A stretch of DNA of 64,000 bases from Henricia sp. BOLD:AAB3569 (Eukaryota > Echinodermata > Asteroidea > Spinulosida > Echinasteridae). The notes beneath the pieces were generated by a model, which ran no database searches, had not been told where the DNA came from, and was given only the letters and a program-made list of their open reading frames with translations. Positions 1-64,000 of this stretch are shown piece after piece (positions within the stretch are counted from its first letter, which is position 1; each line of letters opens with the position of its first letter). The stretch is from NCBI GenBank assembly GCA_037783545.1, contig JBBELK010000034.1, positions 186,001-250,000 on the forward strand. Direction: 5' to 3'. A program made the position numbers and the translations under genes.

Positions 1-97
1 TTTTTTTCATATACATTGAACACGGATTTGGGTGAATTTATATATTGGAATCGGTAGCTTATTCAATTCTAAGATATACTTCCCACTGAAACTACCG

Positions 98-660
98 TCG
101 CAAATGTTGCATTTCTGAGATAAATAAATGATAAAATTACTGCCTAAACTACTGTAGTAATGCACAAAATGACGTGGGCTCGTGGCGAGCTGTCTGTGCA
201 TAATTAAAGCGCGACAACAGAGGGCGCTGCGCGCGCGCGTGAATGGTCAAAGGTTATCTTGTGCACTACATGTATTAAACTGAAGGCAATTTTTGAAGAA
301 GAAAATGTGATTTTTCTACAAAAAAGCAACATTTGCGACAAAAGTGCAAGTGGGAAGTATATCTTAAAATTACATTATGTGTTGATTCCAGGAGGTAATT
401 TCCTTAAAATCTTTGCTCAATGTATATGAAAAAAATACCCACTTTTGTCACAAATGTTAATTGCTTTTTTGTATAAAAATCACATTTTCTCTTTCAAAAT
501 TTGCATTCAGTTAGTGCACAAGATAACCATTCACGCACGTGCATAAACGCCCTCTGTTGTCGCGCTTACGCACGGATTGCGTGCGCCGTAATTTTTTGCA
601 TTACTTCATGCGGTAATTTTATCATTTATTTATCTCAGAAATGCAACATTTCCGACATGG
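98..660. repeat. Palindromic (inverted-repeat) element
   Basis: The block around 107-141 is the reverse complement of the block around 612-650 (it contains TTTATCTCAGAAATGCAACA). The pairing continues inward: CAACAGAGGGCG near 214 faces CGCCCTCTGTTG near 550, and GTGATTTTTCTACAAAAAAG faces its complement near 465-485. The result is a long imperfect hairpin of a MITE/foldback type. No coding sequence is seen. Edges are approximate because the flanks also match weakly. Confidence 0.7.
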
Positions 661-1860
661 TAAGTGCGTAAGTATAATAGATTTGGATGATCTGTTGATT
701 CCAAGACAGTTAGGGACTTGATAATCTGTGACGTAATCGGCCGCGCGGTCGTGACACTTATTATTGGTAAAATCTGTAACCGAAGTTCGCAAGCTTGATG
801 GACCGCTACGTGAAATTGCATTGTAAATCATGCCGCCTTTTGTTTCTGTCATTTGATCTGTCAGGCTGATTTCTTTTTGATGCAGGTCTATAGATAGTAT
901 TCGAACACGTGCGAATACGCCATTTTGTAAGTCAAATAATTGTGGAAGTGATGTGCGTGCGCGTTGCGTGTGTCTCTAGTGGGCGTAGCGCGGTTTAGTT
1001 CACCAATGGGGCCCTTCGTACAGAGCGTTACGCGTGCTATGGACACACGCGGCGCGCGCGCGCATTGCTTCCGCAGTGGCGCGGCGTTGTTTGACACACA
1101 ACATGACGTCATGAGAAAGCTATCAATTGGGGCTTGTTTTCTTTATATTTGTGCGAAATATCACGCAAATCCACCTATGCTGTGGTGAGATTTTCTGTGG
1201 TTTTTCGCCCCACAATATCACCAAAATCGGAAGTTGGTGGGCGCCGTCAGCTACCTAGTCTTTATTCAAGACACCAATACAGACATGACCATGGGCATAA
1301 CAAACCCTGTGCCTATAGAGCCCTCATGTTGTGCTTGGCACCGCTGTTTAATGTCAGTTGATGGCGCCCTGTTTACAGTCTGCTCTTGAAGGACAAGATA
1401 ATAACGCTTGAATTTAAGACTAACCAAGAAAAAAATAACGTTCTTCGATCCAAAGAGGGCACTTTGCAAAGTTTTTGAAGTTGCCGTGTATTCATTTTCA
1501 TTGACGATTCCGCACGTAAATTGGATGCAATTTAACAAGCATAAAACGGTAACCACGTGATGATTTTTTGCAATAAAAGTATTTTGGAAATCTGTTGCAA
1601 CTTGTCTGTTGTGTGAGAGTGGTTTTAACTCGAAAAATAATTGTTGAATTTTTTTTTCAAGTCGCTATCCAAGAGGTAATTTTAATCAAATATTTTTCAA
1701 TGTATACGAAAAAAATACTGGAAAGAATTCCGTACTCGGACGTAACTATTTTGTCCTAATTTGGAGGGGAAAAATATAAAGATTTAACTAGGAAAACCTT
1801 AGAATTATTAATATATTATTAGGCCTATTCTGATTTGTCCCATAGGTTTAGTGCAGGACA
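661..1860. other. Intergenic stretch without recognised gene
   Basis: Short open frames occur on both strands but none shows splice-flanked or family-like protein sequence. Around 704-735 there is a match to the terminal repeat of the 2949-10104 element (TTAGGGACTTG, then GTGACG), so an old fragment of that family may be present. The segment 900-1110 is GC-rich with many CpG dinucleotides. The segment 1655-1715 resembles part of the 98-660 element. Confidence 0.5.
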
Positions 1861-2223
1861 TTGGTAAAACGCGGAACGGTGGAACGTGGAACGGTAAAAC
1901 AGAATGCGGAATGGTGGAATGGTAAAACAGAATGCAGAATGTTGAAACAGAACGGCGGAATAGTGAAACGGAATTGTGGAACGGAGGAACAGAACGGTCA
2001 TGACGGTGGAACGTAGCCCGAATGCCTCATGTCACACATGACGGCCAGAGCGGTTTTAACCGCCCCCAGCGGCCTGGCTTATTTTTTTAGCATAGATGGC
2101 CGCTGGGGACGGTTAACCGTTTATGTGTGATGGCCAGAGGCATTCAGGCTACATTCCACCGTCATGACTGTTCCATTCCACCGTTCTGTTCCACCATTCC
2201 ACGTTCCACTGTTCCACGTTTTA
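1861..2223. repeat. GGAACGG minisatellite arranged as a large hairpin
   Basis: The left arm is built of variants of GGAACGGTGGAACG/GGAATGGTAAAAC. The right arm (about 2155-2223) carries the complementary CCGTTCCACCATTCCAC units. Between them, AACCGCCCCCAGCGGCC (about 2060) faces GGCCGCTGGGGACGGTT (about 2098), so the dyad centre lies near 2085. The pattern suggests a foldback element whose arms consist of a short tandem repeat. Confidence 0.75.
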
Positions 2224-2948
2224 CGTGCAGGCAAGTGGCAGGAGGGTTTGTGACGTCCGACTTGTAAATATTTCCTTCATAAGCACCGTGACTGGAGTGA
2301 AAACAAATTCGTTCATGCTTAGAATTATATGTGTACGTGTTGCGTAGACAACAGCTTTGTTCCTTAGCCACGGGCACTTATACTTTTAGAAGGCTAAAAG
2401 TAATTTTCTGACAATTACGTTGGGACGTGATGAATCACTTTTAGTTGATAACTAAAATGTTGACCATCCCTGCACAATCAAAATGGCGCCCGTTCCCCAA
2501 TCTGAAATTTCACCTTACAGTCAAAATTAAACATTGAAAAACCTACCATGGAAGTCCTTGGAATCTCCAGAATTTAGTGCTGTGGTCGTTCTTTTTCGAT
2601 GATTCTTTTAAACATCAAAACACTCGTCCAACGTAATTTTTCGTCACATTTTTCCTGCAAACTGCAACGGAACAGCCAGATTGATGGTTAACCAATTATC
2701 GCAAAGATAGCCCGTCCTCTGGTGTTGAAAATTCAACACCGGGGCTTCTCTGATAGCTCATTGGCTGTGCGTTGGGAAGGTCAGCGAACCACGGTCAAAG
2801 TTCAAAAAATTTGAACTTTGACCCAGCTCAAAAATGTTGCGCTTTGCGATAGGCTGCGCACAAGCAGCAAACCAGCTTGTGTACAAACCAATAGCACAGG
2901 CGCGCGCAAAGCCATTTTTCCCCACGATAGAGTGAATGCCCCATAAGG
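2224..2948. other. Intergenic, no gene seen; small hairpin at 2797-2822
   Basis: No coding frame with family resemblance is visible. One small perfect inverted repeat is present at about 2797-2822 (GTCAAAGTTCAAA facing TTTGAACTTTGAC). Confidence 0.5.
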
Positions 2949-2997
2949 TAGGGACTTGGAAATCAGTGACGTCATCGCTCGCGCACTGGGTACACTA

Positions 2998-3695
2998 CAT
3001 CTTCCTTTCGCAAGGGTCTTTGCTGCACAGCGAGTTTCCCAAAACCCTTGCTGAAACGAGTTGAGCTAGGCTGTATTGAGCAATATATATATGAATATTG
3101 ATTAGCAAGTGACAGTGATCGCAACTGACCAATCACGCGCCGCGCATGTTGCTCAGTCAAAGCGCGCGTACACGTAGCACGTAGCGTGACATTCAAAATT
3201 GCATCATAGCTACGGATGCTGTTGCCAACAGCAAGAGCCAATCGCGCGCCTCGCTCCGTTTAGTGGTAGCGTCCACTTTTACTAGGGGGTGGGGTCTAAT
3301 GTTTAATTGAATAGTCACTGTAAGGACATTTTTTAATAGGCCTATCTTTATTCAGATGAACTGCGTTTAGCTTTTAGCGAAATATAGTAAGTCTTCCTTC
3401 AGTTACGAACATTTATACTGCGTGCAAGATAAAATGACATAAAAAGTATGTACATAAAAAGATCTCCCCCATACAAATTGTGGTAATTGCGGCTATGATG
3501 TCGCGAGATACAACGCGCGAGATGATTTTGATCGAAACGGCTTCATTAAAAAGTCAAAAGTGCCAGGTCATAAAAATCCCTTGTCTCTCATTGGTCGAAC
3601 AGCCCGAGGCCCTAAAATATAGCTTAGCTCAACTCGATGCAGCAAGGGTTTTGGGAAACTCGGTGTGCAGCAAAGACCCTTGCGAAAGGAAGATG
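2998..3695. mobile_element. MITE with perfect 9-bp target duplication
   Basis: The termini CATCTTCCTTTCGCAAGGGT and its complement at 3676-3695 form long terminal inverted repeats (over 60 bp, with mismatches). GGTACACTA is present immediately before (2989-2997) and after (3696-3704). The other arm of the host palindrome (around 10060) carries the uninterrupted sequence and therefore serves as an empty site. A 9-bp duplication is typical of Mutator-like elements; that classification is an inference. Confidence 0.85.
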
Positions 3696-5516
3696 GGTAC
3701 ACTAATACTCTTCAGTTTCACAACGCATTCTTGTAAAACACTTAAAGTAAAACATCACAATATTGTTCAATTCAAATTTTTTTAAAAGCTCATGAAAATA
3801 AAGCATACTTTCTGACAAGATATTTGTTGGTCAAAAAAGGATAGTTCGTGTTGCGAGACAGACTTGTGAAACCGCTGACAGTTTAGGGAGATTGTTGTTT
3901 GTGTTTGTGCCAAATTTCATTGAAGAAAACATGTAATTTGCTTACAAAAGTTTTTGTTTTGCCCACAAAAATGATTAACGCCGTCGAGTGCGTAGTCTTC
4001 ATTCCAGGTGTAGATGTGTGCTATATCACATAGACAAAGATGTTGCGTGCCCTCACGTGTGTTACATACTCCTGCTGCATGTAAGCTTTCGTGACAGAGA
4101 TTTTAGCGCAAAACGAGACAGTGTTGAACTTATTGATGAATTCTTTGCTGGCTCAATCTGTCACTGTGGGGGCGCTCATACTGTATCACATTTTTCGAGC
4201 TCTCTTCTATTCAGTTACACACACGATTTCGCGGGAAAACGGCCGATTTCTAAGATGCATATTCTCAGCTATCACGCCTTGCTCAATTTACGCGATGAAT
4301 GTAGTTTAGGAATTTACAAAAAATAATCCCTAGTGTGAAATGACGTTTTCAATCAAAATCGAAATTTAAATTTTTGGAAAGAATTTTTTGAAGAATTAGG
4401 GTAAAAGTTGGGAAGTTGATCAGAATTTTTTTTTTTCAAATGACTCATCTACATGTAGCATTGGAATGTGCAGATTAGATGGAAAAAACAAACAATTTGA
4501 GTGGAAAAAATTGAAGATTTGTTTAAATGTTTTGCACACAAGGTCTGATTATCAACTTCCCAATTTTTTCCCCAGAATTGGAAATCGGATTGTATTTTGG
4601 TTTAAAAGGATTCTGCATCCTGCCAGTCGGCCGTAGCATATAAATTTGTTCTCACATTTACATGTATCATGCAAATATCCACACATGCACCTGATCAGTA
4701 TTTCCAAAGAAGAAGACTTTTGTTACAAAAATTTGTTTCAACTAACATATATACATGCATACATGTACATGTACCAGGTTGAATGAAACTATTCAAATAT
4801 CACGCCTATAATAGGTAGGGACTTGAAAATATCATCTCACATTACAGATTATTTTCTGTAAATTCCAAAACAGCATTCATCGCATACATTGAGCAAGTGG
4901 TAGCCGAGGTATGCGTCTTAGGAATCGGCTGTTTTCCCGCGAAATCGTGTGTGTAAACCGATTATGAGAGAGCTCTAAGAATGCGACGCAGTATGAAGCG
5001 CCCATAGTGACATGTACCTGTACATGTATTGCGCCAAGCCAGCGAAGAATTCTTCAACTTAATTCAAGTCTGATCATGTCTTAGTTCAACACGCTGTCTC
5101 GTTTTCTGCTCAACTAAAGCTTTGTCAGGAAAGCCTACATGTAAATGCAACATGAGTACGCGTACGTAGTCACACGTGAGGGTGCGCAACGTCATTGTCT
5201 ATGTGTATAAGAGCACATATATACTGAAACGCAAAAGAAACTTACCACCTTTTAAACCTTTAAATAGCAACAATAACACTGCCTGTAAACTTATTTGTGG
5301 ACAATAGTGTCCTCACTGTCAGACCAAATGGTGTCTGAAGGTCACTTTAACCTTAAATGGTCACTTCATGGAAGAGCTGTTGAACAGCTGTTTTGACTAT
5401 CTGTGATTGGCCAATTGGGTATGGGATGATTGTAATGAGCTGCACATGATGTCTTGGTGTTGGCTTTAAAAAAGGCCAGTGCAAAATGGGCATTTCAAGC
5501 AACATGCCACAATTGT

Positions 5517-5517
<1 letters not shown>

Positions 5518-5552
<35 letters not shown>
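5518..5552 (+). repeat. Poly-G homopolymer of about 35 bases
   Basis: An uninterrupted G run lies in the 5' half of the split MITE. The intact relative at 58399-58954 has ordinary sequence at the same place (CCAAGACTGGTAGGC), so the run arose after the copies separated or is a sequencing/assembly feature. It encodes an artefactual polyglycine or polyproline frame. Confidence 0.95.
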
Positions 5553-5553
<1 letters not shown>

Positions 5554-5639
5554 TCGTAGGCAGTATGCGCCTGTATCCAAATCAATGGTGGCCACACAAA
5601 CTACCCAAATTTGGGTTCATTTACACCGGGTAAACAGGT

Positions 5640-5890
5640 ATAGGCGACCTGAAGTTTGCCCAGAAGAAAATTCCCATTGCATCCCATTAGGTCTCATTGA
5701 CATTTTCAATGGGACTCAATGGGATTGCCCAAATTCCAACGGGACCAACGGGATTTAACAGGATTTAATGGGAAATTGCCCAAATTCCACATACATGTAG
5801 TCCCGTTGCATTGAACGGGAATTGAATGGGACTTGAATACTTGAATGGGATCCCATTATAGGTCCCGTTTAACGGGACTCAACTGGAATT
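5640..5890. repeat. AATGGGA / TCCCATT minisatellite-like array
   Basis: Many degenerate copies of AATGGGA, AACGGGA and their complement TCCC(A/G)TT occur in about 250 bp. The array lies in the sequence that split the surrounding MITE. It belongs to the same general type as the GGGATCCC and CCCATGGG arrays further along. Confidence 0.65.
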
Positions 5891-5971
5891 TCCTCCTGGG
5901 TGGGTGGTTGCATTTTTCACCCTGTCCCTGGGTTGAGGTGGCCCACGGCGATTTTTCAGTGTATAGGTGGG

Positions 5972-8900
5972 TTTTCTAAAAATACCTCAACCTATGTCAT
6001 GAACATGTACAAAATTTTAGAGGCCAACTCCAACTCATTACTGAGATATGACCTCCAGAAAATGCCTACCCTACCCACTTTTTCCCAATCGTAGCCATGC
6101 CATTGAAGTTTTTTACATTTTTGGAGGCCTGTAGCTCAAAAATGCTTGGGAATTTTTACCTGAAAATTGATATACACATAGATTGGCATCCAATCTGCAT
6201 GATTCTGTTATCAAAAGTACGATACCACGTTTCCTTTTCGAGATGTCGCTCCCCGAAAACTCTAATTTTTGATTATCGTGGTAACTTTATTTCATTTTTG
6301 GCTCCCCATGGTGCCCACATGGATGGTCGGATTGACTTCATATTTTATATGCACACACACTAGGCACATGGGTTTGCTTCATATCAAGGACAAAGCAATT
6401 CCACCCTTTTTGGGGGCGTGGTCAAGGTTTAAAAGTGGGTCCGCAAAGAAAAATGGCAAAATGAGCCTCCTCTTCTGAGGGGTGGTTCCCCCGAAAGGTC
6501 ACTACCCAAGCGATTGAAACTTACATATCTTAAAATACTGTATCCAATCTACCTTTGGTATAAAATTTGGTTTGGTATCTTTTTTCCTTCAAGGTTTTTT
6601 GAATTTTTGTAAAAGGTCAATATTTTGCTTAATAACGCTAGTTTTAATTGGATTATACATAGTATACAACCTGTTACTATTAAAAGGAGAGCAGTCTAAT
6701 ATGTCATATTTAATACCTGTTCAATTCTACAGGTTGTCAGTTCGAATCCAGGTGATGGCAATGTGAGTGTGCCCTTGGGCAAGACACTTTGCTATGGACT
6801 ATCTGGTTTCACCGGGAGCAAATGGATACCTACATGTACATGTACATGTATGAGAGTGAAAGTGTTTTGTGTTTGATTGTTCGGCTCTCATCATGAGAGT
6901 CCAACAGGCAACCAGGGCTGTATGCTCTCCAGTGAGCCCAGAGACCAGGGGTAATAATGTGGGCACCTTGCTTTTTTAGTAGATTTGTGTGCATACTTTA
7001 ATATGTTATTGGGACACGACAACTGAGTGGTGGGGTGCACTCTGTATGCGGGATGAACTCTGTATGCCTTCAAAAGTGGGCACGTGCACCCACAATAGAC
7101 CGTGTAAGTTGACCTTGAGAACGAGCGGGACTCTGCGAGACTCGTTGACTTCCGGAGACCTTAGATAGAAATTATATCACGCGTGGGGACAGTTTCGTTA
7201 CCATTTTAACACCGCCTCAAAATTACCGATTCGGGGTCCACTATAAAAATCCTTAAAATCTCATTTATCACCAGTGCGAAATGTTGATTAAGCAAAAAGT
7301 TAATAAAATTTTAAATATTTCTGTGTCTGACATAAACTGGTAACCCTACACGTAATAGAAAAACCATACCGCCATGACACCGCGTCGCTGGTAGTCTGCA
7401 ACTGGTGCAAACATTTTGCCGCAGTGTAGTTGCCGCGAATTCAAAAGTACTCGATTCGGATTTATACGGTCTTTGCGATTTCCGGTGAAAAATCAAAGGA
7501 GATGAAAAATCACAGGATATCGTCACAAAGTTAAAACCCCATAATGCCATTCACGACAGGTCTCCGGAAGTGTGACCTGAAACGAGACTAACAGTCTATA
7601 GGGGGTGGGGATATTTTATGTGTCAGCACCAGAGGGCCTTATCTTTTGTAGTCTTTTTAAAAAAAATTCTTTGTGTTTTTTTTGTTAGAATGCACATGGC
7701 ATACAGAGAGACCACCCTCCCCCTACCCCGGTATGACCAGTCTGATGAACAATATGCACACAAAGCTCATGACATAATCAAAGCATAATCAAAAACTCTC
7801 TCCTAGGATCTTGATGATCCTTACGAAAAATGCATTATTCCAAGGTAAAACTTAAGGTAATGAAACATCACTTTTTACTACATGTACCCTTCCAGGTACA
7901 TGTACCACAGAGACCGGGATTCTAGCCACCAACCTGGGATTTCACCAAAATCTTGGATTCATCAGTCTGTTACAGTACACCACTCAGTTGTCGTGCCCCA
8001 ATAACATATTATAGTTCGCACACAAATCTACTACATGTATAAGCAAGGTGCCCACATGATTACCCCTGGTCACTGGGCTCACTGGAGAGCATACATGTAT
8101 AGCACTGGTTGCCTGTTAGACTCTCATGATGAGAGCCCAACAATCAAACACAGAACACTTTCACTCTCATACATGTACATGTAGGTACATGTATCCATTT
8201 GAAGCCAGGTAGTCCATAGCAAAGCGTCTTGCCCAAGGGCACACCCACATTGCCATCACCTGGATTTGAACTGACAACCTGTAGAATTGAACAGGTATTA
8301 AATATGACATATTGGACTGCTCTCATAGTAACATGTTGTACACTGTATACATGTATAATGCAATTAAAACTAGCGTTTTTGAGCAATATATTGACCTTTT
8401 ACAAAAATTCAAAAAACCATGAAGGAAAAAAGATACCAAACCAAATTTTATACCAAAGGTAGATTGGATACAGTATTTTAAGATGTGTAAGTTTCAATCG
8501 CTTGGGTAGTGACCTATCGGGGGAACCACCCCTCAGAAGAGGAGGCTCATTTTGCAATTTTTCTTTGCGGACCCACTTTTAAACCTTGACCACGCCCCCA
8601 AAAAGGGTGGAATTGCTTTGTCCTTGATGTGAAGCAAACCCATGTGCCTAGTGTGTGTGCATATAAAATATGAAGTCAATCCGACCATCCATGTGGGCAC
8701 CATGGGGAGCCAAAAATGAAATAAAGTTACCACGATAATCAAAAATTAGAGTTTTCGGGGAGCGACATCTCGAAAAGGAAACGTGGTACCGTACTTTTGA
8801 TAACAGAATCATGCAGATTGGATGCCAATCTATGTGTATATCAATTTTCAGGTAAAAATTCCCAAGCATTTTTGAGCTACAGGCCTCCAAAAATGTAAAA

Positions 8901-9040
8901 AACTTCAATGGCATGGCTACGATTGGGAAAAAGTGGGTAGGGTAGGCATTTTCTGGAGGTCATATCTCAGTAATGAGTTGGAGTTGGCCTCTAAAATTTT
9001 GTACATGTTCATGACATAGGTTGAAGTATTTTTAGAAAAA
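5972..9040. mobile_element. Large inverted-repeat element, arms of about 1.06 kb
   Basis: Segment 5972-7034 and segment 7976-9040 are near-identical in inverted orientation; identical frames of 88 codons occur on opposite strands at 6097-6363 and 8648-8914. The arms include a SINE-like stretch (6735-6960 and 8040-8280) with a B-box-like GTTCGAATCC and the marine-SINE-like block CCCTTGGGCAAGACACTTTG. The 0.94-kb spacer contains another small element. I see no recognisable protein in the arms. Confidence 0.85.
7095..7600. mobile_element. MITE nested in the spacer of the inverted-repeat element
   Basis: It starts TAGACCGTGTAAGTTGACCT and ends with the imperfect complement AACAGTCTATA. Inside, ACTTCCGGAGACC near 7149 faces GGTCTCCGGAAGT near 7558. 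The same terminal pattern occurs in the element at 20296-21050, so this is a dispersed family. Confidence 0.65.
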
Positions 9041-9059
9041 GTTTTGTCCAAATCCGAGT

Positions 9060-9480
9060 CGGACCCCTGACAACCTCTAGGTGATTTCACACGGAATGAC
9101 CCAGGAAGGGGCGTGGAAGATTGACCAGACACTCAGTACCATCGTCCCCTCATCACCCGGAGGTTAGCAGAGCTGTAAAAATACCGGCGGGGCCCGGGCC
9201 CTTAAACTGCAAGGGAAACGGCCGGCCTTGCCGGACAATTTAGACAGGGTACTGTATGTCTGGGGGGATTCTCCATACCGGTAACCCACCTCTTGTGGTA
9301 TCCTCTGAAAACTGTTTCCTTGTCACCTGCCTTGATTGCGATGTCGTTACATTTATACTGTATGTAGATTAATATTTTGTGTATTTTTATAAATTAACTT
9401 GATTTTGTAACGTCTTTTTGGGTGGTGTTGTGGTCTGTGAAGCGCTTTGAGGTATTTTACGTAAAGCGCTGTTATATTAT
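9060..9480 (+). repeat. Probable retroelement (SINE/LINE) 3' tail
   Basis: The segment ends GAAGCGCTTTGAGGTATTTT, then GTAAAGCGCTGTTATATTATTATTG. An AGCGCTTTGAG / AAAGCGCT block followed by TTATTATT is a common 3' tail of non-LTR elements and their SINEs in marine animals. No open frame is recognisable. Confidence 0.45.
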
Positions 9481-10287
9481 TATTGAAAGGGGACTGACAT
9501 TGCACCCTATTCTGTTCTTTACTGTAGAACAAACTGATGAGATGGTGTATCTTGGTCTAAAACTTGACAAGTCATAAATAAAATGCCAATGTTTCAATTA
9601 GTAATTGTTGGTTTGTTTTATTTTGAACTGTTACAATTTCATTACATTCTAAACAAGTGGTAAGTTTCTTTTGCGTTTCAGTATATTTACGCCTAGAATG
9701 AAAACCACGCACTCGACGACGCTCACAAAGAGGAACTGATAATAATTTTGTGTGCTAAAACAAACACAAACAACAATCTCCCCAAACTGTCGCTGGTTTC
9801 ACAAGTCTGTTTTGCAACACAAACTACCCTTTTTGGACCAGAAATCTCACTGTCAAACAAATATCTTGCTGTGTTCCAATTTAAATATTAAAATAAAAAC
9901 ATTTTACAAATAAATATCGTCAGAAAATATTCTTTATTTTCAGTATCTATTAAAAAGGTCGGAATTGAACATTGTTGTGATGTTTTACAGCGCATTTTTG
10001 TTTACGATGTGCCACTTCGCATAAGGCAGAAATCCACTGTGAAACTGACCAGTATTAGTGTACCCAGTGCGCGCGCGATGACGTGACAGATTTCCATGTC
10101 CCTACTATTGGTGATAGTCTTATATTTCAAGTAAAGTTTAGATCGGAAAAGTGTAAGGTTTTGTAGTCAATGAATGGTTCATTACAATTTTTGGACATTG
10201 CAAATCCCATTGCAAATTCTAAAATAGGGGTTTTACCTATCGTTTGACCCTTTGTATTTAACTTTGATTTAATTCAGGAAAGGAAGA

Positions 10288-10410
10288 ATGGAGTTTCTGT
10301 GGCTTTTCGGCTGTTTGTTGTCACTTGCGACTGTTGCACATGGAGCAAGCAAAAGGCCAAATATCATCTTCATCTTAACAGATGACCAGGATGTAACTAT
10401 GGGAGGCATG
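10288..10410 (+). CDS. GNS: GNS exon 1: signal peptide and first metal-binding motif
   Basis: Forty-one codons from ATG to GTATGA. Residues 1-20 form a hydrophobic signal peptide ending AHGA. They are followed by [13 protein letters not shown], the standard sulfatase start whose aspartates bind the active-site calcium. The ATG has A at -3 and G at +4. AATTCAG just upstream (to 10276) after a T-rich tract looks like a splice acceptor, so a non-coding 5' exon may lie further upstream. The intron is phase 0. Confidence 0.92.
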
Positions 10411-13400
10411 GTATGAAGAATTACAGTATGACATTTGTGCCTATGTTTTGTTTTCTTGACGTAAAGTCGTCAACATATTCACGGTTCTACAAAGAGCAGG
10501 AAGGGGGAGGGAGGTCGGAGGCATGCACTGTAAAATGTTGACATTTCATGGTACTGTAGGTAGGAACGGTAAAGTTGCTTCACGGACCAAGCTGGCTCAT
10601 ATGGCCGGTACTCATCCCCGGTTTCCATGGCATGGAGTGACTAGTAGCATTGGATGGAATGCCAGTCCATCGCAGGTTTACCCCCATCAGTTAGTTGGGT
10701 TTCCAGACCAATATTATAATTTGCCGGTACTCATTTATACACCTGGGCAGAGATACAATGTGGAGTAAGTGTCTTGTCTAAGGACACAACGCGATGGCAG
10801 TCACAAGGCTTCGAACCACGGACCTCACCCGAAAGTCCGACGCGCTATCCACTAGACCACCACGTGTCCAGAAAAATGTCGATAAGTAGTATTTTTTGTC
10901 AACTATGAAAATGTTGACAACTTTAGAGACGGCCCCTAATAACCACAGAATTCAACATTTTCTGGGGTTGCAACTTAAAACTAATTTTTTGGTATTGATT
11001 TTATATTTCCGGTTTTACATTTGGAAGCCATACATGTATATCCGAAACTCCATGATCTTTATGAACAGTTAAAATTTAAAAAAATCTATCCTTCATTTTG
11101 GCTTTGGTTCTCACACACACTGGATAATTTGCAAAATTGGAGGATCAAATTCAGTATTCAATTTAAACAACCAACCAGTGTTTACACCAATTACCATGGC
11201 GACTATGTCACTAGTCTGTTTAATGACTTTACATTGTTACAAAGTCAAATCAATGGTTAAGTTTTCTTCTTGTATTTTCCCTGCAGACGCCCCTAGCCAA
11301 CACACTTAGCCTTATTGGCAAGGAAGGGATGACATTTAAAAATATGGTAAGTTAGCTCATTGCTTGTGCAGATGCAGAATATTTGAAGAATCTAAATGCC
11401 CTTTTTGCAGGAATTATACCAGGGGCCAATTTCATAAAAAATGTTAGCACCCGATTTTTGATGAAGCAGCGCTCTCTACACTTCATTAAAATGTTTAAGC
11501 ACTAGCAAACAAAACTGCATGCTAACATACCGATTTTCTGCTACGCGACGCCATCTTTTTTCCCGCTATTTTAGGCAAAATTTGATACAGATACACAAAT
11601 TTCAGCTGTTGTTCAAATTTTTCAGTCGGCGACAGGCAAGGATTTTTTGTGGTAGTGATAATCATTCAAAGATGGAAACATTACCGATGACTGTACTTGA
11701 CAATTTTGACGTTGAAACAAGTAAAGCAGACGACAAACGCATTAGAACAAAACATACGACAGTGTTGCGCGCGCATTCTCTTCGCGCGCTTTAGAACAAC
11801 AAGCTAATTAAGAAATAAGCCCTTGCTATTAAGTGAAAATTCGTGCTATGCTTACCCCATAGAAAATTCAGCCGGTTTCCCGGCGGGATCCCGGCGGGAT
11901 TCCAACTGGGATCCCGCCGGGATCCCGCCGGGATCCTGCCGGGAAAAACTTGCGGGAAAATTTGGCGGAATTTACCGGGATCCCGGTTAACCGGGATCCC
12001 GGTTAACCGGGATCCCGGTAAATCCCACCGGGATTGCACCGGGATCCCGGTAAATCTGACCGGGATCCCTTACAAAAAAATGCCAATGGTTTACCATTAA
12101 AAATACCACTGACAATTACCACTAGCAATATTCAATGGTATATCTAATGGTGTTTTGGAACGTTTTTTTAAAATGGTAAATAATGGTATCTCCATGGTAA
12201 ATGTACCAATGCCAGTGGTAAAATTGTACCATTGCCAGTGGTAAAATTGTACCATTGCCAGTGGTAAAACTGTACCATTGCGAGTGGTAAAACTGAACCA
12301 TTGCCAGTGGTAAAATTGTACCATTGCCAATGGTACAGTACTACCATTGCGAGTGGTAAATTGTACCATTGCGTGTCAATGGTAAAAATGTACCATTGTC
12401 AGTGGTAAAAATGTACCATTGTCAGTGGTAAATACCACTACTAATTAATGGTTTTACCATAAAGAGTATCGTTAAATTTTACCATTTTTGAAAACACCAT
12501 TGAAAACATTTAATGACATGGTAATTGCCAGTGGTAAATGAAATTATTGTATAAACCCATACGCACTAAGTCCATCGCACATGTCATAACACAATATGTT
12601 TTCAAAGAAAAACTTGTAATTTCTTCAGTACGTTTTCTCACATTATTATGTCATATTAGAAAGAGTTAGTGGCTTGTATTTTTCTTCGGCACACGTCTTT
12701 CCATGTAGCAACTGAAGAAAAACAACTCAACAAGTAGCACTTTGAATTAACTTAACGTGTGTAACCAAACCTGTATATAATTTTACATGAATGAAATCTT
12801 CTTCTGAATTATATACAAAAAGCGTGGTTATGTAAAAACTACTTTTACAAACTCGTACCTTAACCAACTCGTAGACCTACGTTTAATCAATGAAGACAAC
12901 TCTAGATGATCATTAATACAGTTGTCAGTGCGTGGAGTAGCAAAAGCCACCGGTGCCACGCTGCGTGTGCTCCAATAAGCTACTTCCTGTGTACGTATAC
13001 GTAGGGCATATAATATATGCCGTGACCTGATCATGCAGTCCGCGCGTTGCAAAAGCACCGTAGTCTAGCTACAGTAACTTCAAGTCAAATTCGTGTTATT
13101 TTTGTGGAATCTTTTCGAAATAATCCGCCGATCTGATACGGTTCAGAGCCTTGAAGGCACTACTTACGCCACTGCAAGAATTGACGGAATACACGGTACA
13201 AGTTGGCTAAAGTATGACTTGCCCATGTTACGTGTTCCAGATTAATAAGGTACGAGTTGGCAAAGGTACGAGTTGTCCTCCATTATCGACGACCGCCGTG
13301 TATGCGAAGAAAATACCCCGCTTAAAAATGCTTTTTTCCTTTTCCTTTTAAGCTCTGATGAACTCAAACTCTTTTTAATCATTGACTCTATAATTCTGTC

Positions 13401-16400
13401 GCTTCTGGTTGCCTTGAATATCATGTTTCCATCCCAGTAGTTTCAAAACTTGGCGACAAGAAGTACAAACCGGAGAGCATGATGTGGATGCCATCTTGAA
13501 TAGTGATCGTGCGACAGTTACGCTGCGCTGGTTCCCAGTAATTACAACCTGTGCAAGTAAACTGGTGCTCTGCATAGTATCGATACTACTGTAATCGATA
13601 TTTGTGGGGGTTTTCTCAGTCATTTCCCATAAAAGCTACATGGGGAAATGGTATCGATACCGGATTTTTCGCTTTTTATAATGAAAGCAAACGGAAGACA
13701 CTGTCGGTTGGATTTATAACTCCATGAAAGAAACGTTTCTAAGCGGAAAATTGGAATTCCGGACCGTTTTTCTGAGACTGAATTATGTTCGTAGTTGTTT
13801 AATTTATTCTTAATACCAGCTACTTGTACGTCACGGCCAGGGTCGTTATGATCTATGGGCATGTTGGTTTATATTATATTCTCTAGTCATTTTGATGTAA
13901 ATTAAAGTTTAACTTTATTTTGAATTTTAACCACCGTGCACCATTCGTGACTCGAGATCTTACCATATATACCTCTGATGTACCACTGCATTACCATTGC
14001 ACACCATTCAATTATAAAATAAAACCATAAAATCTCGCCATAATATAATACCACTGGTGCACCATTGCACTGCCATATTGCACACCATTAATTTACCATA
14101 AAATTGATTACCATACATTTTTTTTTCATACACCAGTATACCACTGGTGCATCATTACATTGCCATTGCACACCATTTATGTATAATAGAATCACTTTAC
14201 GCAACCATTCAAAAACAATTGATTACCATTCAGTTTTTCAATCTTACCATTGTACACTACTGGTGCACCATTGCATTACCATTGCACATCATTCGTACCA
14301 TATAATTACCATAATAAACAACCGTTCAGTCCTTTTTATCTTACCATTGCATACCACTGATTAACCATTGCACACCATACGTACAATATCATTACCATAT
14401 ACGCAACCATTCAGTACCACTTCTTACCATTCAGTTCTATTTAATATTACCATTGTATACCGGTACCACTAAATAACCATTGTATTGCCATTGCATACCA
14501 TACGTACAATACCATTACCATGCGCAACCATTCAGTACCACTGGTTACCCTTTATAATATTACCATTGCATACCACTGGATAACCATATTACCATTGCAC
14601 ACCAATTTCCCACCATGTATACGCAAACATTCAGTACCACTGCTTACCATTATGTCCTATTTAATATTACCATTGCATACCACTAAATAACCATCGTATT
14701 AACATTGCATACCATACGTACACTATCATTAACACGCGGAACCATTTAGTACCACTGCTTACCATTCAGTCCTATTTAATATTACCATTGCATACCACTG
14801 AATAACCATTGTATTACGATTGCATACCATACGTACAATATCGTTACCATATACGCAACCATTCAGTACCACTTCTTACCATTCAGTTCTATTTAATATT
14901 ACCATTGTATACCGGTACCACTAAATAACCATTGTATTGCCATTGCATACCATACGTACAATACCATTACCATGCGCAACCATTCAGTACCACTGGTTAC
15001 CCTTTATAATATTACCATTGCATACCACTGGATAACCATTGTATTACCATTGCACACCAATTGCACACCATGTATACGCAAACATTCAGTACCACTGCTT
15101 ACCATTATGTCCTATTTAATATTACCATTGCATACCACTAAATAACCATCGTATTAACATTGCATACCATACGTACACTATCATTAACACGCGGAACCAT
15201 TTAGTACCACTGCTTACCATTCAGTCCATTGCAATATCACCATTGCATACCATTCAATAACCATTGTATTACCATTGCATACCATACGTACAATATCGTT
15301 ACCATACACAACCATTCAGTCCTATTTAATATTACCATTGCATACCACTGAATAACCATTGTATTACGATTGCATACCATACGTACAATATCATTACCAT
15401 GAGCAACCATTGAATACCACTGCTTACCATTCAGTCCTTTGCAATATTACCATTGCATACCACTGAATAACCATTGTAATACCATTGCATAACATACGTA
15501 CATTATCGTTACCATACACAACCATTCAGTCCTATTTAATATTACCATTGCATACCACTGAATAACCATTGTATTACGATTGCATACCATTCGTACAATA
15601 TAATTACCATACGCAACCATTGAATACCACTGCTTACCATTCAGTCCTTTGCAATATTACCATTGCATACCACTGAATAACCATTGTATTACCATTGCAT
15701 ACCATACGTACATTATCGTTACCATACACAACCATTCAGTCCTATTTAATATTACCATTGCATACCACTGAATAACCATTGTATTACGATTGCATACCAT
15801 ACGTACAATATCATTACCATACGCAACCATTGAATACCACTGCTTACCATTCAGTCCTTTGGAATATTACCATTGCATACCACTGAATAACCATTGTATT
15901 ACCATTGCATACCATTCGTACAATATAATTACCATATGCAACCATTCAGTACCACTGCTTACCATTCAGTCTTTTTAATCTTACCATTGTACACCACTGA
16001 ATAACCGTTACATTACCATTACATACCATTCACTACCATACAATTACCATACGGAACCATTGAATACCATTATATTTTTTTTGTAAGGGATCCCGGTGGG
16101 ATCCCGGCGGGATTCCGCCGGGATCCCGGCGGGATTCCGCCGGGATCCCGGCGGGATTCCACCAGGTTCCGAGTAAATCTGACCGGGATCCCAGCAGGAT
16201 TCTCCCGGGATATACCAGTACGTGTACATAACAAATTAACATGTACATGTCGTCTGGGTGAAAAGGAGTGAGTTATAATTTTAAAAGCTTTTGATACATA
16301 TTTGCCAATTTTAGATTAAATTAAACTTGCGTACAAAACATAAATACTAGACTAGCTGACTTCCAAGTAATCCAAGTGTTTTCTCACGACGAGTCTTCAA

Positions 16401-19400
16401 TTTTCTTTTCCCTCCTCGAGGCTCAAAACTCTTGAGGCTGCATGGAGCAATTTCCTTGGCACACCCAATTGTTTACATGTACTGAATTGACCAGAATATT
16501 TTTTGCCTTAAAAGTTAAAATGACTCATAAAAGTCACATTTTTAGGAAGTTAGTTTATGTAAATGTTAATTTAGATGTAAATAAATTTTTAAGAAAATCT
16601 GAAAAAATGTTTGAGCCTCTTTCATTCTACAATAAGTTCTACAATAAAGCAAATTTTGTCAACTTCTCCATTATATTTCCTTTCTAAGTTCTTATACTAG
16701 GCTAGTCTTGATGCAAGACCGAGTTCGCGATCCCCACATTGTTCATTTTAGCCGCCAGAGGGCGTACCTACACTTACAACGTGAACTCGAAAACTCGGTC
16801 TTGATTACTCCGTAAGAAAAAAGTTCGATAACCTTTATGGAAGCACATGAATAATTAAACAGCAAGGTCAAAAATTATGGGCGCCTGCGTAGAAGAGAAA
16901 GCGATGCCTCCATAACTAGGTCATGTGGGATGGTAACTTGCCGTGTACATTTGTACGTGTGCAGTGATTCACCGTGCCGCGCGAAAATGATATCGGGCCA
17001 TTTTCGTGCAGTGACCGTGGTGCATGGTTTTATAGCAATGGAAATCCAGGCTGGGTGCCCAAAATCAGACATGTCATAATTTTATTTCTCATTTTTATCA
17101 TCAAACTTAATTGTTCTAACATGCATTGTTTATTTTTTATTTAATACAAAATAAAGACGTTTATAGTGGTCGGATATGGAATTCAACCTACAAATTCAAA
17201 TTATTTCTGCACTTGAAGTGAAATATTGAACTAATGAATCAGACAATGTTGACAAACATTTCCATTTTTTTTTTAGTTAACCAAACTGTGCAAATTTTAT
17301 TCAAGGGCTTCTGTCCTATCTACAAAGTAGTATGCTGTTGTTCCCTGGAATTCGTAAAAACAGCTTCATATCCACAAAATTAATGGGCCTTCTCAAAGCA
17401 TTCTCCTCAGAGCACTGAAAAGGGTGAAATTTTTAACATTTAGTAAACTAATAAACATCAAATTTAAATTTGTTCCATTAAACGTTATTCCAGTATATTT
17501 TCGGAGGCTTATGCAAGCAAGTTGCTCTAATTAATTTTCTGCAATTCTGCTTGCTGTAAAAACAAAAACATGCACGAAGAATCAGAAAAAAAGTATTGTT
17601 TTAAATAGGCCGTAAAAGGTCGATCCTTGGGTCACAAAAATTTGCCTTATTTGTTGTTGGCCTAAATGAAAATCAAATGGGTCATATTTGACTTTAGAAA
17701 ATGTACAATTACTTTTGTAAAACCATGTGGCTTTGAGAGACTCCTTTCAACATTAAGCTTACAAAAATTTAATAAGGGCATTTTGAAATTTTTTAAAATC
17801 TGCCCAACAATTTATAATACTTTAAACATTGTGTACAAAGCATGTGATAGTGAGTGAAATTACTAGTAGTAGTTTTTAAGAAAGTGGGTGGTTCTTCACT
17901 CAGATTAATTCACTCCTAAATTTCGGGTTTTTTTCTATCATATCTAAACTGACTGATGCTTGCAAGTCATTTTAGGGAAAAATAGTAGTGGATAACTTCT
18001 CTGAAATCGTTTAGCACTTTTTTTAAAACCGAAGCCAATAATATGAAAAGCATGCCATATAGTATAGAGGAGAAGAAAACAATCCCAGTCGTTTTCTTCC
18101 TCCATGCGTAAGCGATGAAAAAAAATCGTGACCAAGCAGAACATGCCCTAAGAAAATCTCTAAATGCCAGTCTTTGATAGCCTTTGAACTTTTCGATTAT
18201 CAACTTGGAACGAAATGCTTCGTCTTCACTGGCCGCCCAATCATCACACCCGACCGTAGACCCGTTCACGGGTCTAACCCGACCGTATTTTATACGAGCA
18301 ACACAGGCCGGCAAGCGGTAAGGCCCGGACGACGCGACGGTACAGGCGAGCCACTGAGTGCAACGCGCAAGATAGCTTTGTCCGTGGACAACGTGTTTGC
18401 CTCATATCATGTTTGCCTGCTGACTGCTGATCGATCGATCGATCAGCGACTGGAAAAGCAGCGACATTTGTATGCACTGTCCTGTCCAGTGTGTACTCTG
18501 GGTACCAGACAGACCAGAGCTGTTGTGAATTATGGAAATTAGATGACGTCACGCATTTCAACGTGTCACACAAAGGTATGCCAGGAATTCGCTCGGTATT
18601 TTGCGAGCGATTTATACGGAATATGAAAGACTGTCTTTTCGACTGTATTTCAGGTGCGCCCTCTGGCGGCCAATGATGAATAGTCTATGTACATCGTGTA
18701 TTGCGCGCAAAAAGGCAGTCTTTCCGAAAGACTAATACTAGGCATACTCTTAAATCTTTTTTTTTTCACATCAAATCTGCAAAACTGATAATTAGGTAAT
18801 TTTAAGAGAAATATAAGGCTATATAAACTTAATTCTCACAATTCCAATAGTTTGATATAAATATATCGGCCTATACAATATTTTATACTAATACTAGTGT
18901 ACATTGTGTGTGCAAAGGAAACAAGCCACTGATTTTGCAAATTTGCTACACAAGAAACAAAGCATTTCCACGATGCAGTTTGAGCTAACAGCCACAAAAT
19001 TCACTCCATAATTTCAGTTTTGTGCAATTATCACAAGTACTATACCTACACATGTAAATACAGTAAGAACATGCCTGGTGAGGATGATTTTCAGTAGACA
19101 GACTTCAGCCATGCTTCAGCAAAATTTGAATGTCACATTTCTAAACCAACATGGAGTACACTAGTCTGGTTCTGGCTGTAAGCATATATTAAATAGGGCA
19201 CCAGACATCAATAGACTGGTTCTCAGTCTTTTCAAAACTATACAATAGACTGGTTCTCAGTCTTTTCAAAACTATAACCAGGCCAGGATAACAGGTGTAT
19301 GGATCAGGCTATGAACATCTTCTAGGGAATATTGCAACTTTCCCTTAAAGATAGGTGTAAATTTAATCCCTGTGTTACCTAGTGGAGTGGAACATCCCTC

Positions 19401-22400
19401 ACACAAGATTCCATTGTGTTTATAGGGCCCCTTAAACATAGGCTTAATTCTCCTCTCGTGCACTAGTTACATGTACATAGCCATGTTTCAGGGGCTATAT
19501 TAAAAATACTGTACACAATGTAATTTTGTTTAAAAGGGATTACATGCACCTAAGTTGAAGGGAAAAAGTTTCAATTCAATGCAATTTAAGGGGTAAATAC
19601 TGTAGAGCATATCTTTTTCGCCACTACAGTTGCTATCCCGGTAAGGAACCGGGATCCCGGCATGGAACCGGGATCCCGGTAAGGAACCGGGATCCCAACC
19701 GGGATCCCGGTAAGGAACCGGGATCCCAACCGGGATCCCGGTAAGGAACTGGGATCCCGGTTGGCATCCCAGTAAGGAACCGGGATCCCGGTTGGCATCC
19801 CGGTATGGAACCGGGATCCCGGTTGGGATCCCGGTAAGGAACCGGGATCCCGTCGGGATTTCTCAATCCCGGCGGGATCCCGGTCTTATTTTCTATAGGG
19901 TAATCCAAAATTTTTATGAAATTGGCCCCAGGTAGTTTAAAAAACTGACTACTTAAATGTACACATAACATTCATTTAATGCAAAAACATGCATAGATTT
20001 TAAAGGGTTTCTGAAACATTGCAGCATGTATGTACATGTAGCTCAAATTTCTGTTTGGTAGTTTTCTGTTTACCTTGAACATTCTTCTACTGGCATACGT
20101 ATTGCGCTATTGAACGCACCCTAGGTATCACACACATACTTGTTTCCCTTTGTTCCTGTACTCTACATCTCTCCCCTAGAGAAAGCAAATGAGCGTATAC
20201 GATCGAGGACCAGCTCAAACTTGTAAAAAGAGACGACACTCGAGGATATAAAAGGATCTTTTGTTATCTCTTTGTCTGTCTATCCTCGGTCGTAATAGAC
20301 TATGTAAGTCTCGCGGCAAAGGTCAAATCTGAGCTTCCGGGCACAACACGACTAAAACGCCTATTCTTATAACACGTGCGAGATTTTGTTTTCTGTATAT
20401 AAATTTTTCTGTCAAATCTTAATACAACCGAGCCGAAAGTGATTCGGGTAACTAAAATGTTTTTTTTACAATATATAATACATGCATAATTATCTCTAAA
20501 AACGATAAAAATTTATTAAAATTTCGTGACCTGAATAAATTTCTGTGCTAGCATATTCTTCATCCAATTTGGAATGGATGACCCAAGTGTGGATTCATGT
20601 GAAAATTAATGCTTCGAACTTGGGCACTCTAAAAATAAAATAAAAAAAAGTCTGCAAGCTCTACTTTTGGTAGATGGCGTTTCGCCTATCGCTAGCGAGG
20701 TCTGTATGTACACTGTAGGCCTACGTACGTCGGCTGCTGTGCGTGTTGCATATCTTTTGCTGCATGTAGTTTACGATCTTCAAAGATTGACTTGTCGGCT
20801 CAGAAAAGATCGTGAATTTTTACATTTCGATTGCTTATTTTTGATTATATACCCCACTTCATCAATTGGAATGCAAGATTTTATTTAGAGATATGCGTTT
20901 TGGGCCGTCTGAGTTTACAAAAACCTGCGTAAACAAAATAATCCAAGAATTTCGCTCGCGATGTGCATTGAAGAGATAGGGTCTTGTGCCCGGAAATAAC
21001 AGTGGTCTCGCGCGGTCTCGTACGTTCGCGAGGTCAACTTACATAGTCTACATGTATATAATACAAGAGCACAGTTGCTTTAAACACTCTGATTTTCAAG
21101 CTTGTTTTTATTGTGTATCTCCATACCTTTCTATGGCTTTTCAGCCAGAGATTTTCAAAAATGTCCTTTTTCCACCTAGGTACCATTTTGTTTTTACAAA
21201 ATGTTTAATTCCACAGACTTGTATACTGCATAAGTGGATTTTGTGTTGAGGCTAGCCCCGCTTTTCATTAACATTATTATGACAGCCATCCAAGTTATGT
21301 ACATGTAGTTTCAATCTTGTTGCATTTTTGTTTCAGTTCACAACAAACCCTCTCTGCTGCCCGAGCAGGTCTAGTATTTTAACAGGAAATTACGTGCACA
21401 ATCACAATGCGTTAAACAACTCAATATCAGGGGGTTGTAGCAGCAAGGCTTACCATTTTGTTTTTACAAAATGTTTAATTCCACAGACTTGTATACTGCA
21501 TAAGTGGATTTTGTGTTGAGGCTAGCCCCGCTTTTCATTAACATTATTATGACAGCCATCCAAGTTATGTACATGTAGTTTCAATCTTGTTGCATTTTTG
21601 TTTCAGTTCACAACAAGCCCTCTCTGCTGCCCGAGCAGGTCTAGTATTTTAACAGGAAATTACGTGCACAATCACAATGCGTTAAACAACTCAATATCAG
21701 GGGGTTGTAGCAGCAAGGCTTGGCAGGATGGGCCAGAGAAAGCGACAATAGCCACCTACCTAAAGAGCATGGGTTACAAGACATTCTTTGCTGGTAAATA
21801 TCTGAACCAGGTGGGTGAAGATCAACGCATTCAGAATAAACCATTTTTAGTACGTGCCTTTACGGCTCCCCACAATTCCCTGTGGGCAGTTGGCGTGCAG
21901 TGCATGATAGAACAGAATTCTAGTAGGAGTGCTAAGTTTGATTGTGTACACTTGAATGGGATTTTGCAAGAGAGTGGAGCTCTCAACCTCTTCAAACCCG
22001 TAAAACGTGGCAAATTTGTGTTTTTGACGGAAATGTTACCCGGTAAGAGCTCAGATACATGCAGATTCAACCTACAGTACATGTATATCTGTTTTGAGAT
22101 TATATCGGTGTCTAGGGGTGAAATACCAACTTGATTTGTCACGAGGTTGGTGTGCATACGGTAGGTGGCAGTAGGCACTATGAACATGAATGCAGCAATG
22201 AGTGCATGGGAGTCTTCTTGGTTCAACTGGCAATGTTGAGGAATGTTGAGGGAAGTTTGAGTGAAATGATGCACTGAAAAATCTCTGAATTTATGAAAAA
22301 AACTTTCCGTCCAACATGTCCAAGTTAATTCCGTGGTTTTCGGTGCGTTGTTTCACCCCAAATTCCTTTCACAGAATTAGCTTGGACGGAGAGTGTTTTT

Positions 22401-25400
22401 ATAATTCAGTAATTCAAAAGAGGTCCGCATAAACCAGGTAGCACTGTAACTGTGTGGACTTGCACAGGTCCGCAGACGAGTTGTCTTAGCATTTTAAAAG
22501 AGGAGGCCCGGGGGAGGGGGTTCAAAAAGAAGTATAAGTGCACGAGTACAAAAAGAAGTCCGCATAGTGCATGGTAACGGTATGTGTGAATTTGTGTGTG
22601 CGAAGAGTGCATTGCACACGTCATGCATGCGTGCTGTTCGCTTTAAGACACAATACACACTCCATGCACTGGAAAATACTACGTCTCAGCTATGGTGGAT
22701 GTGTACAGGGAAGCCCCTTACAGAAATGTCCCATGGAATTCCCATGGGAAAATATCCCATGGGAACACCATGGTGACTTGGCCACCATGTAGCGTGGGAT
22801 TTTTTCCCATGGGTTTTTTCCCTTGGGTTTTTTTCCCATGGGTTTTTTCCCCATGGGTTTTTTCCCCATGGGTTTTTTCCCCATGGGTTTTTTCCCCATG
22901 GGTTTTTCCCCCTGTGTTTTTTCCCCCTGGGTTTTTTCCCCCTGGGTTTTTTCCCCCTGGGTTTTTGTTTGGGAAATTTCCCATGCTCACAATGCTTTAT
23001 ATTGTCCATGCACCCCATGGGGATTGTCTCATGCACCGCATTTTCCCATACTGTAGTTTAAATCATGTTCAACAGAAACCTGTCAGGAAGATAATTTTAA
23101 TAACAGGAAAACTTACATTTTATGTTCAAAATGTACAATTTATTTAAAAGATTTTCAATAATAATACGAAAAGTACTGCAATCTCAAAACATGCTAAATA
23201 CAAGTTCTCTTTTTGTGATTGGTTTGGGTCTAAATTCGTACACAATGGGAAAAAAATATGCAACTGTGTTTGATGTCCTTGTTTGTGGAATTCCCTTAAT
23301 ATATAGACAACACACAACATAGTGTACATGTATCTAAAGGAGAATGTTTGCAAATCCGCAACAATTTCAGCCTTATGTAGATGCATCCATGCTTGCATGG
23401 TTTTTTGTGTTAAGCGAATGGTAACAAAGAAAAAAATGTGTGCACAGACATTTTTAAAAACCACCTTCACTTCAGTTGTTCATTTATCACAAAAAATACA
23501 TCTTGCGATTTTTGCCACGAATTTCCTACGAATTGGTACGATTATCGGAGACTGCCTATAGATTCTACACACAATCGTAGCTAATTCATGACAATCGCAC
23601 AGTGGGAGGCCCGCTTTACACAAAAATAAACTCATGTGGTGTTTGTTACCGTTGCTATTATTTCACAGAGTACTAATCTTTAATAATATGCTAAGTCCGC
23701 TGTGTGCGGAAAACCCCAAACAGGTCTTTTATTATGTGTGCACGGTGCTTTTGTTGTTGAAATGGTCAAGAGAAAAGACAGATATATATTGTCAGAAAAA
23801 GATCCCCTACATTTTACTTTTTGTGAACCATGTTCAAGAAATCAAACGATGAGACACGTATCTGAGATAAAACAGGTTAAGTCTAAAGGCTTTGTTGTAC
23901 AGTTGTAAGCAGTCAGATAATCACAATACACTGTATATAAAAAGTACAGCGAGCAGTTGCATAAATCACTGCAAGTGCTTTCTCACAAAAGTTAGATTGA
24001 CATATGTTGTCTTTAAACAGTCAGTTTCTTGAAAGTTTCTTGGTTGAAAGTTTAGTGACTTAACCGTGAATATAAGCGTAGGAGTAATCTTTTCTCGGCG
24101 AGCAAATACCTGCTGTATACATGCAACGGTGAAGCCAAAAGGCTCGCGACTGGGACAAATTGTAGCCCCAAAACACTGTCACCAGACCGTAGTTGTCAAA
24201 GTTATCCAACACAAGAAACTGTTGATACTTGCGGGCAGGATCGGTGATGATTGCCCGTGTGCAGTGGTGGTTCAAAACACTTGCAAAACTCTCAAAACGT
24301 CGGTGCAAAAAGATGGCAAAGATCACTTTTTCGATGTTGCTGTATACGTACACAGTCCATTTCCCATTCAATGCACTGCATGCAAGACTTGTGCCTACAG
24401 TGGCCTCGGCGAAAAACAACAACGACGTACCCGGCGCCGAAATGTTGTGCAGGGTTTCTACATGTAGCATACAAATGGTTTCATGCACGAGGCGAGCATC
24501 AAATAAAACACGTGTGAAAGTTCTCGAGGAAAGCTCGTCTCGGGTTCAAAACGGTCAAAATGTCACTCTTTTGATACAATCAGCTCTTTGAAGTGGTACT
24601 TACAAAGTTACAATTTCACAAGGACGTTCGTGTTAGGCATGGAACAAGTAAATTCGCCTCAAAAGTTGGTAAATAATTCAGAGGGAAAATTTACTCGCGT
24701 GTTGAAAATGTCCCGTTCATGCAGATATATATAACCGTTATGCTTTGCGCGCGCGCTCGTGAAACTGAAACAGGAGAGAATAAACTGGTTTTCTGTCCTA
24801 CTAGATTGGTTCCCTGTCTAGTAAACAGTTAATATACTTCGATAAAATACAGGCATATAAAAATGTTGCTACAATAATAATGATTAAATAATAGGTTTGG
24901 CTTGAAAAGGCAAATAATTTTGACTGGTTGCTACAATTTGTCATATCTGTAGGTGCTGTCATTTTTTGGGGAAAAAATTAACTGTGCTGTCTTTAGTTAG
25001 CTGTATACATGTATTTATGCAACCTGATGAAGGGGCATGTGCCCCGAAAATTTGTTGATTTTCTCTATTTAAACATTTTGCACTTTCACAAAACCTATAT
25101 GAAATTGATCATATATATATAGCTACATGTACTAATTCAACTAAAGAGAGCACAGTTGATTGTTGAATCAGTTGGTTCTCTAAATTGGACTGGTTTAAGT
25201 TGGTTTTCGAATTGGATTGAAATGGTTTCAGTTGGTTCTTGATGAATTGGATCGAAATATGGTTTCAGTTGGTTCTCGAATTGGATTGAAGTGGTTCAGT
25301 TAATTGGTTCTGAAATTGGATTGAAATTCCAATTGGAGGAAAAAATTGACAGGAGGCCGGAATAACAGACTAATTGAAACCAATTCAGTACCAATTGGAA

Positions 25401-28400
25401 ATTTCAATTGGACGAAAACAATTGGCAGAAGGAATAACAGACCAATTAAAACCATTTGAGTACCAATTGGAAATACCAAATGGAGGAAAAAATTGACAGG
25501 AGGAATAACAGACCAATTGAAACCAATTCAGTACATTCCAATTCAAAAATAAATTGGTTTGAAATTCCCATGGCGTTCCAATGCTGTTCAGAAAATTCCC
25601 ATGGTGTTCCCATGAAGTTTAAATAACTCCCATGGTGTTCCCTTACTGTTCAGATAATTCCCATGGTGTCCCCATGCAGTTTAGATAATTCCCATGCTGT
25701 TCAGAAAATCCCCATTGTGTTCCCATGCTGTTTACATAACCCCCATGGTGTTCCCATGCTGTCTGTCCAATTCCCATGGTGTTCCCATGCTGTCTGTCCA
25801 ATTCTCTTGGTGTTCCCATGCTGTTAAGAAAATTCCCATGGTGTTCCCACCCTGCCCATCAAATTCCCATGGTCTTCCCACCCTGCCCATCAAATTCCCA
25901 TGGTGTTCCCACGCCGTCTATCAAATTCCCATGGTATTCCCATGCCGCCCATCAAATTCCCATGGTATTCCCATGCCGTCCATCAAATTCTTATGGATTA
26001 TCCCATGGGGATCCCTTTAACTTACGTGGTGTTTTTGATAACCCAATGGGTTTCCCATGGTGTCCCATGGGTTCCCCATTGGACACCATGGGAATCCCAT
26101 GGGAATCCCATGGGAATCACATGGGAATCACATGGGACATTTTTATAAGGGAGGAGTCCTTGGAATGGTCTATAGCAATGCACAGAAAATACAAAATTAC
26201 TCTAAACAATGAAGACCAGTCTGTGGAATGTATGGAAATGTTTGTGATCTTTGTGAAATGTTAGTGACCATTTCAGCCACAGTCCATTGAGGTGGTTTTA
26301 AAAGGCATTTCTTCCATTTTGTTGTACAGTATGGAAAGGTAGCTGCAGGAGGTGTCGGCCATATTCCCCCTGGATGGGATGAATGGAATGGCTTGGTAAG
26401 TGCTTAATGATTTTTTAATAAAAATATACGTGTAATCAATTGCTAATAATAATTTCATGAAGTACGTGTACAAACTGAATGTTCTGTTCCATGAGGCGAA
26501 CCGTACTTAACCACGAGTGTGAATACCTGTATGTTTTATACAATGTCTCATCAATACTTATCTGATTGGGAACTTATAAATTCAGTCATTCCTTCCTCTT
26601 TGATAATAATGCCCCTATCAATTGTCACCCCCACCCCCCAGCCCCCGGGATACCCCACCTACGGTAAGAGGTGGGAATTGTCACTTTTCGCGTAACAAAA
26701 TTCCACCCCTGGGGCAAATTTTTGGTGACAAAAATCCCCACTCTCGGGTGCACAACATGCGCTACTTGTATACAGATGCACAAAAATGTTTATTTCAGTG
26801 GGACAAAATCCCCACCCTGGGGCACGTAAAACATGACCAAACCCCCACCTAGGGGGTGGGGCAGCGTGAGGGGTGGGGGAAACAATTGATAGACCTGTGT
26901 GTATCACTAACAGTGTTGCATCACTCACCAATTTGCAGGGTTGTAATGGCTCAAATCAATGACTCAAGTCGAATCTGATTCGAGTTAAAATTTGTGGAGA
27001 CTTGTCTTCAGTTTTTGACACGGTTTACTCTGCTTGATTTGTGTCTTGTGTTAAAAGACGACTAAAACTTTCAGTGGTACAATGTATATAATTCAATGGT
27101 ATATTCAGTGGTTTTTTTGATCGCCCTCTAATTTCCCAAGTCACGAAAGTTGGAGGATCTCAGACAAAATTGTGAATTTTGGAATACATTATAAAAAAAC
27201 TAGAGCTTCGCGTTTGTGTTTTTTACAAACGCAAGGTGATCGGGTGACATAAACATTGAAATGATGATGACGACACAGTTTTGAGATTGTTTGAAAACTT
27301 GAGTTGTTTGTTGTTGAAAAAAGTATTGGAATTCTCAAGACATAATGACTCTGACTATTCAACGCTAAAATTGTACTACTAGGTTTTCAGGCCAAAATTT
27401 ATTCCTTGCCCCAAACACCCAAACTATATATTAAATGAAAGTTCTTGATGACAGAAATACAATGCTCTTTAAATGAAAAAAATCGGACAAGTACTTTTTG
27501 AGATATCCTGTTATATGTATTAAAATATTTATCAATCGATGAAGCCCGACCATACATTCACTGCGTATACCCCACAATGGCCCCAAAACGACATAATTTG
27601 AATAATTTTAGTAACATAAATCAGTATAACCTCTGCTATAATTGAAGTATTCTCATAAAACTTTCTGCATAAGGGTAATGTGGTATGGTCTTTCAGAAAA
27701 AGTATAAATTATTTTAATAAAATTAATGGTTGCCATGGAAACAAGCATTTTATTTTAATCAAATTAATGGTTGCCATGGAAACAAGCACATTTTCTCCAA
27801 AGAAAACAATATAATTTGACGTCTCCACAAACTTCAGATGAAATAACAGTTACTGGCAATGATATAGCTGAACAAGTGATAAATAAAGGCCAGTAACATT
27901 ATTTGAGGTATTGTATTACTCATCTTCAAGGTCAAAAGTCAATTTAAAGAAGTGGAGGATGCGGATGCTAGTGTGATACTCCGAGGTGGAGGGTTTTCCT
28001 GGTTTTCTTCTGGCTCGGCCATAGTCTTTAATCTTGATACTGGAAGTAGAGACAACAGGATAGTTTATTAAGTAGAGACAACAGGATATTTTATTATACC
28101 ATGCCCTCACTTAAGATTTAGCTAACTTTCTCCTTTTTTTTCCTTTTCTTTTTTTAATGACCTGACTGAAACAATTAGGGCGGCTATGAGTATGACTTTT
28201 AAAAACTTGTAAGTTGTAGGCCTATTCTCTTTAATACTTAAAGTTTGGTTTGTATTTATTGTTTTAATTGTATTTACAGCTGATATAGTGAACAAAATAA
28301 AACATATCAATTCGACAACCAAAACAAAAAATTCAATTTGAATTTTGATTACTTAGATCTGCCCCTCCAGGAATGCGGAAAAACATACCTCTAGTAATAA

Positions 28401-31400
28401 TGGTATCGCCCAAAAAAAGGCATTGTGCATCCTATGTACGAACTACGATTGTACCATTTTTTTTTTAATATGGGGAGGGTTATACCTTCCTTTCAAAATT
28501 TAACGGACACGAGGCCTAAAAAATTCGGCTAATTGTAATTCTGACGTCCCTAGAAATATATCCGGCATATATGTGAGATGTGTATTTTGTTATAAAATTA
28601 CCAAAACAGCATGATTTTAAGACTTAGTGGTTGACACAACCAGATTCCAACGACCGGGGTCACGCCATGCATCACGCCGTCCTTTTACGGGCGAGTGCCC
28701 CATTCAATAGGCCAACACACACACGTACAGCGTGGCGTTCGTGTCTATCAAAAGAGCTTTTGAAAGGGTATAGAAAATACGCTCTCCGTAAAAAAATAAA
28801 CACATTTAACATTCCAAACTCGCACAAATAATTGTTAAGACATGTAAAATTCATTCAGTGAAACCTCCTACCTTTCAAAATGAAGATTTCACCTCAAGAA
28901 ATTGAGTTTACTTTTCCCTTTTTCGTAACTTCGGTTGTAGACCACCTACCGATAACAAGGACGCAATGACGTGTACAGTACCCCTTCAGCTATTCAGGGA
29001 AACCCTTTTCATGTACGTCACAAGTATTCGGATCCGCGGAAAGCACCCGAAGTGCATGCGCGCCCAGCCGAGCGGCAATTTTTATGGGCCGAATACTCGC
29101 GATCGCAACGCTTTGGGAAAAGCTGGTCGGGGCGAGAGTAGTTCATTCATAAAAGCCTGGGCTAAAAGCTGGTCGGGGCGAGAGTAGTTCATTCATAAAA
29201 GCCTGGGCTGTCGGTCATACCTCCGACGGCTGTTTTATGTACGTTAGTGAATGACTGAAACTGTAAGCTTTCTAATGAACTGTTGCTCGTTAGATTTGGA
29301 CAGGTAAAAGTGGATGAATTTTTGAGATGAAAAATAGTAAGATTTTGGTGCGGGCTGTGCGTTGTGTGTGCAGAGGGCTTCAGTCTCGTACAATCGAACT
29401 GAAAAACTGATGACGTCATAATTGTCAATCTCATCATAACGTTACTATTGTGTGCACAGATTGTTAAAGTATCTACTGAAGAACAAGTTTTGACATGTAG
29501 GCCTAGGCCTATATGTGGTGAAAGAATCTTTACAATATCTATTACAGTTCTAAAGATTTTGTCATTTGAGATCATATTACTGTAGTATATCGCCGTGTGG
29601 GGAGTTGGGGTTCAATTGCATCTAGAATAAACTGACGCTCCAGTCAACTTGAGTTGCGGTCCACCATGTCCATTTTATTTCCAACACAGCAACGATTTCC
29701 AGCATGTCACATTCACAGTTTTCGGGGAGAAGACATATTTACTCTGGTCCGCCGACTAAGGCTAGCCGTACATAATTACACCCAAGATACAACAGTCACC
29801 AAAAGTAAATGCCCTTGTGCTATCTAGTGTTTATTCAACTTTCATGGCGATGATGCCACGGCAACGAGCAGTTTTACATCTTCAAAAGTCAAATTTTCTG
29901 GGTTGTAAATCAAGCCCTGCTTATTATGTCTCGTCTGTCTGACTTATTCACTACTAAAAGATACATTATGACCTCTGACCCGAGACAGGCGCCTAGATAC
30001 AAGTTCTATTATTAGAAGTCGAGCACTATATATGGGCGCAAATCGTCAGATTAGTGGAGGCTTGGCATAGCGCCCTCAAACGACTGAGTTAGCTTAATTA
30101 TCAAGGGACCCAACAAATAATTTCTCCACATTACGTAACCACCGTGCACGTGATGACGTCATCAGTGGTATATATGTAGTCATAAAGTCAACATGTGAGG
30201 GAACATTTCGTTCCGTAGAAAAATGGTCAAATTCCCTACCACTTTGGCTCTATTTGCATTCAAAGTGCCAAAAAAGTGTACATTTTCGAACCTCTTCCGG
30301 TTTGGACCGGAGGTTTGGGTCACACAGGGGTCATGCCATTGTATGATTTGTTCAGTTCATTGCGACCTATCATGCTGTGAAAGAATTGTTCAAGTATCTA
30401 TTACGATTCTTGAGATATGAATTTTTGAAATAATAACCATTTAATTTTTGTAATTTGACACCTGTGACGATATCATGACGTCACAATGTTGTGCACAAAT
30501 TGTTCAACAATTTGATAAACATCAAGTTCTTAAATGTGGCGAAAGAATCACGCAAATATCTGCTGTAGTTCTCAAGATACAGCATTTTTAAACAATTCAG
30601 CTCCAAATTTGCATATTTTGACACCACATTACGTAACTACCGTCCATGTGATGACGTCACCAATGGTATAGTCAAAAAGTCCACATGTGTGGAAACATTT
30701 CGTTCCGTAGAAATATGGTCAAATTCACTACCACTTTGAATCTATTTGCATTCAAAACGCTTAAAAAAATGCACATTTTCGAACAACTTCCGGTTTGGAC
30801 TGGAAGTAGGCATCACACAGGGGTCATGACATTGTATGATTTGTTCAGTTCATTTAGACTGATCATGTTGTGAAAGAATTGTTCAAGTATCTATTACGGT
30901 TCTTGAGATATGAATTTTGGAAATAATAACCTTTGAATTTTTGTAATTTGACACCTGATGACGTCATGATTACGTCACACTTGATGCCATCAGGATACTA
31001 TGCATTCTGGTGAAAGTCTGCCGTAGGGCCTATGTCTGTATCTAATTTACTAACGATTCAGCTTAGTTTGATAGGCATATTGTTGCTGGTAAGTGTAAAA
31101 ACTGAGATTCTCAGTTTCGTTGAACTTTGACCTCCAATTGACCCCAGAAGGAAGGGTCAGATGACAATGCCCACACAAAGAAAATTGTAGAACAGAATGT
31201 CATCTATAAACCTGCCAAATACGAAGATCATGGGTCACGTGGTTTTCAAGACGGAAGCATTTTAAAATATGCATATTTTGGTTTTTTGGGGGGTGTAATT
31301 TGATACTTGATGACGTCACGATGACGTCACGCTTGATGCCATCATAATATTATACACGCTGGTGAAAGTCTGCCATAGGACCTATGCCTGTACTTAGTTA

Positions 31401-34400
31401 CTTAAAGATTCAGCTTGGTTTGATGGGCATTGTTGCTCAATAAGTGCAAAAATTGAGATTTTTGTTTTCGTTGAACTTTGACCTCAAATTGACCCCAGAA
31501 GGAAGGGTCAGATGAAAATGCCCACACGAATAAAATTGTAGGCCATGATCTGATATATAAGCCTGTCAAATACGAAGATCATGGGTCACGTGGTTTTCTA
31601 GACGGAAGCATTTTAAAACATGCATATTTTAGTCATTTTTGGGTTGTAATTTGACACCCGATGACGTCACAATGACGTCACACTTGTATGCACACCTTCA
31701 CATTGGGGTTGATGTTCCTACAAAGTTTCAAGTTGATAGCTTGAACCGTTTTGAAGAAAAGCTCTGGAAACGTTTGAGTGGAAAAAGAAGAAAAAAAAAA
31801 GAAAAAAAAAGACAAAGAAATCGTACAATAGTAATAGGTGATCGGAATGAGTTCCGATCACCTAAAAAATGGAAACCTTTGAAAGCTGTCAATCACAACC
31901 AAGGAAGCCAATGCAAGTGTGCTTAACTCAAGCATTTCTTTTTAAACTGACAGTTTTGGGACATTTACCAATAAAACTGCACTGGTATTGCATATAATAT
32001 TGACCAGTTTAATTATGCGCCCTTGCAGCTTGACTTGGAAAGTATTTTTTTGAAATATTTTGTTGAAGATAGCAAATTTATTTGATTCATCATTTCTCTT
32101 AAATCTCTATTTCATGCAGGTTGGCAATTCTGTGTACTACAACTACACATTGTCGGTAAATGGCAAGTCCGAGGTTCACAAAGATGATTATGCGAAGGAT
32201 TACTTAACATACCTCATTGTAAGTTAACCAGTTTATTGCACGTTATAAATGTGCCTTTATCAATTGTGACATATTTTGGCGAAATGAAACAGATGTCGCA
32301 CAGTTAATATTTTATATTTACCCATAATCCTTTGTGTCCAGTACAGTGTCTCATACATGTAGACCCCAACATTTCCTTACAAACCATTGGCACTTTAATT
32401 GTTAAATATATTTTGATCTTCAGGATGTTAAGCATTTTCCCTCTGACCTTTACAGAACAGACGCTCACATGATTTCTTGGCCAAGCAAAGTCCTTCATCT
32501 CTACCGTTCTTCGTTATGGTATCCACTCCTGCCTGCCATTCGCCCTTTGACTCAGCCCCGCAGTATATGAAGAAATACACCAAGAATACAGCACCCAGGG
32601 GACCGAGTTTCAACAAGGCTGGAAAGGTGTGTTAGGGCAAATAAAATTCAGATTTACATTTCAGAGACTTTGAGGGCTTGTAATGCTTCACGTATTCAAG
32701 TTGTTTGATTTTGAACACATGTTCCGATTTGAAAAGTACCGCGAAACCAGACTATCGATCAGAAGTACATAGAGGGCGCTGCATCTATACAGCGGTGGTT
32801 AGATCACATACATACTGACATATCCAATGCATTGCACGCATACTGTTGATGTACATACTGTCCATTGTATGTACTGTGCTGGCGAGTCCATGTGCACACA
32901 TACATGCAGTAAATTAATAGCCGTAGATTTTTTTCCGGCCCTGAAGGTAATAGGGGCCGCTGGCATCCCTGATTAAATTGTTCTAAATTTCTAAATTCAA
33001 AGGATAGTGGGTCTCAAAATATGCTTCGAGAAATTTTCTAGATATTCTGAAATATTTTCATATTATTTCATTGAATATTATTTTCATGTTTGTGCAAATC
33101 AGGACAAACATTGGCTCATCAGACGAGCAACAAATCCGATGAAGAAGGACTCAATCTCTGTTCTGGATGACACTTTTAGGAAAAGGTAGAGGTATTCATT
33201 TGAGAAGTAGCTATTTCAGCCTTATTTACACTGTCCATAAATACTGACTTGAATCATTTGTACGTATTACACAGTTAAAACAAAAAACGAAATGCAAATT
33301 ATTCTCTGACCTGTCCGAAAGATGCAACAAATAATATATAGTTTTTTGTTTTGTTATTGTTTTGTTTATATTAAATTCATTGATAATTCCAGACAAGTGT
33401 TGCCCTCTCCCTTTAAGGGATAAGAGGATTTAAGTAAAGTCCATGACTACATTCAGATTAGGGAAATCACTTCGTTCAATAAAGATTCAACGATAATTCG
33501 ACGACGAGATTTCCAAAAGTGAACGTACATGTCTAACATTTGAAAAAGATTACAATCTCTTTGTTCGACTAAGTTTAAAAATAGCTTCATTCGATGAAGA
33601 AATTGCTTAATTGGACAAAGCAAATCTGTAATGTGTATGCTCCCTTTGTTCGACGAAGCCATTTGGCAACACATACGCATTGAGCATCAAGTGTCTGGCA
33701 AGTGTTTTTTGACAAGCCACTCGAGATCACTCAAAGCGTCAGATGATCGCTTAGTACTTGACGCTCAACACGCACATGCGACAAGACCATTCAATTGTGG
33801 CATCCTGCAACTTCATTTGATCTTCGTTATTCATTGCCTTACATGTATGTGAACAGTACAGCTCTTTGTTTAATCTATGTTAATTTAGATGTGTCATGCA
33901 CACTTCTAACTAATGACAATTAACTGATCTTTATGGAATGAAGTAATTTCTCTCGTGTGAACGGGGTCCTTGTTGCGCTTATTTCTTTGGGTGTGTATTT
34001 TTCCCTCATTAGGGGGGTTTAGATGCACGTAAAATGCAAACGTGAACGCGAAATGGCTTGAGCACTGGTCATATCTTTTGAAGGTCTCAGAACCCAGGTT
34101 CGAATTTTGGTCACGGCAAAAGAGTTATCTTGCCACGAAAGTCACATTTGTGGATTTTTGTTTTCGTCTGTTCTAATATTTCTTCAAAAGTAACGACCAA
34201 GTGCTCGAAGCATTTCAAGTTCACGTTCGCGTTTTACGTTCATCTAAACCTCCCTATTTAATTGTCTCATTACTGTTAAAGACAACAATAATTCCTGTAT
34301 TGACAAATTTAAAATTGAAACTGGCAGCCTCTTTTTAGATGTTGAGCAATTGTATTACGTCACGCATCTTTTCATTTGCAAATGTTATCACAAACAAAGG

Positions 34401-37400
34401 CACAGAGACCCTCGTTTTCGATGACAATTTGAAATGCAAATGTGTCACAAAAGCCGCTGAATATGGGCAAAAATATAACCACATTGATCTTTTGTGCAAA
34501 TTTCCTCTGTAGATGGAGGACGCTTCTCTCCGTCGATGACATGGTCAAGAACATCGTTGCCACCTTGGAAAGTACAAAAGTTTTAGACTCCACCTACATT
34601 ATCTTCTCATCTGACAATGGATACCATTTAGGTGAGGTGTTGTTGAGTTATCCTGAAATGTTAAGCAAGTGCTATAGCCACACTTTGATATACAAGCCAA
34701 GAGATTTGAGCTTCTGAAAAGATGGTACAAGGTGGTTGGCGGTGAGCAGCCGCTCATGAGTTTCTGGTGGTGAGCTAGTGTACCGGAATACTTCCTAGAG
34801 AGTATACAGCCCAAACTGCCTATCTGGCAGTAGGCACTGAATGGCTAATCAAACACATTAACATTCACTACCCTCTCGGGCACTCATTTACTCCTGGGTG
34901 GAGAGAAGCAATGTGTGGGAAAGAGCCTGCTCATATGGCACACGCACATGTATCATGGGCAGACTACATGTACACTGGGATTTGAACCCACAATCTTTAA
35001 AACTAACTAAAGTCTTGAATACAATTCAATAGACCACCCTGCCGCCTCGGCACTCCAGATGTTGTGCAGAAAGTTGAGCATTTTTTATTAGAAATGTCAC
35101 AGCTAAATTTGCACATCCCGTTCATTTTCAATGATTTGAAATTATAAATAAAGAAATGCAATGAAATTTTTTTTATTTGAAATGTCACAGCTAAATTTGC
35201 ACATCCCGTTCATTTTCAATGATTTGAAATTATAAATAAAGAAATGCAATGAACTTGTGGATAACAAGGCACTGATCGACTATTCACTTTGGAATCGCTT
35301 TTAAGACTGTTTCGCTTCAGTGATTTTGTCCTTGTCCAAGTGGACATGTTTGAACAAAGTAACCCCCACAGCAATGGAATGTGACATTTCCTGTTTCTGT
35401 GAGAATCCTGTACATGTAGTTAAAGGTTCCCAAAAAACCTGATTAAACTTGCATGGGATGAGCTGACCTCTGGAGCCGCGCATCTTAAAAACACCTCTAG
35501 AATTGCAGGTTTTAGGGAGCACTTCAAGCACAGTGGCGCACCCTGCCTCGGCGGCTCCTCCGTTGATGCAGTCAGCATTTGTACACGCTACGGATCGATA
35601 AAAATAAGCTATATTTATCTTTCAGTCAGAAAGTATTTGCATATATATTTTAATTTCATTTGTGTGAAATTCAGGTCAGTTTTCACTTCCAATGGACAAA
35701 CGTCAGCTGTACGAGTTTGATATTAGGGTGCCACTGCTGATCAGAGGCCCCAAAATAAAGGCAGGCTCCACCACGGACTATCCCGCATTAAATATTGACA
35801 TCCTGCCGACGATAGTACAGTTAGCCGGTGACCCTGTACCACAAGATGTCGATGGTGTGTCACTGGTTCCCTACCTGGTAAGCTGTTTAACCCTCCGACT
35901 TCTACCGCACGTAAAATTGCACGGGTACTCAAAGGGGAAACTCCGCAAGTGCTGTACCCTGGGGCATTTCTCTGTCAGGCCATTGGTTGCAAACAACTGT
36001 TCCCAGACAGCAAGCATACATGTACGTCGCCCCGACATTGGATCAACGTCGCTAATTGACGAAGAAACGTTGGACCAACGTTAGTAATTTTGCACTTCTG
36101 AATTACGTTGGCCCAACGTTGTTTGTAAGTTGGCGTTAACATTGGACAAACATCATATCGCTCAATGTCTGACCTTATTTCTTATGTTCGAGTACAATAA
36201 TGAATGTGGCTTGGCTTGAGGCCCAGATTTCCCAGGGTCGGCCTGACTAGTGAATGAGCTCAGCATAAAAGCTGACTATACAAGTTCCAAGGGGTTGTTC
36301 AGTTGAGGATTACATTAAGTATCAGTGAAATTAGTCGGAGGTGTTTTAGTAATTAAAACAATTATAAAAATGTTCCTTCTGAAAGCACATCTTTTAGTGC
36401 AGATAGAGCAAAGCAAGTGCATCCAACTGAAGCTTGGACGTGACACGTGACATCTATTGCTTAACTTTACAAACATTTGGTTTTGTTTTTCATATCCAGA
36501 GGACGAGCCATGGTAGAGCCATTGATTTACCATTTTAAAACAAAACTAAATAATTTGAAGTGAATTTGAATTTGTATTTCTGGGAACGCCCTAAATTGGA
36601 AAATCAATAACTCTACATGTATCCTTAGGCAAACCAACCAAAATAGACAATGTGGAGTCCTTTTTTGAGGTTTTAGTGTGAACGCTTTAATAGTGATTAA
36701 GATTACAATTTAATAGGCAAACTTCAAAATCTTTACCTTTTGCCGTCTGTTTTCTGTACTAACAGTACTAGCCTTTTTGAAGTATGGCGGACACAACAGA
36801 CCTTTATCACGGTGCGGCCATCTTCCCTTTTCCCCTATTAAAATGAACGTAACCAAAGCGAGGCTTGCCGAAATAAAATAGTTTGGCCCTGTGTTAAAAA
36901 AAAGTTGCACGCGGTTGCGATCAATAAAACGCTCAGCGCGGACATTGATTCTCTCAAAACAACAACGGAAGACTGCACGCGCTATCGCGCAGACACGCAC
37001 ACGCACTGATCATGCCCGACACGTACACGTACTATGCAGTGGGGAACAAGACAAAGATGGACGCACCGTGATAAAGGTCTATAGGAGGGCGCACTTTGAA
37101 GTGGGTATAAAATTGAATAAAATGCAATATAACTGCGTTTTTCACTTTACCCTTATTTATTTTATTTAAAATTCTGTCTCTGTATTATAATTGCAACATG
37201 TAAATCATGTTTTTTGAAAAAAATACAATTGTTAAAAAAATTCATACCCAAATAAAATTGCGCCCTCCCTTTTGTTCTGCCATACTTCTAAAAGGCTAAT
37301 TGCTATTAGTGCAGACAACAAAACAACACTTGAGATATTTGTGTAAATACAACAAATACATGCCGATTGTGTGTGATTGAAACTAACATGGTTTTAATCT

Positions 37401-40400
37401 GTTTTTCCCAGATACCGAATACAACAAATGAAATACAAGTGAAGCGAGATGTCCTGATATCACACAGTGGAGAGTATCGACCGAAGGGAGTCAAGGGCTG
37501 CCCTCACACGGATTTCCTAGCTGTAAGTTTGGCAGTTTGCCTTTTTTTATGATTGTGTGTTGTGACCCTCAAGGACAAAACCAGTCACATGGGTCAATTT
37601 TGGAAAAATCAAGGTTTTTAAAAAATAGCTCTCCTGAAAGGGAATTCTGAACTAAATTTTGATACCATACACGATGGGGATCACTGTTTGTCTTGTGATG
37701 GCGACCAATTGGTGTGATGCATTTTTTTATGTTTCCGAAAATGTTTGTTGTGAAATTTACATGTGCTGTATTCTCATTAAAAGCAAGTTTTGAAGCATTC
37801 ATGGTAGGATTTATTTAAAAAGAAAACAACACTGGACTGAGATTAAAATATGTGACCCGCTCTGCATTAAGTTGTGCTTAACAAATCGAAGATTCGATTA
37901 TACATCGAATATTCAAACAGTATTTTACCGAATCGAATATCCAGTATGTGCTTTTCACTCCAAACCAAACATGTCAATCAGTTTAAGAAAAGTTGAAAAT
38001 CTCTTTTCCATCGCCGAAACAGTCGCTTCGAGGACATTTGCATCCAACTTTGAGTCCAGTGTACAGAATACAACACATTAAACACAGGGTCTATGGTTAG
38101 AGCCGACGATAATTTTTGCAAAAACTCTTTGGACTAGAGACCATTATGCCAGTTACAACATAGTATGTAGTTTGAACCAAGATTAATTTTTGCAAAAACT
38201 GAATGGGCGAGAAAATTTCACGCATCAAATATCAAATATTCGATCGAAAATAAAACAAAATTTTTGAATAGTAAATTATTTGTAAATGCTCAGGCCTACT
38301 CTGCATTAAAGCCCCTTAACACTTTGAACACTAAATGTCACATTTGTGACTTCCCCGTGAACAAGGAATAACACGATGAGTCACTATTGTGACTAGGTCG
38401 AGTTTTCAAGACCGTAAGAAGAAATCTGCAGTAAATCCATGCTCATTATAGTACAAAAACACAATGGAAATTCCAGGTGAAACACAGACATTCCAGGCAG
38501 TACTGGGCACCGCCAGCAATTTCCATTGTGTTTTTGTATTTTAACTAGCATGGATCTGCTGCATATTTCTTCTTATGGTTGCGAAAACTCGACCTACATT
38601 GGTAGCCTGCATGACTTAAGGGCCTTTTTTGCAGATCGGGTCACTTACAGACATTTTTCTAGCTTTTTACGATCAAATGTGAAATCCCTGTAATTTTTGA
38701 GACATAAATTGCATTAGTGGCTGTATCTAAAAATACGGCTTTGTGACTTCCGACTAGTTTTGTGCTGGAGGGTTACATTTTGGTCTTTATAATATGCACA
38801 ACACCACAACCCCTTCACCGTCTTTATGTTTTTTTGCACTCGAGTGATTTGGTTGCGTGTTTATTTAGCATTTGTTTTGCTTTGGAACTCAAATGTTAAA
38901 AGGCTCCAGCAATTGCACGCAGTTTCCTAATTTCGCATGAAGGGGAGTGGCTTCCCCATGGTGACTATGGATGTAAAAATGCTGACTTCTGTGCTGTGAG
39001 TAAGAATGATTTTTAACAGCATATCCTCTTCAAAGATTTACATAATTGCAGCACACAGTCATATTCTGCTACGTGTCCAAAAAATAAAATGCCCTACTTT
39101 GATCTTAAATAACTGTCATTTTGCAATGGATTTAAAGCAAAAATTCAGAACATGTATAAACAAGGCCCCGACAATTTTTGTTGAGTGAGTTCCATCAGTT
39201 TTGTCCGAGAGGGTGAGATTTAAAAGCATACGAAAAAAACAAGCCCTAAAGTTCAGAATTTGCCACTTTCGACTTAGCATCCTCCATTGTCGAGGACATT
39301 TTCTATGTCTGAGGTCCCTTTGCACCTCTTGATGAGTTGCACCAAACAATAGAGATGGTTTGCCATATTACATTGGGGGTGATCCTGCATTTCTTCAGAA
39401 GCTTTCGGTTGCAACACGCACATTCCACTATCGTTTCTAGCAATGTATTGACATTGAAGGAGGCCAAGTCGAAAGTGGAAAATTCTGAAATTTTGGCTTT
39501 TAAATCTTACCCTCTTGAAACTCGCTTAATAAAAGTTGTCAAACCTTGTTTACATGATGTTAAAGTTTGGTTTAAATCCGTTGGAAAATGACAGTTATTT
39601 AAGATCAAAAGTAAGACGTGGGTTTTTTGGGGGCACATGTAGTCCATGTCATTGCAGTTTTAAAGATACAGACTCGTCAGCAATGCGCGCGCGCCAAATT
39701 TGTACTACGAAATACGCAGCTCCATGCCTTTGCTATGGAGCTGCGTATTTCGTGGCACGAATTTGGCGCAGGCGCATTGCTGACGAGCCTGTGCCTTTAA
39801 CATATTCTCACTTACATTAAACAAAATATTGCATTTGTACTTCTCAGTTGCACACTCATACAACATGGAGAGAAGCGAAGGGTTGGGGTCTTGGGAAAAC
39901 CTTATGAGCCTATACACCAATCCGGTAACTAAGGTCTCCTTCCCTGTACATCCGCCATAGCTGGGTGCTTCCACTGACTGAACTGTTTGTTTACTTCGAA
40001 CAAGTTGCGCATCTTTGTAGGGTTGTGTACGCGATTGCGTGCACGCGGAGGGGGCGCGTTCATGCATGTAATGGATGAGCGCTTTTTCGTTCTAACAGCA
40101 ACACAAAATGCACAGCCCATGCACTGGACGCTCCCCAGCTACATGTATGGCGGACATATGGGGAAGCTAGGAGACCTTGGTTACCGGATTGGTTTATACA
40201 CCAATCCGGTAACTGAGGTCTCATTCCGGTACATCCACCATAGCTTGGGGTGCTTCCACTGAATGAACTGTATGTTTTTGCTGTTGCTGAAGCTGCATTT
40301 GTTTACTTCGAACAAGTTGTGCGTCTTTATAGGGTTGTGTGTACGCAAAGGCGGGCGTGTCGCGTGTACGCAAAGGCGGGCGCGTTGCGTGCACGCAAAG

Positions 40401-43400
40401 GAGGCGCGTTCATGCATGTAATGGATGAGCGCTTTTCGTACTAACAGCAACACAAAACGCACAGCCCATGCACTGGACGCCCCCCAGCTACATGTATGGC
40501 GGATATACAGGGAAGGAGACCTTAGTTACCGGATTGGTCTATAGCTTGGATGGAAAGTAAGAGGGCCCTAGCAGCAACCAATATGATTAATACATTTCTG
40601 ACATTCACGTTCAGCCATATTGTTATTTGCATCGGTCTCTTGCAAAGGACAAACTCATAAAATTTCATCTCTGATGATCAGGGCAGTTTTCACAAAGATA
40701 AGATCTGACATTAGTACTTGTGATAACAACCAACCTGTGTGTAAGTCAACTCAGTACTTCATCTACGTTCCGAGTAAACAATGGAAAATACTGTCCATGC
40801 TTTTAACAAATTTTTGCGAAGCAACCATCCAATTTAAGCTGGTTTCGTGGTTATATTGCACGAACAACATAGCCATAATACATGTACCATGATAGTCAGG
40901 GGCCTAGTTTCTTTCGCGTGAGAGTACCCTTGTAAACAAAAATACATATATATATAAATTTTGTATTAAAAAAATTTATTCCAGGTGGAATCATTGCGTT
41001 GGACAATTCAAATCACCTTATCTTCCATTTGAATTTATTTTTTTGGTCAAAAGGTTAAATAAAATGGTGGGACATGAATATCCCTATCCTGTGGTTACAC
41101 TATTATTCTTGAGCAAATTGATTGTGGCCCCTCCAGAATTTTCATGACGTGACGCCATGGAAGAATTGTGTCCATCTTTATTTTGCAGTACTATAAAATA
41201 AATTATTCATTCATCAGACATGCATTTCTCAGTAACCATCAACCAATATGACTGCATAGTCAAATCGACATAAATCTATTTAAGTTTTGGTGATAGAAAC
41301 AAGAGCATTTTTTTCTGACTCCCCATGTACAACTTACTAGACATTCAGCTTTACAACTCATCCGGAGGATGCGAGCACCTTGCTTAAAAGCACAAATGTG
41401 ACCTGTCACCCACAAAATGAGCTGAAAGTCGTAATTTTCAAAAAACAGAAAAAGAACTTTCCAATGGTATTTAACAACGTAAAGTAAAACTATCCCCAAT
41501 GCAACACAGCTTGGAGAAGTGGTAGTGTTCAAACAAATCTTACAGATCTTCAAACAAAATTTCTAACGAGGGTCAGTCACGAAGGAAGCTATCGTAAAAA
41601 TTGTTCTGAAAATTATGTTTTTAATTGTCCGATGACGCTAACAATTTGGAATCAAACAGAATAAGAGTTACTCTTTCCAAATATTACAAAACCCTAAAAT
41701 TGACCTCTACATCAAATTTTGACTTTGAACCGTTGTTCTAGAAAATATCGGAGTGCGACTTTACGCTCATTTTGTTGTGACAGGTAACAAATATCTGGAG
41801 TGGTGTCGAATCTACAACCAAGTTTAATTCAAATCTCTCAGCCAAGTTACCCAACATTACAATAGTGAGGCATATCACACATCAATGCTTTTGTTAACTA
41901 TTTCTCACTGCTTTGCTTTATTTTCCATTGACCATCCTTCCACCCCCACACCTAACCCATCAGACTTGCTACCCTAGCTGCGTCTGTGAGGACAGCAAGA
42001 ACAACTCATTTTCCTGCCTTCGCTCCATCCAGCCCAAAGGTAGCACCATGTACTGTGATTTCAGCGATACGGAGGTACTTGAGTGAAGGTTGTTGTACTG
42101 ACTGGAAATATCCAGTGATCTTATGATGTTGGGCAGGTACATTTCCACCCTGTGGTGCACTGAAACAATATAAGTCTGTTTTCAATACTGGAGAGACTTT
42201 TCACCAGGATCATATCTCTGTGCAATGCCAGTTATCCTCTCTCAAAACAAAAGAAATATCTTAAGACAGATCTAAGGAGATAACTTAAGCAATAAATAGT
42301 GCAACAACATACCTTTCTGAAAACCCTGTGTACAAATTTCCTATTTAACGTATGTAACATACATGTAGGACACATACTTTGTGACATTTTTTGGTGTCCT
42401 TGTTACATACGGTATATTGGAAATTTGCACACAGGGCTTTCAGGAAGGTATGTTGTGGCACTATTCGTTGCAGTTCTTTACCTGAAGTTATCTACTTAGA
42501 TCTATCTTAAGATATTTCTTTTGTTTTGAGAGAAGATGAATGACATTGTAAAGAGATATAATTCTGGAGGAAAAAGTCTCTCCAGTATTGAAAACAGACT
42601 CGTATCTACATTGTATAGTTTCGCTCACACTAAATGTCTGACTGAAACAAAATTACATGGGAGTGTGAACAGTTCGTTCATTTTTCCAGAAATGATACTC
42701 TAGTACAGTGCAACATTTTCCATGGGCCTAAAGAAAACTGATACATGTCTTCAGGATTTAAAGCAATTTCGAGGAATTTTTTTTATTTCAATTAATCAAC
42801 AACAGCGGAATGACCACCACTTACAGGGATTAAATTGGTTAAAAGAAAGAAAAAGATGTATAATTCCTTTGTCATTGCTGTCGGCTTCTGGAGAAACTTT
42901 GACTGATGTATCTGCACAACTTGACCGCTGGCCGGAGCACTACAGCTCTCTGTATGCTAGCGACGCTGCAGTGAACCCTGATGCTTTAACATCTCTGCCA
43001 CAACTTTTCATCCTGCATGAGCTCGATAGCGATATCACCATGGGAGAAGTCAAACATGCCATCAGTGGGCTAAAAAGCAACAAATCCCCTGGGGCAGACG
43101 GCATCCCTCCAGAAGTTCTAAAATGTGGTGGTGCTGCTCTAACGACCAAGCTCTTCAATGTCTTATCAGCTTTGTTGGTGCTCTCACCGTCTTCCACAAG
43201 ACCTCAAAGACGCATACATAATCACCCTCCACAAAAACAAAGGTAACCGCTAAGATTGTAACAATTTCAGAGGGATCTCTCTGCTGAGCGTTGCCGGTAA
43301 GGTCTTTGCCCCGTATACAAGACTGAGAGCCAGTGTGGATTTCGTTCAACCCTCTCTACGGTCGACATGGTATTTCTCTCTGAGACGGCTACAGGAGAAG

Positions 43401-46400
43401 TGTGTTGAGCAACAGCGTCCGCTCTTTGTAGTCTTTATCGACTTGACGGAGGCTTAATTTGTCAGCCGTTCCGGCCTGTTTGCCATTTTGAAGTGCCTGG
43501 GTTGCCCATTTGTCCATCCTTTTGGGAATCCATGATGACATGCAAGCCAAAGACTCCAAATCTGGAAAGTTCCCGATCCACTGCGGTGTCAAACAGGGCT
43601 GCGTGCTCCCTCACACACTTTGGAATCTTCTTTTCAGCTCTCCTCCATCGTGCTTTTCCTGACCCCTCAGGAATTCTGCTCCATACTTGTAGCTCAGGGA
43701 AGCTCCAACCTCTCTTGTCTCCATGCCAGGACTAAAGTAAGACGTGTCCTCATTCGTGAGCTCTTGTATGCTGATGATGCTGGTATAGTTGCCCACAGTA
43801 AAACTAACCCCAACTTCTGTGCAATTCCTTTGCCTGCTCGGAGTTTGGCTTGAAGATCAGCCTCGGCAAGACAGTTGCTCTATCACAGGGCTCTCCAACC
43901 ATCTCCATCAACGGATCAACTCTGAACGTGGTTGATAAATTGTCATACCTCGGCTCCACCATCTCCGACACCAATTTTCTCGAGGCTGATCTTGACTCGT
44001 GCATTGGCAAGGCTGCAACCACATTCAGCCGACTCCGCCAATGCGTTTGGAGCAACAGAAACCTCTTCATGATCATGAAATTGAAGATCCGCGTTCACAC
44101 AGCCTGCGTGCTAAGCATCCTGCTGTATTGCAGAGAGTCTGGACCACATACCGCCGCCAAGAGCGCTGTCTCACTCTTTCCATTTGTGCTGCCTATGTTC
44201 CATTCTGGCGCGACCACGTCACAAATGGTTCGATCCTGCAGCTCATGGGGGTGTCTGATATGTATACTCTGCTGAGTAAACGGCGTCTCCGATGGGCTGG
44301 CCACTTGCACAGACAGGACAATGGCTGAATCCCGAAGTACACCCTCTATGGCGAGCTTGCTGATGCCTCTTGACCTCGCAGCCGACCTACACTGCATTTC
44401 AAGGATGTCCAGAAACGTGACCTCGTCGCTTTCGGGATACCAAATGCTACCTGGGAGTCTACTGCCAGCAACCATTCTCACTGGCGCTCAACTGTCTACA
44501 ACGGTTGCTCTACCTCAACCCAACTGTACATAGATGACTGTGACAGGCGCCGTCTCCATCGTCGCTCACGACTGGATGGGCCAGGATAAAACTGAACCGC
44601 AAAAGAAACGTCACTTTTTCAAATGTTGATAAAAGCTCAACAGAAATGTCCTTTCTTTGTCATTTTGAGTGTGCTTAATTTGACAACATGTTGTACCATT
44701 ACACTGAAAGTTCACCCAAATGCCCAGCTGAATGTTATTTTCAAAATAAAGCTTCCATTATCCAGATTCAAGCGACGTTTCTTTTGCGGTTCAGTATATC
44801 TTTGCAATAATAGAGCATGATTACCATTTCAAAAATGCTTTAAATAGTACCCGAGACCCGGATACCACGTGAATTTCTATGTACTGCCCGGAATTTTTGT
44901 TGATTTTGTATTTTAATGAGTCTGGATCAGCCAATGATTTCTAGTTATGCTCACAAAAAGTCGACCCAATCTGTACGTGCGACGTCAGATTCATTTTCAT
45001 ACAGTGGATGACATACCCAAAAGTACATGCATGTAAGTAGCAGTTGAATCAAATATGAACATACATGTAGGTTCATGCAGTAGTATGTTCTGTGATCAGT
45101 GCTTGTGTGGAATGTGGAAATGTTCCTATGTCAAAGGTCACTGGGATTTCCAGTTGGTGTGCTGGTGTTCCTTTCCCACATTTGTGAGCATTTTATCCAC
45201 GCCATCTTCATAAACTTTGACACACTTGTGGGAGAGAAACCTGGCTGTGTTCTACATGTATTTGCTTCTTCTTTCTTTATGGCAAGGACAAAACAAAGTC
45301 ACAGAATGGACAATTAGAAATACATAGGGCATGATAAACTACATTTGTACCATTGCCAGACAGTCTATGCTACCGTTAGTCTGGTTTGGTACTCAAACGT
45401 TGACATAAAAGTAAAACAAGGATCCAAACAATTTTCAGTCATTTTAAGGTATTTTCCGGATATACAAACCAATCTTTACAAAAGATGCATGGTCTAAAAT
45501 GCCATGAAGAAAAGAGGAAGCAAATTTTGTATTGAAATTTGTTACCATTGTTGTGGTTTGTTTTCCTTTTTTTATACGGATGCCCCAAATACAGCAATGT
45601 TCGCCAGATTGTGTGTGTGAGGATAGCAGAAACAACACTTACGGCTGTGTGCAGCAAATAACCACAAAGTCCAGCTATGTTTATTGCCATTTTAAAGACA
45701 GTGAGGTACCTATGGAATTACAATTTTGGATTAGGCAGATTTTTCTGCTAAACAGCTTTATGAAATTGGCCCCTGTTCTTGACACAGGTAATTCGTTCTT
45801 GTGTCCGAATGACTATAGAGAACAGCACCCTGGAACACGGAATAGGATCACACATCAGGATTACACAAACACTAAAAAAAAAAAATGCACAATATCTGAA
45901 AAGCAACTCGCACAAGATAGTGCAAAATGAAATCTTGATCATTGGTATGTTTTTCAAAACGTAGACAGTAAACTGTTCAGATTTGGGTTTCAGACTAGCA
46001 ATATAATTAAATCAGTGTACCTTTTTTTTCACACCAACCGTGTGGAGTGTGATCCAAAACTGGTAAACACTGGATAAAAATGTCTTAAATTAATCAAAAT
46101 AATACCTCGATCTGTAAAGAAATATTTTACAATCATATTGCCTCGACCTGTAGTTAGCGAGTTAATGACCAAACCAGGGTGTTGTTTTCCCCAGGTACTG
46201 TACTATGTATGTATAATATTTCTTGCATTCACTGTTTCAAGACCACCGGTGGGCTCCATATTACATTGTTGAATGTATTTCAACTTTGATGGAAAAATGT
46301 ATGCATTGTTTGACAGGCTTTCCAGGAATATTACGATTTGACAAAAGACCCCCATCAGCTGACGAATGCCATCAAGTCCGTTTCCCATACACAGCTGGCA

Positions 46401-46499
46401 GAAATGCACAAACTACTAGTCTTACTTCAGTTATGCAAAGACGCCACCTGTCGACAGCTCCTCCCTCCGGACGTCGGGTCAACAGAGGGCGCTGTTTAG
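10288..46499 (+). CDS. GNS: N-acetylglucosamine-6-sulfatase-like, complete spliced gene
   Basis: Lysosomal sulfatase predicted to remove 6-O-sulfate from N-acetylglucosamine at the non-reducing end of heparan and keratan sulfate. Coding exons: 10288-10410, 11287-11346, 21607-21810, 26330-26395, 32120-32218, 32456-32626, 33103-33185, 34513-34631, 35675-35877, 37412-37522, then 41964-42074 (11a) or 45595-45705 (11b), then 46317-46499. All introns are GT-AG and frame is kept throughout. The product is 510 residues with one exon 11 (547 with both); human GNS is about 552. Visible features: signal peptide (residues 1-20), metal ligands in LTDDQD, formylglycine motif CCPSR (68-72), second signature [11 protein letters not shown] (117-127), TPACHSP (208-214), SDNGYH (302-307), DKRQLYEFD (316-324) and a cysteine-rich C-terminal segment. 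Exact ligand assignment follows the family. Orthology to GNS rather than a paralogous sulfatase is likely from full-length colinearity. Confidence 0.93.
10461..10940. mobile_element. Inverted-repeat element containing a SINE-like insertion
   Basis: GTAAAGTCGTCAACATATTC at the left faces ATGTTGACAACTTTAGAGAC at the right. A relative with the same GTTGTCAACATTTTCAC and GACGGCCCCTAA blocks is at 59060-60100. The interior holds a tRNA-like unit on the - strand. It lies in intron 1 of GNS. Confidence 0.6.
10802..10868 (-). repeat. tRNA-derived SINE head
   Basis: On the - strand there is an A box (TGGTCTAGTGGATA) and a B box (GGTTCGAAGCC) at tRNA spacing, and the block GTTGTGTCCTTAGACAAGAC follows. 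A conserved block of this kind is common in SINEs of marine animals. The flanking sequence and lack of a clean cloverleaf argue for a SINE and not a working tRNA gene. Confidence 0.7.
11287..11346 (+). CDS. GNS: GNS exon 2
   Basis: Twenty codons (residues 42-61) between CTGCAG and GTAAGT. The peptide [20 protein letters not shown] matches the family stretch between the first metal ligands and the catalytic cysteine. Both flanking introns are phase 0. The next intron is 10.3 kb and almost entirely filled by nested elements. Confidence 0.92.
11870..12066. repeat. GGGATCCCGG / GGGATCCCGCC minisatellite
   Basis: Tandem variants of CGGGATCCCGGCGGGATTCC and TTAACCGGGATCCCGG. The kernel GGGATCCC is palindromic, so each unit is its own complement. 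It lies immediately inside the left end of the 11855-19900 element. Confidence 0.9.
12100..12540. repeat. TGGTAAAA(T/C)TGTACCATTGCCAG tandem repeat
   Basis: Units of about 23 bp containing ACCATTGCCAGTGGTA are repeated with drift. The words ACCATTGC and TGGTAA are shared with the array at the other end of the element (13960-16070), so both probably arose from one precursor. Confidence 0.85.
13960..16070. repeat. ACCATTGCATACCA satellite with higher-order structure
   Basis: Built on ACCATTGCATACCACTGAAT and ACCATTCAGT words. From 15331 the array alternates units of 115 and 95 bp, giving a 210-bp higher-order period (starts at 15331, 15541 and 15751). An older tier repeats at about 452 bp (14411 and 14863 begin the same block). 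No coding role is apparent; the short open frames here are products of the repeat. Confidence 0.9.
16089..16215. repeat. GGGATCCCGGCGGGATTCC minisatellite
   Basis: The same kernel as 11870-12066, on the other side of the CCCTTAC element, so that element sits within what was probably one array. Confidence 0.9.
16692..18750. mobile_element. Possible 2-kb inverted-repeat element
   Basis: TACTAGGCTAGTCTTGATGC at the left loosely faces AGACTAATACTAGGCATA at the right. GCCGCCAGAGGGCGTACCT near 16751 faces GGTGCGCCCTCTGGCGGC near 18653. No protein with family resemblance is visible inside. A (GATC)n palindrome lies at about 18427-18442. Confidence 0.45.
19209..19276 (+). repeat. 34-bp tandem duplication
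   Basis: CAATAGACTGGTTCTCAGTC plus TTTTCAAAACTATA is present twice in direct succession without difference. Confidence 0.85.
19636..19885. repeat. CCGGGATCCCGGTAAGGAA minisatellite
   Basis: About a dozen units of CCGGGATCCCGGTAAGGAA and close variants lie just inside the right end of the 11855-19900 element. They share the palindromic GGGATCCC kernel with the left-end array. Confidence 0.9.
20296..21050. mobile_element. MITE with TAGACTATGTAAGT ends
   Basis: TAGACTATGTAAGTCTCGCG at the left faces the complement of AACTTACATAGTCTA at 21036-21050. CTTCCGGGCACAA near 20333 faces TTGTGCCCGGAAAT near 20983. It is related to the copy at 7095-7600. It is located in intron 2 of GNS. Confidence 0.75.
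21181..21450 (+). pseudogene. GNS: Truncated duplicate of GNS exon 3 (first tandem copy)
   Basis: A 270-bp block identical to 21451-21720 except for one base (AAC at 21343-21345 where the second copy has AGC; Asn for Ser three residues before the catalytic cysteine). It contains 156 bp of intron, the TTTCAG acceptor and the first 114 bp of exon 3 including the codons for CCPSR. It breaks off before the exon's 3' half and donor. If its acceptor were used, the frame would run into duplicated intron and stop at 21517-21519. It could compete as a decoy acceptor, or be an assembly artefact. Confidence 0.85.
21607..21810 (+). CDS. GNS: GNS exon 3: catalytic formylglycine motif
   Basis: Sixty-eight codons (residues 62-129) between TTTCAG and GTGGGT. 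It starts [19 protein letters not shown]: the first cysteine of CCPSR (residue 68) is the one that the formylglycine-generating enzyme converts in type I sulfatases. It ends with the second signature [11 protein letters not shown]. Introns on both sides are phase 0. The first 114 bp, with the preceding 156 bp of intron, are the second copy of the 270-bp tandem duplication. Confidence 0.94.
22725..22985. repeat. CCCATGGGTTTTTTCC minisatellite
   Basis: At least ten units of CCCATGGGTTTTTTCC with variants (CCCTGGGTTTTTTCC) follow each other. The kernel CCCATGGG is palindromic. The open frames across it, rich in glycine-lysine or phenylalanine-proline, are by-products. Confidence 0.92.
25175..25560. 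repeat. AATTGGTT / CCAATT repeat
   Basis: Degenerate copies of GGTTTCAGTTGGTTCTCGAA and then of CCAATTGAAACCAATTCAGT. The first half is largely the complement of the second, so it can fold. It adjoins the CCCATGG array. Confidence 0.75.
25565..26140. repeat. TTCCCATGGTGTTCCCATGC minisatellite
   Basis: About 20 units of 30-40 bp containing TTCCCATGGTGTTCCCATGC, the last ones reduced to GGGAATCCCAT. It mirrors the array at the other end of the element. Confidence 0.9.
26330..26395 (+). CDS. GNS: GNS exon 4
   Basis: Twenty-two codons (residues 130-151) from TAT GGA AAG to GGC TTG between TGTACAG and GTAAGT. It encodes [19 protein letters not shown] followed by NGL; the GG...H.P.GW pattern is the family stretch after the second sulfatase signature. 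Both introns are phase 0. Confidence 0.92.
26616..26894. mobile_element. MITE with CTATCAATTG ends
   Basis: ATCAATTGTCACCCCCACCC at the left faces GGGGTGGGGGAAACAATTGAT at the right. Inner copies of CCCCACC(C/T) and GGGGTGGGG also pair. Intron 4 of GNS. Confidence 0.75.
27201..31862. mobile_element. 4.7-kb element with terminal hairpins and CRE-rich tandem repeats
   Basis: It starts with TAGAG followed by a hairpin (GCGTTTGT facing ACAAACGC) and GGTGATCGGG. It ends with a hairpin, GGTGATCGG facing CCGATCACC. The last 1.75 kb match 47100-49030 closely. Internal units repeat (about 30140-30620 with 30630-30950, and about 30955-31300 with 31305-31650) and carry TGACGTCA palindromes. The flank is TAAAAAA on both sides. 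The 5' word recurring as the 3' hairpin stem recalls Helentron-associated (HINE/DINE-like) elements, but a flanking duplication argues against a rolling-circle origin. Intron 4 of GNS. Confidence 0.65.
29118..29209 (+). repeat. 46-bp perfect tandem duplication
   Basis: The block AAAAGCTGGTCGGGGCGAGA through GCCTGGGCT occurs twice in direct succession with no difference. Confidence 0.92.
32120..32218 (+). CDS. GNS: GNS exon 5
   Basis: Thirty-three codons (residues 152-184) between CATGCAG and GTAAGT. It contains [16 protein letters not shown], matching the conserved YYNYTLSxNG stretch of GNS proteins, with NYT as a potential N-glycosylation site. Phase 0 on both sides. Confidence 0.94.
32456..32626 (+). 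CDS. GNS: GNS exon 6
   Basis: Fifty-seven codons (residues 185-241) between TTTACAG and GTGTGT. It contains [20 protein letters not shown], corresponding to the family's FFMM-TPA-HSP-APQY region with the conserved active-site histidine (212). From memory the human protein has proline where this one has Cys211; this does not remove the histidine. Phase 0 on both sides. Confidence 0.93.
33103..33185 (+). CDS. GNS: GNS exon 7
   Basis: Eighty-three bp between AAATCAG and GTAGAG. It encodes [20 protein letters not shown] followed by LDDTFRKR, with the conserved HWLIR-A-PM core of GNS. It ends two bases into an arginine codon completed by exon 8. Confidence 0.94.
34011..34256. mobile_element. MITE with TTAGGGGGGTTTAGATG-type ends
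   Basis: GGGGGGTTTAGATGCACGTA plus AAATGCAAACGTGAACGCG at the left faces CGCGTTTTACGTTCATCTAA plus ACCTCCCTA at the right. It is 246 bp and lies in intron 7. Confidence 0.8.
34513..34631 (+). CDS. GNS: GNS exon 8: second metal-binding motif
   Basis: One hundred nineteen bp between CTGTAG and GTGAGG. It contains [11 protein letters not shown] and [13 protein letters not shown]; the Asp-Asn pair of SDNG (303-304) is the second part of the sulfatase calcium site. It begins by completing an arginine codon and ends one base into a glycine codon completed by exon 9. Confidence 0.95.
34860..35030 (-). repeat. SINE-like fragment
   Basis: The segment contains CTCATTTACTCCTGGGTGGA, AAGCAATGTGTG and, on the - strand, a B-box-like GGGTTCAAATCCCAG. 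This arrangement is shared in part with the SINE-like unit at 10680-10868. Intron 8. Confidence 0.45.
35083..35254 (+). repeat. 88-bp tandem duplication
   Basis: GAAATGTCACAGCTAAATTT through AAAGAAATGCAATGAA occurs at 35091 and again at 35179, about 88 bp apart, nearly identical. Intron 8. Confidence 0.88.
35675..35877 (+). CDS. GNS: GNS exon 9
   Basis: Two hundred three bp between AAATTCAG and GTAAGC. It contains [20 protein letters not shown] and DGVSLVPYL. The lysine of DKRQLYE (Lys317) and the following R-P-L motif are conserved in the family's substrate-sulfate pocket. It starts with the last two bases of a glycine codon and ends in phase 0. It is the best-conserved exon of the gene. 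Confidence 0.96.
35903..35980. repeat. Interspersed repeat shared with 60640-60720
   Basis: Both places carry AAAATTRCACGG(G)TACTCAAAG, then CCG(C/G)AAGTGCT(G/C)TACCCTGGGG. It is a dispersed repeat fragment and not coding sequence. Confidence 0.6.
36766..37305. mobile_element. MITE containing a second MITE
   Basis: Outer ends: ACTAGCCTTTTTGAAGTATG faces CATACTTCTAAAAGGCTAAT. Inner ends (about 36799-37083): GACCTTTATCACGGTGCG faces CGCACCGTGATAAAGGTC. The inner element interrupts the outer one near its left end. Intron 9 of GNS. Confidence 0.75.
37412..37522 (+). CDS. GNS: GNS exon 10
   Basis: Thirty-seven codons (residues 377-413) between TTCCCAG and GTAAGT. It contains [18 protein letters not shown] and ends GCPHTDFLA. 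In the human protein the same place reads as a short strand ending in an EYQGEG-type motif. Similarity is lower than for exons 8-9, but frame, phase and spacing are right. Phase 0 on both sides. Confidence 0.88.
38399..38593. repeat. Palindromic MITE-like hairpin
   Basis: CGAGTTTTCAAGACCGTAAG faces CTTATGGTTGCGAAAACTCG. GTACAAAAACACAATGGAAA TT-type sequence near 38450 faces the complement near 38518. A degenerate relative lies at about 44860-44965. Intron 10. Confidence 0.75.
39673..39787. repeat. 115-bp hairpin
   Basis: Arms of about 52 bp, from CTCGTCAGCAATGCGC to CTACGAAATACGCAGCTCCAT, face each other with few mismatches around a short loop near 39727-39734. GC content is high. It may be a foldback element or a transcribed hairpin. 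Intron 10. Confidence 0.85.
39909..40196. mobile_element. MITE, first of a back-to-back pair
   Basis: TATACACCAATCCGGTAACT faces AGTTACCGGATTGG-type sequence at the right (GGTTACCGGATTGGTTTATA). CATCCGCCATAGCTGGG faces CAGCTACATGTATGGCGG. A lone end of this family is at 47001-47054. Confidence 0.85.
40193..40545. mobile_element. MITE, second of a back-to-back pair
   Basis: The same family and orientation as 39909-40196, sharing only TATA between them. It contains an extra duplicated GTGTACGCAAAGGCGGGCG block. The pair may derive from insertion of one copy into the TA end of the other. Confidence 0.85.
40546..41963 (+). other. Remainder of intron 10, no gene seen
   Basis: AT-rich sequence with short frames on both strands only. 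No repeat structure that I can define and no family-like peptide. Confidence 0.5.
41964..42074 (+). CDS. GNS: GNS alternative exon 11a (cysteine-rich segment)
   Basis: Thirty-seven codons between CCCATCAG and GTACTT, phase 0 at both ends. It begins [18 protein letters not shown]. The C-x3-C-x-C-E-D motif with later C and YC matches the conserved PDCVCED segment near the C-terminus of GNS proteins. A homologous exon of identical length and phase lies 3.5 kb downstream (11b). Using both would add 37 residues without shifting frame; using either gives a protein of normal length. Confidence 0.9.
42173..42600. mobile_element. Palindromic MITE between exons 11a and 11b
   Basis: AGTCTGTTTTCAATACTGGA at the left faces TCCAGTATTGAAAACAGACT at the right. 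The arms stay paired inward (CAAAACAAAAGAAATATCTT faces AAGATATTTCTTTTGTTTTG) toward a centre near 42380. Confidence 0.9.
42848..44590 (+). pseudogene. Degenerate non-LTR retrotransposon (reverse transcriptase relic)
   Basis: Successive fragments in different frames spell a LINE reverse transcriptase: [20 protein letters not shown] (about 43072-43131), [15 protein letters not shown] (43266-43310), VFIDLTEAF (about 43430), GVKQGCVL (about 43588), LLYADDAG with the catalytic YADD (43761-43784), SLGKTVALS...LSYLGSTIS (about 43859-43966) and a C-terminal [11 protein letters not shown] (about 44284). At least four frame changes and stops make it non-functional. The endonuclease is absent, so it is 5'-truncated. 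The clade cannot be set by eye. It lies between exons 11a and 11b. Confidence 0.9.
44591..44795. mobile_element. Short MITE with ACTGAACCGCAAAAGAAACG ends
   Basis: ACTGAACCGCAAAAGAAACG at the left faces CGTTTCTTTTGCGGTTCAGT at the right. The ends resemble those of the MITEs at 5220-9685 and 58399-58954, so it is a shorter member of the same superfamily. It abuts the end of the retrotransposon relic. Confidence 0.85.
45595..45705 (+). CDS. GNS: GNS alternative exon 11b (cysteine-rich segment)
   Basis: Thirty-seven codons between AAATACAG and GTACCT, phase 0 at both ends. It begins [18 protein letters not shown]. Of 37 positions, 19 are identical to exon 11a, including all five cysteines and the NN and YC positions. 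It is closer than 11a to the QCxPDCVCED-NNTY sequence that I recall for vertebrate GNS, suggesting it is the ancestral form. It carries a potential N-glycosylation site, NNT. Both donors read GAG|GTAC, supporting exon duplication. Confidence 0.92.
45756..45776. repeat. Solo end of the GGGGCCAATTTCATAAA MITE family
   Basis: CTTTATGAAATTGGCCCCTG matches the right end of 60916-61419 and 11422-19929. No partner end was seen nearby. Confidence 0.6.
46317..46499 (+). CDS. GNS: GNS exon 12: C-terminus and stop
   Basis: Sixty codons plus TAG after TTGACAG. It begins [20 protein letters not shown], which is the family's E-YNLT-DP-Q-TN segment, and contains [10 protein letters not shown], matching the LQSC-G-TCR near the end of the human protein. 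The C-terminus is somewhat shorter than in human. A mobile element begins 23 bp after the stop, and no AATAAA is visible between the stop and 46770. Confidence 0.94.
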   Translation, partial: AFQEYYDLTKDPHQLTNAIKSVSHTQLAEMHKLLVLLQLCKDATCRQLLPPDVGSTEGAV

Positions 46500-46879
46500 C
46501 AGCGGGGGGCTACAGGAATGATAGACTGGTTCCCGTCCACATATTTCACACAGGAGAATATAAGGACAGGTAAAGGGTGCTTCATCTTGATCTGTAATTG
46601 GTCGTCTTTGCACGTGCGCATTGTGTTTTTTATATTTAAAAATTGGCCAAGCCCTTTGCTTTAGGCAATGTACTTTATTTACATAATTGGATATGTTCGA
46701 CACGCACGGCCAAGTTACAAATGTCAATGCAAAATCTGCGCACTTACTAAAAAAAAAATAATAATAACTAGAGGTATGACGTTTGTTGTTACAAACGCCA
46801 GGTGATCGGGTTAAATGAACATTTTGTGATGAATTTCAGACGTTGTTATCACCTGTGGAATGGCAAAAATGGAAGTTCA

Positions 46880-46998
46880 GCAGCCGATTTCACGAAACTT
46901 TACGCAATTGCGCAAGTCCACTTACGCCATTACTTGCGCAATAACTTATGGCGTAAGTGGACTTGCGCAATTGCGTAAAGTTTCGTGAAATCGGCTGC
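46880..46998. repeat. Perfect 51-bp hairpin with 17-base loop
   Basis: The arm 46880-46930 (GCAGCCGATTTCACGAAACT through CTTACGCCAT) is the exact complement of 46948-46998. It sits near the left end of the nested element 46769-49032 but has no match in the copy at 27201, so it is a separate insertion or new hairpin. Confidence 0.93.
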
Positions 46999-48942
46999 TG
47001 TATACACTAATCCGGTAACTAATATCTCCTCCCTGCATATCCGCCATAGCTGGGGGTTGATAGCTTGCACCGTTTTGAGATATGAATTGTTGAAATAATA
47101 ACCTTTGAAATCTTGTAATGTGACACCTGTGACGACATCATGACGTCACAATTTTGTGCACAAATTGTTCAACAATTTGATAAACATCAAGTTCTTAAAT
47201 GTGGCGAAAGAATCATGCAAATATCTGCTGTAGTTCTCAAGATACAGCATTTTAAAACATCTCAGCTCCAAATTTGCGTGATTTGACACCACATTACGTA
47301 ACCACCGTCCATGTAATGACGTCACCAATGGTATAGTCAAAAGGTCCACATGTGTGGAAACATTTCGTTCCGTAGAAATATGGTCAAATTCACTACCACT
47401 TTGAATCTATTTGCATTCAAAATGCTAAAAAATTGCACATTTTCGAACAACTTCCGGTTTGGACCGGAAGTAGGCGTCACACAGGGGTCATGACATCGTA
47501 TGATTTGTTCAGTTCATTTAGACTTATCATGTTGTGAAAGAATTGTTCAAGTATCTATTACGGTTCTTGAGATATGAATTTTGAAAATAATAACCTTTGA
47601 ATTTTTGTAATTTGACACCTGTGACGATATCATGACGTCACAATGTTGTGCACAAATTGTTCAACAATTTGATAAACATCAAGTTCTTAGATGTGGCGAA
47701 AGAATCATGCAAATATCTGCTGTAGTTCTCAAGATACAGCATTTTAAAACAATTCAGCTCCAAATTTGCGTATTTTGACGCCACATTACGTAACCACCGT
47801 CCATGTGATGACGTCACAAATGGTATAGTCAAAAAGTCTACATGTGTGGAAACATTTCGTTCCGTAGAAATATGGTCAAATTCACTACCACTTTGAATCT
47901 ATTTGCATTCAAAACGCTTACAAAATGCACATTTTCGAACAACTTCCGGTTTGGACCGGAAGTAGGCGTCACACAGGGGTCATGACATCGTATGATTTGT
48001 TCAGTTCATTTAGACTTATCATGTTGTGAAAGAATTGTTCAAGTATCTATTACGGTTCTTGAGATATGAATTTTGGAAATAATAACCTTTGAATTTTTGT
48101 AATTTGACACCTGATGACGTCATGATTACGTCACACTTGATGCCATCGTGATACTATACATTCTGGTGAAAGTCTGCCGTAGGGCCTATGTCTGTATCTA
48201 ATTTACTAACGATTCAGCTTGGTTTGATAGGCATTGTTGCTGGTAAGTGTAAAAACTGAGATTCTCAGTTTCGTTGAACTTTGACCTCCAATTGACCCCA
48301 GAAGGAAGGGTCAGATGAAAATGCCCACACAAAGAAAATTGTAGCACAGAATGTCATCTGTAAACCTGCCAAATACGAAGATCCTGGGTCACGTGGTTTT
48401 CAAGACGGAAGCATTTTAAAATATGCATATTTTGTTTTTTTGGGGGGTGTAATTTGATACTTGATGACGTCACGATGACGTCACGCTTGATGCCATCATA
48501 ATATTATACACGCTGGTGAAAGTCTGCCATAGGACCTATGCCTGTACTTAGTTACTTAAAGATTCAGCTTGGTTTGATGGGCATTGTTGCTCAATAAGTG
48601 CAAAAATTGCGATTTTCGTTTTCGTTGAACTTTGACCTCAGATTGACCCCAGAAGGAAGGGTCAGATGAAAATGCCCACACGAAGAAAATCGTAGGCCAT
48701 GATCTTATCTATAAGCCTGCTAAATACGAAAATCATGGGTCACGTGGTTTTCCAGACGGAAGCATTTTAAAACATGCATATTTTAGTCATTTTTGGGTTG
48801 TAATTTGATACCCAATGACGTCACAATGACGTCACCCTTGTATGCACACCTTCACATTGGGGTTGATGTTCCTACAAAGTTTCAAGTTGATAGCTTGAAC
48901 CGTTTTGAAGAAAAGCTCTGGAAACGTTTGAGTGGAAAAAGA

Positions 48943-48947
48943 AAAAG

Positions 48948-48979
<32 letters not shown>
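48943..48979 (+). repeat. Poly-A/GAAA tract
   Basis: GAAAAAGAAA followed by about 30 A. The copy at 31785-31812 has a shorter, interrupted version. Confidence 0.9.
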
Positions 48980-48981
<2 letters not shown>

Positions 48982-49150
48982 CAAAGAAATCGTACGAGAG
49001 TAATAGGTGATCGGGCTGTTGGCCCGATCACCTAATAATAACCACGTGACGGGCAGAATTCTGCCCGTCATGGCTGCCCTTTACCGATCCTTATATTTTC
49101 GCAATAAGCGAACCAATCTATAGGGATCGGGAACCAATCTACAGGAATGA

Positions 49151-50148
49151 GCTCAGATGAAAGAAAACCCTAAAACACTAAAAACTAAGCATAATGTATA
49201 CTATATACTAAATTTATTTTATAATAATTTGAGGTATAAAAGTTCCAGGGATTTTAGGGCAAAAGACCTTTATGGTCAAAACATGCTGGTTAGCACAACA
49301 TGTAGCAGAAAACAGGTTATGTGAAATGACAATGTAGCACACTGCTAAAGCAGACAGTATAAATTTGGGGCTATATTATATACTTCTCAATTTGAGTTGA
49401 CATATCGCATTGCTTCATGAAATTACAGGCATAACTGTTCAATAGACTAAGGCATGCAACCGTTCATGTTCCAATTTTTACAAAGCAGAAATCGCATTGC
49501 GGTTTTGTGTAGATTTTGAATTATTTTGGATGTGCAATTTTGTATTTCATATAGAAACAGATATCCCTTTTTAATTTTTTTTTATTTAAAGGCCCAGTGG
49601 ATCATTTGCAATGACCACAAAAAGTAATCGACGAGTTTACAGGGGAAAAGTAAAGATTTAATTAATAGCAACTACCCATTGAAAGGTTTCCGCTCAAAAT
49701 GATATAATTTTACCAGAAAATAATACGTAAAGATGAAATTATTTAGATCGTTTGCAAACGATTTACTTATTTTTGGTTCGCATCTACGCGGTCCAAAATG
49801 CATGGGCGCTGTGTACTGCGTGTGCGTGTTCCAACGCGATGCATTTTTATGGATCGCGCACACACGCAGTATATGATGTGCGCCACAGAGTGCATGACGC
49901 AAGCTACATAGTGTACCCGATCCACTGAGAACGAATATTTGAAACACCCCGCCAAGACCAGGAAAACGCATATGGATTTTCATGGGTTTTTTAAAACGTG
50001 GTACATTTGACAAAGCTAAAATTTCTTCGGATGAGTTTGTTGATGTCTTTCTTTTGATTTATAATGGTTTTATTCGCAGAATCGCTCAAAAACAGATCAT
50101 CTACAGGGCCTTTAAGTGCCCATACTATGTTTAAGGACACCTTTTATT
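49151..50148. other. Intergenic, no gene seen
   Basis: AT-rich sequence, with a GC-richer block at 49780-49930 rich in TGCGTG and GCGCAC words. No family-like protein. Confidence 0.5.
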
Positions 50149-51005
50149 GTAGCCTTGTCCAAGGCGGTCTCTGCCGTTTTTTGCATACACGGTACCAAAA
50201 CGAACCACCGTTCCCAACCATACACATTGTATGGTCTTTGCCACTGGTTCCCTGTTGCATCAAAACCAGCGGATTGAGAGTAGACTATATAATAGGTTAG
50301 GGTTCAGGGTTAGTTATTTGAAAGGAATTTAGGGTTTTGAATTCGGTCAGTTTGCAACCAGCTTCGTGGTCTGGTTAGAAGAGAGTTCGACTTGTAATCA
50401 TAAGGTCCCTGGTTCGAATCTCAGTCATGTTAGGTATTTTTCGAATTTTATCGGTTTCTTCTTTTTCTCTAATAGTGAGAGTAAGAGTTGTGACTACATG
50501 TATTTCCAAGATTGTCACTTGAGAAGTATCAGTCATTGGGTTGAAAAATTGGGGTGTAGGCCTACCCCTCACTGCTGTGTAAAAAAAAAAACAAGCGTGG
50601 GGGCACAGCCATACACGGCACCAAAACGAGCCACCATGCGGTTATGGCTTCCATACCTGTACCTACCCGTATGGCAACCACAGAACCGGCGTACACGTAC
50701 AGTACTGCGCTAGTTATACGTGTGCCTGTACAGCTCGAAAGACCGCCTTGTAGGGTCCGTTACTTCCGAGCTTAATGTCTTTCTTTATTTAGCCGAAAAA
50801 ATAAAGAAGATGTCACATTAAACCCGACAAGGCGGTCTTTCGAGCTGTGCAGGCCACGCATGACATTGTGTTGCATGCACGCGTACCACTTTACATGTAC
50901 GCCGGTTGTGTGTGTTTTACGGGTTTGTATGGAGGTTTGCGTGTGCAAGGCCCGATATTCTCTCGTGTAGCAACAAACCGCAGAGATCGCCTTGGACAAG
51001 GCTAC
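50149..51005. mobile_element. Palindromic element with GTAGCCTTGTCCAAGGCG ends
   Basis: GTAGCCTTGTCCAAGGCGGT at the left faces the complement of GATCGCCTTGGACAAGGCTAC at the right. A second perfect hairpin at 50731-50847 (CAGCTCGAAAGACCGCCTTG facing CAAGGCGGTCTTTCGAGCTG) lies inside and reuses the AAGGCGGTCT word. It also contains a tRNA-like SINE head. Confidence 0.75.
50361..50431 (+). repeat. tRNA-derived SINE head
   Basis: GCTTCGTGGTCTGGTTAGAA (A box) and GGTTCGAATCTC (B box) are at tRNA spacing, with a threonine-tRNA-like anticodon stretch CTTGTAATC. No mature cloverleaf with a paired acceptor stem is evident, so it is taken as a SINE. Confidence 0.7.
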
Positions 51006-54000
51006 TTTCATTGCAACTTGTCAATTTTTTCCAATGGCAATTTCTCTCACAAGTTCCCATTTCAGACAGAGCTAAAAACCTAGTGGGTGCACCTTTAAGC
51101 CTTGGTGAAGACTCGAACAAGATTTTCCAGGGCAAACTCAGAATGTCTGGCAGGCCTCCATATGTTTGTGGACAAAACAAATTGTCTGCCAGTCCCAGGC
51201 CCCATGTGTTTGTGCAGTAAAACAAATGCCATTTTCCCAGGGCATTTACCACAGAAAATCAATCATCCGGTCATTGTTTGAGGTTAAAGACCTCTGGTAG
51301 ACAGTTTGATAAGGGATTGTGCTCACCCAACCTGATTACTACTCTCAATCTCCATGTACTGTTGAAAACAGCATTACATAACTAAACAATAATGTTGATA
51401 AACTGCCATGTACAAATTTCAGCCATAGATGCAGTAATACTTCAGAAAACCTGAAGAAAAAATCAATGCATGTTTTTTGTGTTGAATGAATGGTAATTTA
51501 TGTTTTTAAAAAAAGCACCTTCAGTTGGCAAATTCTCCTACAGTTGTACCATTTTACAAAGGAAAAAAAACATGTGGTGTTTGTTGCCATTGCTATCAAC
51601 ACTTTTAGTCAAGTTTTTCTTGTCGACTCGTGAAGTAAACTTTTGGGTAACTGTATTGGGCCTTTAATCAGGTTAAAAACCCAACAAAATCAGTTCAAAC
51701 AGATGACTTGGACCTCAACAAAATCACTGAAGTGGAACATTATTGAAAGTGATTGGTCGATCAGTGCCTTGTTATTACGACTTGTTATTTTAAGAAAGTT
51801 GTTTCTTTTGTTTTAAATATTTCAAATAGTAGTTTATTCAAAATTGCACTGCCTTATTTGCTCCTTATGTTGTTCCTTAAGTTTTTTTTCTTTTCTAGAG
51901 CATTGTGATGAAGGTGCTGCCATTTGAAATGCCTGTACATTGTCAAACTGTTGCGATATGTAGTTCAGGCATTTGAAAACACAAATTAAATGCTAAATTA
52001 CCAAACTGGCTAATCTCAAATTTACTAGAATGTTTGTGTAAGTTGGTAGGAAAACTTATTGATATCAATTTTTAACAGTATTAAATTTAAATAAAATATA
52101 ACTCACCTGTACATGTTTATTACACTGGGCGATTAACTTGTAAATATGGATTTTTGTTAACAAATCCATTACTAATTCAACTCCACGTACACATAATTGT
52201 AAATAGCACTCGTAATTAAGTACCATGTTCCATGCCACACCTACCGGTATTCTAAAGCGATGTGCTTCGATTTACGCGAAAAATGCCCAGTGTGAATCCA
52301 CTCTAAGCTCATAGTCCAAGCGTTCTAAGTCGGTAGACCGATTGATTTTATTGCAATCTGCCTGTAATATGCAGTATAAAGCCAGTAGTTAAAGATAACT
52401 GAATCCCATGTTGGAATGACAGCCAAATTCTAATTTGCAGTATATAAAATCCACCGATAGAACAGTTATTTGAAGAAAAGAAAAAACCAATTGTTTAATG
52501 CTGTAAAAGTACCAAATATCAGAAGGGTATTTGATTTTTGTTGATTATTTTATGTGAAGATATTTCTATTATGATTTATATTATGTCAGATTTTGAACAT
52601 TATGCAGTACTCTTTATGAAAATGGTTGCAAAGCATGAGAAAATGTTTTAAAGTAAAAGTGCATATTTTGTAATTTTCAGCATAAGGACTGCAATAAAAG
52701 ACAAATCAATATACTAATTTGTGTCATGTGCTAGTTTCATATACATGTATACCAGAGTTGAAACTCCCCCAGACCCCACCCAAAAAAAATCACTGGGTTG
52801 AAAATACTACTATGAAATTAGCTGGACCGAAGTTGCTCCAAGTTCTTTGTAGCCATTTTCTTTCTCACTGGCTCTGGGTGTATATAGTGAGTACACAGCT
52901 GTACTCGTAATCGAGAGGTTGCAGGTTTGAGCACAGTTCGTGTCCTAGGGCTTAATACTTGATGTATTGACTTAATGTGTTGCACTTATTGCCTATAGTC
53001 AACCGAAGCAATATTTAGAGAGCTGTTAGAAAAACATCTTTGTGAAACCTCGGCATTTTTTTCCAATTTTACTTGAAGACGTAGGCCTACCATGTAATGC
53101 CAGATCGTAGTGTCTAAACGAATAGTTTATTTTGGGGATTGATATTTGGCATCCAGCATCTGCTTTTGCACAATTTTCTACTTTATTTCTTGCCCCTGTT
53201 AACACAACTTATTCAACAGTGTATTGCTCAAGCCTTGGTCACACTGTCACGATTATATAGCTTCAGGAGTTAGATGATGAGATCACATTTCTCATTCTGC
53301 CTGAAAAATCCCGATGACGTCATCGATACAAAAACTCTGATTTGATCAAACAGTTCTTGGACACCAAGCGGAGAGGTAACATTGTGTTCTAAATTCTTTA
53401 TTTAGCATTGGCCCCGCTCATCAGTTTGAGAGCTAAAACAAAAAACTAAGTCAGTCTAATACTTATGTATAAAATAAATAATACTGTTCACTATTCACAG
53501 TTATTTACACAATACAATGTACCTCAGATGGAATATGAGATACACATTAAAAAGATATACATGTACATTGAAACAGCATGACAAAATGGTAAAATCAAAG
53601 TCTCTCAGCATTTTTATGTAAAATAAGTGAACTGATACCTACTCATAAAAATTTGCGTTTTTCACATGCACTTAGTATCCAGATGACCATACTGAATTTT
53701 TGTTGCTATGTAATGTGACCAGGTACAAAGTACAGAATCGTTAATACTGTATTACACTGTATTATACTGTATTAACGGTAGGACAGAATGGCATAAAGCA
53801 ACCAGACTGTTGGTTACTATAGGCATTGGCGTGCACCACATAGCAACAACAGCATAGTATGTAGACTTTCTAAACTATACACTAGAAGGCTAATTAAGAC
53901 AGTAACCATAACATTTTATCTGTGCTGTATGAAAGACGTTATAAATGTATACAAAAATGGTAGAAAGACAAAAACCAATTTGTGAAAGCACCATTGTTTT

Positions 54001-54339
54001 GGGGCAGTGTATTACCAAAAAAAGTTTATAAAACAATCTCGCAGAATACAAAATTTAATTAATGTTTTCTTGGTCATATGGCATAATGACTTTGCATTAA
54101 AATTTATTAGAAAAATCGGCAATGATGAAAAGCGAGGAATACAAATAACTTATGTGCCTTAAAGGTAGAATACATGATTTATTGGTATCTCGAGGAATCA
54201 GAAATGTTCACAGATTTACACATAACTTACACAATATAAACACGATGACGGTAGAAAACTTCCCCTGAAATGGTTCTAGCTCTGAAGTCTTTGAGAAATG
54301 AGCAAAACAGTTATTTTTCGTCTCGCGAGACGTAAATTC
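51006..54339. other. Intergenic, no gene seen
   Basis: AT-rich. The segment 51425-51490 (GATGCAGTAATACTTC..., GAATGAATGG) recurs near 56305-56370, so an interspersed repeat is present. GTAATCGAGAGGTTGCAGGT (about 52907) looks like the B-box side of another tRNA-derived SINE. A small inverted repeat lies at about 53741-53775 (GTTAATACTG facing ACTGTATTAACG). Confidence 0.5.
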
Positions 54340-54500
54340 ATTTCGCCCTGGACCACTTCGCCATGAAGCACTTCACCCAAAGGCCATTTCGCCCCAAAAC
54401 CACTTCGTCCAAACTCTAACTCGCCCAAATGCCACTTTGCCCCAAAACAACTTCGTGTACAGGCCGTGGTTCAGGGCGAAGTGGTTTAGGGGGCGAAGCG
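54340..54500. repeat. CACTTCGCCC minisatellite
   Basis: About eight degenerate units of CCACTTCGCCCCAAAA and related, the last two in the complementary sense (GGGCGAAGTGG). Confidence 0.75.
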
Positions 54501-54762
54501 ACTGTAAAAAAAAATTTAGACCGTTTTCTCAAAAGAGTAGACGAAGTATGTAGCTTATTTTTGCGTAGGTTGGTTTTAATCATGCATACCTTCAATAACA
54601 CAGGGGGATGAAACTATTTGTAACGGTTTACTAATCATGTAAACTACCTTTAAAGTAGCTCACGTTTTTACGTTACACACAGTATTTCCATGAAATACAG
54701 AAATACTTTGTTTATGAGAAATAAGCATCTTTTTTTATGGATACCGGCGCATTATAAATGTT

Positions 54763-54790
54763 CATTATTATTATTATTATTATTATTATA
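54763..54790 (+). repeat. (ATT)n microsatellite
   Basis: About nine uninterrupted ATT units. Confidence 0.95.
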
Positions 54791-57117
54791 CTTCTGGAAA
54801 ATAATATACAAAGTTAGATCGAGGCGTGACAAGAAAAATCACACCCTAAAGTGTTAAAGGAGCGTGACCAGATCACATTTTGACCCCCCAGTTTTTCCTT
54901 AGAAAAATTGTCACATTTTTCTCATTACCATTCTGAAATTTTGTGTTCTCAATCCACATATTTCCAAGGATTTCGTCGAAAAACCATCGATGTTTTGTAA
55001 ACTAATTTATCTGGTTCCATAGAGCAGTGCAGTGATTACCCCAACTTTTTTTCTTCCACATCCACATTGGAAATTGCAAATTTCCTGTTTTCTTCCCATG
55101 GATAGTATTTTGAGGAGGTCCATGATCGGTTAAAATTTTTCTGTACACAGGTATCGAACACCACATGTTTTTCTCCAGAAACAGCCTACAAACATTGGGG
55201 GGAAAAAAGGGTAAAACCACTTTCAAATAATAAATGAACAGTCATGGTGTAAAAATATGTAACATTCCTTTACATTTTCACCACAATGAGCCACTTTATA
55301 ATTGGCCTAACCTAGGTCTCGAGTTACATCATCTAAACCACTCAACCATGGTGAATGAATACCATTTATGAATACTAAACAAATTAATATACACAATAAA
55401 ATAAATGGACACAGCAGCAGGAAAATTCTGCTCACAATGCCAGACATGAGAGAGGTACATTGTAGATAGACTGGAGTTGCACTCATTAATGGATATAGGA
55501 CAACTTGCAAAGACCTAATTTCATTATGTTTGCATTTCAAACATTTGTTTGGAACAATAAAAAAAAAAGCAAGGATTATAAAGAATTGCTATACCGGTAC
55601 ACATTATAAATACAGTCGAACCTCGTTCACCCTTCTACTGATCATAATGCATGATTTCCATTGAATATTGGAAATAGGAGGGTTGCCGGTAACAAGAGGT
55701 CCTTATTTTGTTTTGCAGATTGCCTTGTATACAGGAAACATTGCATTGTTTAATGCAATGATAATGCAATGTTCCCGTTATACAAGGCAATCTGCAAATC
55801 AGAAATGAAAACACCCAAGTGTTACGTGGTCATCCCTAGTGGGTCCTTTCCAATTCCCCAGGCAGTATTAAATAGAGTTTCCCTTGTACATTGGTGCTCA
55901 GTTTAAGAATGTTGCATTAACAGTTAACAGTGTTTTTATTATCAAGGTTCAACTACACCAAGCAGCAAAAGAATTGCAAATTTTCAGTTTAATCAAAATT
56001 AGAAAATTATATTTAGTTTGCAGTCCCTACTTGACCACATGGGTTTTCCCCCCAGAAGATTTCCTTGGTTTTCTTCCCACCTCTAAAACTGCATCTCCTT
56101 CATGAATTCATCATCCAAAGTTTATAATAATGTAATAAATTTGTCTCATTGCAATGATTTGGCACCATACCAAATTTTGCATTCCTGGTTTAATAAAGGT
56201 AGTATACTTGTTTGGTAAACAGTTAAAAACGGCATGATTTCCACTGGTAATTGAAAGCCTATGTCGAGAAAACTACCTTGTAGAAATTTCATCCACATGT
56301 AGGCCTAGATGCAGTAATACTTCGGAAAACCAGAAAAATTTAAGTACGTTTTTTTGCATGAATGAATGGCTCCAGTTCTCATGAATGGGGCAATTCCGAC
56401 GAAATAATTTCACAAGATGATTACTACCCCCGGTACCACTACCATCTTGTTAACAAGTAAGCTAAAAGATAATAATTCAGAAATATTTTTTGGGTGGAGG
56501 GTGTAATTACCAAACAAGTAATTACTACCTTTAAAACAGTGGAAGAAATCTTGTCTCTGCAAAATATGTATGGGAGAATAGGAAAAAGTTCAATGCAGAC
56601 ATGGCCTATACAAAATGTACAAAAGATGGTGTATAGTTTCAATTGTAGAAAGCATAATTGTACAGATTACAATGCATTGGACAAGTTTGCAGAATAAAAA
56701 GATGCATAATTTAGGAATACACAATGTCAAAGAATACACATTCTGTTATTTACAGTGCATTTTCATCAATACAAAGTACTGTCTTGCAGCATTTACTGTA
56801 TGTTAAAAAATACTTGAATAGCACAAAATATCCATGAGGAAAATATGGGTTAGTTGGAACTTTCATTTACTGGGTATGCATTTCAAGATGATACCGGAGT
56901 AAAAATATTTGCATTGTGGGAATTAATGTTTTATGTAATTGTACTTTCTTATAGCAATTCGCAATTCCAGCAATTTGTCTCCTTGGCCTCTTTTTACAGG
57001 GTGTCCCTGCCCTGCTGCAATTTTTGGCTGCCCTGTTAAATTTTCCTTTTTAATCATCACGATTCAATGAAGTAATTTTATAACAAAAATATATTAACGC
57101 ATACTTTATATAAACAG
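54791..57117. other. Intergenic, no gene seen; hairpin at 55715-55795
   Basis: GCAGATTGCCTTGTATACAG at 55715 faces TTATACAAGGCAATCTGC ending at 55795, with ACATTGCAT pairs inside. Otherwise AT-rich with short frames only. Confidence 0.6.
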
Positions 57118-57449
57118 AGGCCGGGGTCACACAAATAACGGCATCCCAATTTATTGTAGTATTGCTATAGTACAATTACGAGATTTTGTGAATATGACCT
57201 TAAATATATCATAATCAGTCAACGACGAGAATTCTCATCGTTGGATTGTAATTGGATTACAAAATATTGGCAAAAAATGTGTGTGACCCCATCTCGTAAT
57301 TGTATTAAAATCCTTCCCCTTTATTACAATTCTATTACAATAAGTATGTTGTGTGACCCCAGTCATCGTTGGAAATATTACAATCGTATCACAATCGTAT
57401 CACAATTGTTTCGGGTTATTACGAATATTTTCCAAGGTGGCCCCGGCCT
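57118..57449. mobile_element. MITE with AGGCCGGGGTCAC ends
   Basis: AGGCCGGGGTCACACA at the left faces GGTGGCCCCGGCCT at the right. Inside, several TTACAATCGTATCACAAT and TACAATTACGAGATT segments pair loosely. Confidence 0.75.
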
Positions 57450-57679
57450 AAATTTGCAACCTTTTGGAACCTGAAACATCAGTATGATCTTGATGTCACA
57501 CCTTATTGACCGGTAATTTGCAACGTAAGCCATTAAATTTGCAACTTTACAAAAGAACGCTCTCAAGTGGTGAAATTGTGACATTAATTTTCCGCCCTGC
57601 TAAATTCTTTACTCGTTAGGAACACACTGATTTTGGAAAAAAATCCTTTTAATCTTTAAAAGTGTAACACTCAAGAGTA

Positions 57680-57840
57680 TTAAACTCTTTCACTACGGCG
57701 CGCCGCTCACAGCGGCTCGAGAAATGTCTACTTCTGGCCGGTAAGCCACTGTGAGCGGATCGCCTTTAGACATGAACAAACGGTGGCCATCAATTTATTA
57801 CCTAACAGACCTGAAAAAAATTCCGTGCTGAAAGAGTTAA
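57680..57840. mobile_element. Short MITE with TTAAACTCTTTCA ends
   Basis: TTAAACTCTTTCACTACGGC at the left faces GTGCTGAAAGAGTTAA at the right. CGCTCACAGCGGCT and CTGTGAGCGGATCG pair in the middle. Confidence 0.65.
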
Positions 57841-58398
57841 ATTAATAATCGTGCTACTTAAGATTTGAATAAGTGATTATTTTGTTAGGGATAACCCATC
57901 TACTTAAGATTTAACAGTTCTGACTTTAGTGAACAGTTGCTAATTCTCCGTACTTTTAGCCAGGATGGTTCATTTGTGATAACTTAGACGTTTCCTTTTT
58001 TAAAAGTTATTGCAAATCATGTGCATTACCTCTCACGGAATTTACAAAGTTTGGGTCAAGGTTTTAAAAAACAGCTGATAAGAACAAAAATGAATTACTA
58101 CCTTGACATGAAAGTAAACAACAACGTATCCACACATCTTGGCCCTTCGTGTAAACATAATGGCTCCTCTGTCAGGCCATCAGCACCATTGTTTGAAAAT
58201 ACCGGTAATATTTATCAAATTATATTACATCTCAGAGAAAAATAAACTATGTAATATTTACATGCTCTTGGTTCCAATACTAGCGGAAGTTCCCTGTTGA
58301 CGGAAAAAGCAAAACAAACATGGGGAAATTAGGGCGACTCATTATGAATTGTAGAGAAGAAATACTTCATATGATTTGCAACACTTGCATGTACAATG

Positions 58399-58954
58399 TA
58401 TACTGAAATGCAAAAAAAACTTACCCCCTTTTAAACCTTTAAATAGCAACAATAACACTGCGTGTAGTAATGTGTGAACTTATTTGTGGATAATAGTGTC
58501 CTCACTGTCAGACCAAACGGTGTCTGAAGTTCACTTGAACCTTCAATGGTCACTTCAACAGCTGTTTTGACTGTCAGTGATTAGCCAAGGGGTATGGGAT
58601 GATTGTAATGAGCTGCACGTGATGTCTTGATGTTAGCTTTAAAAAGGCCAATGCAAAAATGGGCATTTCAAGCAACATGCCAAGACTGGTAGGCAGTATG
58701 CGCCGACGATGCACTGCCTGTATCCAAATCAATGGTGGCCACAGACGCTATTGAAAGGGGACTGACATCGCACCCTCTTCTGTTCTTTACTGTAGAACAA
58801 ACTGATGAGATGGTGTATCTTGGTCAAAAACTTGACATGTCATCAATAAAATGCCAATGTTTCAATTAGCAATTGTTGGTTTGTTTTATTTTGAACTGTT
58901 ACAATTTCATTACATTTTAAACAAGTGGTAAGTTTCTTTTGCGTTTCAGTATAT
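58399..58954. mobile_element. Uninterrupted copy of the TACTGAAAYGCAAAARAAAC MITE
   Basis: TATACTGAAATGCAAAAAAA plus ACTTACC at the left faces GGTAAGTTTCTTTTGCGTTT plus CAGTATA at the right. It is 556 bp and matches both halves of the split copy 5220-9685 throughout. Confidence 0.9.
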
Positions 58955-58984
58955 AAATGAAAACACCACCATTTTAACACTAAA

Positions 58985-59049
58985 CACTATGAACAACTAA
59001 CAATGGAAATTTGTTTGTGCCCAATTTCCATTGTTAGTTGCTCATAGTG
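58985..59049. repeat. Short hairpin
   Basis: CACTATGAACAACTAACAAT plus GGAAATT faces AATTTCCATTGTTAGTTGCT plus CATAGTG with one or two mismatches. Confidence 0.85.
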
Positions 59050-59256
59050 AAAGAGCCATCCAAAGTTGTCAACATTTTCACAGTTCTACAGAGCGTAGTA
59101 TTTTCCAAGACCCCCTCCCTCTCTCCCCCCGAAATACTATTTATCAATATTTATGTCACTACCATGAAATGTCAACGTTTTACAGTGCGTAAAGTTGTAC
59201 ACGGCCCTCGACGCCCCCTCCCCTTCCTACGCTTTGTAGAATTGTGAAACTGTTGA

Positions 59257-60086
59257 CAATAGACCGATCCAGTAAGCTCCGCCCATTTAGAAATTGCCTT
59301 GCAACATGCTACACATGTGAGGCACGTGTGCAGTAGAGTCGCGTGCCCGCGCCGTGCGTCAGCGCCCTGGTCAGCACGTATTGAAACACGCACACGCACA
59401 CACAGTCGCACATTACGTACGCACTGTGGACGTTTCTTTGTATTCGTGCACTTAAGAGAATTGGTCGGAAAATCGTTGTTTTCTCCAAATTCTTCCCTCA
59501 TCCACCCCAATTTTTTCCTAATCCATGTTTCTAAACTTTACTCCTGAACCCTAACTTTTTTTTTTTTAACCCTCCAGTTTGGACAACATGACTGTGGACT
59601 TGAGCGAACGAGTGCAAGTCCACAATCCGTCACTTTTCCCCGCAAATTGTGGACTTTAATGGGTTTCGAGTCCACACCACGTACGCAAGGTGCGTACATA
59701 GAAACTGCACGCTCGAATGCAAAATGTGCACACGCCTGCAATACGCGTAACACACGCGATCGGACAAAAACATCTCGACACACATCTAGAACGCAGTGAA
59801 TGCACAACAAAGCAAAACGACAAGCTATTTTGGGTGAGTTTTTCCCGTTTACACAAAAACACATTTATGAAGGGATTAAAAGTAGGTTAGGATAGTCTTA
59901 TACAATCCGTTTTAAACCAGCTAGGCGCTGATAAAAATGATGTTTATGGTGTTTTTGCATCACTCGTACTGCATTTCGCCGTAGCTCTGTGCACAAAATT
60001 TTGGAGATCCACTTTTTGGTTACCTCAACCTGAGGCTGTGATTGGTCAATTCCAAAATGGGCGGAGTTTACTGGATCGGTCTATTG
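59257..60086. mobile_element. 830-bp inverted-repeat element inserted in an older repeat
   Basis: CAATAGACCGATCCAGTAAG plus CTCCGCCCATTT faces AAATGGGCGGAGTTTACTGG plus ATCGGTCTATTG. The sequence outside (59060-59256 and 60087-60100) resembles the repeat at 10461-10940, which lacks this insert. TIR, size and a GC-rich interior suggest a DNA transposon derivative; no protein recognised. Confidence 0.85.
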
Positions 60087-60786
60087 TGGACGGCCCCTAA
60101 GTAATATGCCTCTTTGGTATATTTGTACACTAAAGTATAGAGTGACGTTCGCACTCGCAACCGTAAATGTGACAAGCAATTAATCTGTACAAGATGTGCA
60201 TAAAACACACAAAAAGATTCAAAATGCATCATGTCTCTTTTTACAATGGACAAAAGCTAACAGACATAGCAACAACACACGGGAATGTTTGGGTGTCACC
60301 GGTCATGCGCGTACACCCCCGCGCCAATAGACGCACATGAACACGCGTAAAAAATACTCACCAGCGTGCATTGCGATACGTTCAAATTATTGAGCACGTG
60401 CACCCCCACAAATTGTCAGTGCCACCCCCAGGTGCACCCCCCACGGAAAAATCCAGATATATGATTGTTTTTATATTGCGTTAAAAATGCAAGTAAAAGT
60501 TGAAAAAAAATGTGAAAACAATATATACCTACCTGAAACTGACTAGATGTCTGCTAAGAGTGCTGTATGCCCTGATTATACATGCATACTGTATATGCAC
60601 GTGGTGGAACGGAAAGAGGACTCCCAGCCTCACTGTTTAATGCTCCAATATGCCCCTCGTCACAAGGACTCAAAATTACACGGTACTCAAAGAGGAGTGT
60701 CCGGAAGTGCTCTACCCTGGGGCTATTTCTTTACTAATTTGCCTATACTGTACTGTATGTACTGTACTTTTTTGCTCACCTGAGTG
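60087..60786. other. 3' flank of the GON-domain gene
   Basis: On the - strand this follows the stop of the GON-domain gene. The only poly(A)-signal-like word close by is ATTAAA (complement of 60636-60641), about 145 bp past the stop, inside a stretch shared with 35903-35980. This is weak support. Confidence 0.35.
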
Positions 60787-60879
60787 TCATGATACAAACG
60801 TTACTCGCAGACCTTCTCTCCTGTCTGGGAAGCACATGCCACAGAAGCCACCACATCTACCAGCCACTCGCTGGCCAAC
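60787..60879 (-). CDS. Terminal exon of GON-domain (ADAMTS9/20-like) gene
   Basis: Thirty codons plus TGA on the - strand after TATGGCAG. The peptide VGQRVAGRCGGFCGMCFPDR and ten further residues contain the RCGG-CG-C motif that closes GON domains. It starts in phase 0, which matches the phase in which the upstream exon ends. GON domains are the C-terminal module of ADAMTS9, ADAMTS20 and nematode GON-1, secreted matrix metalloproteases. Because only the C-terminal part is in the window, a different GON-containing protein cannot be excluded. Confidence 0.85.
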   Translation of the reverse strand, partial: VGQRVAGRCGGFCGMCFPDRREGLRVTFVS

Positions 60880-60915
60880 CTGCCATACAGAGAACAACAA
60901 ACACTTTACTCAACT

Positions 60916-61419
60916 GGGGCTAATTTCATAAAGCCTGTTATTAGCACCCTTTTTCTGAATAAGCAGCACTCTCTCAATTTCATGAAACTCATTCTCGGCT
61001 TAAGCTCCTACCAAACCAAACTGCATGCTAACGTACCGATTTTTTGCTAAATAAACAGGGCGCCATCTTTTTTCGACGCCATACTCAGCAAAATATGAGA
61101 CGTATATTTTAACAGATACACAACTTTTAGCTGTTGTTAAAATATCTCAGTCACTGACAGGCAAGGATTTTCTGCAGTAGTGACAATTATCTTAAAATGG
61201 ATACTGATGATGATATTTGAAAATTTTGAAGCTGATATAAGCAAAGCAGACGATGAACACGTTCGAACAAAGCAGACGACAGCGTTGTACGAGCACTCTC
61301 TTCACGTGCTTAATAGAACAACAAGCTTTATGAAATATAAAATACGCTCTTGCTTGAGCAAGTTTTCGTGCTATGCTTAATCCAACATATTGGATAACAT
61401 GTTTTATGAAATTGGCCCC
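60916..61419. mobile_element. Minimal MITE (GGGGC(C/T)AATTTCATAAA ends)
   Basis: 504 bp within the last intron of the GON-domain gene. It is the uninserted relative of 11422-19929 and supplies the empty site for the 11855-19900 element (CTTAATCC around 61377-61384). Confidence 0.85.
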
Positions 61420-61502
61420 TAGCCACTACTATATTCAGGCATGGAAATTGATCAGGACCAAGTGTCTGCAATGTCATTTCAGAATTACATTCAGCTATTT
61501 AC

Positions 61503-61693
61503 CTTGTCTCTGGCAAGTCTTCGTGTGACCGCATACCCCTCCGTGCTCCAGTCCACATGTGGGGCCAGTGCTAGCTGGGTACCGATCAAGTTGATGTGGA
61601 AACGCCCCTGTGGGCAGTTGGCAGAACTGTAGCAGTCACCAGCTGTGGCATAGGGGACGAATTTACCGTAATGTACATCGGCAAATGTTGGGT
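61503..61693 (-). CDS. Penultimate exon of GON-domain (ADAMTS9/20-like) gene
   Basis: 191 bp on the - strand between TTTCAG and GTAAAT. After two bases completing a split codon, 63 codons follow. The peptide contains VHYGKFVPYATAGDCYSSAN, then CPQGRFHINLIGT; the P-ATAGDCYS-CPQG-F-INL-GT pattern is characteristic of GON domains. It joins in frame to the exon at 60787-60879. Preceding exons should lie at higher coordinates; I could not identify any between 61694 and 64000. Confidence 0.88.
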
Positions 61694-61850
61694 CTGAAAC
61701 TAGAGAAAACGAAACATAATAATGTGGTTAATGAGGTATGAAGACAAGTATAAACTTGGGGTGGGGGAAATAATAATTGAAGCCCTATAGACCCTATTCA
61801 TACAGAGTACAGTTCAATCCTGTCCCTGAAAACATTCCTGCTGATCAGTA

Positions 61851-62110
61851 GGGTAAAGTGGCCGAGTGGTTAGGGTCATTGGCTTGAGTGCTCACGTGAA
61901 AACTTGCACGTTCAATACCCGTGCCCTTAAGCACAAATGTTCCAACCTAAAGCCGTTGGTTCAGTGTATTGTGTAACACACTAGAGCACTCTTTCGTATT
62001 TAAGAGTTAAGGGGATTACCCAATGTCTCTGGCCGTCGGCTGCCAATGGTGCCACCTACCTATATATCTCGATGCTTAGGTGGAAGAAATTTGTAAGCTT
62101 CTATTCACTC
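61851..62110 (+). repeat. tRNA-derived SINE
   Basis: GGGTAAAGTGGCCGAGTGGT plus TAGGGTC (A box) and GCACGTTCAATACCCGTGC (B box) resemble a serine/leucine-type tRNA, followed by an unrelated body (61931-62110). The B box deviates from the consensus, so a functional tRNA gene is unlikely. It lies upstream of the GON exon, within an intron of that gene. Confidence 0.65.
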
Positions 62111-62481
62111 ATACAGGCATGTGATTTCTCCGTTTTTTTCCGGAAATCCGTTTTTTTTGACCCAAAAACATGACCCCTGTGAATCGTGTGAATCCGTTGA
62201 GAAATTAGGGGGTAGAGTATGCTAATTTAAATAGTCATAGCGCGCGACAAATTTCACGCGAAATTTCTGACTAAATACATAATATTGGATGGACTGGTTC
62301 AAATCTAAGTGAAGTGTCAGGTACTTGATGCATCCATACGCATGACGCGTGAGACTGATTCAGGACCCGACTCAAACAACTGAGTGTGTGGCATGATAAA
62401 ACGTGTTGTGTACGTGTTTGTGTGGCGAGGTTGTACTGCATGCTATGCACAGCGAGCGCGTGAGCGGTGCATACGGCATGC

Positions 62482-62824
62482 TAGACTGGTTCCCGTCCAC
62501 ATATTCCACACAGGAGAATATAAGGACAGGGCGCTTCATCTTGATCTGTAATTGGTCGTCTTTGCGCATGCGCATTGTGTTTTTTATATTTAAAAATTGG
62601 CCAAGCCGTTTGCTTTAGGCAATGTACTTTATTTACATAATTGGATATGTTCGACACGCACGGCCAAGTTACAAATGTCAATGCAAAATCTGCGCACTTA
62701 CTAAAACAATAAAAATAATAATAACCACGTGACGGGCAGAATTCTGCCCGTCATGGCTGCCCTTTACCGATCCCTATATTTTTGCAATAAGTGAACCAAT
62801 CTATAGGGATCGGGAACCAATCTA
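62482..62824. mobile_element. 343-bp element with perfect 9-bp target duplication
   Basis: TAGACTGGTTCCC faces GGGAACCAATCTA. ACGGCATGC lies on both sides (62473-62481 and 62825-62833). It is near-identical to the non-inserted parts of 46522-49141, indicating recent activity. An internal CACGTGACGGGCAGAATTCTGCCCGTCA dyad (about 62726-62752) is shared with the larger copy. Confidence 0.92.
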
Positions 62825-63311
62825 ACGGCATGCAAGGTGCAGCGGCAGTGCATATGATCTGCGTGGCAAACAGCGTCGCATGTAGCCATGTAGGCTAAAT
62901 GTATGTTGTGAAAAATGTCGGCCCCGGGAGCAATTTTGCCGCGGGGCCCCGTGTCAGTTCGAGAAATAGACAAGGGAGTCAGAAATAAATTTCGATGGGA
63001 TTGGTTCCGGTTGCAACCATGGTCAATGGTTGGCTTAATTTGCTTTCGTTGCAACAGACTGTCTCTACGTAGGCTAGTACGTACGTGGACGGGCCGAACA
63101 AACAACTGTTTTCACCCTCAAAATGGCCATCAGATGGTGCTTGACACCATCCGATGTACAAATGGATATCGATATTTAGTCCAAGGTACAACAATTTAGT
63201 TAAATTGTTATCAAAAGTGCAATTTTCCCCTCCGATTTCGAGACCGAGACCGTGCGACCGTTTCTTTCGTTACAAATTTCTTCCAAGTTCCACGTTGCGC
63301 TATAGCGCATA

Positions 63312-63510
63312 GCCGTGGCCGTGGTGCGCGTACGGTCGGTCGCGCATTGTAGAAACCGCTTGAGTGCAGCGCGGGTAATATTACAACGTGTAGTTAGTGT
63401 GAACTCTATAGCCATGCCTAATGCACGCTGTAGATTTCACACCAACTACACGTTGTAAATATTCGCGCTGCATTTCAGCGGTTTCTAACTACAACGCGCC
63501 CGTGGCCGTG
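63312..63510. repeat. GC-rich palindromic element
   Basis: GAAACCGCTTGAGTGCAGCG near 63352 faces GCTGCATTTCAGCGGTTTC ending at 63485; TTACAACGTGTAGTTAGTGT faces ACCAACTACACGTTGTAA. Pairing continues outward through CCGTGGCC on both sides. Confidence 0.8.
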
Positions 63511-64000
63511 TGCCAATCCTTGGTGGCCGAATATTCATAGATTTCAACCCAATTTCAGACCATGTGTCCAAAACATATGAAACAGGTTGAAAAAAAATTA
63601 AAAATAACTTTAAAACAAGCATAAAATGCAAAAAGAAAATCGCCCAATAGTTGCCCAAGGAGGCTCTAAAATGCACCACAGAGCATGTACAGTTCAAAAG
63701 AAATCCGGGGCCCTTATAAGCGGGCCCCGGACCCACGCCGTAATGACTTCGCGCTGCGCGCTCGCAATTTCAAGTTTTTTTTTAAACATCCAATCACATC
63801 CCTGCTCATAATATTGTACACATATTCATATGACATACATGTACATGTGTGCATTATATAAATGTAAATCATCATTATTGTTTTTTCTGCAGAAACAAAA
63901 TTCATGCAATAATTGTTACCAAGTGTGTTGCTATAGACTCATTGTGTCTTGGGCTCGGTTTCCTTTTGAAAAAAAAAAATAAATCATTGTACAATATGAT
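63511..64000. other. No gene seen
   Basis: AT-rich with one small GC palindrome at about 63707-63730 (CCGGGGCCC facing GGGCCCCGG). It is probably intronic to the GON-domain gene, but no exon is recognised. Confidence 0.4.

Follow-up and report, generated by a model that had tools for sequence, protein, structure and literature searches.

Apparent ancient duplication of two neighbouring C-terminal exons in a GNS-type sulfatase gene of Henricia sp.

The window analysed here, 64,000 nucleotides of contig JBBELK010000034.1 from Henricia sp. BOLD:AAB3569, contains a sulfatase gene on the forward strand (Table 1). It resembles GNS, a lysosomal enzyme whose deficiency leads to Sanfilippo D disease. 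The canonical form, with exons 10 and 11b, has 510 residues. The spliced product matches the Pfam Sulfatase family (PF00884) with E 1.1e-50, above the cut-off, and CCPSR in exon 3 fits the formylglycine motif C/S-X-P/A-S/X-R, as defined in the relevant passages of PMC10154612. A tblastn search of the window with human GNS matched, in the expected order, 11 of the 12 canonical exons; exon 2 was matched only at E 0.19, and exon 10 was not matched on its own. These results bear out the GNS identity proposed in an earlier, sequence-only reading and support a place among the S1-type sulfatases, in the GNS group, with a predicted N-acetylglucosamine-6-sulfatase type of activity; among animal sulfatases, the comparison is with human GNS only. 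No GNS structure is among the best 60 of 83 PDB matches. Exons 11b and 12 align weakly to the C-terminal part of the bacterial sulfatase structure 9s03 (E 0.0048) and match Pfam SGSH_C below threshold (E 0.0015).

Table 1. Features of the locus, in window positions. Exons 1 to 9 are those of the GNS-type sulfatase, hand-spliced at GT-AG with no internal stop.
Feature	Position	Strand	Description
Exon 1	10288-10410	+	
Exon 2	11287-11346	+	
Exon 3	21607-21810	+	holds active-site CCPSR
Exon 4	26330-26395	+	
Exon 5	32120-32218	+	
Exon 6	32456-32626	+	
Exon 7	33103-33185	+	
Exon 8	34513-34631	+	
Exon 9	35675-35877	+	
Exon 10	37412-37522	+	37 codons, phase 0-0
Foldback element in 10-10b intron	38394-38596	+	arms 38394-38477 and 38513-38596
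Exon 10b	38903-38995	+	31 codons, phase 0-0; diverged copy of exon 10
Exon 11a	41964-42074	+	37 codons, phase 0-0; five Cys, NNS sequon
Partial copy of the foldback, in 11a-11b intron	44883-44966	+	
Exon 11b	45595-45705	+	37 codons, phase 0-0; five Cys, NNT sequon
Exon 12	46317-46499	+	last coding exon; stop TAG at 46497-46499

Exons 11a and 11b are each 111 nt long, with AG ahead and GT behind, and both are open in the frame fixed by phase 0 of exons 10 and 12. Exon 11b has stops in both other frames. Exon 11a has stops in one of them and is open in the second, so that openness by itself is weak evidence for 11a and homology decides. The two peptides have 19 of 37 residues and all five cysteines in common, and their alignment score is 123, whereas 5000 shuffles reached 66 at most. 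The exon duplication claimed in the sequence-only reading is thus borne out, and its coordinates, length, phase, GT-AG sites, identities and cysteine count were all reproduced. Cysteines at positions 2, 6, 8, 18 and 31 and an NN[S/T] sequon are common to 11a, 11b and human GNS, which is homologous along the length of the protein and carries this segment once, in contrast to the two copies found here. Exon 11b shares 20 of 37 residues with the human sequence and 11a 16 of 37; by this measure, 11b is the copy nearer to human GNS. Four introns and the 4 kb downstream hold no third copy of exon 11; the best remaining 11b scores there were all below the maximum of 100 shuffles each. Exons 11a, 12 and 9 as queries scored 24-39 in the same regions (without shuffles of their own). 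A weak 11a match at 7419-7478 (E 0.020), among weak matches elsewhere in the window, was taken as chance.

The doubling of exon 11 was the whole of the duplicated unit in the sequence-only reading, but the unit is larger: exon 10 is doubled too, and the copies are nested. The second copy, 10b, sits between exon 10 and 11a and is recovered with exon 10 by tblastn at E 2.7e-6 (score, 74; maximum of 300 shuffles, 44). Its donor, gtgagt, has the GT at the position homologous to the exon 10 donor. The acceptor is weak (AAAG), and no other acceptor of exons 2-12 has A at -3; in pyrimidine count, the exon 12 acceptor is poorer (9/22) than that of 10b (11/22). Use of an alternative CAG seven bases further on runs into a stop. 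Exon 10 has an NTT sequon that 10b lacks. After masking of 10b, the best exon 10 score in the rest of the intron was 41, compared with 44 reached by shuffles of the unmasked intron (n=300), and the best score with 10b as query was 33, equalled by 84 of 300 shuffles. A stretch at 41527-41637 that weakly resembles exon 10 (E 0.14) shows no usable donor by eye and was rejected as a third copy.

Both pairs have diverged far. The silent-site distance between 11a and 11b is saturated and hence not computable (NG86). The differences fall 12/13/28 on the three codon positions, a third-position excess (P=3e-5) indicating protein-level constraint; the corresponding bias for 10/10b has a P value of 0.0012. 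Different codons are used at 12 of the 19 identical residues of 11a/11b and at 11 of the 14 (among 31) of 10/10b. When equal numbers of changes were made at random (5000 runs), at most 15 identities survived for 11a/11b and 13 for 10/10b. These comparisons support duplication of both exons long ago and long-term protein-level selection on both copies of each. In blastn searches, the flanks of 11a and 11b matched in short pieces only (best E 0.033; one of the three is the exon itself), as did those of 10 and 10b (best E 0.003, opposite strand), so that the extent of the duplicated block is unreadable. Among exons 1-9, only exon 3 is truly copied at E values up to 0.05, as a young truncated tandem; exon 5 has a weak second match (E 0.03). 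Collections of viral contigs and of bacterial and archaeal genomes, which hold no animals, contained no relative of the C-terminal part.

The criteria for mutually exclusive, tandem-duplicated exons are taken from the relevant passages of Pillmann et al. 2011 (PMC3228551), whose test on the Drosophila X chromosome found these features in 90 of 16,180 non-exclusive exons (0.56%). Like the clusters described there, the four copies found here (10, 10b, 11a, 11b) are similar in length and agree in phase (0-0 throughout), splice-site type (GT-AG), homology and flanking exons; the copy lengths of 37/37 and 37/31 codons lie within the 20 aa allowed. Unlike those clusters, two neighbouring exons are doubled in nested order, and exclusive use is putative. 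Homology, length and phase, which the sequence-only reading took as the signature of exclusive use, stand, but neither the reading frame nor the length of the introns nor the kind of splice site compels exclusive use. Each of the eight exon combinations tried remains in frame. The introns between copies (1,380 nt for 10-10b, 3,520 nt for 11a-11b) are not too short to splice, which leaves no steric hindrance, and ordinary GT-AG sites throughout, with no AT-AC or GTATCC-type donor by eye, leave no U2/U12 incompatibility. Eight cysteines are encoded by exon 10, a single exon 11 and exon 12 combined, all in columns invariant with human GNS. With 10b the number is nine; this, the weak 10b acceptor and the missing NTT sequon count against alternative use.

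The sequence-only reading also called for a search for competing complementary elements in the introns. Ten intron pairs were compared, with 12 shuffles each. The 10-10b and 11a-11b introns scored 62.5 against a shuffle maximum of 42.5, and slight excesses were found for 10-10b with 11b-12 (34.0 against 31.0) and 11a-11b with 11b-12 (36.0 against 33.5). The strong candidate involves a foldback element and its partial copy: 44883-44966 could pair with 38394-38493, looping out 10b and 11a. The predicted duplex (-77.6 kcal/mol) is weaker than the local hairpin (-112.8), and a score of 62.5 is reached by 12% of 399 control placements of the same geometry in the window and by 11% of 390 placements without both elements. 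Pairing of this candidate as a splice switch was therefore rejected, as its intronic complementarity, of the docking/selector kind, does not rise above the repeat background in the window. Rfam gave no match at gathering scores, and Pfam none for retroelement-like reading frames within the 11a-11b intron.

The explanation we favour, with moderate confidence, is that the C-terminal exons 10 and 11 of this GNS-type gene were each duplicated anciently and that alternative copies swap part of the C-terminal subdomain. A block with both exons would have been copied and then inserted into intron 10, giving 10-10b-11a-11b-12; the order of the four copies suggests one such inserted two-exon block. Through splicing choice the gene would most likely make at least two enzymes, the canonical one with 10 and 11b, and variants of 504 or 510 residues with 10b and/or 11a. 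The isoforms may be 10-11b and 10b-11a, a presumed pairing, instead of the 10-11a and 10-11b implied by doubling of exon 11. Switching copies would replace part of the small C-terminal subdomain, leave in place the five-cysteine pattern of exon 11 and one glycosylation site there, and probably tune substrate range, stability or sorting. We hold only tentatively a stronger version, in which the nested cassette 10b-11a replaces 10 and 11b as a set and, by exchanging the sugar-facing C-terminal subdomain, gives the animal two lysosomal or secreted sulfatases, the second with a specificity of its own, from a single gene.

In an overlapping account, 10/10b and 11a/11b stem from two separate tandem duplications and are picked independently, in four combinations; it differs from the favoured explanation in the origin and pairing of the copies. 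We think this rather unlikely. Copies are adjacent within each pair, and the identities (14/31 and 19/37) fail to distinguish one event from two, but a single insertion explains the nested order and independent doubling of neighbours is less economical. It is also unlikely that 10b-11a is a dead or dying relic, a fragment later pasted into intron 10 and never used, from a GNS paralogue diverging under selection as a gene of its own. The pairwise comparison is silent on where constraint acted, the 10b acceptor is weak, foldback repeats abound in the region, and intron homology around the exons amounts to chance-level pieces; yet 10b and 11a are both open and in phase with GT-AG sites, and random change to the same divergence created a stop in 80% (11a/11b) and 75% (10/10b) of 5000 runs. 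Serial inclusion of some or all copies, giving two cysteine-rich segments, is improbable. The combinations are in frame and stop-free, as the sequence-only reading correctly gave for 11a plus 11b (547 residues; 578 with all four copies), and the 11a and 11b donors match the consensus equally (6/9 each). However, 11a and 11b together put an odd number of cysteines (13) into the C-terminal part, a compact fold would need to accommodate a duplicated subdomain edge, and single-copy features are identical in both copies. That 11a is an alternative last exon, read through past its donor to VLE-stop with AATAAA at 42291-42296, is highly improbable: the donor is as good as that of 11b, exon 12 and two conserved cysteines would be missing from the protein, and this AATAAA lies inside a foldback repeat and is one of 63 in the 64,000 bases of the strand, so that one within ~220 bases is not rare.

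The favoured explanation, exchange of copies from one ancient two-exon duplication, has partial parallels. CUX1 (Hatje et al. 2017, PMC5740500) also has homologous variants of two adjacent exons that are used as sets, but it encodes a transcription factor and has RNA-seq support for the sets. In coq-2 (PMC7434440), which likewise encodes an enzyme and has one segment in two copies, one pan-eukaryotic and one derived, the choice between exons 6a and 6e alters substrate use; there, the enzyme is another one, a single exon pair is involved and the choice was shown experimentally. No sulfatase with such duplicate alternative exons was found in the literature searched. If both copies are used, the diversity of a housekeeping degradative sulfatase comes from splicing and not from gene duplication, an enzyme case to stand beside coq-2, and the nested layout offers a clean test of whether duplicated exon sets are picked together. 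GNS being the Sanfilippo D gene, natural variants of the exon 11 segment would inform on its role. In bacterial GlcNAc-6-sulfatases, the C-terminal subdomain probably carries sugar-recognition residues, to judge from the contrast between S1_11 and S1_15 in the pertinent sections of PMC10154612. A model of the 11b peptide, of middling confidence and with 11a as the sole partner, has three strands, with YVYCHF as the third (mean pLDDT 74, pTM 0.38; other models 47-65).

An apparently complete gene for a sulfatase of the N-acetylglucosamine-6-sulfatase (GNS) type lies in the window. Its coding exons join at GT-AG sites into a product of 510 residues with no internal stops, which matches Pfam Sulfatase (E 1.1e-50) and carries the formylglycine motif CCPSR in exon 3. 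Among the best 60 of 83 matches, the top PDB match is 5g2v, a bacterial N-acetylglucosamine-6-sulfatase (E 8.7e-34). A human GNS query recovered 11 of 12 canonical exons in order, with exon 2 at E 0.19 only; exon 10 was located via its own sequence, not via human GNS.

Positions of the gene, its duplicated exons and neighbouring features in the window
Feature	Position	Strand
Coding exons, 12 positions	10288-46499	+
Exon 10	37412-37522	+
Exon 10b	38903-38995	+
Exon 11a	41964-42074	+
Exon 11b	45595-45705	+
Exon 12	46317-46499	+
Exon 3 tandem	21181-21720	
Exon-11a-like match	7419-7478	
Exon-5-like match	53747-53797	
Long foldback element	38394-38596	
Long foldback element	39098-39609	
Long foldback element	39660-39800	
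Long foldback element	42168-42605	
Long foldback element	46878-47000	
Reverse-transcriptase-like frames	42700-44600	
Long repeat, copy 1	30000-31850	
Long repeat, copy 2	47060-49020	

The sequence-only reading had described two homologous versions of exon 11, 11a and 11b, each of 111 nt in phase 0-0 with GT-AG sites, sharing 19 of 37 residues and keeping five cysteines in both; this was borne out in full. Both copies also have an NN[S/T] glycosylation site, which, like the cysteines, recurs in human GNS. The alignment score is 123, compared with a maximum of 66 in 5000 shuffles. The 53 nucleotide differences are distributed 12/13/28 over codon positions 1/2/3 (P 2.9e-5). None of 5000 random-change runs with an equal number of differences reached 19 identities, and 80% of these runs gained a stop. 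The third-position excess and the identities above all random runs indicate protein-level selection on both copies over most of the time since their split, which lies far back (NG86 gave no silent distance).

Searching the exons against the window uncovered a second copy of exon 10 (10b), with 1,380 nt of intron between the two; tblastn gave E 2.7e-6 in one direction and 2.0e-6 in the other. 10b has 31 codons in phase 0-0, is identical to exon 10 at 14 of 31 residues and is followed by a GT donor at precisely the position homologous to that of exon 10. Its score is 74 (maximum from shuffled intron, 44; n=300), and the differences from exon 10 are biased to the third codon position (P 0.0012). 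Its AAAG acceptor is the sole one with A at -3 among exons 2-12; an in-frame stop shortly upstream restricts the possible exon start, and the next AG, 7 bases past the acceptor, leads into a stop. With cut-offs of E <=0.05 for exons 1-9 and E <=5 for exons 5, 10, 11a, 11b and 12, the other exons gave no convincing second copy in the window, bar a truncated tandem of the active-site exon 3. This 270-bp duplication (99% identical) repeats the acceptor and first 38 codons without the donor, and translation continued from the upstream acceptor runs into a stop; the tandem may be a recent duplication, differ between haplotypes or have arisen in assembly. Short matches outside the gene to exon 11a (E 0.020) and exon 5 (E 0.03) are probably due to chance.

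The exon order 10-10b-11a-11b-12 is nested, the inner copies being enclosed by the outer ones. A copied block of exons 10 and 11 inserted into intron 10 would give this order in one step. Less probably, exons 10 and 11 were duplicated separately; the identities within the two pairs (14/31 and 19/37) are alike and fit either history. Of the two exon-11 copies, the outer one, 11b, resembles human GNS more (20/37) than the inner one, 11a, does (16/37); where they differ and the human residue agrees with one, it is 11b at five sites and 11a at one, too few for significance. No relative of the C-terminal part was found in viral and prokaryote collections, as expected of an animal exon.

A weak alignment (E 0.0048) links exons 11b and 12 to the C-terminal region of 9s03, a bacterial sulfatase of solved structure, and Pfam SGSH_C is matched below cut-off (E 0.0015 with 10-11b, 0.042 with 10b-11a). 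The 11b peptide alone is predicted to form three strands, YVYCHF being the last, ahead of the YDL motif of exon 12 (mean pLDDT 74.2, pTM 0.38; other four models 47-65). The model fits a location at the edge of a small C-terminal subdomain. PMC10154612 contrasts the S1_11 recognition triad with the S1_15 triad, which the N-terminus supplies; we infer from the contrast that GlcNAc is recognised by C-terminal residues in S1_11. By homology, segments from exons 10 and 11 may contact the sugar.

Inclusion of both 11a and 11b would keep the frame, as previously noted: all 8 copy combinations tried are in frame and stop-free. Exclusion by a short intron, by mixed splice-site types or by loss of frame does not apply to 10, 10b, 11a and 11b, so that the proposed exclusivity, if real, must be regulated. 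Exon 10, one exon 11 and exon 12 together encode 8 C-terminal cysteines, in columns all common to human GNS; with both 11a and 11b there would be 13. Cysteine parity thus favours one copy of exon 11 per transcript; it is not extended to exon 10, since 10b contributes one extra cysteine of its own.

The 11a-11b intron contains a partial copy of a foldback element that lies between exons 10 and 10b; pairing of the two could place 10b and 11a, and no other exon, in a loop. Competing intronic complementarity, which the sequence-only reading had suggested seeking, did not stand out from the repeat-rich window: equal pairings occurred in 12% of 399 control placements. The local hairpin of the element is also more stable than the intron-intron pairing, and on both grounds we reject the pairing as evidence for a switch.

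The features of mutually exclusive exons listed by Pillmann et al. (PMC3228551) are present here, RNA proof excepted; the same authors report them in 90 of 16,180 non-exclusive exons of the fly X chromosome. Published accounts show that two-exon sets can be used exclusively (CUX1, PMC5740500, whose main text mentions neither sulfatase nor GNS), that exclusive exons of the enzyme coq-2, one pan-eukaryotic and one derived, change substrate use (PMC7434440), and explain how exclusive use could arise via duplicated stem-loop arms (PMC6071210). A sulfatase with mutually exclusive or duplicated exons was not found in the open-licence literature searched, including excerpts of PMC12008523 and PMC12403961.

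The introns surrounding the duplicated exons, together with the stretch immediately 3' of the stop codon, contain at least five long foldback (inverted-repeat) elements. By eye, the 11a-11b intron contains apparent broken reverse-transcriptase reading frames with a YADD stretch near 43.77 kb; these frames have no Pfam match. A long repeat in two copies of the same orientation brackets the 3' half of the gene; 351-bp units in both copies were computed, and the remainder was seen by eye.
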